NCBI GenBank assembly: GCA_016212295.1
Contig: JACRGO010000063.1
Location: forward strand, 1 to 38,804
Direction of reading: 5' to 3'
DNA from: Nitrospinota bacterium
GTDB lineage: Bacteria > Nitrospinota > Nitrospinia > JACRGO01
Length of the DNA: 38,804 bases
Every line of letters starts with the position of its first letter. Position 1 is the first letter of the stretch. Position numbers and translations under genes: made by a program. The notes below the pieces were generated by a model. It searched no databases. It saw only the letters and a program-made list of their open reading frames with translations, and was not told the origin of the DNA. Below, in pieces: positions 1 through 38,804 of the stretch.

Positions 1-40
1 AAATTATACCGCCGACGATTAAATTTTTTTCTTCTGAAAA

Positions 41-142
41 ATTCCCCTCTTGAGAGGGGTGGCCGAAGGCCGGGGTGTGTCAGCGGGCTTCATATTCCAA
101 CCGCATGCTTGGATAAACATTTTTTTCAAGACAGCTTCTTAA
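41..142. repeat. Composite intergenic repeat, copy 1
   Basis: Positions 41-80 carry a palindromic block (CCCCTCTTGAGAGGGG followed by GGCCGAAGGCCGGGGTGTGT). It recurs at 22609-22650 (inverted) and 22714-22753, with a shorter relative at 31319-31361. About 35 bases further on, 115-142 contains TTCAAGACAGCTTCTTAA, whose reverse complement is at 22545-22570 beside another copy of the same block. The two blocks therefore travel together as a composite element. It carries no gene. A short piece, TTCGCGCTTCAGTATAAA, at 393-412 also recurs at 22781-22798. Confidence 0.8.
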
Positions 143-172
143 ATTTAACGCCTTTCGGGCGGACTTTAAAGA

Positions 173-295
173 ATTGAACATCGAACATCCAACATTGAAC
201 GTCGAATGTCGAAAAAGGAAGAAAGGATTTAAAACGTAAAATGAATTTTTCTTACTTCGATGTTGGACGTTCGATATTCGATGTTGGACGTTCAG
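173..295. repeat. Inverted intergenic repeat of GAACATCSAACAT units
   Basis: The left arm (173-213) is built from short units such as GAACATCGAACATCCAACA. The right arm (256-295) holds the reverse-complement type, such as TTCGATGTTGGACGTTCGA. About 40 bases of AT-rich sequence separate the arms. Open frames across it follow the repeat and are not genes. The rest of the 1-430 gap is AT-rich, with no recognisable gene. Confidence 0.65.
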
Positions 296-430
296 TTTTT
301 TCTTCTTCTGCATTTAGCATCTCGTTGACTTATAAGCGAAAAAAATGGAAATTCCTATACAATAAATTTACGTTTCCCACTTGAAATAATATATTCGCGC
401 TTCAGTATAAACATTTTTTTGTGGCAGCCG

Positions 431-2116
431 CTAAACCCTTGTCAATTGCCGGTACTTGATCCGGTGCGGCTGGTCGGCGGCGGCGCCAAGGCGCGCCTTC
501 CTGTCCGCTTCATACTCGGAATAATTCCCCTCGAACCACACCACCTTGCTCTCCCCCTCGAAGGCCAGGATATGAGTGGCGATGCGGTCCAGGAACCAGC
601 GGTCATGGCTGATCACAACGGCGCAGCCCGCGAAATTCTCCAATGCCTCTTCCAGCGCCCGCATCGTGTTCACGTCAAGATCATTGGTCGGCTCGTCCAA
701 CAGCAGCACGTTGGCCCCTTCCTTAAGCAAGGTCGCCAGGTGGACGCGGTTACGCTCGCCCCCTGAGATCATCGAGACTTTTTTCTGCTGGTCGGACCCG
801 GAAAAATTAAAACGCGCAACATAGGCCCTTGAGTTTATCTGACGGTTGCCGAGGTTGATGTTTTCCTGGCCGCCCGAGATCACCTCCCATATAGTTTTGT
901 TCGGGTCAAGCGTGTCGCGGCCCTGGTCCACGCAGGCGATCTTCACGGTCTCTCCAATCCTGATGGCGCCGCTGTCCGGCTTTTCCTGTCCAACAACCAT
1001 GCGGAAGAGGGTGGTCTTACCAGCGCCATTGGGCCCTATGATTCCAACTATGCCGCCCGGGGGGAGGGAAAAAGCCATGTCCTCCACCAGCAGCCTGTCG
1101 CCATAAGCCTTGCATACCTTGTCGGCTTCGATGACAACGTTCCCAAGCCTGGGTCCAGGGGGAATATAGATTTCCAGGTCCTTTGAGCGTTTCTCCGCCT
1201 CCTGCCCCAGAAGGCTCTCATAGGAATTGATGCGGGCCTTGGACTTCGCGTGCCGTCCTTTCGGAGACATGCGTATCCATTCAAGTTCACGCTTCAGGGT
1301 CTTGCGCCGCTCACTCTCGCTTTTCTCCTCCTGTTGCAGCCTGGCTTCCTTCTGTTCCAGCCAGGAGGAGTAATTACCCTTCCAGGGAATACCCTGCCCC
1401 CGGTCCAATTCCAGTATCCAGCCCGCCACGTTGTCCAGAAAATAACGGTCGTGGGTAACGGCGATAATGGTCCCGGCGTATTCCCGCAGGTGATGCTCAA
1501 GCCAAGCCACGGACTCGGCGTCCAGATGGTTTGTCGGTTCATCCAGGAGGAGGATGTCCGGTTTTTTCAACAGGAGGCGGCACAGCGCAACGCGTCTTTT
1601 TTCTCCGCCGGAGAGGACCTTTACCAGGGCGTCTCCCGGCGGACACCGCAAGGCGTCCATTGCCATCTCAAGCCGCGAATCCAGGTCCCACGCGCCCATG
1701 TGGTCAATTTTTTCCTGCACGACGCCCTGGCGCTCGATGAGGCGGGCCATATCGTCATCCGACATGGGCTGGGAAAATTTTTCGTTGATTTCGTTGAACT
1801 CCTTGAGCAGGGCGGCGGTCTCCCCTGCCCCCTCTTCCACTATTTCCCTTACCGTCCTGGCATCGTCCAGACGCGGCTCCTGCTCCAGAAAGCCCACGGT
1901 ATGGCCAGGGGAGAGGACCGTTTGGCCGTCGAAGTCCTGGTCCACTCCGGCCAGAATACGCAGGAGGGAACTCTTACCGGAACCGTTCAGTCCCAGGACG
2001 CCTATCTTCGCGCCATAAAAATAGGAGAGGGAGATGTCCTTCAACACCGGCTTCTTGCCGTAAAATTTGCTTACGCGGATCATGGAATAAATTATCTTGT
2101 TGGCTTCGTTGCTCAT
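431..2116 (-). CDS. ettA: Energy-dependent translational throttle protein EttA (ABC-F ATPase)
   Basis: Soluble ABC-F protein with two ATP-binding cassettes and no membrane segments, 561 residues, the usual length for EttA. Walker A of cassette 1 is at residues 42-50 (GLNGSGKSS), and its signature and Walker B read LSGGEKRRVA and LLLDEPTNHLD. Cassette 2 has GPNGAGKTT, SGGERNR and LLLDEPTNDLD. The linker contains IRMSPKGRHAKSKARI, a hallmark of EttA that distinguishes it from Uup or YheS. In E. coli, EttA binds the ribosomal E site and gates entry into elongation according to ADP/ATP; I infer the same role here. ATG 2116 is preceded by AAGGAGGG about 11 bases upstream. It is the last gene of a minus-strand run, 130 bases after a hydrolase gene, and is probably transcribed separately. 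Confidence 0.96.
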   Translation of the reverse strand: MSNEANKIIYSMIRVSKFYGKKPVLKDISLSYFYGAKIGVLGLNGSGKSSLLRILAGVDQDFDGQTVLSPGHTVGFLEQEPRLDDARTVREIVEEGAGETAALLKEFNEINEKFSQPMSDDDMARLIERQGVVQEKIDHMGAWDLDSRLEMAMDALRCPPGDALVKVLSGGEKRRVALCRLLLKKPDILLLDEPTNHLDAESVAWLEHHLREYAGTIIAVTHDRYFLDNVAGWILELDRGQGIPWKGNYSSWLEQKEARLQQEEKSESERRKTLKRELEWIRMSPKGRHAKSKARINSYESLLGQEAEKRSKDLEIYIPPGPRLGNVVIEADKVCKAYGDRLLVEDMAFSLPPGGIVGIIGPNGAGKTTLFRMVVGQEKPDSGAIRIGETVKIACVDQGRDTLDPNKTIWEVISGGQENINLGNRQINSRAYVARFNFSGSDQQKKVSMISGGERNRVHLATLLKEGANVLLLDEPTNDLDVNTMRALEEALENFAGCAVVISHDRWFLDRIATHILAFEGESKVVWFEGNYSEYEADRKARLGAAADQPHRIKYRQLTRV

Positions 2117-2136
2117 GCTTTAAAGACCCTCCTTGA

Positions 2137-2246
2137 ATGTCCAAAACAACTACATTTCCTTGTTTTTCATTTGTAATTTTGGTTATTGATAAAATTTCTT
2201 TTAATCCGTGAAAATCAGCCTAATCAGCCTAATCCGCGTTCTATTT
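2137..2246. repeat. Intergenic repeats between ettA and the hydrolase gene
   Basis: 2137-2185 closely matches 23573-23625 (both share GAATGTCCAAAA, CATTTCCTTGTTT and TTTGGTTATTGA). 2199-2244 has short tandem CTAATCAGC units next to AATCCGCGTT, related to the CGCGGAT-type repeat at 31507-31548. These are dispersed repeats without coding content. Confidence 0.6.
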
Positions 2247-3275
2247 TCAGTTCGCCGCAAGCGTTAACTCGTCAAAGCCCTCCACTACGGCGTCATATAC
2301 AGACTTTCTCAACCTTCTTATTTCCGTGAAGTCGTGGGTGGGATTAACTCTGCTGGCCAGAAAAACCGCCAATAAATCCCTTTCCGGGTCATAAAAAAAA
2401 GAGCAGCCTGTGAATCCAAGCATTCCAAAGGAAGCATTGGAAAGCCTTGATCCGGCATTGGGGCTGTTTTCACTCTTTTTGATCCAGCCTGAATAGAATT
2501 CACCGTTTTCCCTTGCGATGGTTTTCAGAACCAAAGGCCGCGGGACAATAGCTCCCCCCCACAAGGCCCAAAACCAATTCCGGACAGAGCCAAGATTTCC
2601 AAAGAGTCCGGCGTGAAGGGAGGTGGAATCCATCCTGAAGCAATTATCGTCATTTACCACCCCAACCAGAAAACCCCGGCGATGGAAGGTATTCTCAGTG
2701 GGTATGATCTCTCCTTCTCCGGAAAAGCGGTCAAGGCTTTCGGAATAGCGCAGACCGTCCCATCCCTCCCGCGCCCCCCACTCCTCCCACAAACGGTCCA
2801 CTCTCTTGCCGGTTGCCGTCTCCATAACTTTCGTAAGCAAGATATACCCCAAATCTGAGTAGAGGGGCTTCTTTTCCGCTGTGTCCTCCTCAAGCACTGA
2901 AGAAAAAATCCCGTCCCTGGCCTTAAAATTATAATAATCCCGCCAGGCGGCAAGGCCTGATTCATGGGCCAACAGCTCTCTTAAACGCAAATCGCGCGTC
3001 CCCTTCCCCGCACCCTGGAGGAAGTCCCCTACCCTGCTTTCCTCCTCCCATAGCCCTTTGTCCTCCCCGATCAAAAACAAGGTCAAGCCTGAAACAACCT
3101 TGGTAAGGCTTGCTATGTCATACAGGGCCTCAGGATTCCCGTGCGTGGCGGTCCTGAAAATTTCCTTTCCCGCATGGGACACTGACACAGCGCCATGGAT
3201 GAGAATTTTCCGCTGCTCAGCGGCTTGAAGAAGCTCCTGGCAAGATTTAAAACAAGACTCGGATTGGGCGGTCAT
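2247..3275 (-). CDS. Serine beta-lactamase-fold hydrolase (class C / esterase type)
   Basis: 342 residues of the beta-lactamase/transpeptidase-like superfamily. The nucleophile motif SxxK is SLTK at residues 56-59. The second motif is YSD at 139-141, where class C enzymes usually have YxN. A HAGLFGN loop lies near residue 222, a common feature of the esterase/D-aminopeptidase-like branch. A true beta-lactamase would carry an exporting signal peptide; none is visible, so a cytoplasmic esterase or peptidase is more likely than antibiotic resistance. Substrate unknown. The gene lies 87 bases after the 973-residue protein gene, in the same direction, across a spacer of short direct repeats. The ATG at 3275 has only a weak ribosome site. 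Confidence 0.85.
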   Translation of the reverse strand: MTAQSESCFKSCQELLQAAEQRKILIHGAVSVSHAGKEIFRTATHGNPEALYDIASLTKVVSGLTLFLIGEDKGLWEEESRVGDFLQGAGKGTRDLRLRELLAHESGLAAWRDYYNFKARDGIFSSVLEEDTAEKKPLYSDLGYILLTKVMETATGKRVDRLWEEWGAREGWDGLRYSESLDRFSGEGEIIPTENTFHRRGFLVGVVNDDNCFRMDSTSLHAGLFGNLGSVRNWFWALWGGAIVPRPLVLKTIARENGEFYSGWIKKSENSPNAGSRLSNASFGMLGFTGCSFFYDPERDLLAVFLASRVNPTHDFTEIRRLRKSVYDAVVEGFDELTLAAN

Positions 3276-3284
3276 TGGGAAAGA

Positions 3285-3360
3285 AGCCAGTAGTCATTGG
3301 CCAGTGGTCATTGGCCAGTAAGTAAATCGACAATTGACAATTGACAATTGACTATTTATT
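3285..3360. repeat. Short tandem direct repeats in a spacer
   Basis: Two GTCATTGGCCAGT units (3292-3319) are followed by three tandem ACAATTG units (GACAATTGACAATTGACAAT, about 3330-3350). The units are too short and irregular for CRISPR. They sit between two co-directional genes and would be in the mRNA if these are co-transcribed. Confidence 0.7.
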
Positions 3361-3362
3361 CC

Positions 3363-6284
3363 TCACGGTTGTGGTTCAAAGCCCAGGTATTGCGGCAATT
3401 TGACCTTATTCTGGTAATAAAATTTCATAAGCATGCCTTGCTTGAATTTTTCCGACGCGCCGCAGGCCTTCACAAGGATCATCCTGTCCTTTTTCAGGGC
3501 TTGGATGAGTTTTAAAACAGCGTCCTTCTTCTTCCCCTCGATAAACAGCTTATTGGCCTCCATGACAAAGGAAAACTCTTCCCTGGGCGAGGGCTTGGAA
3601 GCGGCCTGCGAGGCGGGAGTTAAGGCCGGTGCGGCGGCCGTTGGCGTCGTGAGAGGGGCCGCTGTCCCAGCCACCTTGCTAAGGTAAAAGACATAAACCG
3701 GCATGGTTCGCACTGAAGGCTGCCTGGCTATGAGCTTGTCGAATGCCTTCGGGTCGTGTTGCTGAAGTTTCTTCAAAATCACGAAGGCGCCCTTGAAATC
3801 ACGGGCCGCAAGGGCCTGCGCGGCCTTTTTGACAAGGACGATGTTGTGGCTGTCGGGCGATGATGCCGGCTTGGCGGTCTGCCTTGCCGCCGCTGCCCTG
3901 GCCTCGGCCCTTTTCTCCTCCTCAATCTTCTCCTGCCATTCCTCCCGGTATATCTGCATCACGCCTGATTCCTTGAACTCCGGGTCCATTTCCGCGGCTT
4001 CGTCAATCACATTTTTATTGATAAGGAGGGCCGCCTCGATATGTTTCTTTGCCCTGTCCCGGTCGCCCAGCAGCAGGCAGCACCAAGCCGCGTTGATGTA
4101 CTGCAGGTCAGTTTCATTACGGTCCACCCTCGCTATCCAGGAATACAGATCATACGCCTTGCGGATTTCTCCATTACCCTTGAGTTCCTTGGCCTGCGCG
4201 CTTACAGCGCGAAAGGCGGCCATTTCATCAACTTTCACCGCCTGCTCGTACCTGGTCCGCGCCTCTATGAGTTTTTTATTCAATACAAGGTCAGACGCCT
4301 CGAGCGCCACCTTTTTAGCCTCATCCAATATGGCCCGGATTTCTTTCCTGACCTCTCTGATCGGCTCCAGCATCGGCCTCTCATGATCGGAAAATTCAAT
4401 TTTCAGGGCCGCGTCCCCCAAAAGGATCGCCTCCGAATTCCCGATCTCCTGCTGGACCGTCCTCATGTGCCGGGCCATCATCTCCGCCACGTCTCCCACT
4501 ATTTCCTCATGCTGGTTGAACGCCTTCTGGAAGTGGATCAGCGCCTTTTCCTTATGCCTCAGGCTATCTGAATTATCGGGATCCCGGAGAAACCCCTTCA
4601 TCATATTAACGCCTTGATCCAACTGGTCGGCGGCGATGTAAAGATTTATCTCATGAAATTTATGCGACAGCATCTCCTTTTGCGGGGTCTCATAATTCAA
4701 TGCCGTCTTCAAAAAAACTAGAGCCCGCTCATAGCGGAGCGTGTCCGAGGTGTTCTCAAGTATCTTGGCGAGCAGTCCATCCAGGCCAAGGAGTTGCTCC
4801 AGGACCCTTTCCGCGTTGGCGTCCAATAGCTTCCGGAAAAGTTCATTGCATGCGGAGGGATCAATCGGGGTCTTCAGGAGTTTATTTGCCTCGTGCAGTT
4901 TGTTGTTTATCTCCTTTATGGAAATGTCAGGGCTGATCTCACCCTCTTCCACTATTTTATAGGTTTTCTTTAAATCGGCCGCTGTCTTGCACAGGAGGTT
5001 ATAGGAGATGTTCATTTTCAGGGACTCCTGGGCGCGCTGGTCCAACTCCACTATCTTCTGTGTTTCCTCCTTGAAATAAGAAATGGTGAGGGCGATCTCC
5101 TTGTCATTTTCCACGGCCTCGTCTTTTTCCGCGGCGGCCGATAGCTTCTGGCTTTCAGCCATGTATTCATTGGCCCGGTCAAAAAACTTCGTGGCTTCTT
5201 CATAATTGCCTTTCTTCAGCGCCTCCGTGGCCTGTCCCATCTGGCATTCCCCCATGAGCCTCATGGGACTTGGGGCCTCTCTGCGTATTCTTTTGGCGTT
5301 CGCGGCGTTTCTTTGGGATGAAATGAATTTTTTTAACTGAATCTGGCTCTTTCCAAGTTCTATATAGGTGTCGAAGAGAGACCTCTTCCCCGCGTCGCCT
5401 GTTCCCTCGAGAAGTTCTATGGCCTTTGCCAGCGTCTTTTCCATTTCCTCGTAATTTTTTTGCTCCTTGAATTCGAGCGCCTGGTCCTTCAGGGCAAGGT
5501 ACTGCTTGAAGGTGTCGGCGGATTCCATGATATCGACGCGTTTTTTGGCGACGTCCTTCCTCTTCTCCTTGTCGGAGAAAAATGTCTTGACGTCCTTGCC
5601 GAGCCGTTCCTTCATCCGGCCAACCTTGGCGCTCATGGAGCACCCTTCAAGCTTTTTCCGCATTACTTTTGAAATATCGTCCCCGGACAGCTTCTCAGCG
5701 GCCATCCTCCTCATGACCTCCTCTTTGCCGCGTTTCATGGCGTCGTTATACTGCTGGAGGTCGCCAACTGTCGGCTCCAGGTTCTTTTCAAAATAGGTGG
5801 AAAATGAAATGCCCAGCTCTCCGAAGAGGTTGGCGCAGGAAAGAAACTCATCGGTGTTGATATCGCCGAAACTTACCCGCACCTTCTGGTTGTCTTCAAT
5901 TTGATAAACGAAATCAGCCCCGACCACGAAATGGACGATCAGGCACTCGTCAAGAAAGGAACTGACGTCATCCAGGGAGATATTGATCCCTTCCTTGTTC
6001 CAGTTAAACCGGTTCTTCATGATTTCCTTGGAGAGATTTTCCAGGCCCCTGCGGTATTCAGCGTTTTTGCGGCAGTTCAGGATTATGAGCTCGCGCTTCT
6101 CCGAAGGGTTCTTGGGGTTGAAATTTTTCTTGCACTGGTCAATAAGCGCGGGGAGTATCTCTTCCGGCTTCGTGATTTTAGGCTGGGCGATGTCCTCTAT
6201 TCCTTCTTCCTTCAACGCATTGGCTATGGCGATGCGTGTCGGTTGGCTGGTGCTTAAAACAAGAACGGAGGGTTTGGTGTCCAT
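3363..6284 (-). CDS. Large cytoplasmic TPR-like protein with N-terminal Rossmann-like domain, function unknown
   Basis: 973 residues, no signal peptide or membrane segment. Residues 1-130 begin with a beta-alpha pattern (SVLVLSTSQPTRIAIANAL, then ELIILNCRK) resembling a degenerate response-regulator or nucleotide-binding fold, but no phosphoacceptor triad is evident. From about 190 the chain is almost wholly helical, charged and TPR-like. Repeat-type helices are clearest at 265-300, 345-375 and 715-760. An Ala/Pro/Thr-rich linker near 880-905 leads to a short C-terminal helical domain. This looks like a scaffold for protein partners. It follows a glycosyltransferase gene by 29 bases, so co-expression is likely, but no function can be assigned. 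ATG 6284 is chosen because it opens the conserved-looking beta strand. Confidence 0.8.
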   Translation of the reverse strand: MDTKPSVLVLSTSQPTRIAIANALKEEGIEDIAQPKITKPEEILPALIDQCKKNFNPKNPSEKRELIILNCRKNAEYRRGLENLSKEIMKNRFNWNKEGINISLDDVSSFLDECLIVHFVVGADFVYQIEDNQKVRVSFGDINTDEFLSCANLFGELGISFSTYFEKNLEPTVGDLQQYNDAMKRGKEEVMRRMAAEKLSGDDISKVMRKKLEGCSMSAKVGRMKERLGKDVKTFFSDKEKRKDVAKKRVDIMESADTFKQYLALKDQALEFKEQKNYEEMEKTLAKAIELLEGTGDAGKRSLFDTYIELGKSQIQLKKFISSQRNAANAKRIRREAPSPMRLMGECQMGQATEALKKGNYEEATKFFDRANEYMAESQKLSAAAEKDEAVENDKEIALTISYFKEETQKIVELDQRAQESLKMNISYNLLCKTAADLKKTYKIVEEGEISPDISIKEINNKLHEANKLLKTPIDPSACNELFRKLLDANAERVLEQLLGLDGLLAKILENTSDTLRYERALVFLKTALNYETPQKEMLSHKFHEINLYIAADQLDQGVNMMKGFLRDPDNSDSLRHKEKALIHFQKAFNQHEEIVGDVAEMMARHMRTVQQEIGNSEAILLGDAALKIEFSDHERPMLEPIREVRKEIRAILDEAKKVALEASDLVLNKKLIEARTRYEQAVKVDEMAAFRAVSAQAKELKGNGEIRKAYDLYSWIARVDRNETDLQYINAAWCCLLLGDRDRAKKHIEAALLINKNVIDEAAEMDPEFKESGVMQIYREEWQEKIEEEKRAEARAAAARQTAKPASSPDSHNIVLVKKAAQALAARDFKGAFVILKKLQQHDPKAFDKLIARQPSVRTMPVYVFYLSKVAGTAAPLTTPTAAAPALTPASQAASKPSPREEFSFVMEANKLFIEGKKKDAVLKLIQALKKDRMILVKACGASEKFKQGMLMKFYYQNKVKLPQYLGFEPQP

Positions 6285-6313
6285 AATTCGCAGAAAGCCT
6301 CATTAACTATTTT

Positions 6314-7009
6314 TTACCTGAACAAGTTAAAACGAAGGATTGAGTAAATCGCCGATAAGCCGTCCTTCCATCCTATCTTTTTCCCTTCGGAATAGTCCCG
6401 GCCGAAATAGGATACTCCTATTTCATAGATCACGCACTTCTTCTTTGCTATCTTGGCCGTTATTTCCGGCTCAAAACCGAACCGGTTGCTCTTCAACTCA
6501 ATGCCCTTGAAAAGATCGGCCTTGAAAACCTTGTAGCATGTTTCCATGTCCGTAAGGTTCAGGTTTGTGAACATATTGGAAAGCGTTGTCAGGAATTTAT
6601 TGCCGAGATAGTGCCAAAAAAACAGGACCCTGTGCGTCCCGCTCGTAAAACGCGAACCATAGACCACGTCGGCCTTTCCCTCCAGTATGGGTCTGAGAAG
6701 GTTTGGATATTCAGCGGGATTATATTCAAGGTCCGCGTCCTGGACAATCACTATGTCGCCGGTTATTTTTCCCTGTCCGGTGCGGATGGCAGCGCCTTTT
6801 CCTTGGTTGATCTTGTGGGCGAATACCCTGATATCCGGCGCGCCATGTTCGTATTTTTTCAGAATCTCCCGCGTGCCGTCACGGGAGCAGTCATCCACTA
6901 TGATGATCTCCCTTTCCGCCCCGCCTAAATCCACTGACCGTACCTTTTTGATTATTTCCTCAATGGTCTTTTCTTCATTGTACACCGGAATGAGTATTGT
7001 AATTTTCAT
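6314..7009 (-). CDS. Family 2 glycosyltransferase (polyprenyl-phosphate sugar transferase type)
   Basis: 231 residues of the GT-A fold, like dolichyl-phosphate mannose synthase and bacterial polyprenyl-phosphate glycosyltransferases. The start is typical ([18 protein letters not shown]), then [11 protein letters not shown] for nucleotide-sugar binding and QDADLEYNP containing the DxD metal site. Enzymes of this size without C-terminal membrane helices usually move a sugar from a nucleotide donor to a polyprenyl phosphate; donor and acceptor cannot be read here. ATG 7009 has AAAGGG five bases upstream. It is first in the minus-strand run and diverges from the GT4 gene at 7364 across a 354-base spacer. 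Confidence 0.9.
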
Positions 7010-7363
7010 AAAGCCCTTTCAACAAATAATTTTTGTAACTGCTCAGGCTCACGATAAATCATGCAAAGCTTGCGGCATTTTTGATATCATATCGGCTTCA
7101 CCAACTTTTAACCGTGAACGATAAACTGATTTTTTTTGAGTATAAATAGTTATTAAACCACGTAAAATCCCGTTTTTTCAAGGAATCTGAGCTAAATGGC
7201 CCAAAAAAACGGATGAAATTGATAAACAATGGAAGGATGTGATAGATTTTAAAGTAACTACTCAGCCGCTCTATGCTTTTTCTTTTGCCACTACGCCACT
7301 AAGCCACAAAGATTCACTAGGATTTAATGCTTAAAATGTTCTTTGTGATAAAATGAAATCAGA
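7010..7363. other. Divergent intergenic region with inverted repeat
   Basis: No gene is visible. A perfect 9-base inverted repeat, CCGTTTTTT at 7170-7178 and AAAAAACGG at 7204-7212, encloses 25 bases. The duplicated promoter-like block at 7212-7250 lies just downstream, and around 7285-7320 a CCACTAAGCCACAAAG-type dispersed repeat is visible. The region should hold promoters for both divergent genes. Confidence 0.6.
7212..7250 (+). promoter_or_regulatory. Duplicated promoter-like block upstream of the GT4 gene
   Basis: TTGATA (7219-7224) and TAGATT (7243-7248) are 18 bases apart, a fair sigma-70-type arrangement. The same 38-base block (GATGAAATTGATAA then GGAAGGAT) recurs at 8483-8520, upstream of the Wzm gene, with both boxes conserved. 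It starts about 150 bases before the GT4 start codon. Promoter function is inferred only from the boxes and the duplication. Confidence 0.4.
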
Positions 7364-8461
7364 ATGAAAATCGGAATAGATATCCGGCCCGTCTTTGATT
7401 CCCCGGCGGGCATAGGTCGTTACGCGGAAAACCTGGTGAGGGCTCTCCTTGCGGAGGATTCGGAAAATGAGTTTGTTCTCTTCGCAGGCAAGTCAAGCAG
7501 AGAGGATGTTTTTCCAGGCGCCAAATTAATAAAAATAGCGCATGAATGCTATTTTTGGCATTTTCTTGCGGCCCTGTACGCCAAGCGGGAAAGGATCGAT
7601 CTTTACATTAGTTTTGCCAGTATAATAGTCCCTCTCATTTCCAAAATGAAGAGCATTATCATGGTCCCGGACCTCACCCCCCTTTCCATGCCTGAATCCC
7701 ATCATATCAAATCAGTGGTGGCATACCGGTTCTTTCTTGGAAGGGCCATAAGGAAGGCTGAAAAAATAATCACCCTCTCACAAAATTCCAGGAGGGACGT
7801 TCTCGCGAGATTCCCCATCCCTGAGGAAAAGGTCCGAATCATCTATCCAGGTATATCCCGGATGGAAAACAACGGCCGGCCCAATGGCCTTTTCCATGTC
7901 AATGGCCGCGATGTGCGTAGGCCCTATCTTTTATACGTTGGGACCGTGGAGCCCAGGAAGGACCTTGGCGCGCTGATCAGGGCGTTCGCTGGATTAAAAA
8001 GGGAGGGCATTTTTCAAGGGCGCCTCTTTTTGGCCGGGAAGCTGGGATGGAAATACGAGGCCCTGTTTGAATTGCCGGAGTATTTTGAATTCAAGGACTA
8101 CATCCATTTCCTGGGCTATGTGTCCGAAGAGGAATTATGCGAGCTTTACGGCGCGGCTGAGATATTCGTCTATCCGTCCCTTTATGAGGGATTCGGGCTT
8201 CCCATCCTGGAGGCCATGCAATTCGGGCTTCCAGTGGTTACATGCGCCTCTTCTTCCCTTGAAGAGGCCGGGGGAGACGGCGTCTTATACTTCCCTCCCG
8301 GCGATGCGGAAGAACTGCGTGCGCAACTGAAAAAATTGCTGCAAGACCCCGCCTTGCGGGAGGCCCTGATCCAAAGGGGAAAGAAGCACATCGCCAAATT
8401 CCAATACGCCTATTCCGCCAAGGAATTGCAAAAGCTGATCATGGAGTGCAATTCCGCGTAA
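7364..8461 (+). CDS. Family 4 glycosyltransferase (GT-B fold)
   Basis: 365 residues with the two-Rossmann GT-B layout. The N-terminal acceptor half starts KIGIDIRPVFDSPAGIGRYA, with the Gly-rich loop usual in this family. The C-terminal donor half has GTVEPRKDL, a phosphate-binding loop typical of retaining GT4 enzymes, and EGFGLPILEAM with the E-x7-E motif. Members are mannosyl-, glucosyl- or rhamnosyltransferases of O-antigen and exopolysaccharide pathways; the sugar cannot be deduced. It is a cytoplasmic enzyme acting at the inner membrane surface. It precedes the Wzm/Wzt exporter genes in the same direction, but a 292-base gap holding a MITE-like repeat separates them. Confidence 0.92.
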   Translation: MKIGIDIRPVFDSPAGIGRYAENLVRALLAEDSENEFVLFAGKSSREDVFPGAKLIKIAHECYFWHFLAALYAKRERIDLYISFASIIVPLISKMKSIIMVPDLTPLSMPESHHIKSVVAYRFFLGRAIRKAEKIITLSQNSRRDVLARFPIPEEKVRIIYPGISRMENNGRPNGLFHVNGRDVRRPYLLYVGTVEPRKDLGALIRAFAGLKREGIFQGRLFLAGKLGWKYEALFELPEYFEFKDYIHFLGYVSEEELCELYGAAEIFVYPSLYEGFGLPILEAMQFGLPVVTCASSSLEEAGGDGVLYFPPGDAEELRAQLKKLLQDPALREALIQRGKKHIAKFQYAYSAKELQKLIMECNSA

Positions 8462-8482
8462 ACGCCGCTCGCTTTGCGGCCC

Positions 8483-8520
8483 ATGAAATTGATAACTAAT
8501 GGAAGGATATGTTAGATTTA
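8483..8520 (+). promoter_or_regulatory. Second copy of the promoter-like block, upstream of wzm
   Basis: TTGATA (8489-8494) and TAGATT (8513-8518) are spaced 18 bases apart, as in the copy at 7212-7250. The copy lies between the GT4 stop and the MITE-like element, about 230 bases before the Wzm start. It may be a promoter or only a dispersed repeat. Confidence 0.35.
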
Positions 8521-8579
8521 AAAATTCCGCAACTAATCTATCAAGATATTTTAAATTTCAGATTTCAGATTGGAATAAT

Positions 8580-8726
8580 ATAAGGGACTTAGAAATTAAA
8601 AATATACCGCAGAGACACAGAGACGCTGAGAAAAACATATATTGAAATTAAAGAATTTTTTCTCTGCGCCACTGCGTCTCCGCGGTTAATAAATGGTATT
8701 TTAGTATTTGCCAAGTCCCTTATTTA
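8580..8726. mobile_element. MITE-like palindromic element with terminal inverted repeats
   Basis: The ends are inverted copies: TAAGGGACTTAG at 8581-8592 and CCAAGTCCCTTA at 8711-8722. Inside is a second long inverted repeat, ACCGCAGAGACACAGAGACG near 8607 against the CTGCGTCTCCGCGGT arm at 8672-8686. It is non-coding and about 147 bases long. A related but right-end-truncated copy is at 35030-35132 after rhlE. The structure fits a miniature inverted-repeat element mobilised in trans; no transposase lies in the window. Confidence 0.7.
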
Positions 8727-8753
8727 AAATATCACTGCTACGAGAAATAGCCC

Positions 8754-9632
8754 ATGAACGCTACTACTGATAAGGTGCATCGCTATGCCGCCGGAGGCGT
8801 GGATATCGGCCGCTGGTTTAATCCTTTCGCTATTTTCATGCAACTTTGGAGTCACAGACTTCTTATCAGGCAATTTACATTCAGGGAAGTGGTTGGCCGA
8901 TATAGGGGTTCATACCTTGGACTTCTTTGGGCCTTTCTTAATCCTTTTTTCATGCTGCTGGTTTATACCTTTGTGTTCGCCATCGTTTTTGGGGCAAAGT
9001 GGGGATTTCCGCAAGAGACAAAGGCCGATTTCGCCGTCATTCTTTTTGCCGGCCTTATTGCCTTCAATATTTTTTCCGAAGTCATTAACGCGGCGCCGTC
9101 CCTTGTGTTATCGAACCCCATGTTCGTAAAAAAAGTCGTATTCCCTCTCGAAATACTGGTTGTGGCCAAATTATTAAGCGCTATAATAAACGCGATATTC
9201 AGCGCTCTCATCCTCCTTGCGGCGGTCCTTGCGGCTCATCATTCCCTTCCCTGGACTATTATACTTCTTCCCTTGGTATGGCTGCCGCTTGGATTTTTCA
9301 CCCTGGGCCTGGCCTACTTTTTCGCGTCCCTTGGGGTTTTTGTCCGCGATATCGGCCATGTCATGGGGATAGCGGTTTCAATAATTTTTTTTCTGTCCCC
9401 GGTCTTCTTTTCGCAAAAAACGCTCCTTGAAAAACTTCCGGATAATCTCCATTTATTTTTCAAGATAAACCCCCTTGCCGTGTTCCTGGAAGACACGAGA
9501 AAGGTCCTTATCTTCGGGGTTTGCCCGGACTGGCGGTTGACCCTTCTCATGCTTGGTTTCAGTTTCCTGGTTTTTGTTTTGGGCTTTGCCTGGTTCATGA
9601 AGAGCAAGAGGGCCTTTGCCGATGTCATTTGA
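8754..9632 (+). CDS. wzm: ABC-2 type polysaccharide export permease (Wzm family)
   Basis: 292 residues with the ABC-2 permease layout: a cytoplasmic N-terminal amphipathic helix (RLLIRQFTFREVVGRYRGSY), then about six membrane helices. The segment RYRGSYLGLLWAFLNPFFML is characteristic of Wzm/TagG/RfbA-type permeases of O-antigen, teichoic acid and capsule exporters. It forms the channel for a lipid-linked glycan across the inner membrane, with Wzt as ATPase. It overlaps the Wzt gene by 11 bases, so the two are translationally coupled. ATG 8754 begins the protein. The upstream 290 bases hold a repeat element, so the promoter is probably in or near that element or in the duplicated block. Confidence 0.93.
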   Translation: MNATTDKVHRYAAGGVDIGRWFNPFAIFMQLWSHRLLIRQFTFREVVGRYRGSYLGLLWAFLNPFFMLLVYTFVFAIVFGAKWGFPQETKADFAVILFAGLIAFNIFSEVINAAPSLVLSNPMFVKKVVFPLEILVVAKLLSAIINAIFSALILLAAVLAAHHSLPWTIILLPLVWLPLGFFTLGLAYFFASLGVFVRDIGHVMGIAVSIIFFLSPVFFSQKTLLEKLPDNLHLFFKINPLAVFLEDTRKVLIFGVCPDWRLTLLMLGFSFLVFVLGFAWFMKSKRAFADVI

Positions 9633-10881
9633 TCCTGCCATCACCCTCCCTGAAGACCTCGCTATTTCAGTTCGGAACGTCTCCAGGTCCTATATGCTCT
9701 TCAACCGTCCGCAGGACAGGTTGAAACACGCCATTTGGCGCGGCAGGAAAAAATTTTATCACGATTTCTGGGCGTTAAAAAATGTTTCGTTTGACGTCAA
9801 AAAGGGTGAGTCAGTCGGCATCATAGGACGAAACGGTTCCGGCAAAAGCACCCTTTTGCAGATCATTACAGGGATATTACCACCCACTGAGGGCGAGGTC
9901 CTTATCCGCGGACGGGTCGTGGCCCTCCTGGAACTCGGCTCCGGCTTCAATCCGGATTTTACCGGGCGGGAAAATATTTACCTCAATGGTAAAATCGTCG
10001 GCCTGTCGGAAAAGGAAATGGATGAAAGGTACGAGGACATCATAGCCTTTGCCGATATAGGTGAATTCATCGACCAGCCTGTGAAGACCTATTCCAGCGG
10101 CATGGTTGTGCGGCTGGCCTTTTCCGTTCTAGCGCACGTTGATCCCGATGTTCTCATAATAGATGAGGCTTTAGCCGTGGGGGACCTGGCTTTTCAACTG
10201 AAATGCACTGTGCATATTAAAAAACTGATTGATAAAGGCGCCACTCTCCTGTTTGTCTCCCACGATTCCTATGCGGTAAAAAATCTCTGCAAAAGGGCCT
10301 TATGGCTCCATGAGGGAACGTCAAGATTTTTTGGGAACAGCTTCGAGGCGGTTGCGCGATATCAGGATTTCCTTAGAGAGCTGGATAGCAATAAACCAAC
10401 GGAAAGCGATGGAAATAAAGAAGCTGAAAATCCTGGGCAAGGCGGTGGATTAAATTCTGGCTCTGCTATCCAGTGCCGGTTACTGGACCAAAAAATTTTA
10501 GACGCAAACAACAATGAAATTACTGAAATTCATAGGGGAGAGACCATCAAGGTAAGGGTGGAATATGAAGTTTATCAAGAAATCGGGCCTCTTTCATCCG
10601 GCGTTGCCATATTGGACTCCGGGGACTATTTCATTTGCGGAACCAATACCCACTTGCAAAAAATTTCCATACCATCAAAAATAGGCAGACATGGATACGA
10701 AGTTATATATAACAATCTGAACCTTTTCGCTGGAACGTATAAATTTGATATAGGACTTTTCAATGAAAACACAACTGTATTTCTGGACTATCATTCGCGT
10801 TGCCTTGAGCTGAAAATTATTGATGAAGAACATTTAGGTGATGGATTAATTTTATTAAACCACAAATATGTCATTTTGTGA
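9622..10881 (+). CDS. wzt: ABC polysaccharide export ATPase with C-terminal Wzt-type glycan-recognition domain
   Basis: 419 residues from ATG 9622; a TTG at 9616 would add two. The ATPase domain has Walker A GRNGSGKST, signature YSSGMVVRLAF and Walker B VLIIDEAL, followed by the switch His in LLFVSHDSYA. After a polar linker (about 255-275), the last 150 residues are beta-rich and match the layout of the Wzt C-terminal domain, which in E. coli O8/O9a recognises the modified non-reducing end of the finished polymer. The extra domain implies chain-terminated export. It partners with the overlapping permease gene, and the methyltransferase-coiled-coil gene at 16896 is a candidate for making the terminal mark. 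Confidence 0.93.
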   Translation: MSFDPAITLPEDLAISVRNVSRSYMLFNRPQDRLKHAIWRGRKKFYHDFWALKNVSFDVKKGESVGIIGRNGSGKSTLLQIITGILPPTEGEVLIRGRVVALLELGSGFNPDFTGRENIYLNGKIVGLSEKEMDERYEDIIAFADIGEFIDQPVKTYSSGMVVRLAFSVLAHVDPDVLIIDEALAVGDLAFQLKCTVHIKKLIDKGATLLFVSHDSYAVKNLCKRALWLHEGTSRFFGNSFEAVARYQDFLRELDSNKPTESDGNKEAENPGQGGGLNSGSAIQCRLLDQKILDANNNEITEIHRGETIKVRVEYEVYQEIGPLSSGVAILDSGDYFICGTNTHLQKISIPSKIGRHGYEVIYNNLNLFAGTYKFDIGLFNENTTVFLDYHSRCLELKIIDEEHLGDGLILLNHKYVIL

Positions 10882-10917
10882 TTCAGCGGTTCCATAATGG
10901 AAAGAATAAGGATTTAA

Positions 10918-11002
10918 ATCAGCCACGAACGAACACGAATTTTCACGAATCTTTAAAAACTATTTCCTTTTAATTCGCGTCCATTAGTGTAAATTCGTGG
11001 TT
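10918..11002. repeat. Inverted dispersed repeat, CACGAA family
   Basis: The left arm, about 10920-10950 (AGCCACGAACGAACACGAAT), is the approximate reverse complement of 10972-11002 (CGTCCATTAGTGTAAATTCG, then TGG). It lies between the Wzt stop and the antitoxin-like gene and carries no gene. Confidence 0.6.
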
Positions 11003-11026
11003 AAAATAATTGAAAAGGAGGTATTT

Positions 11027-11266
11027 ATGTATACGATCTATCGAATAAATGCTAACAAGCTGGATAATGGTTTCGTAAAAGCCTTGAAAGAGATGTTCAA
11101 AAATAAGGAAATCGAAATAGCGGTATGTGAAACTTCTGAAATTGAGGAGGACGAAACCGCGTATTTATTGAAGTCACCCGCCAATCACGGGCGTTTGTTG
11201 AAAGCGATAAAGAATGTTGCCCATAATCGCAATCTTGTTGCGGTAAATTTAGACGAGTTGGAGTGA
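11027..11266 (+). CDS. Orphan antitoxin-like small protein
   Basis: 79 residues from ATG 11027, preceded by a near-perfect ribosome site AAAGGAGGT (11013-11021), better than the GTG at 10997. The N-terminal half (YRINANKLDNGFVKALKEMF, then KEIEIAV) and the C-terminal DETAYLLKSPANHGRLLKAI match the pattern of small type II antitoxins of the Phd/YefM/RelB-like groups. I recognise the pattern, not a named family. No RelE- or PIN-like toxin ORF lies on either side: the next 235 bases are a palindromic repeat and then the sulfatase-like gene. It may be a solitary antitoxin, a relic, or partner to a toxin elsewhere. Confidence 0.7.
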   Translation: MYTIYRINANKLDNGFVKALKEMFKNKEIEIAVCETSEIEEDETAYLLKSPANHGRLLKAIKNVAHNRNLVAVNLDELE

Positions 11267-11301
11267 AACATTTATGAACTAACGTTCACAAAGGAGAATG
11301 G

Positions 11302-11397
11302 AAATCCCCCCTGCCCCCCTTTTCCAAAGGGGTAATTTTCCAGTCTCTTTTTTTTAAGAGTAATTCCCCCTTTGCAAAAGGGGGGCAGGGGGGATTT
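11302..11397. repeat. Palindromic repeat, CCCCCTT/AAGGGGG family, copy 1
   Basis: The left arm (11303-11334) and right arm (11361-11397) are near-perfect inverted copies (AATCCCCCCTGCCCCCCTTT against its complement), separated by about 26 bases containing a T8 run. Related copies are at 18283-18402, 33064-33138 and 33306-33433. As RNA it would form a very stable hairpin and may act as a terminator after the antitoxin-like gene. Confidence 0.8.
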
Positions 11398-11512
11398 GAA
11401 AAAGATTTTCAGGTGAAAAAATTGGCTTTGAAGGGAACGTTACCGTTATTTCTTGTAAATATCATTACGAATAAGAGTTATAATACTTCCTTGCTCCCAT
11501 TTGAAAAAAACA

Positions 11513-13357
11513 ATGCGAAAATACCCGTATCTTTTATTTTTCTTCCATATCCTCATCACCGGATGTTCCCAGGTGGATGAAAACATGGTTTTCGACTTTT
11601 CCGAAAACCTTCCAGCGGCACTTTACCAGTCTCAAACCATTGAGCCCAGGCAGGACGGCAATGAAAAAAAACCTTCTTCTCCGGTCCAACAGTCATTTTT
11701 AAAAGAAGACGCCATTTTTCAGGCCCCCCTCTCCTCTCTAAACTATTTCGTCTCTATCCCGGAAAATGCAATTCTTAAATTCGGCATAGTCATAGAGAAC
11801 AAATTCAAGGATAAAAATCGATTTTATGATTTCGAGATTTTCGCTAAAAAGCAAAATAGCGCGCCGGAAAGGATCTTTTTAAAACGCATAACGGCCGAGG
11901 ACAGCGGATTTTTTAGACAATGGATGGAAAATGAAGTGGATATGAGGCCTTATGCCGGTGAAATCATGAAGCTTTCATTTAAATTGTCAACCAACAGTGA
12001 AGTAAGCAAGGGAAATGTCGCCCTAGGGTGGGGAAGGCCCGCCTTGGTTTCCACGGTTCCCCTGGTTGCCAAAGAAAGTGGGCGCAAGGAGGAAAGCAAA
12101 AAGGACAAAATCACAAAGCTGCCTAATATTATCATTTATCTTGCGGATGCCCTGAGGGCGGATCATATAGGATGCTATGGATATGAAAAAATGACCTCTC
12201 CGCATATAGATGAATTCGCGCTGGATGGAATTCTTTTCGAGAATGCCGTTTCCCAGGCTGGTTGGACCCAGCCCGCCGTGGCATCTATCTTCACGGGCCT
12301 TTATCCTTCCTCGCACCGCGTCACAAACATAAAAAATGCCTTAAATGAAAATTTCACAACCATGGCGGAGTTGCTGAAGGAAAAAGGATATATCACAGGG
12401 GCATTTATAAAAAATCCTCTAGTCAGCCAGGAAGTGGGTTTTTCACAAGGTTTTGACACTTTCAGGCTGGTTAAACACGCTGAACGCGAAAATTTGACAC
12501 AATTAGCCGCGGATTGGGTAGCCAACTCCGGTTCCAGCCCCTTCTTTCTTTATGTCCACGCGCTCAATCCCCATGAGCCTTATGACCCTCCAAAAACATT
12601 TTACGAAAAATTCGCGGTGGATTATTCAGGGAAAGTAAACGGCAAGGTATCAACGCTAAAGGCGTTGAAAAACGGCAAATGGCCGGAAAAGGTGACAGAG
12701 GCCGACATCGAATATTTGATATCCCTGTACGACGCGGAGATTGCACACGCGGATGACGCCTTCGGACGGTTCATGGATGCGCTGAAAAAACAAGGGATGC
12801 ATCAGGACAGCTTGATCATTTTCATGGCGGACCACGGCGAGGAATTTTACGACCATGGGAGCTTTTCACACGGCCAGAGCCTATACTCGGAATTGACCCA
12901 TATCCCGCTTATCCTCAAACTCCCGGGCAATTCAAACAGGGGGAAAAGGGCCTCGGGAATCGCCAGGCAAATCGATATCATCCCAACGGTCATGGATATA
13001 ATTGGAAGCCCCACCTCACTTGGCGACGGACAATCCTTAACCGGCCAATTAGAAGACACTGCAAGCAACGCGAACGTCCTTGGAATAAGCGAGCAAGGCG
13101 CTTTAAGGTCCGCGGTTATTTATAATGGGTATAAGCTTATAAAAACCAGGGGAGAGAAGTTTGAGTTTTATAATTTACTAACCGACCCAAGAGAAAAGAA
13201 TAACATTTTTGGCGCGGACGAAGTGATGGAAGGTTATCTTGGCCAGGCGCTGTTCAAAAGACAAATGCTCTTCCAGGAGGCAACAAAACAGGAAAAAAAT
13301 GTTGAGTTAAGCAAGGATTTGAAAAAACAAATGAAATCACTTGGCTATTTGCAATGA
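11513..13357 (+). CDS. Lipoprotein, alkaline-phosphatase-superfamily (sulfatase-like) enzyme with N-terminal beta-sandwich
   Basis: 614 residues from ATG 11513; a TTG at 11501 is also possible. A signal peptide ends in the lipobox LITGC, predicting a lipid-anchored envelope protein. The region equivalent to residues 75-185 is beta-rich and ends GWGRPALVS, a module also seen at the C-terminus of the protein at 14805. The catalytic domain starts IIYLADALRADHIGCYGY and includes AGWTQPAVASIFTG. The nucleophile position is Thr, not the Cys/Ser converted to formylglycine in true sulfatases, so phospho-group transfer or hydrolysis is as likely as desulfation. The later metal motif is ADHGEEF. It ends in LGYLQ and overlaps the next gene by ATGA. 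Confidence 0.88.
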   Translation: MRKYPYLLFFFHILITGCSQVDENMVFDFSENLPAALYQSQTIEPRQDGNEKKPSSPVQQSFLKEDAIFQAPLSSLNYFVSIPENAILKFGIVIENKFKDKNRFYDFEIFAKKQNSAPERIFLKRITAEDSGFFRQWMENEVDMRPYAGEIMKLSFKLSTNSEVSKGNVALGWGRPALVSTVPLVAKESGRKEESKKDKITKLPNIIIYLADALRADHIGCYGYEKMTSPHIDEFALDGILFENAVSQAGWTQPAVASIFTGLYPSSHRVTNIKNALNENFTTMAELLKEKGYITGAFIKNPLVSQEVGFSQGFDTFRLVKHAERENLTQLAADWVANSGSSPFFLYVHALNPHEPYDPPKTFYEKFAVDYSGKVNGKVSTLKALKNGKWPEKVTEADIEYLISLYDAEIAHADDAFGRFMDALKKQGMHQDSLIIFMADHGEEFYDHGSFSHGQSLYSELTHIPLILKLPGNSNRGKRASGIARQIDIIPTVMDIIGSPTSLGDGQSLTGQLEDTASNANVLGISEQGALRSAVIYNGYKLIKTRGEKFEFYNLLTDPREKNNIFGADEVMEGYLGQALFKRQMLFQEATKQEKNVELSKDLKKQMKSLGYLQ

Positions 13358-14808
13358 ACAACATGCCGGCAAATCAAACAATGTTCACAAAAAACCGTTT
13401 TTTCATGCTTTTACTCTTGATCTTGGCTGCCTTATCGGCAATGCCGTTTGGCCGTCCAATGTCTGGAGCCCAAGAGCAAGGGAATATTAAGGATTACAAC
13501 GTCATCCTCCTTACGATAGACGCCTTGCGGGCGGACCATTTGGGGTGCTATGGATACAAACGGAACACCAGCCCCAATATCGATAAATTCGCGGCCAATG
13601 GGGTCCTTTTTGAAAACACAGTGGCGCAAATTCCCAAGACGGGGCCATCGGTTTCCTCCATCATGACCTCTCAATACATGCAATCCGCCGGAGTCTACCG
13701 TAACGGTGAAAAACTAAGCAGGAAGAAAAAAACCATAGCTGAAAGATTATTCGACCGTTCCTATTTCACCGCCGCCTTTTTAACGAATGCCAATTTGATC
13801 TATGGCTCCGGCCACGAACAAGGTTTTGTCTTATTCAATAATTACCACACCGCCCCGGCGGAAAAGGTTTTGGAAGGCGCGGTGGACTGGCTGGAGGGAA
13901 ACCGTTTTAAAAAGTTCTTTTTGTGGATTCACCTGCTTGACCCGCACGGCCCTTATACTCCGCCGAAAAAATACCGCTCCATGTTCGTGGACGACCCCTT
14001 TTACAACGGGACAAAAACAGCGGCCACTGAATACAAAACCGGTTCCGGCAACAATTCCGAGTATATTCTTGGGGCAATTCCAAAATACCAACTCATCAAT
14101 GGAATAAATAAGGTCGATTACTACATCGCCCAGTACGATTCTGAAATCTTTTATATGGATGAAGCCCTCCGTTCCCTGTTTGAAACCATTGAAAACCTGG
14201 GTCTGCAAAAAAATTCCATAATCATAATCGGGGCCGACCACGGGGAAAGCATGGGGGAGCATGATTACTATTTCGAGCACGGCATGTTCGTTTACCAGGG
14301 TAACGTTAATATTCCCCTCATCATTAAATATCCTGGTGGACCTCAAGGCAAACGCATTCCCCAAATCGTGCAGAATATAGATATCGTCCCAACATTGCTT
14401 GATGTTCTTGGCATCAACGAAAGAGAGAAATGGTGGAAAAAAATTTTCAGCCGGCAAGACAGGATAGAGGGAAAAAGCCTTATGCCTCTTATTAAGGGAG
14501 AAACTCGCGAGGAAAATTTCGCTGTCAGCGAAACGCCGTACGAATATGACGACCATAAATCAGTGATGGTTCAAAAGGGCTCCTGGAAATTCATCATGAA
14601 CTCCGACAAAACCGATGAATTGTACAATTTAGCCGAAGACCCTGATGAAAAAAATAATCAGGCGGAAAAACATCCGGAACTGGTGAAAGAGCTTCGAGGC
14701 CACATCCGCGGCATTCCCAAAGCCGCCAAAAGGAAGGGGCCGGAAGAGAATATCCAGTTCGGTGAAAAGGAGAAGGAAGAACTTAAGGCCCTGGGGTATT
14801 TGCAATGA
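13354..14808 (+). CDS. Exported sulfatase-like enzyme with Thr nucleophile position
   Basis: 484 residues with an N-terminal hydrophobic signal segment (residues 15-37, possible cleavage after SGA). The alkaline-phosphatase-superfamily domain starts directly: ILLTIDALRADHLGCYGY with metal ligand D56, then IPKTGPSVSSIMTS with Thr96 in the nucleophile position. The metal-binding ADHGESMGEH follows near residue 295. It is a paralogue of the preceding gene without that gene's N-terminal beta-sandwich. It shares the terminal motif (ALGYLQ) and starts inside the upstream stop codon (ATGA), as the next gene does with it, so the three are surely co-translated. Likely role: removal or transfer of phosphate- or sulfate-linked groups on an envelope glycan; substrate unknown. 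Confidence 0.88.
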   Translation: MNNMPANQTMFTKNRFFMLLLLILAALSAMPFGRPMSGAQEQGNIKDYNVILLTIDALRADHLGCYGYKRNTSPNIDKFAANGVLFENTVAQIPKTGPSVSSIMTSQYMQSAGVYRNGEKLSRKKKTIAERLFDRSYFTAAFLTNANLIYGSGHEQGFVLFNNYHTAPAEKVLEGAVDWLEGNRFKKFFLWIHLLDPHGPYTPPKKYRSMFVDDPFYNGTKTAATEYKTGSGNNSEYILGAIPKYQLINGINKVDYYIAQYDSEIFYMDEALRSLFETIENLGLQKNSIIIIGADHGESMGEHDYYFEHGMFVYQGNVNIPLIIKYPGGPQGKRIPQIVQNIDIVPTLLDVLGINEREKWWKKIFSRQDRIEGKSLMPLIKGETREENFAVSETPYEYDDHKSVMVQKGSWKFIMNSDKTDELYNLAEDPDEKNNQAEKHPELVKELRGHIRGIPKAAKRKGPEENIQFGEKEKEELKALGYLQ

Positions 14809-16862
14809 TGATAAAACTTTTTCAATCCGCTCTTTTTAAATTTCTTCTCCTCGCCGGCATGATGCTTGGAGTTTGTTCTTTCATGGGGGATTATTGCCTT
14901 TATAAGGGAAAATCTTATTATTACAAGGCGAGGTACCTCATTTCCGCCGATAAAGGCCCAGTGTCCCTGTTGGGTCCCACGGTCCAAGGGAAAAAAATGG
15001 TTTCCGGCTACCTGCATCCCCTGGACTGCAGAAAGGTTTTTCTGGGAAAGGACTGGGACCTTGAAAAAGGCATCAATGGCAGGAAATACACGGCATGGGC
15101 GCTGGGAAATAGGTCGACTATTTTTTTTCATGAAGAGAGAAAAAACGATTTCCTTCTTAATATAGGATTTTCTTCTTACAACTCAAAAAAATATCGGACT
15201 GAAACTGTTGATATTGCTCTAAACGGATATCCCTTGAGGAGCATCACCCTCGATCCGGAATGGGAAAGCTGGCAGATAGTATTGCCATCCGCTCAAATCC
15301 AGGATGGCGCAAATCAAATCGATTTTCAATTTCATCATGTTATTCAGCCGAACCAGGACGCCCCTGAATCCGTGGAGTCCCGCCCATTATCGGCGGCCAT
15401 CGACCTCTCCACGCTGGAAATCCTGCCGCTTTTTCCAGAAAAATCAGAGGTCCCTTATCTGGAAGTCTCAGACAAACATCCGGTACTTCATATTACTACC
15501 CTGGAAAAATCCCAGGAGCGCGGCGGGATGATAAAAATTTTTCTCAATGATGGGTTTGTTTGCGGCCTGCCATTGGTTTCCGGGAAACACAGTTATCCTT
15601 TGACTCTCCCTGATGGTTTGGTTAAAAAAGATGGGAAAAACATTTTTACTTTTCAATATCCCGCCAAGGAATCCGATAAATTAAAGGCAAACAACCAAGA
15701 CAGTATTGCTCTGGTTGGGATTTCCGGCGTCGGCATTAACATTACGAAACCGGTAATGGAGGCGCCTCCAAAATATATAATTGATACAAAATACCTCCCA
15801 TTCCGGGCCTTCCCGTATACGCTGGGAAAAGGGTGGAGCGACAAGGACAAATGGCCGACCATAGAAATATCCTGGGCTTTAGGTAAGGAAGCATCCATCC
15901 GAATTCCCACCGCTTCTTCAAAGGGATTTATGCTAGAAATGGAGCTTCTTCCCTTTGTATATCCCGGAGCGCCGATTCAATCTGTGGATTTTTCTCTGAA
16001 CGGCCATACGATTGGCTCCACTAAACTATCATCCGATTGGAAACGGATTGAACTCCCCCTCCCCTCTCATTGGTTAAAACAAGAAGATAATGAAGTAAAA
16101 CTCCTTATGGGTTATTCCGCCTCGCCGAAAGACGTAATAGCGGGGAGCACGAACACCTGTCAACTTTCTGTAGCGATCAATTTAAATAGTTTTTTTATTT
16201 ATAGCCCGGAGGACTTGGCCATGGAAGACACGCCACACTCTTTCCTGAATTTCAATCTTAATATAAACAAAAAGCTTTCCAAAAAGGGAAACATCTGCGC
16301 GAAAAATTACCTCCCGAAAAAAAATAAAACCCAATCCCCTGGCGCTTCGCAGGAAAAGGTGGGAATAATAATGGAAAAAAAGGTGCTCCCCATGGATAAT
16401 CATATTTGTCCTGATGCGGACGCGAATGCCTTCAGGCTTATGGAATACAAAATATTAAGAAAGGAACGGCCCAAAAAGCCATGGGAAGATGGAAGAATTC
16501 TCATTGCCCCCGCTCCATCCATGATGGAATACAAGGCCGCCCTGGCAAAGAGGAGACCTTACCTGCGGTTCGCGATTGGTTTGTTAGGAAACGACCACCA
16601 CCAATATCATTATTTCCCGGAAGAGGATGAAACGGAATTTATTATTGAATTAGAGGACTGGAAACACGACACCCACTTGCTATATTCGAAAGGCTTTCCA
16701 CTGGAGCAAAATTCGGATAACATGGAGTGGCGGGTGGAGGAATTGGACCTTTCGGCCTTCGCATGGCAGGATGTCACTATTCGCTTCAGGACAATGGAGA
16801 AAAATGCCAGCAATGGCAAAAACAACACGGCATGGATGGAGCCTGTAATCATTTCTAAATAG
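14805..16862 (+). CDS. Large exported multi-beta-sandwich protein, function unknown
   Basis: 685 residues with an N-terminal hydrophobic anchor or signal (about 8-26). Residues 80-210 and 340-467 are an obvious internal duplication. Both run 'LGK-W ... WALG ... beta strands ... VD-LNG ... S-LPS', matching TVDIALNGYPLRSITLDPEW to QSVDFSLNGHTIGSTKLSSD, and then end in AAIDLSTLEIL or VAINLNSFFI. Residues 215-320 look like a more divergent third module. The last 115 residues form a fourth beta-rich domain ending AWMEPVIIS, like the N-terminal domain of the lipoprotein at 11513. The folds suggest carbohydrate binding outside the inner membrane. It overlaps the upstream gene by ATGA, so it probably works with the sulfatase-like enzymes as a glycan-binding partner. 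No catalytic motif seen. Confidence 0.8.
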   Translation: MMIKLFQSALFKFLLLAGMMLGVCSFMGDYCLYKGKSYYYKARYLISADKGPVSLLGPTVQGKKMVSGYLHPLDCRKVFLGKDWDLEKGINGRKYTAWALGNRSTIFFHEERKNDFLLNIGFSSYNSKKYRTETVDIALNGYPLRSITLDPEWESWQIVLPSAQIQDGANQIDFQFHHVIQPNQDAPESVESRPLSAAIDLSTLEILPLFPEKSEVPYLEVSDKHPVLHITTLEKSQERGGMIKIFLNDGFVCGLPLVSGKHSYPLTLPDGLVKKDGKNIFTFQYPAKESDKLKANNQDSIALVGISGVGINITKPVMEAPPKYIIDTKYLPFRAFPYTLGKGWSDKDKWPTIEISWALGKEASIRIPTASSKGFMLEMELLPFVYPGAPIQSVDFSLNGHTIGSTKLSSDWKRIELPLPSHWLKQEDNEVKLLMGYSASPKDVIAGSTNTCQLSVAINLNSFFIYSPEDLAMEDTPHSFLNFNLNINKKLSKKGNICAKNYLPKKNKTQSPGASQEKVGIIMEKKVLPMDNHICPDADANAFRLMEYKILRKERPKKPWEDGRILIAPAPSMMEYKAALAKRRPYLRFAIGLLGNDHHQYHYFPEEDETEFIIELEDWKHDTHLLYSKGFPLEQNSDNMEWRVEELDLSAFAWQDVTIRFRTMEKNASNGKNNTAWMEPVIISK

Positions 16863-16895
16863 TTGTTGCTGTAATTTTTTCCCTTTTAAAAAATC

Positions 16896-18134
16896 ATGGA
16901 AAAACATCTTTTGGAGCAGCCCTTCGATAAATTCCAGAGATATATTTCCATTAAGGAAATTATCGAAACAATTGAAGCCGAGGAAGGACCGGCAAGGGAT
17001 TCCAGTTTCCTTGACGTTGGAGGATATCCCGGCGACATCACCGCTTTTTTGCCAGGCCGCAGGATTTTTTTTCTGGATACGATACAGGACCGCATACCTG
17101 ATTATATACGGGGAAACGCTGCCAGCCTTCCCTTTAAAAACGGCTCCATGGATATCGTTATCTGTTCGGATATGCTCGAACACCTTCCGCCGCCAATCAG
17201 GCCCTTGGTCTTAGATGAAATGGCCAGGGTGGGCAAGGGGTGGATACTTGTGGGCTGTCCCATAAAGCTGGAGGAAATTGAATGTTCGGAAAAGATAGTG
17301 GGAAATTTCCATAAGGCGCTCCTATCCAAGGAACACCCGTGGCTCAAGGAGCATTCTCATCTCGGTTTGCCGCGGGAAGAATTTCTCCATGAATATTTCT
17401 CTAAAAAGGGGTTGGCCTGCCTGGACATTCCCAATGGCAACTTATTGAATTGGCTCTTTATGATGTTAGTTAATGAATACATCAATTCCATCCCAGAAAA
17501 TCAATATGCGGCTAAAGCCATTAATCATTATTTCAACCTGCAGTTCAGTCACACCAATCGCCAGGTCCCCGTTTACCGCTATATCCACGCCATCCACCCG
17601 GAGGCGGAGAAAGTCCGTAATCTAAAGGAAAATTTATTAAAAAAAGAGACGCCGCCACCCTCCACTTTTAACATACTTTCCTTTTTAAAATCCCTTGAGC
17701 CGGAAAAACTCGCATCGGACATTTCCACCAAGAGGGACCTTTATGAAGACGGGTTAAGAAAGGAGTTGGGGGAAACAAGGCTGCATATAAAAAGCCTTGA
17801 GTGCGCGGGGATGGAAAAGGAAAACCACATCAGTAACCTGAGAATAATGATGGAAGAAAAGCAAAGGGCTTTATTGCTCCTGATTGAGGAAAACAATAAC
17901 AAGCAAAACGCCATTCTGGAACTGGGCAGGGAAAACCAAAAGAAACAAACGGCGATAATGGAACTCCAAGGATCTAACAATGAAAAACAGGCCGCCATTG
18001 AAAATTTACAGGCTGCAATTAATGAAAAACAGGCTGCAATTGAAAATTTGCAAGAATATATAAAGCAAAACGTTTGGAAGGACCGCCTGAAAGAAACCAG
18101 ATTTTATAAACATTTTTTCGGTTCAACTGAATAG
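16896..18134 (+). CDS. SAM-dependent methyltransferase with C-terminal coiled coil (WbdD-like chain-terminator candidate)
   Basis: 412 residues. The methyltransferase fold occupies about 1-240: motif I SFLDVGGYPGDITAF (residues 37-51), an acidic residue after the next strand (FFLDTIQ), and VICSDMLEHL of the methyltransferase-11 type. A long charged coiled coil follows from about 275 to 392, including four tandem 14-residue repeats (331-386), then an amphipathic tail (WKDRLKETRFYKHFFGSTE). In E. coli O9a, WbdD caps the polymer end by methylation/phosphorylation, and its coiled coil sets chain length while its tail binds the polymerase. The architecture and the neighbouring Wzm/Wzt with recognition domain support this analogy, but no kinase domain is present. 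It starts 33 bases after the beta-sandwich gene. Confidence 0.85.
   Translation: MEKHLLEQPFDKFQRYISIKEIIETIEAEEGPARDSSFLDVGGYPGDITAFLPGRRIFFLDTIQDRIPDYIRGNAASLPFKNGSMDIVICSDMLEHLPPPIRPLVLDEMARVGKGWILVGCPIKLEEIECSEKIVGNFHKALLSKEHPWLKEHSHLGLPREEFLHEYFSKKGLACLDIPNGNLLNWLFMMLVNEYINSIPENQYAAKAINHYFNLQFSHTNRQVPVYRYIHAIHPEAEKVRNLKENLLKKETPPPSTFNILSFLKSLEPEKLASDISTKRDLYEDGLRKELGETRLHIKSLECAGMEKENHISNLRIMMEEKQRALLLLIEENNNKQNAILELGRENQKKQTAIMELQGSNNEKQAAIENLQAAINEKQAAIENLQEYIKQNVWKDRLKETRFYKHFFGSTE
17886..18053 (+). repeat. Four tandem 42-base units inside the coiled coil
   Basis: Four 14-residue units in phase encode EENNNKQNAILELG, RENQKKQTAIMELQ, GSNNEKQAAIENLQ and AAINEKQAAIENLQ. The last two are nearly identical in DNA (AATGAAAAACAGGC...). 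In-frame gain or loss of a unit would lengthen or shorten the coiled coil by two heptads. Confidence 0.85.
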
Positions 18135-18137
18135 GTT

Positions 18138-18207
18138 CATAGCGCGGCATGGCTTAGAAAACTTGCGTGTAAAACACAAATTACTGAATTTAATAATATA
18201 AAAAATC
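18138..18207. repeat. Dispersed repeat CATAGCGCGGCATGGC + AT-rich block
   Basis: CATAGCGCGGCATGGC (18138-18153) recurs exactly at 35457-35472. The AT-rich block after it (18171-18207, ending TTTAATAATATAAAA) resembles 35557-35590 just before the SGNH gene and, in reverse, 38595-38625 upstream of the acetyltransferase. The 18135-18477 gap holds this repeat and the palindrome at 18283-18402, and no gene. Confidence 0.6.
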
Positions 18208-18282
18208 ATGTAACTATTTAGTGCGTTTTTATTTTTTGTTATCCTTAAAACTGAATTTTTATAATTAAAGGGAGCCTGCGGT

Positions 18283-18402
18283 CTTTTTACATCCCCCTGG
18301 CCCCCTTTTCCAAGGGGGAATCAGGCGATGTCTGGGAACATACCGAGATGGACGGCACAACCCATTCCCCCTTAACAAAGGGGGATTAAGGGGGATGTAA
18401 AG
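18283..18402. repeat. Palindromic repeat, CCCCCTT/AAGGGGG family, copy 2
   Basis: The left arm is 18283-18322 (TACATCCCCCTGGCCCCCTT) and the inverted right arm 18364-18401 (AAGGGGGATTAAGGGGGATG), separated by about 40 bases. It lies between the methyltransferase and the glycosyltransferase at 18478, so it may partly terminate the upstream transcript. Confidence 0.8.
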
Positions 18403-18477
18403 ATGCATTTAACGGCGACTATCGGGGTTATGTAATATTTCGCTGAATAGTTACAAATTATTTTAAAAAGGATTTAC

Positions 18478-20805
18478 ATGGACCTGAAAATAGCAATCGT
18501 TTGCGAGCGCATGTTACTGGGTTTCGGCGCGGATTTAGTATATCACAAGTTAGCGGAAGGACTTCATAGGAAAGGCTGCCGTGTGACCGTTTTTACAACG
18601 CGGTCTGACGGCACTTACGAAAACAGCGGGTATAAAATTTCCCTGCTCCCGGTCCCGGCTGACGCCAATTTTCCAGCCTACGAAAAAAATGCCTCTAGAT
18701 TTCTCCATTTCCTGATAGCCCAGGGGTTTGACCTTTTTATTCTTGGCACTTTCCCCTTTTATTCATACGCGCAAATTCTATCAAAGCATGCGCCCTGCAT
18801 CGCGGTGGACCTTGGGATTTGTTCCACCGATGGCATGCCTGCTTCCGTGAAAAAGAATTTTGACTATATGCGGAAAACCCAATATGGGAAATATTTTAAT
18901 TTTGTTGAAAAAATCCTTACCATATCGGAATATCTGAAAAAACTTATGCCAGCGCATCTTAAGGAAAAAACAAAGGCCCTGCACCTCGGGGTTGACCACT
19001 ACGGTCCCAACGCACCGGAGGATATAGAGAAATTCAGAAATAGCCTCGGCGTTTCCGGTGATGAGGTATTGCTCCTCTATGTCGGGCGGCTCAACCCAAA
19101 GGCCCAGCCCTATAAAGGAACCGCTCAATTAGTGGGAATTTATAAAAAATTAAAAGAAAGACATTCTAATGTAAAATTGATCATGGCAGGCTTCGGGGAT
19201 GAAAACGATGAAAATTTCATCCGCTCTGAGGGGATTATTCCAATGCTTAGCGTTCCGGTAAAATCAATGCCTGCCCTGTACGGCGCCTGCGATATTTATG
19301 TCACGGCTTCCTGTTGGGAAGGATTTGATCTTCCACTTCTGGAGGCCCAATATTTTGGAAAACCAGGAGTCGCCCTGAAAATAGGGGCGCACCCTGAAGT
19401 TGCAAGGGAAGGAGAAACTTCATTCTTGGCCGAAAATACAGAAGAAATGGTGGAAAAACTGGATATCCTCATACGCGACAAGGACAAAAGAGTGGAGATG
19501 GGAGAAAAGGGAGGGCTTTGGGCGAAAAATTTCAAGTGGGATGAAAAGATCAACCAATATGTGGAAGCCATTGTGGAGACCGCCAACTGCTTTAAAAAAG
19601 AAGAAACTAAAGGCGTCCAACCGAAGGTGACGGCGCTCGTCTTGAATTACAACGCCGATTTTGAAATCCTTGAGGAATGCATACTGACACTGAAGTCCCA
19701 GACCTATAAAAACCTGGAAATTCTCATTGTGGACAACAATTCCACAAACGGTTCCCTGGAACATATACAAAAGAAATTCGAGGGCTTGAGGATACTCAAA
19801 CTGGACCAAAACCATGGTTTTTCCGTTGGAAATAACAGAGGCATAGAAGCCTCTGAAGGCGAGTTTATTTTCATATTGAATTTCGATGTTAAATTACATC
19901 CAGAAGCCGCGGAGGAACTTGTTAAGGTCATTCAGACGGACGGCAAAATCATTGCCGTGGCCCCCAAGATGCTCTTGTACAGGGACCCTGAAATCATCGA
20001 CTGCATCGGGAACCTGCTTACGCCCGCGGGCGACGCCTTTAACATGGGGATCGGCCAGATAGATATAGGACAGTATGATGTCAGCGAAAGAGTTTTCGGG
20101 GCTTGCTTCGGTGCGGCCTTAGTGCGAAAAAGCGGGTTCAAGGAGGACGCTGTGGGCGCCTTGGAGGAACGGTTTTTTATGTACTATGAGGACGTGGATT
20201 GGAATTACCGGGCCAACGCCTTGGGATATAAAATAGTGACGGCCCCCAAGGCAGTTGTATACCATCACCACTCAGCCGCCACGAAAAAATTCAGTTATGA
20301 CATGAAATATGAGCTAATCCAACTCAATTTATTGCGCACGGTCTTCCAGAATGTTCAGGGAAGAAAAGTAGTCACAAAGCTGATCATGGCCAGATTGAAA
20401 AATCACGTAATAAGTGTTTTGAGGAAGCAGTACAGGAAGGCTTCCTTGAAAGTCCTGTGGAAATTTTTATTGGATATTCCTGATTGCGTAAAAAAGAGAA
20501 ATGAGCTGAAAAAGAGAAGGGTCGTCAACGATGTGGATATTTTTAAATACAGTTATGGCGAAATCCCATTTTTCGACCCGGTGGCCTATTCCCCAATAAT
20601 ATCCCTCGACACATTGGAGTTCATGTATTCCCGGAAATGCCTTGTCGATGCTGACCCCAAATACCAGGGAATTTTAAATTATCTCAGGCTGATTAAACTC
20701 AATAAACTCCGATTCGAGCGAGAAGTATCCCGTTCCAGGCTGGAAGAGTTTTTCGTTGATGAACCAGAAAGAATCAAGACCTTTTGCAAAGAAATTAACT
20801 GGTGA
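18478..20805 (+). CDS. Fused glycosyltransferase: GT4 domain plus GT2 rhamnosyltransferase-type domain
   Basis: 775 residues. Residues 1-375 are GT4-like (GT-B): KIAIVCERMLLGFGADLVYH, sugar-nucleotide loop VGRLNPKAQPYKG and E-x7-E in CWEGFDLPLLEAQ. Residues 380-650 are GT2 (GT-A): VTALVLNYNADFEILEECIL, IVDNNSTNGS, LNFDVKLHPEA in the DxD position, and YYEDVDWNYR with the catalytic-base Asp typical of rhamnosyltransferase-like enzymes. The remaining C-terminus is helical. Two domains in one chain suggest two successive additions or a polymerase of repeat units. The stop overlaps a GTG start of the next gene. ATG 18478 has an AAAAAGGAT site 6 bases upstream. Confidence 0.9.
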   Translation: MDLKIAIVCERMLLGFGADLVYHKLAEGLHRKGCRVTVFTTRSDGTYENSGYKISLLPVPADANFPAYEKNASRFLHFLIAQGFDLFILGTFPFYSYAQILSKHAPCIAVDLGICSTDGMPASVKKNFDYMRKTQYGKYFNFVEKILTISEYLKKLMPAHLKEKTKALHLGVDHYGPNAPEDIEKFRNSLGVSGDEVLLLYVGRLNPKAQPYKGTAQLVGIYKKLKERHSNVKLIMAGFGDENDENFIRSEGIIPMLSVPVKSMPALYGACDIYVTASCWEGFDLPLLEAQYFGKPGVALKIGAHPEVAREGETSFLAENTEEMVEKLDILIRDKDKRVEMGEKGGLWAKNFKWDEKINQYVEAIVETANCFKKEETKGVQPKVTALVLNYNADFEILEECILTLKSQTYKNLEILIVDNNSTNGSLEHIQKKFEGLRILKLDQNHGFSVGNNRGIEASEGEFIFILNFDVKLHPEAAEELVKVIQTDGKIIAVAPKMLLYRDPEIIDCIGNLLTPAGDAFNMGIGQIDIGQYDVSERVFGACFGAALVRKSGFKEDAVGALEERFFMYYEDVDWNYRANALGYKIVTAPKAVVYHHHSAATKKFSYDMKYELIQLNLLRTVFQNVQGRKVVTKLIMARLKNHVISVLRKQYRKASLKVLWKFLLDIPDCVKKRNELKKRRVVNDVDIFKYSYGEIPFFDPVAYSPIISLDTLEFMYSRKCLVDADPKYQGILNYLRLIKLNKLRFEREVSRSRLEEFFVDEPERIKTFCKEINW

Positions 20806-22481
20806 TCGTCAGGCTAAAAATTTTTCTCAGACGCTTTCGATTTCTTTTTTATTTGAACCATCGAATTCTGCGCCCATGCGCCAGGCGTATTGCCGCCTTT
20901 CCTTTTCTTCGTTACCAGGTATTCATTTTAAAAAACGAAAAAAAAACGCCTTCCGTTGAGACACCCTTTGCTGAAAAAAGGTTTTCCATTATTTTGTCAA
21001 TCGGAAAAAACACATCCTCGAACGAGCTATTCGCCACACTTTCCTCCATCAAGAAATGCAATTATTCTAATTTGGAACTCTGGACGCCCAAATCAGCCGT
21101 TCATAACGCCAGGAAGATTTTGCCGCAAGAGTCTGTCTCGGAAATTCCGGGACCTGAAGAAACTAAAATCACCTTGGATGGGATCTCAGGAGATTATTTT
21201 TTTTTCATGGATGCCGGAGACCAGCTCGCGAAAAATTTTTTTCACATCTTTTCCAGGGAGTTGTCCGCGCCGGACCCTCCAGCCATTCTCTATTCTGATG
21301 AGGATAAAATCAATTCCAGCGGCATCCGCTTTAATCCTTATTTCAAGCCTGATTTTTCACCATGCCTGCTGGAATCATGGAACTACATGGGAAGGGCCGT
21401 CCTTTATAAAGCTTCGTTGGCAAGAGAAGCCCTTCCGGAAGATGCCGGCGGGATAGATGTCGAATATTATTTGAACTTAAGCCTTGGCCGTAAAGCGAGG
21501 GTAAAACGAATTTCCAGGGTCCTATATCATAGGAAGGCATCACATGCTCATTGCCCCTTTGAGCCCTCCAGCGAAGGAGAAGCAGATGCTATAGGGCATT
21601 TCGTTAGAACAATTTATCCAGAAGCCAGAATTGGTAAAGGTCTCCTGCCCGGGACCTTCAGATTGGTGCCTTCCCTCAAAGAGGCGGGAAGGGTATCAGT
21701 TGTCGTGCCCAATAAGAATAATCTGCCCGGTCTAAGGAAGTGCCTTGCTTCCCTTCGCAAGCAAGACTGGAGGGACATGGAGATTATAATAGCCGATAAT
21801 GAAACGGACGACCCAAGGGCGCTGGAATTTTTAAGGAACTTCCAGGATACCAATAAAAAGGTCGTCTCCGTTCCTGGAAAATTCAATTTCTCCAGATCCT
21901 GCAACATGGGAGCGGAACTAGCGCAAGGTGACTTTCTGCTTTTCCTCAATAACGACGTGGAGTTTATTTCATCAGGCTCCCTCTCCGCCATGCTGGAATA
22001 CTCGCGCAGGGAAGAGGTCGGCGCTGTTGGAGCAAAATTATTTTTCCCGGACAAAACGATACAACATGTGGGAATCATGACAGGGCTTCAGGCCCCTTGC
22101 GTCCACCCTTATTACGCCTCACCGGGAAATGAGCCTGGATATTTCGGAAGGAACATGATCCCATGCGAGGTTTCAGCCGTGACTGCGGCATGTTTAATGA
22201 TCCGGAAAAAACTTTTTGGTGAAGTTGGCGGTTTCGATGAGGCATTCAGGGTAGCGTACAACGATGTGGATTTATGCCTGAGACTACGAAAGAAAGGACG
22301 CCGGATTATTTATACCCCTTACGCCTGTCTTTTTCACGAGGAAAGTTCCACGAGAGGGTTCGCCGTGGACAAACAAGAAGAAATTCTTTTAAAGACGAAG
22401 TGGGAAGGCCAATTAGATGACCCCTACTACTCGCCTAACATGAGCAGAAAGCCGCTTTTCTTTTTGCCCAGGGTGGATTAA
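20802..22481 (+). CDS. Tandem GT2 glycosyltransferase, N-terminal domain degenerate
   Basis: 559 residues from a GTG overlapping the upstream TGA (GTGA), implying coupling with the 18478 gene. The C-terminal GT2 domain (about 285-530) looks active: RVSVVVPNKNNLPGLRKCL, IIIADNETDD, LLFLNNDVEFIS and AYNDVDLCLRLRKKG. The N-terminal region (60-280) has the same fold remnants (FSIILSIGKNTSSNELF, YFFFMDAGDQ, ILYSDEDKI) but lacks the canonical nucleotide-binding sequence. This arrangement resembles large O-antigen/rhamnan GT2 proteins with a paired domain. Basic N-terminal helices (residues 1-40) could mediate membrane association. It is the last gene of the polysaccharide block. Confidence 0.9.
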   Translation: MIVRLKIFLRRFRFLFYLNHRILRPCARRIAAFPFLRYQVFILKNEKKTPSVETPFAEKRFSIILSIGKNTSSNELFATLSSIKKCNYSNLELWTPKSAVHNARKILPQESVSEIPGPEETKITLDGISGDYFFFMDAGDQLAKNFFHIFSRELSAPDPPAILYSDEDKINSSGIRFNPYFKPDFSPCLLESWNYMGRAVLYKASLAREALPEDAGGIDVEYYLNLSLGRKARVKRISRVLYHRKASHAHCPFEPSSEGEADAIGHFVRTIYPEARIGKGLLPGTFRLVPSLKEAGRVSVVVPNKNNLPGLRKCLASLRKQDWRDMEIIIADNETDDPRALEFLRNFQDTNKKVVSVPGKFNFSRSCNMGAELAQGDFLLFLNNDVEFISSGSLSAMLEYSRREEVGAVGAKLFFPDKTIQHVGIMTGLQAPCVHPYYASPGNEPGYFGRNMIPCEVSAVTAACLMIRKKLFGEVGGFDEAFRVAYNDVDLCLRLRKKGRRIIYTPYACLFHEESSTRGFAVDKQEEILLKTKWEGQLDDPYYSPNMSRKPLFFLPRVD

Positions 22482-22496
22482 CCATTGCTCAACCCG

Positions 22497-22530
22497 ATGG
22501 AGTAGCTTCATCATCTCCATATATTTTTGT
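22497..22530 (+). terminator. Possible weak terminator after the glycosyltransferase
   Basis: ATGGAG (22497-22502) pairs with CTCCAT (22515-22520) and is followed by ATATTTTTG. The stem is short, so function is uncertain. Confidence 0.3.
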
Positions 22531-22544
22531 AAGAGAGCTATGTT

Positions 22545-22810
22545 TTAGAAGCTGTCTTGAAAAAAACATTAAGGTGGGCTTGCATGCAAATAGCCGGAGA
22601 AATCCTTAACACACCCCGGCCTTCAGCCACCCCTCTCAAGAGGGGAATTTATAGATAACGGCGCCTCTTCAGCAGGCAACTATATTATTACGTTAAAATT
22701 TATTCTTTTAAAGATTCCCCTCTTGAGAGGGGTGGCCGAAGGCCGGGGTGTGTTAAGGGGCTTCTTATTCAGGCCTCACATTCGCGCTTCAGTATAAAAC
22801 ATTTTTATTT
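22545..22810. repeat. Composite intergenic repeat, copies 2 and 3 (inverted pair)
   Basis: 22609-22650 and 22714-22753 are oppositely oriented copies of the CCCCTCTTGAGAGGGG / GGCCGAAGGCCGGGG block, facing each other across 63 bases. TTAGAAGCTGTCTTGAAAAA at 22545 and TTCGCGCTTCAGTATAAA at 22781 are the same flanks found at 115-142 and 393-412 (reverse orientation for the first). The whole 22482-22821 gap is repeat, with no gene. Confidence 0.75.
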
Positions 22811-22821
22811 TCCCACTTGCT

Positions 22822-23376
22822 CTATTCGCCTTTTTCTTGCCTATTTTCTTCGCCCTCCGCCCCCCCGCCGCTCTCCACACCCTCGGAGGCGCTTTTTTTT
22901 TCCGAGCCGCTTTCCCGGCCATCCGGGGAGAGTCCAGAAGATTCATCCGAGGCATCTTCCTCTTCTTCCTTTTTCTTTGGTTCATCCGAGGACTTTACTG
23001 GCTTTGATGCCGCCGGCTCCCAATCTGACTCCACCTTGTTTTCCTTTTTCTCTTTCAACATTTCCCAGAAGAGATAGCCGCCCATGGCGTTGACAGCCAA
23101 AAGGCTTAGAATGGAGCCTGTCCTCCTGGAAAAAATCTCCGCCTTCAAAAAGTTCAAAATCTTTACGGCAAACCAGAGCAGGAACCTCGTGGCGAGAAAA
23201 AAGACATCGACGAAAACTCCAAATACTATACCGCAAAGCAGAAACAAGCCGAGAATTTTTATGAATTCAGCGGGATCAAATTCCTTGCCATCTTCATTCG
23301 CGGTATTGTAAGCGAAATAAACGCCGAAAAAAACGGCCAAGGCAAGCAAAAGATAAAAAAGGGTGCAATATGACAT
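22822..23376 (-). CDS. Small membrane protein with acidic, Ser/Glu-rich cytoplasmic-type tail
   Basis: 184 residues, no family recognised. Three hydrophobic helices lie at about 4-22, 40-64 and 66-77, with a further weak one near 88-106 (LLAVNAMGGYLFWEMLK). The last 75 residues are low-complexity Lys/Glu/Ser/Gly-rich, with no fold visible. ATG 23376 has GGAGG nine bases upstream, supporting the start. It follows the LpxC fusion gene in the same direction after 332 bases of repeats, so it may or may not be in its transcript. The composition suggests a membrane-anchored disordered linker; function unknown. Confidence 0.65.
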   Translation of the reverse strand: MSYCTLFYLLLALAVFFGVYFAYNTANEDGKEFDPAEFIKILGLFLLCGIVFGVFVDVFFLATRFLLWFAVKILNFLKAEIFSRRTGSILSLLAVNAMGGYLFWEMLKEKKENKVESDWEPAASKPVKSSDEPKKKEEEEDASDESSGLSPDGRESGSEKKSASEGVESGGGAEGEENRQEKGE

Positions 23377-23516
23377 GAGTTTTAGCCTCCAAAATACTTA
23401 ATAAAAGGTTGCTAATATTTTCTGAATTTTCAAAATACACCATAGGTTCCAGGGAAGTCAAGAAATGACAGCAAGGAAGTTTGAAATTTCATGCGAGGCC
23501 TCGCCGCAACCAAAAG

Positions 23517-23650
23517 GAAAACAAAATCACAAATTACAAGCAACAAATTACAAATAAATTACAATTACCGAATGTCCAAAATAATTCCATTTCCTTGTTT
23601 ATTCATTGTAACTTTGGTTATTGAGATTTATTTGTTATTTGACAATTGAG
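23517..23650. repeat. AT-rich dispersed repeat, AAATTACAA family
   Basis: Contains repeated CAAATTACAA-type words (23530-23565) and then a block matching 2137-2185 (GAATGTCCAAAA, CATTTCCTTGTTT). A related stretch (TTTGCTATTTGTAATTTTGT) is at 27541-27560. It fills most of the 23377-23709 gap; no gene seen. Confidence 0.55.
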
Positions 23651-23709
23651 ATTTGGAGTTTCATAAAACTTTGTTTTTTTAGCAACGTTTTATGGATTTG
23701 TAGTATGGC

Positions 23710-25914
23710 TCAAAGAAAATCCGGATGCCCTGCCTTTATCATTCGGAGCAAGGCTATGTTCTCCCTATGCCCGGTCATTCTCGCGGTGATTTTCCCCCTC
23801 ACCGGCCTACCCAAAAGATATATATCGCCTAAAATATCCAAAATCTTGTGCCGGACAAATTCATCGGGAAATCGAAGAGCTGTATTGAGCACCTTCCCAT
23901 CGTCCAGCAAAATAAGGTTGCTTAATCTTCCTCCGCTGGCCAATCCCATCTCTTCCAGCTTTCCATAATCCTTCAGAAATCCAAAGGTCCTGGCCGGCGC
24001 GATCTCATTTTTGAAATATTCCTTTCCGGCGGACTCGAACAAAAACTCCTGGCGTCCAATGGGAGCGGGATATTCCAGGGTGTAGTGAATGGAAAGGGAT
24101 TCAGCGGGTCCTATGGAAATGGATTTTCCATTCGTTTCAGCGAAGGCCGCCTCGTAAACCTTATCGATAACCAACTCCTCGCAAAAGACGTCTTGTTCCT
24201 CAAGGCCGCCATCTTCCACAAGGCCGCAAAAATCGCTCGCGGACCCGTCCATTATCGGGACCTCGTCCCCCATCTTTATAAGAAGATTGTTGATCCTGTA
24301 CATGTGGAGAACGGCGAGGATATGTTCAATGGTGCGAACCACCTTTTTCCCCTTGCGAAGGCCGGTGGCGAAATCGGTGGAATCAACGTAATCGAGATGT
24401 GCCCTGATGGTCTCCCCTGTGGATATATCGCAAAAAACTATGCCGCTGTCAGGGGGAAGCGGTGAAAGGATAAGCCCGGTTTTTATTCCTGAATGCAGAC
24501 CCTGCCCGCACAAAACCACGCTCCTCTTCAAGGTTTTTTGCATGGTAAAGGTCTGGCGCTTCAGGGACTCTATGTCCAGACCATACACAGCCAGTTTTTT
24601 TTCCAATCTGTCGGCCGGCAGTCTCATGGCCTTTGCCGCGGCTTTTATATCCCACTGGTTCTTTCTCATGTGATAAAGGAGACTCTCCTTGTCCCACAAA
24701 AAATCAGCATCCTTGATGCGTCTGGACCCATCAGCAGGCTTCGGAAAAAGTTTGGGGGAGCCTTGTCGAATCGGATCAGGAAGGTCATCCGGAGTAATAT
24801 ATTGCTTGGAGCCGTCCGCTATATGAATATTTTCCAAAGCACTCCGCAACTCCTTCACGTTTCCCGGCCAGGAGTGCCTGGTCAAGGTTTCCAGGGTCCC
24901 TTTGCCCAACACCATTGCGGGCCGGGCCTGCGAGTCCTTGTTCCCTTGAGAAAGAAAAAAATTCGCAAGCGGCTCGATGTCCATGTAACGCTCCCTCAAG
25001 GGCGGAACAAAAATTCTTTCGGCGCCGAGGAATTCCATTAACTCGCGGTTGAGGCCGCCTTCCTCGATCTTTCTCTCCCAAGCAGCCGAGAGCACGGCAA
25101 TGATCCTGACCTCATACCCAGGCTCTTTTTTACTTTTGGCCCCGCGGAAGCCATTTTTAAAAGCCTTTAATATGTTTGATTGAACATTGAGCGGGAGCTG
25201 ATCCAATCCATCCAACACAATGGATCCGCCGTTCGCGGCCCCGAATGCCGGAATATTTTCATTGCCCTTCACGCCCGCGCCTAAAAGGACTTTATTCGCC
25301 TGTTTTTTCGGCAGGGAAACACAGTCCACTTTCACGCACGGCCTTCCGGCATTCTGAATCTGGGAACAAAGCAAGCCGGCTATAAGGGATTTCCCGGTCC
25401 CCTCTTCTCCGGTTATTGTTATATGTTTCTCATCCGGCCAAAGGGTCTTTAATTGTTCACGTATCCTGTTCGCGCTTTCCGAGGTCCCAATGAATTGATC
25501 AATTTTACCGCGCACGGATTCCTCCCTGGCCCCCTCCACCTGCTTTTTCCTTCTTTCCATGGCCAGTTTCACCATAAGAAGCACGCCTTCAAGGGAAAGG
25601 GGCTTTTCAATGAAATCAAAGGCGCCCAACTTCGTCGCCTGGACAGCGGTGTCGATGCTGCCGTGGCCGGACATCATGATGAATTCGGCCTCCACGCCTG
25701 TCCTTTTCGCCGATTTCAAGACCTCTATCCCGTCCATTCCTGGCAGCCATATATCCAGCAAAACCAAATCCGGGTGGTCGGACTCGATAATGTTCAGGGC
25801 CGTTTCCCCTTCATCCACTGTGACCACGTCATATCCGTCATCATGAAGTATCCCTTCCAGGGAACTCAAGATATTTTCCTCGTCGTCGACCACTAAAACC
25901 AAGCCCTTTGACAC
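23710..25914 (-). CDS. lpxC: Receiver - AAA+ - HTH - LpxC fusion (NtrX-like regulator fused to UDP-3-O-acyl-GlcNAc deacetylase)
   Basis: 734 residues from GTG 25914 with a CAGGAG ribosome site six bases upstream. Residues 1-120 form a receiver with acidic pocket D10/D11, phosphoacceptor D54, S82 and K104, and an NtrX-like GAFDFIEKPLSL. Residues 140-380 form an AAA+ domain with Walker A GEEGTGKS (169-176) and arginine-finger-type LRER (307-310), but no GAFTGA loop (LGAGVKGNENIPAFG instead), and Walker B IVLDG lacks the usual DE. Residues 405-447 are a Fis-like HTH. From about 458 a full LpxC follows, with catalytic E530 and zinc ligands H531, H689 and D693, plus H716. LpxC performs the first committed step of lipid A synthesis. 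The fusion suggests phosphorylation-linked control of the enzyme. Confidence 0.93.
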   Translation of the reverse strand: MSKGLVLVVDDEENILSSLEGILHDDGYDVVTVDEGETALNIIESDHPDLVLLDIWLPGMDGIEVLKSAKRTGVEAEFIMMSGHGSIDTAVQATKLGAFDFIEKPLSLEGVLLMVKLAMERRKKQVEGAREESVRGKIDQFIGTSESANRIREQLKTLWPDEKHITITGEEGTGKSLIAGLLCSQIQNAGRPCVKVDCVSLPKKQANKVLLGAGVKGNENIPAFGAANGGSIVLDGLDQLPLNVQSNILKAFKNGFRGAKSKKEPGYEVRIIAVLSAAWERKIEEGGLNRELMEFLGAERIFVPPLRERYMDIEPLANFFLSQGNKDSQARPAMVLGKGTLETLTRHSWPGNVKELRSALENIHIADGSKQYITPDDLPDPIRQGSPKLFPKPADGSRRIKDADFLWDKESLLYHMRKNQWDIKAAAKAMRLPADRLEKKLAVYGLDIESLKRQTFTMQKTLKRSVVLCGQGLHSGIKTGLILSPLPPDSGIVFCDISTGETIRAHLDYVDSTDFATGLRKGKKVVRTIEHILAVLHMYRINNLLIKMGDEVPIMDGSASDFCGLVEDGGLEEQDVFCEELVIDKVYEAAFAETNGKSISIGPAESLSIHYTLEYPAPIGRQEFLFESAGKEYFKNEIAPARTFGFLKDYGKLEEMGLASGGRLSNLILLDDGKVLNTALRFPDEFVRHKILDILGDIYLLGRPVRGKITARMTGHRENIALLRMIKAGHPDFL

Positions 25915-25974
25915 ATCGTGCTCCTGATTAACTGTATAGAAATTTTAAAATTTTCTTTAAAAAATCAACGAAAT

Positions 25975-26038
25975 TGCAGTGCGAGTGACTAAAGTGAACT
26001 AAAGTTTAAAGTGGCTAAAGTTCACTTTACACTTTAGT
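25975..26038. repeat. Short direct/inverted repeat of CTAAAGT words
   Basis: CTAAAGTGAACTAAAGT (25989-26005) and CTAAAGTTCACTTTA (26015-26029) are mixed direct and inverted words between the LpxC fusion and the beta-propeller gene. The origin is unknown. Confidence 0.5.
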
Positions 26039-27185
26039 CATTGGAGGACACCACTAACTTTGCTATCTTGTTCGCGTTCCTGTCGCTTTCCGTGAACCAT
26101 ATATTCCCGTCCTTGTCTAGTACCATTTGCATGGGCTGGGAATTAGTCGTGGGAATGCCCCATTCATCAAATCTTGCCGTGTTCGGATCAAAATATCCGA
26201 TCTGGTTCCTCATGCTGTCCACGTACCACACCCTGCCCTTGGCGTCCAAGGCGATGTCCTGCGGGACGCTGTTATATCCCGGTATAAGGGCAAAGCTCAT
26301 TTGCCCCGTTTTTGGTTCCAGCATTCCTATTTTACGCGCCTTGGCAAGGACAAACCATGGACGCCCTTGCTGGTCCAGGACAATGGCCTGGGGCTGGGAA
26401 ACATTCTCATAAACAGGGAATCTCTTCATTTTGCCCTCCGAGGGCTTGAACAAGCCCAGGGAATTGTCCGCTATGTCAGTGACCCAAATCCCTCCACTAT
26501 CATCCGCTGCAATGGAAGAGAGCCTGTGGTTTCCACCGGGAAAGGAATATTCAATAACCTTCTTAACCGAAAAATCCAGTTTCCCTATCTTGTTCGCGTT
26601 CCTTTCGACAAACCAGATATTATTGTTTTTGTCCGAGACCAGGGAATAAGGCTGGCTGTCGGAGGTGGGGATTTGGTACTCAATGAATTTTTCTGTTTTC
26701 GGATCAAACATCCCAAGGCTGTTTCCAAGTATCTGGACAAACCAAACCCGGTCCTCCGGGTCCACGATCAACTCCCCAGGGCTTCCCACTGAAAAGATAT
26801 TGTAGGTGTCTTCCGGTTTCGGGGTCTCCTTATTAACAGGATCATATTTCCAATCGCTCTTGGGAAGGGCGGCGGCGGAGGGGATATCAAATTCTTTTAT
26901 CTGGCCGGTTTTAGGGTCCAGGTAGCCGATGAGATTCGCGGCCTGGGCGCTGTACCAAATCCTGCCTTGGGAATCTATGTCTATGCCATAAGGCAGACAA
27001 TTTTTCCTGGGCAGAACATATTCATGAATTTTAGGGGCTCCAGACGCCACGCCGACGTTGGCGGCCGGGGCATGAGAGTGCATATCATCCCCGGCAAGGA
27101 CCACAAAGGCTTGAAAAAATAAAAAATAAATGCAAAGCAATTCTGAGATAAGAGTTAATCCCATTATTTTTTTTCGATATGCCAT
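26034..27185 (-). CDS. Exported Vgb-like (virginiamycin B lyase family) beta-propeller
   Basis: 383 residues from ATG 27185. That start places a hydrophobic signal segment (IMGLTLISELLCIYFLFFQA) at the N-terminus; the longer ATG at 27233 would bury it behind 16 residues and has no ribosome site. Seven repeats of about 40-45 residues share the pattern 'I-WF--...NKIGK-D--T----E--IP', the blade motif of Vgb/NHL-type propellers. Vgb opens streptogramin B, but most homologues are periplasmic or secreted proteins of unknown or lactonase-like function, so resistance should not be inferred. A short His-containing region (MHSHAPA) precedes the propeller. It is first of the minus-strand run leading into the LpxC fusion. 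Confidence 0.85.
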   Translation of the reverse strand: MAYRKKIMGLTLISELLCIYFLFFQAFVVLAGDDMHSHAPAANVGVASGAPKIHEYVLPRKNCLPYGIDIDSQGRIWYSAQAANLIGYLDPKTGQIKEFDIPSAAALPKSDWKYDPVNKETPKPEDTYNIFSVGSPGELIVDPEDRVWFVQILGNSLGMFDPKTEKFIEYQIPTSDSQPYSLVSDKNNNIWFVERNANKIGKLDFSVKKVIEYSFPGGNHRLSSIAADDSGGIWVTDIADNSLGLFKPSEGKMKRFPVYENVSQPQAIVLDQQGRPWFVLAKARKIGMLEPKTGQMSFALIPGYNSVPQDIALDAKGRVWYVDSMRNQIGYFDPNTARFDEWGIPTTNSQPMQMVLDKDGNIWFTESDRNANKIAKLVVSSND

Positions 27186-27233
27186 GCCTTGATTTTCCTT
27201 AATATATGCAAGTAGTGCTTGACCGAAAACCAT

Positions 27234-27576
27234 AATTTCTGGTCAAGAAATTCGAAATACGAAACGCTAAATACGAAACAAGGACAAAGGCTCTAATCTC
27301 TAAACGGCAAAAACATGATATTGTAAAGGTTTTGGTTTAGGTGATTTCGCCTTATGACATTCGAACTTGTTTCAGATTTCGATATCAGGATTCATTCATG
27401 ATAGGGACAAACGGGCATAAAATCAAGAAAAAAAGGGGGAATCCGGGATATATATTATAGTGTATTTTCATGAAATATTAGTGTTAATGAGTGGTTCCAG
27501 GTTTTTCATTAATCAATTTGCGAAGCTATGTTCTTTGTAATTTGCTATTTGTAATTTTGTTTTCCTTTTGGCTGCC
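27234..27576. other. Intergenic gap, no gene seen
   Basis: AT-rich with an AAATTACAA-type repeat at about 27530-27565. Between 27234 and 27480 I see only scattered A-runs and no clear hairpin or promoter. Confidence 0.5.
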
Positions 27577-29484
27577 TCAAGCCCCCTCCCCCGCCTTGCC
27601 GAACTTCCCTGCCCTAGTCTCACGCTTCGCCAAGCGGATGCCCCCGGCCTTGGCGCCGCGAATGGGGAAGTCGCTTGTCTTAAATGACTCCTGCAACACG
27701 CGCAGGCGCGGCTTGGGCTTGTAGTTCAACATTATGCTTTCTTCCGATTCCGTGGTAAGGTCCAGGAGCACGCAGTCCTCCGGAATAAGCGAATAACCCT
27801 TGTTCAAAATATATTTTTCGATGTTGCAGCGCTTGATATAAGGATAACCAGTCTTCCTGTCCCTGTAGAGGACGTTATACACCCGCTCCTTTTCCACGAA
27901 CCCGCAGAAGCGCATCCCGGTGTCCACGAAAAGCTTCTCCTCCACGTCAACCACGGAATAATCCCCGTTCTTCCTGATGACCAGGACCCGGTCATAGGGC
28001 GAGACCTCCAGGACCACGTTCCCGTTCACCTTGGTGCCGAGATACCCCATCTCCCTGTCATAGCGGAGCTTCATATCCCGCTTGGCCGCCTCCCTCACGC
28101 TTACTTTTTCAAAGGAGATGATCTCGGTCTTCCTCGGATACTGAGGACCGTATTTTTTCACAAGCCCCTTCAGGAAATCAATGGCATACCCTGTCAGGTT
28201 CGCCAGGCATGACTTGATGACCTTCAGCCGGTCGAGCATTTCCTTCATTTCCTTTTTCGCCTTGTTGATGTCGTAGAGCGAAATCTTTCGGATGGGTATT
28301 TTCAGCAGGGTTTCCACGTCCTCCACGGTGACTTCCCTCTTTATATCACTGGCGAAGGCGGCAAGGCCGTCCAGAACGGCCTGGACGATCTTTTCAGGAG
28401 TGTCCATCTTTTCGATGGCCTTGTACACGCGGTTTTCTATGAAGATCTGCTCAAGGGTCAGGGCGTGAAGCCTGTTGTTCAGATGGCCTCTTTCAAGAAT
28501 AAGCTCCTTTTCAAGGATGCCTACAAGACGTTCGGTGTTGTGTCTGATAACCGAAGTCGCGGTCATGGTCCTTGGCTTCTCGTCCATGATGACCATCAGG
28601 TTGGCATGGATTGTTGATTCGCATTCAGTGAAGGCGTGCAGGGCGTCAACCGTCTCCTCTGCATGAACGCCCCTGGCCAGTTTCACCTCTATCTCCACTT
28701 GGTCCGAGGTGAAGTCGCTGATGCCGGAAATCTTGATGGTCCCCTTTTTCGCCGCGGCTTCGATTGAGGCAATGAGGCTCTCAGTGCTGGAGCCGAAGGG
28801 GATTTCGCGTATCAATATCCTCTTGGGGTCCGTAACGTCCAGCCTGGCCCGCACGCGCACCTTGCCGTTCCCGCCGTTGTATTCCGACGCGTCCATTATG
28901 CCGCCTGTTGGGAAGTCGGGGTAGATGCTGAACTCCCTGCCCTCCAGGCAGGCTATCTGCGCCTCCATAAGTTCAATTAGATTATGCGGCAGGATTTTCG
29001 TGGCCATGCCCACCGCGATGCCCTCGGTCCCAAGGGCCAGCAGTACCGGGATTTTTGCCGGGAAGACCACCGGCTCGCGGTTCCTGCTGTCGTATGAATC
29101 CTCGAATTGCGTGAGCTCCGGATTGTACAGGGTCTCCTTGGCCATTGGGGTGACGCGGCATTCTATATAACGAGCGGCCGAGGGAGGATCGCCTGTGAAG
29201 ATATTGCCGAAGTTCCCCTGCTTGTCTATGAACATGTCCTTGTTTGCCAGCACGACAAGGGCGGAGTAGATGGAGGCGTCTCCGTGTGGATGGTACTTCA
29301 TGCAATGTCCAACCACGTTTGCAACCTTGTTGAATTTTCCGTCGTCCATCTCGAACATGGAGTGGAGGATCCTACGCTGCACGGGCTTCAGGCCGTCGTC
29401 TATGTGAGGAATGGCTCGGTCCTTGATGACGTAGGAGGCGTATTCCAGGAAATTGGTTTTGTACAGGGCGTCTACGTATGCCAT
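27577..29484 (-). CDS. parC: Topoisomerase IV subunit A (ParC-type)
   Basis: 635 residues, the DNA cleavage and rejoining subunit. Early residues carry RAIPHIDDGLKPVQRRIL and the GDASIY box; AARYIECR has catalytic Y106. The C-terminal region after about 480 is short compared with GyrA (about 850) or E. coli ParC (about 750), with no GyrA box seen. It therefore probably lacks a complete DNA-wrapping pinwheel, which fits the Bacteroidetes/Chlamydiae-type ParC. The ATG (29484) lies in the TGATG overlap with the upstream parE, so the two are translationally coupled. Role inferred: decatenation and relaxation of positive supercoils. Confidence 0.94.
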   Translation of the reverse strand: MAYVDALYKTNFLEYASYVIKDRAIPHIDDGLKPVQRRILHSMFEMDDGKFNKVANVVGHCMKYHPHGDASIYSALVVLANKDMFIDKQGNFGNIFTGDPPSAARYIECRVTPMAKETLYNPELTQFEDSYDSRNREPVVFPAKIPVLLALGTEGIAVGMATKILPHNLIELMEAQIACLEGREFSIYPDFPTGGIMDASEYNGGNGKVRVRARLDVTDPKRILIREIPFGSSTESLIASIEAAAKKGTIKISGISDFTSDQVEIEVKLARGVHAEETVDALHAFTECESTIHANLMVIMDEKPRTMTATSVIRHNTERLVGILEKELILERGHLNNRLHALTLEQIFIENRVYKAIEKMDTPEKIVQAVLDGLAAFASDIKREVTVEDVETLLKIPIRKISLYDINKAKKEMKEMLDRLKVIKSCLANLTGYAIDFLKGLVKKYGPQYPRKTEIISFEKVSVREAAKRDMKLRYDREMGYLGTKVNGNVVLEVSPYDRVLVIRKNGDYSVVDVEEKLFVDTGMRFCGFVEKERVYNVLYRDRKTGYPYIKRCNIEKYILNKGYSLIPEDCVLLDLTTESEESIMLNYKPKPRLRVLQESFKTSDFPIRGAKAGGIRLAKRETRAGKFGKAGEGA

Positions 29485-31286
29485 CAGATCAGGTTCTCCA
29501 TTATATAGTCCCGTCGCTCCGGGGTGTTCTTGCCCATGTAGAATTCCAGGGTCTGCGGGACAAGGGCTATGGACTGCACGTTCACCTTGATGAGGCGGAT
29601 GTCCGGGCCTATGAACTGGCCGAATTCCTTGGGCGAGATCTCGCCAAGTCCCTTGAAGCGCGTGATTTCAGGTCCCTTGATTTCCTTAATTGCGCGGTCC
29701 CTCTCCTTTTCGCTGTAGCAATACCTGGTGTCCTTTTTGTTGCGGACCCGGAAGAGAGGCGTCTCCAGTATGTACACATGCCCTGCCACCACAAGCTCCT
29801 CGAAGTAGTTCAGGAAAAAGGTGAGGAGGAGATTTCGTATATGAAAGCCGTCCACGTCCGCGTCGGTCGCTATAACGATCCGGCTATAGCGCAGGTTCTC
29901 TATCCCGTCCTCTATCCCCAGGGCCATCATCATGTTGTACAATTCCTCGTTGGTGTATATCGCGCTCTTGTTCTTACCGTAAACGTTGAGCGGCTTTCCC
30001 TTCAGGGTGAAGATGGCCTGGGTATACACGTCACGCGAGGAGACAATGGAGCCTCCGGCGGACTGGCCTTCGGTAAGGAAGATGGTTGTCTCCTCCCCGC
30101 GTTTCCTGTCGTCGCGGTGGCATTTGCAGTCCTTGAGGTTCGGGATCTTGATCTCGATCCTGCGGGCCGCTTCCTTGGCGTCCTTCTTCACCGCGTTCAG
30201 TTCCTTGCGCAGCCTTTCGTTGTGGATGATCTTTGCTTCAAGCGTCCTGGCCGATTCAGGATATTTGTGGAGGAAGTGCACTACCCCGTCCCTTACCTCG
30301 GTGACGATCCACCCGCGCACGTCCGTGTTGCCGAGCTTGTTCTTGGTCTGCGACTCGAACACGGGCGATATCAGCTTCACAGCCACCGCGCCAGAGATGC
30401 CGTCCCGCACGTCCACGCCGTCAAAATTCTTCTTGAAAAATTCGTTGATCCCCTTGAGAAGCCCTTCGCGGAAGGCGCTCTGGTGTGACCCGCCGTCGCA
30501 GGTGTATTGTCCGTTGACAAAGGAAAAATTGTTCTCTCCGTAACTCGAGGTGTGGGTGAAGGAGAATTCAAGCTGGGCCGACCTGTAATAGGCGGGCTCG
30601 TACAGGGCCGTGTCTCCCACCTCTTTTTTCAGAAAGTCGAGGAGGCCGTTCTTCGACTCAAAGACCTGGTTGTTGAAGATGAGACGCAGGCCCCGGTTGA
30701 GGCAGGCGTAATTCCACAGACGCTGCTCCACGTACTCGAAATTGTAGGCATAATCCGGCCCGAAGATTTCCTTGTCCGGCAGGAACTCCATGATGGTCCC
30801 GTCCTGCTCCCCCTTGGCCGCGCCGCTTCCCTTTTTCTTCAACGTTCCCTGCTCGAAAAAAGCCTCGAAGAATTGGCCGTCCCGGAAGGAGACAACTTTG
30901 AAATGCGAGGAGAGGGCGTTAACCGCCTTGGTCCCGACCCCGTTCAGCCCCACGCTGAATTGGAATACGTCGTCATTGTATTTCGCCCCGGTGTTGATAA
31001 CGGACACGCACTCAACCACCTTGCCGAGAGGGATACCCCGGCCATAATCCCTTACCCTGACCAGGTTTCCCTCAATGGAGATGTCGATCTTTTTTCCGTG
31101 TCCCATGATGAATTCATCCACGGAGTTGTCGATTACTTCCTTGAGGAGGATGTAGATGCCGTCGTCGAAATCGGACCCGGAGCCGAGCCTGCCGATGTAC
31201 ATACCGGTCCTGAGGCGTATATGTTCCAGGGAACTCAGGGTCTTGACCTTGCTTTCGTCATAGACCGGGGTTTGCTTGCTGCTCAT
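29484..31286 (-). CDS. parE: Topoisomerase IV subunit B (ParE-type)
   Basis: 600 residues, ATPase subunit. The N-terminal GHKL fold shows E50/N54 (KEVIDNS), DYGRGIP (80-86) and GLNGVGTK (113-120). TOPRIM follows with TEGQSAGGS (405-413) and TDADVDGFHI (474-483). Most type II topoisomerases have EGDSA; here the Asp is Gln (Q408). This subfamily's wording (HIRLRTGMYIGRLGSGSDFD, LLKEVIDNSVDEFIMGHG) is like Bacteroidetes/Chlamydiae ParE. AAGGAA sits about nine bases before ATG 31286. Downstream parC shares the stop-start overlap. The gene faces a truncated pentapeptide-repeat gene across a repeat-filled gap. Confidence 0.94.
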   Translation of the reverse strand: MSSKQTPVYDESKVKTLSSLEHIRLRTGMYIGRLGSGSDFDDGIYILLKEVIDNSVDEFIMGHGKKIDISIEGNLVRVRDYGRGIPLGKVVECVSVINTGAKYNDDVFQFSVGLNGVGTKAVNALSSHFKVVSFRDGQFFEAFFEQGTLKKKGSGAAKGEQDGTIMEFLPDKEIFGPDYAYNFEYVEQRLWNYACLNRGLRLIFNNQVFESKNGLLDFLKKEVGDTALYEPAYYRSAQLEFSFTHTSSYGENNFSFVNGQYTCDGGSHQSAFREGLLKGINEFFKKNFDGVDVRDGISGAVAVKLISPVFESQTKNKLGNTDVRGWIVTEVRDGVVHFLHKYPESARTLEAKIIHNERLRKELNAVKKDAKEAARRIEIKIPNLKDCKCHRDDRKRGEETTIFLTEGQSAGGSIVSSRDVYTQAIFTLKGKPLNVYGKNKSAIYTNEELYNMMMALGIEDGIENLRYSRIVIATDADVDGFHIRNLLLTFFLNYFEELVVAGHVYILETPLFRVRNKKDTRYCYSEKERDRAIKEIKGPEITRFKGLGEISPKEFGQFIGPDIRLIKVNVQSIALVPQTLEFYMGKNTPERRDYIMENLI

Positions 31287-31306
31287 TGTTTATTGTTCCT
31301 TAACAA

Positions 31307-31361
31307 TTTTACGTTAAAATTCCCCTCCTTGGAGGGGTGGCGCGGAGCGCCGGGGTGGGTT
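31307..31361. repeat. Palindromic repeat related to the CCCCTCTTGAGAGGGG family
   Basis: TTACGTTAAAATTCCCCTCC, then a second palindrome (GGCGCGGAGCGCCGGGGTGGG), matches the middle of the 22689-22753 repeat, including the shared TTACGTTAAAATT lead-in. It lies between parE and the pentapeptide gene. Confidence 0.65.
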
Positions 31362-31500
31362 CTATCAATAGCGAGGCCATTCCGCGCTACGGATTGCCTT
31401 GTAATAAATTGCTGTATATGGTAGCAAATAATATCAAACAGTACAATATATGCAGAATATAATGGCAATGCTTGAACGTTAAAACCCTATTAAATAAAAG

Positions 31501-31552
31501 ACATGGAACGCGGATGACACGGAAGAGGCGGATTTACGCGGATTTTTAAAAA
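31501..31552. repeat. CGCGGAT-type dispersed repeat
   Basis: Short words GAACGCGGATGACACGG and GCGGATTTACGCGGATTTTT are close to the repeat type seen near 2210-2245 (inverse orientation). No gene is seen in 31287-31655 apart from repeats. Confidence 0.5.
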
Positions 31553-31655
31553 GCTAAATTTAGCGGCCAATAGAATTACAAATCCTGGCGGAGGAACGTT
31601 GCGGGTTGCAAACCCACAACGAGCAAAAACTCCCCGTCCCAACCCCTGATCCTAG

Positions 31656-32342
31656 GTTCTTCAGGCATACATTGTAAAAGAGAAGGACGAGGAGGAGGCG
31701 TGGAAAAAATATGCCAAGGGATTGAGCCTGAAGGGGAGGGACTTAAGGTACGCCGACTTTTATAAATCCAACTTGAAATACGCGGATTTGAGGGAGGCAA
31801 AACTCCAAGGGGCTGTTTTATATAAAGCACAATTACAGGGGACGGTGTTAGATAGGGCGCAATTACAGAGGGTAACGTTATATGAAGCGCAATTACAAGG
31901 GGCAACGTTAGAGTATGCACAATTGCAAGGGGCGATCCTGAATAAAGCATCTTTCAAGGGCACGGATTTCAACAGAACAACTATTGGTGGAAATTATTTC
32001 GCTGCTGTAGACCTAAACAAAGATGCCCCCTGGGATGCTTTACTGAAGGAAATAGCGCCTAATAGTAACTACATCAATCCATCTATATTGCACCAATTTT
32101 GCACATTCCGGCGCACATTATATGTAAATACTATTATGAGACTGTTAATAAGAAAGGAGCTTGCCTGTACAGACTCCTTCGCTGCCGAGGGGATGCTGAG
32201 GCAGGATACCTGGTCTATGGAGGAGCCTTACAACTCGGAATTTAAAAAGAGCCAAAAGGAACTGCGGCTCCACATAAAAACCGCCTGCCCCAAGATTGCC
32301 TATGCTATTAAAGAACGAGGGAGCCAACTTTTCAACGATTAA
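31656..32342 (+). pseudogene. Pentapeptide-repeat protein gene, probably 5'-truncated
   Basis: An open frame runs from 31656 (after an in-frame TAG at 31653) to 32342. The best start is TTG 31722, giving 206 residues with no good ribosome site. About 19 pentapeptide repeats (for example LRYADF, QLQGATLEYA) are followed by a non-repeat C-terminus of about 100 residues. Upstream codons (VLQAYIVKEKDEEEAWKKYA) continue smoothly into the repeats, implying that a larger N-terminal part, as in membrane-associated proteins of this family, was lost. DNA-level repeats of about 30 bases are visible at 31820-31940. MfpA/Qnr-type relatives mimic DNA and bind gyrase, and parE-parC is next door, but these repeats lack recognisable Qnr loops. 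Convergent with the GT2 gene by an 11-base overlap. Confidence 0.6.
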
Positions 32343-33039
32343 GTTGTTTCTTCAATGACAATTCCAAGCCGCCTGCAATTATCCTCCACAATATCCTTGT
32401 CCCATCCGTAAAGGAATTCAGATTTGACTTGCCATGCGCCCTGGCGTATTCCCTGTCCGGTATCTCCTTGATCTGCTTGCCATGAAGCAAGACCCTTAGT
32501 ATGAGGTCCACTTCAATTTCAAACCCCTGGACCCTTGCCGGCCGGCCGTCCATTACAAGGTCCTTTCTGAATGCCTTGTATCCGTTCAGCATGTCCGTCA
32601 GTTTGACTTTAAAAAACAAGTTCCCGGCCTCTGTTAGTATCTTGTTCCCTATTTCCCTTATAACGGTATGGTCCTCGCTTCCGCCCAGTCTCCTCGAGCC
32701 TATGACCATGCCTATGCTTTCGCTGGAATCAAGAAGCGCCACCATTTCCCACAAGTTTTTCGATGAATGGGACAAATCCGCATCCATCATGGCGATAAGG
32801 CCGCAAGAAGAGGCATGGAATCCCCGCCATAGGGCCGAACCCTTGCCCATCTTTTCCTTGGCGCAAAGGACCTTGTCAGCGTATTTTTCCGCTATCCTCG
32901 CGGTATTGTCAGTGCTGCCGTCAGCGACAACGATCAGCTCGAACCCGTCCCGCCTGTTTCCATCCAACTCCGGGAGCAGCTTCTCCAGATTTTGCTCCTC
33001 GTTATACGCGGGAAGTATCAGACTAAATTCCTTGGCCAT
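32332..33039 (-). CDS. Family 2 glycosyltransferase (polyprenyl-phosphate mannose/glucose synthase type)
   Basis: 235 residues from ATG 33039, where MAKEFSLILPAYNEE begins the fold; the GTG at 33066 adds nine unsupported residues. Motifs: LILPAYNEEQNLEKLL, VVADGSTDNT, MMDADLSHS with the metal-binding DxD. No C-terminal membrane helices, as in soluble dolichyl-phosphate mannose synthase. It is similar in plan to the enzyme at 6314 but not close in sequence. The promoter region upstream holds a palindromic repeat (33064-33138). Substrate unknown; lipid-linked sugar donor synthesis is likely. Confidence 0.9.
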   Translation of the reverse strand: MAKEFSLILPAYNEEQNLEKLLPELDGNRRDGFELIVVADGSTDNTARIAEKYADKVLCAKEKMGKGSALWRGFHASSCGLIAMMDADLSHSSKNLWEMVALLDSSESIGMVIGSRRLGGSEDHTVIREIGNKILTEAGNLFFKVKLTDMLNGYKAFRKDLVMDGRPARVQGFEIEVDLILRVLLHGKQIKEIPDREYARAHGKSNLNSFTDGTRILWRIIAGGLELSLKKQLNR

Positions 33040-33063
33040 AAAATCAAATAGATATGTGAATAA

Positions 33064-33138
33064 CACCCCACTTGATCCCCCCTTGCCAGGGGGAAATTTT
33101 TGAGATATTCCCCCTTAAAAAGGGGGCCAGGGGGATGT
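33064..33138. repeat. Palindromic repeat, CCCCCTT/AAGGGGG family, copy 3
   Basis: The left arm is GATCCCCCCTTGCCAGGGGG (33074-33093) and the right arm ATTCCCCCTTAAAAAGGGGG (33107-33126), then CCAGGGGGATG. It is the shortest copy and lies immediately upstream of the GT2 gene. Confidence 0.75.
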
Positions 33139-33305
33139 CGATTCTTTTTAGTCCGCCCTAAGAGTGCTAAGTTCTTGAATTATTCCATTTAGCCCTGATT
33201 TTGTCAATAAAGCCTCTCCAATTGCCGCCTTACCTGCAACTAAAGATTTTTGTACCGTTCACGAGGTGTCATGGAAAACGGCTTCACGTTCAATGCAGGG
33301 AAAAC

Positions 33306-33433
33306 CACATCCCCCTTGGTCCCCCTTTGATAAGGGGGAATACGGAAAACGCCCTTAAGTAGAATACGGAAAACGCCCCTAAAATGGGCTATGTTTTAAT
33401 TCCCCCTTGGCAAGGGGGATTAAGGGGGATGTA
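33306..33433. repeat. Palindromic repeat, CCCCCTT/AAGGGGG family, copy 4
   Basis: The arms lie at about 33306-33337 and 33398-33433. Between them GAATACGGAAAACGCCC occurs twice (33338-33354 and 33362-33378), a direct repeat that could result from insertion or slippage in the loop. Confidence 0.75.
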
Positions 33434-33770
33434 AAAAATAGCTAATGAGGCTTTCTGATTTTTCATGGCAACCTTAAACGGCTACAGATTTTTGCTTGGC
33501 ATTTTGTTTTGGGGGCTTATTTGTAATTTGGTTTTTGCTATTTGGCGCTTTAAATTTTCAGCAATCCGCCTTAAGCAACGCACTTCTGGACCGCCTGTAT
33601 ACATTGGATATTTTTTGTGTTATGCTGATTATCAATTGTGGCGCCATCCGGTCGGCGCCTGCTGCGTTGTGGTTGAGTTCCCTCCTTTTTAACCTCACCC
33701 CTGGCATTTTCTTTTATCAAGCCTAAGACCGGCCCATGACATTGGTTAGGCCGATTCATAGGAGTATTAT
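33434..33770. other. rhlE upstream region with leader hairpin
   Basis: The small hydrophobic open frames (33465-33726) have no supporting start signal and are likely spurious. GCCTAA (33721-33726) pairs exactly with TTAGGC (33746-33751), with two further GG/CC pairs inside, forming a hairpin that ends about nine bases before the ribosome site AGGAGT (33760-33765). It may be a leader structure controlling rhlE translation; unproven. Confidence 0.4.
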
Positions 33771-35027
33771 ATGTCATTCGATCAATTAGGCCTCCAGGCC
33801 GAACTGCTCAGCGCCGTCGCGAAGCAGGGTTACACAAGCCCCACCCCCATTCAGGCCAAGGCCATTCCAGTTATCCTTCAAGGGCGCGACGTCATGGCCG
33901 GCGCCCAGACAGGGACCGGCAAGACCGCCGCCTTCACCCTGCCTATCCTGCAGTTGCTGAGCCAAAACGCGGCGAAGGAAAGACGGCCTCGCGCCCTTGT
34001 CCTTACCCCCACGCGGGAATTGGCGGCCCAGGTCAGGGAAAGCGTTGTGACTTACGGCAAGGGCATGCGCCTTCGCTCAACCGTGATCTTCGGCGGGGTC
34101 GGCATCAACCCGCAGATAGGAGATCTGCGCCGCGGCGTGGACATCGTAGTGGCCACTCCTGGCCGGCTGCTGGACCATGCCGGACAACGCACAGTGGACC
34201 TCTCGCGGATCGAGATCCTGGTGCTGGACGAGGCGGACCGCATGCTGGACATGGGCTTTATCCACGACATCAAGAGGATAATCAAGCTGCTTCCAGTGAA
34301 GCGGCAGAACCTGCTCTTCTCCGCCACCTACACTAATGAAATCAAAAGCCTGGCCGACGGCCTGCTGCATAATCCAGAACTCATCGAGGTGGCGCGTCGG
34401 AGCGCGGCCGCGGAAAATGTTACCCAGGTGGTGCATTCCGTGCCGCAGCTCAGGAAGCGCGCCCTGCTCACCCATCTGATAAAGGAAGGTGACTGGAGCC
34501 AGGTGCTGGTGTTCACCCGCACAAAGCACGGGGCGAACAAGCTCGCCAAGCAGCTCATGAGCGACGGCGTCAGCGCCACAGCCATTCACGGAAACAAGAG
34601 CCAGGCGGCGCGGACCAGCGCGCTGGCCGACTTCAAAAAAGGGGCGGTGCGAACCCTTGTCGCCACTGATATCGCCGCGCGCGGACTGGACATCGACAGC
34701 CTGCCGCACGTGGTCAATTACGATCTCCCGCACGTCCCGGAGGACTACGTCCACAGAATAGGCCGCACCGGACGCGCCGGTGCGAACGGCATGGCGTTAT
34801 CACTTGTATGCAACGAGGAGCAAGGGCTGCTGGCAGGCATTCAGCGGCTGCTCCAACGCAAGATCAAGGTGGAAGAAGCCGCCGGGTTCAACTACGAGCA
34901 TGTCTCTTCCGGGTCCCCGGCCATTCGATACGAAGGACGCCAGGACATACGCCGCAATGGCGGCAATGGATTCAGGGGGCAGCCCCCACGCGGGCGAAGC
35001 ATGGGAGGGGCAAGACGGCGGCCGTAA
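33771..35027 (+). CDS. rhlE: DEAD-box RNA helicase RhlE
   Basis: 418 residues, usual RhlE length. Q motif at the N-terminus, Walker A AQTGTGKT (45-52), [18 protein letters not shown], and motif [12 protein letters not shown]. The C-terminus is Arg/Gly-rich ([21 protein letters not shown]), as in RNA-binding tails. It unwinds RNA duplexes in ribosome maturation and mRNA decay, often at low temperature. The start ATG 33771 has AGGAGT five bases upstream. The gene looks richer in G/C at third positions than the polysaccharide locus nearby. A truncated MITE copy starts three bases after the stop. Confidence 0.95.
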
Positions 35028-35029
35028 AG

Positions 35030-35132
35030 ACTTAGAAATTTAAAATATACCGCGGAGACGCTGTGACGCGGAGAAAAGCACATTGAAATTAAAAATTTTT
35101 CTCCGCGCCTCGGCGTCTCCGCGGTTAATAAA
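35030..35132. mobile_element. Right-truncated copy of the MITE-like element
   Basis: GACTTAGAAATTTAAAATAT (35030-35049) and the internal inverted repeat ACCGCGGAGACGC (35049-35061) to CGTCTCCGCGGTTAATAAAT (35114-35133) match 8585-8692. The outer right end (CCAAGTCCCTTA) is absent. As RNA it would form a hairpin close to the rhlE stop. Confidence 0.7.
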
Positions 35133-35592
35133 TAGAACCTCATATATTCCAAACCACCCCTCGAAGATACAATTTTACGCAGTAGTGCGTTTACCAGGAT
35201 CAACAAGCATGAAGCCCAGTGCCTGTTCCAGAAAAGCAAACACTCTTACAGCAACTAAACCCTATCTCGCCATCTGGTCTGGTCCCTTCCTTTCCGGCCT
35301 TTGAACGCGGAACCATAGTAGGCGTGACAATTCGTGTATGGCTAAGATGTTGCGCGCGCCGCCAGTAAACCAATAGGAAAAGCGGAAAACGGCAAACCTT
35401 AATCTGAAGCAACAAGAAAAACCGCCTTACTCTACCCAAGCCTCATGGTCCCGCCTCATAGCGCGGCATGGCCGCAGCCAAAATAAATTTCTATGTATTC
35501 AAAATGCCATGTCCTTTCCACCTCCTGATAGTCTCTTCCTCTCATGCCATTGCGCTGGAAACGCGAATTTCTTAATGTAATAATATAAAATA
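35133..35592. other. Intergenic gap with dispersed repeats, no gene seen
   Basis: Short frames here lack starts and family features. CATAGCGCGGCATGGC (35457-35472) matches 18138-18153. 35557-35590 (GGAAACGCGAATTTCTTAAT then AATATAAAA) matches the reverse strand upstream of the acetyltransferase (38595-38625), in each case ending at the start of a gene. Confidence 0.55.
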
Positions 35593-36549
35593 ATGAGCAT
35601 CTCTTTTAAAAAAAAAATCGCTTTCAGTTTTTTTCCCGTGGCATTTTTTTTCCTCTCGGTGGAAGGCATACTCGGTTTAATTGATGGCGGCGCCAATTCG
35701 AAAATGACTTTATGCGTTCCTGACCGGTATTTAGGCTACCGTTTAAGACCTGGATATTCAAACAGATTATACAATATCAATTCATTGGGTTTCAGGGGAA
35801 AAGAGTTCAGCAAAAAAAAAGAGAAAGGCAAAATCCGGGTCTTTTGCTTGGGGGGGTCCACAACCTGGGGCGATTCTTCCTCACCAATTTTTATTTACCC
35901 TAAATTATTAGACAGGATGCTGCGAGACAAGGTCAATGAAAACTACGAGGTCATTAATGCCGGCGTTGCTGGGTATACATCGCTTCAAGTAAAGCGATAC
36001 CTTGAATCAGAAATTGTCGATTACAATCCAGATTTTATCATCGTGGCCGCGGGCTGGAATGATATAGGACAATCTTTTCGCAAGGACTGGACCCCACAAG
36101 TTACCCTGAACAGCATAGGAAATGGATTTTTAGAAAATCTTGCCGTTTACCGATTATTAAAAAAATCCCTCCTTATTAATAGCAAGATAGAATACGACTA
36201 CCGTCGCCCAAACCCGGAGGCCATTGCCTTTTTCAAGGAAAATTTGACGTCAATGGCCGAGACGGCAAAAAAGAAAAATATCCGTCTCATCTTCATGGAA
36301 GAGCCCATTGCCGCTTCCAATAAAGAGGGCTTTGGAAATATTCAAAACATAACCGGGTTTTTTCCGCAATTAGCGGGGAATGACAATATTTTGAATATGA
36401 TTGAAGAATATAAAAAATACTCCGCGGTAATCAAGAATGTCGCCGCGCAGTACCGTTACCCGTTTACTGATTCGGGACTTTCTCTAGATTGCTCCTCCAA
36501 AAAGTTTTTTTTCATGATTTATTGCACCCCACCAATGATGGAAACATAA
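35593..36549 (+). CDS. SGNH/GDSL-family hydrolase, N-terminal part of a frameshifted gene
   Basis: An N-terminal hydrophobic segment (residues 8-30) suggests membrane anchoring or export. SGNH blocks: GGSTTWGDS (nucleophile S89), NAGVAGYTS (block II Gly) and GWNDIGQS (block III Asn156). The catalytic Asp/His block is missing in this frame but appears as DLLHPT in the next frame at 36516-36533. The reading frame breaks at a T8 run (36505-36512), and restoring one T joins the two halves. SGNH enzymes of this size are often O-acetyl esterases or transferases acting on envelope glycans. No convincing ribosome site precedes ATG 35593. Confidence 0.75.
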   Translation: MSISFKKKIAFSFFPVAFFFLSVEGILGLIDGGANSKMTLCVPDRYLGYRLRPGYSNRLYNINSLGFRGKEFSKKKEKGKIRVFCLGGSTTWGDSSSPIFIYPKLLDRMLRDKVNENYEVINAGVAGYTSLQVKRYLESEIVDYNPDFIIVAAGWNDIGQSFRKDWTPQVTLNSIGNGFLENLAVYRLLKKSLLINSKIEYDYRRPNPEAIAFFKENLTSMAETAKKKNIRLIFMEEPIAASNKEGFGNIQNITGFFPQLAGNDNILNMIEEYKKYSAVIKNVAAQYRYPFTDSGLSLDCSSKKFFFMIYCTPPMMET

Positions 36550-37055
36550 TAATGGCCTTTAGTCTGATCAAAGCCTTCCAGGAAGCTGCGTCGCGGGATT
36601 ATCCGGAAGCCAGGGAATACAAATGCGCTTTTGATAAATATGTTGCCGCGCAACAATTTTATGAATTCTCCGAGCAAAACAGCTCGATAAAAAGATATTT
36701 GGATTATTACCGGATGTTCGAAACAGATTTTTCATTTTACAAAAAAGGGTACATTAAAAGCTCTCCTCACAAAACTCTTCCTTTTTGCTTGAACAATATG
36801 GCCATTCACTATTTAAGACAGGGAAAAGCGTCAAAGGCATTCGAGATATTGGCTGACGCCGCGGCATTTGATCCCTCTTTTCCACTGACATATTTTTTTT
36901 GGGGGGAACTTAATAAAATCAGCAAATTGGATGATCCTGACAAATATTTTAAAAAAGCATTGGATTTGGAGCCTGGCTTTCAGTTGGCGAAAATAGAACT
37001 GGAAAAGAACCAAAACCAATTCTCTTTTACAGTCTCGGAATTAAAAAATCAATAA
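36489..37055 (+). CDS. SGNH C-terminal end plus TPR-like domain (second half of the frameshifted gene)
   Basis: 188 residues, of which the first about six lie before the expected frameshift. FFHDLLHPTNDGN carries the SGNH catalytic Asp-x-x-His (block V), supporting fusion with the 35593 frame. The rest is helical: a repeat-like stretch NNMAIHYLRQGKASKAFEIL and then FWGELNKISKLDDPDKYFKKALD is typical of TPR. The TTG at 36489 is not a credible start. The gene overlaps the convergent MntP gene by seven bases. Confidence 0.7.
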   Translation: MLLQKVFFHDLLHPTNDGNIIMAFSLIKAFQEAASRDYPEAREYKCAFDKYVAAQQFYEFSEQNSSIKRYLDYYRMFETDFSFYKKGYIKSSPHKTLPFCLNNMAIHYLRQGKASKAFEILADAAAFDPSFPLTYFFWGELNKISKLDDPDKYFKKALDLEPGFQLAKIELEKNQNQFSFTVSELKNQ

Positions 37056-37603
37056 AAGATTAAGTGCTCGGCCAGTATCTTGGTTCCGATTCCGATCAGG
37101 ATCAGTCCGCCCGCGATTTCTATCCTGTTTTCGAACAGGTGCCCGAATCTCTTGCCCAGCAGGAACCCAAGGAGCGACATAATAAACGTCACTCCCCCTA
37201 TCAGCAAAATAGGCCCGATGATGGAAATCTTCAGGAACGCGAAGGTCATTCCAACCGCGAGCGCGTCAATGCTGGTGGCCACTGACAGCGCCAGGATAGA
37301 GGCAAGCCCAAGGTTGTTGGGCTCCCGCTCCTCGCCCGCCATGCTCACCGATTCATGAATCATTTTCCCGCCTATGGCGCACAGGAGCGCGAAGGCTATC
37401 CAGTGGTCAATCCCTGAAATGAAGTCCCTCATGCCGACCCCGGCCAGCCATCCGCAGACCGGCATCCCGGCCTGGAACGCCCCGAAGAAGATGGCAACGG
37501 TCAGGGCCTTCTGAAATTTAGGCCCCTTGAATGTGGCGCCATTGGCGATGGAGACAGCGACTGCGTCCATTGCCAGGCCCAAGGCTATGAACAGGAAGGT
37601 CAT
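37049..37603 (-). CDS. mntP: Manganese efflux pump MntP
   Basis: 184 residues from ATG 37603 with a GGAGAG site just upstream; the GTG at 37618 is less likely. Six hydrophobic helices in two homologous halves of three. The repeated Asp motifs are GLAMDAVAVSIANG and VATSIDALAVGMTF, the signature of MntP-type exporters with membrane Asp residues. It exports Mn2+ across the inner membrane. The start codon overlaps the stop of the acetyltransferase gene (ATGA at 37600-37603). Some MntP genes follow an mntP/yybP riboswitch; I see none, as the gene lies inside a coupled transcript. Confidence 0.94.
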   Translation of the reverse strand: MTFLFIALGLAMDAVAVSIANGATFKGPKFQKALTVAIFFGAFQAGMPVCGWLAGVGMRDFISGIDHWIAFALLCAIGGKMIHESVSMAGEEREPNNLGLASILALSVATSIDALAVGMTFAFLKISIIGPILLIGGVTFIMSLLGFLLGKRFGHLFENRIEIAGGLILIGIGTKILAEHLIFY

Positions 37604-38595
37604 TTCTCTCCTATCCACCTATGCCAATCTATTTGCGACGCCTTCCAGGAAAAACCGAAACTCTCCAGAATTCTTATCATGGGCTTATTACGGGCGGCCA
37701 TTATGGCCTCGACTACATCCGAGTTTTCCCTAAGCCATTCCACTGCGCTGTTCACCATTTTAACCGCAATGCCCTTGCCTTGAAATCGAGGGTCTACTCC
37801 CACAAGATCAATGGCGCCGATCCTCTTGCCCAATACCTCGCTTTCCTTTCTCCTCAAACCGCAAGTGGTAAAGCCCGCGATTTCCTCTCCCTTCCGGCAC
37901 ACAAAGACCTTGTCCTGCACCTTGCCCAGGCAGGAATTCTCCACCCACTTTTCATAAAGCGTGTTGACCATGTCCACATTGAAACGGCTATCAAGGGAAA
38001 ATCTGTTGTCCGAGAAAATAGATTTGCTCATGCGCTTTACTTGTTCAAGGTCACGATTTTGAAACAAGTCGACGTGTGGAGATTTTTTTTGCATTGGCCT
38101 CAGATTCGCGGATTCCACCGCGTACCGCACCACTGAGGCAATAAATCCAAATCCGTTTGCCACCAGCGAGTGTATAGTGGATATGTCAGCCATATCGACC
38201 CTGAAATGCAAAAACTCTATTTTCATCCGCCCGCAAAATTCGAGAAGAAAACGGACCATTTCATTTTTAACGGCCAAGGACTCCTGATATCCCCCTTCAG
38301 CCGGAAGATATTTTACCGTTCCGTACTTGAAGCCGAAGAGGCGGGAGTCCCAATCGGATACAAGAAAGGCGCATGCCCCCACTATCCTTTCCCCTTCCCT
38401 GGCAACCAGCAAATAATGGCCCTCATTATTTTGAAATCTTGAAAGGTCGGTGAAAAAATTTTTGGAAATCCTTCCGGGGTCCAATACCTGAAAAAGGTAG
38501 TAATATGGCTTGAACTCGAATTCCTGGAGTAGTGGCGCTGATTCCCAGCCGCCGCGTTTTTCAATGTCTATATGAATATTGCCTGGGTTTTCCAT
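37600..38595 (-). CDS. Tandem GNAT-type acetyltransferase (WecD-like)
   Basis: 331 residues from ATG 38595. The longer frame from 38697 adds 34 residues encoded by a palindromic repeat (38625-38655) and a dispersed repeat, which is not convincing protein sequence. The N-terminal half contains SDWDSRLFGFKYG, the pattern seen in WecD/RffC TDP-fucosamine acetyltransferases. The C-terminal half has the acetyl-CoA loop VDPRFQGKGIAVKM. Two GNAT folds in one chain are typical of this branch. Likely an acetyl-CoA-dependent N-acetyltransferase of an amino sugar or peptide; substrate not readable. Its stop overlaps the mntP start. Confidence 0.85.
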   Translation of the reverse strand: MENPGNIHIDIEKRGGWESAPLLQEFEFKPYYYLFQVLDPGRISKNFFTDLSRFQNNEGHYLLVAREGERIVGACAFLVSDWDSRLFGFKYGTVKYLPAEGGYQESLAVKNEMVRFLLEFCGRMKIEFLHFRVDMADISTIHSLVANGFGFIASVVRYAVESANLRPMQKKSPHVDLFQNRDLEQVKRMSKSIFSDNRFSLDSRFNVDMVNTLYEKWVENSCLGKVQDKVFVCRKGEEIAGFTTCGLRRKESEVLGKRIGAIDLVGVDPRFQGKGIAVKMVNSAVEWLRENSDVVEAIMAARNKPMIRILESFGFSWKASQIDWHRWIGEK

Positions 38596-38655
38596 TATTA
38601 TTACGTTCAGGAATTTGCGTTTTCCGCCTGCCTGTGCGTTGCACGCAGACAGGCG
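38595..38655. repeat. Palindrome and dispersed repeat upstream of the acetyltransferase
   Basis: 38625-38655 is an imperfect inverted repeat: CGCCTG pairs with CAGGCG, and inner CTGTGCG with CGCAGA, mismatches included. 38595-38625 (reverse strand GGAAAACGCAAATTCCTGAA) matches 35557-35590. Both are outside the likely coding sequence. Confidence 0.6.
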
Positions 38656-38804
38656 CAAATTTTTCCTCTCGCTCCCAGGGTCCTCCCTCACTGCCATTAA
38701 GTTAAGGAATTTTTATGAGGCGTTTTTTGGGGTTAAGCTCTAAAATACGTTAGGTTTCCCGTTAATATTGAAGCTCAACCGTTTTAAAATTAAATTTTGT
38801 TATG

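Follow-up and report, generated by a model that had tools for sequence, protein, structure and literature searches.

Why is LpxC, the enzyme that commits the cell to lipid A, encoded in a Nitrospinota genome in one reading frame with a response regulator, and could the receiver of such a protein control the enzyme to which it is joined? The gene lies in the 38,804-nucleotide stretch of DNA analyzed here (the window). In E. coli, LpxC is controlled mainly by FtsH, together with LapB and YejM, and in P. aeruginosa MurA is involved in coordinating LpxC with cell-wall synthesis (PMC12444477, PMC9995270, PMC7240162). Some response regulators have an enzyme as their output (PMC2674652). An earlier note on this DNA had described a single intact frame with an NtrX-like receiver, an AAA+ module, a Fis-like helix-turn-helix (HTH) and a complete LpxC, and had proposed the covalent link as a new mode of control.

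The frame is stop-free over its 734 codons from a GTG start and is preceded by a Shine-Dalgarno-like AGGAG (Table 1). All residues named in the earlier note were found at their positions: D10/D11, D54, S82 and K104 in the receiver and E530, H531, H689, D693 and H716 in the enzyme. The LpxC part scores 255.6 bits against PF03331 (cut-off 27) and 227.8 bits against the lpxC equivalog model TIGR00325 (cut-off 187.25), keeps its catalytic and zinc residues, and aligns over its full length to the solved P. aeruginosa LpxC, the nearest solved structure by sequence; the domain is complete, as had been claimed. In a genome-wide search the fused gene was the sole PF03331 match, with no second LpxC found elsewhere in the window genome, and LpxB is present. 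Being the only LpxC of an LpxB-bearing genome implies that the fused enzyme should be active. The idea that LpxC is also translated on its own, from a start inside the frame, finds no support as a general rule: a Shine-Dalgarno-like internal start was seen in only 4 of 68 distinct fused proteins, by a crude motif scan that detected a Shine-Dalgarno ahead of no more than 19 of the 68 annotated starts. In the window gene, the ATG at residue 458 is not preceded by a Shine-Dalgarno.

Among NCBIfam response-regulator models, NtrX (NF051870) is the best for the N-terminal part, with 251.9 bits over residues 6-440. This score is below the model's cut-off of 600 bits, and unfused ntrX genes adjoining ntrY also fall under that cut-off (501-518 bits). 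The nearest solved REC-AAA-HTH structure for residues 6-444 is PDB 5m7n, tabulated as a nitrogen assimilation regulatory protein, which we take to be Brucella NtrX. The AAA+ module of the earlier note was recovered by Pfam and its Walker A is intact (GEEGTGKS), but the GAFTGA loop and the Walker B glutamate are missing (IVLDG versus the usual FLDE). The Fis-like HTH is visible only through the NtrX model and gave no Pfam match at 1e-3.

Table 1. Features of the fused gene (positions in the window)
Feature	Position	Strand	Basis
Fused gene, 734 aa: receiver / degenerate AAA+ / HTH-like / LpxC	23710..25914	-	frame and Pfam
Shine-Dalgarno-like AGGAG	25921..25925	-	7-11 bases upstream of the GTG start
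Receiver, NtrX type, residues 6-112	25579..25899	-	PF00072 Response_reg, 97.8 bits
D54 codon, predicted phosphorylation site	25753..25755	-	aspartate in all 68 fused proteins
AAA+ module and lid, residues 142-388	24751..25491	-	Pfam Sigma54_activat 142-293, AAA_lid_14 307-388
Fis-like HTH region, residues about 404-450	24565..24705	-	NtrX model to residue 440; helices in predicted model
LpxC domain, complete, residues 459-726	23737..24540	-	PF03331, TIGR00325
E530-H531, catalytic base and zinc ligand of LpxC	24322..24327	-	invariant (alignments A1, A2, A3)
H689, LpxC zinc ligand	23848..23850	-	invariant (alignments A1, A2, A3)
D693, LpxC zinc ligand	23836..23838	-	invariant (alignments A1, A2, A3)
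H716, LpxC catalytic histidine	23767..23769	-	invariant (alignments A1, A2, A3)

The neighboring genes of the window are of several kinds. On the minus strand, a Vgb-like beta-propeller protein is encoded at 26034-27233 (Pfam, 176 bits), and adjacent parC- and parE-like topoisomerase genes, their ends overlapping by one base, lie at 27577-31286 (A subunit, NF007209, 929 bits). The Vgb-like protein reaches 137 bits against resistance-gene cut-offs of 600 and so is probably no streptogramin lyase. Surface polysaccharide genes, glycosyltransferases among them, are found at 6314-22481; an ABC-2 transporter with a Wzt-type ATPase is located at 8754-10881, and two adjacent sulfatase-family proteins at 11501-14808. 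Three frames of 973, 685 and 412 amino acids (3363-6284, 14805-16862 and 16896-18134) had no Pfam match at 1e-8.

The fusion is widespread. LpxC was found in 65 of 77 Nitrospinota genomes, in frames of at least 460 amino acids except for genes cut by a contig end, and a receiver is present in all 41 distinct Nitrospinota loci read; among the LpxC-bearing genomes of the phylum, all those with an uncut gene carry the fusion. One genome of the same genus (G001, 99% complete, 6% contamination) gave no LpxC match, with ntrY partly present, which reflects either loss or an assembly gap. In a second phylum, that of genome G080, 20 of 24 genomes have LpxC, all in long frames, and the intact loci read are fused. 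Of the 39 LpxC genes in the class of Desulfomonile, 17 lie in frames of 698-764 amino acids, and those read are fused; the remaining 22 encode LpxC alone. When the survey was widened to the Desulfomonile phylum, the matches listed, which are the higher-scoring ones, had frames of at most 432 amino acids. Only 2 of 144 Thermodesulfovibrionia are fused, both as receiver-LpxC proteins devoid of AAA+. The earlier note had raised the prospect of a fusion confined to this assembly. Since dozens of independent assemblies carry it, including the single-contig genomes G010, G022 and G067, there is next to no chance that the gene is a chimera or a mis-assembly of two genes. Both the covalent receiver-LpxC link and the affinity to NtrX are borne out. 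All fused LpxCs form one clade on a long stem (SH-aLRT 100 in a quick tree computed without bootstrap); three apparently unfused rows within it proved to be genes cut by contig ends. A single clade agrees with a lone fusion event and later inheritance; Desulfomonile and Thermodesulfovibrionia probably acquired the fusion by transfer.

We then compared the 68 distinct fused proteins domain by domain. The phosphorylation pocket (D11, D54, S82, K104) is invariant in all 68, with D or E at position 10. The GAFTGA motif is missing from every one of them, and most have lost the Walker B glutamate and the arginine fingers. Of the 65 proteins with a residue at the site of the Walker A lysine, 63 retain the lysine, so the AAA+ remnant may still bind nucleotide and may not be a mere scaffold. 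In 45 of 68 proteins little or nothing remains of the HTH region; an HTH-like region is kept in the remaining 23, the window protein included. Six proteins have lost the AAA+ module altogether, five of them being receiver-linker-LpxC proteins that also lack the HTH (L015, L025, L021, L038, L217) and one a receiver-HTH-LpxC protein (L017). These six keep D11, D54, S82 and K104, and they occur in about four places on the LpxC tree; the minimal forms are 426-453 amino acids long. Median dN/dS is 0.053 for the receiver and 0.040 for LpxC, whereas AAA+ and the HTH region have medians of 0.123 and 0.154 (171 non-independent pairs with synonymous sites near saturation, from which only the ranking is used). 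Selection thus maintains the receiver and the enzyme and has relaxed on the transcription machinery between them.

The gene context points to a kinase. In unfused relatives lpxC is followed by ntrY and ntrX, in most cases with a DUF4390 gene between lpxC and ntrY, for example in Desulfuromonadales (L042), Syntrophaceae (L063) and Desulfaltia (L110), and the DUF4390-ntrY pair is found in fused genomes too. In eight fused genomes (G002, G004, G008, G017, G281, G292, G123 and that of L038) the fusion directly follows ntrY and occupies the place of ntrX, with overlapping ntrY and fusion ends in some. The most compact form of the system is the L038 locus, where DUF4390, ntrY and a 429-aa receiver-LpxC gene stand in a row (1212-5287) and the last two overlap by four bases. 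In the window genome (G000) ntrY does not adjoin the fusion, nor does it in Nitrospinaceae; an orphan ntrY of 737 amino acids is present on contig C155 (locus L211, 297-3223), and the roughly 290 bases from there to the contig end contain nothing that resembles a response regulator. A DUF4390-like gene precedes this orphan ntrY, and as DUF4390 accompanies ntrY in fused and unfused genomes alike it may be part of the sensor. The kinase gene is likewise an orphan in the other fused genomes examined, and the orphan NtrY kinases keep the HEIKNP phospho-acceptor motif. With a Syntrophaceae NtrX as query, scores of 435-693 bits were obtained for the NtrX orthologues of unfused genomes, whereas no separate response regulator read from 14 fused genomes exceeded 393 bits (best matches, 319-393). 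Given this clear gap, no separate NtrX was found beside the fusion in the genomes searched.

Taken together, the sequence data make it fairly probable that ntrX was fused to lpxC once, and that NtrY exerts post-translational control over LpxC by phosphorylating the receiver. The fusion would most likely have arisen within, or after, an lpxC-(DUF4390)-ntrY-ntrX operon, its product being a response regulator with LpxC as the output domain. The membrane kinase NtrY would sense the envelope and most likely phosphorylate D54, a step suggested by gene context; the receiver switch would then alter the activity, self-association or turnover of LpxC, as suggested by the receiver-LpxC forms, in which no other output is left. 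The state of the envelope would thereby set lipid A synthesis post-translationally. Both the phosphotransfer to D54 and the post-translational effect on LpxC are inferences. On the same explanation, and to the same degree, the AAA+ and HTH regions are probably remnants of NtrX that serve as linker or scaffold in some lineages and have been deleted in others. Our guess that phosphorylation inhibits LpxC is by analogy with alphaproteobacteria, in which NtrYX represses lpxC transcription. AlphaFold2 folds every domain well (L038, mean pLDDT 84.0, pTM 0.68; window protein, mean pLDDT 88.2, pTM 0.54), and the LpxC fold of L038 matches LpxC of A. aeolicus and P. aeruginosa. The models of these two proteins show no fixed contact between receiver and LpxC and hence no allosteric route, and contact, self-association, location and turnover look alike at this level.

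Three other readings of the receiver were weighed. The earlier note had suggested that the protein could also bind DNA as a moonlighting enzyme; in that case the fusion would still be a transcription factor whose receiver controls DNA binding, with LpxC as a passenger or moonlighting partner. The NtrX model does extend to residue 440, into the HTH-like region of the window protein, one of the 23 that keep this region, and weak DNA binding by this particular protein may occur. A conserved role in DNA binding or sigma-54 activation finds no support, in view of the loss of GAFTGA in all 68 proteins, the decay of Walker B (no DE; IVLDG in the window protein), arginine fingers and HTH, the six AAA+-less proteins that nevertheless keep the pocket, and the evolution of AAA+ and HTH two to three times faster than that of receiver and LpxC. 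We therefore regard a surviving transcription factor as improbable. It is about as improbable, perhaps slightly more so, that the receiver is a mere dimerization or folding module for LpxC with phosphorylation irrelevant. In NtrC-type proteins the helix after the receiver has a dimer role, and the window model shows a long helix (108-139) in the same place; against this stand the strict conservation of D54, S82 and K104 and the retention of NtrY with its phospho-acceptor motif even where no other partner lies beside it.

A phosphorylation-dependent tether, by which the receiver would bring LpxC to membrane NtrY or to a protease and change its location or degradation and not its catalysis, is unlikely but deserves more weight than either of these. 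In E. coli the level of LpxC is the usual point of control (PMC12444477); in the eight C-termini inspected by eye no E. coli-like degron was evident, and the linker of the minimal form (121-150 in L038) is disordered and flexible in the predicted model. The conservation of the pocket would hold equally if the output were localization. No direct support was found for a protease or adaptor, and since a tether needs the same phosphotransfer it is a sub-case of NtrY control, hard to separate from it by sequence.

The preferred reading, a receiver through which NtrY controls LpxC, can be set beside known systems. The fusion shares with NtrX (PDB 5m7n) the receiver type, the AAA+/HTH order and, in eight fused genomes, the place after ntrY; it differs in its C-terminal LpxC and in the loss of GAFTGA, Walker B and often the HTH or all of AAA+. 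With the LpxC deacetylase it shares the full domain, all catalytic and zinc residues and a TIGR00325 score above cut-off, while adding an N-terminal receiver and forming a diverged single clade. Like CheB and the GGDEF regulators (PMC2674652) it combines a receiver with a catalytic output domain, but here the output is an enzyme of lipid A biosynthesis. The LpxC-FabZ fusion (NF009667) also places LpxC in a multi-domain protein; its partner is a C-terminal metabolic enzyme and it has no signaling domain. Loss of NtrYX in Rhodobacter sphaeroides raises lpxC mRNA 8.8-fold and doubles LPS (PMC7240162), and NtrYX likewise represses lpxC in Caulobacter according to a 2025 review (PMC12444477). The same kinase family and the same enzyme are thus linked in both settings, transcriptionally in those bacteria and covalently in the fusion. 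Neither an LpxC-receiver fusion nor a response regulator with LpxC output was found in the literature searched, with subscription journals mostly outside it. Two recent reviews on lipid A and LpxC control gave no match for response-regulator or fusion, and in a text search earlier Nitrospina work noting LPS core genes did not mention the fusion. Regarding the new mode of control proposed at the outset, direct signal control of LpxC is probable; that it amounts to a new mode we infer.

The fusion is in keeping with an evolutionary account of the link between NtrYX and lpxC, and with the minimal forms a single purified enzyme is enough to test the idea. If it is true, the receiver in LpxC would let a sensor kinase act on LPS synthesis directly and at the post-translational level, so that in these bacteria a sensor kinase probably controls outer-membrane synthesis directly and not via gene expression.
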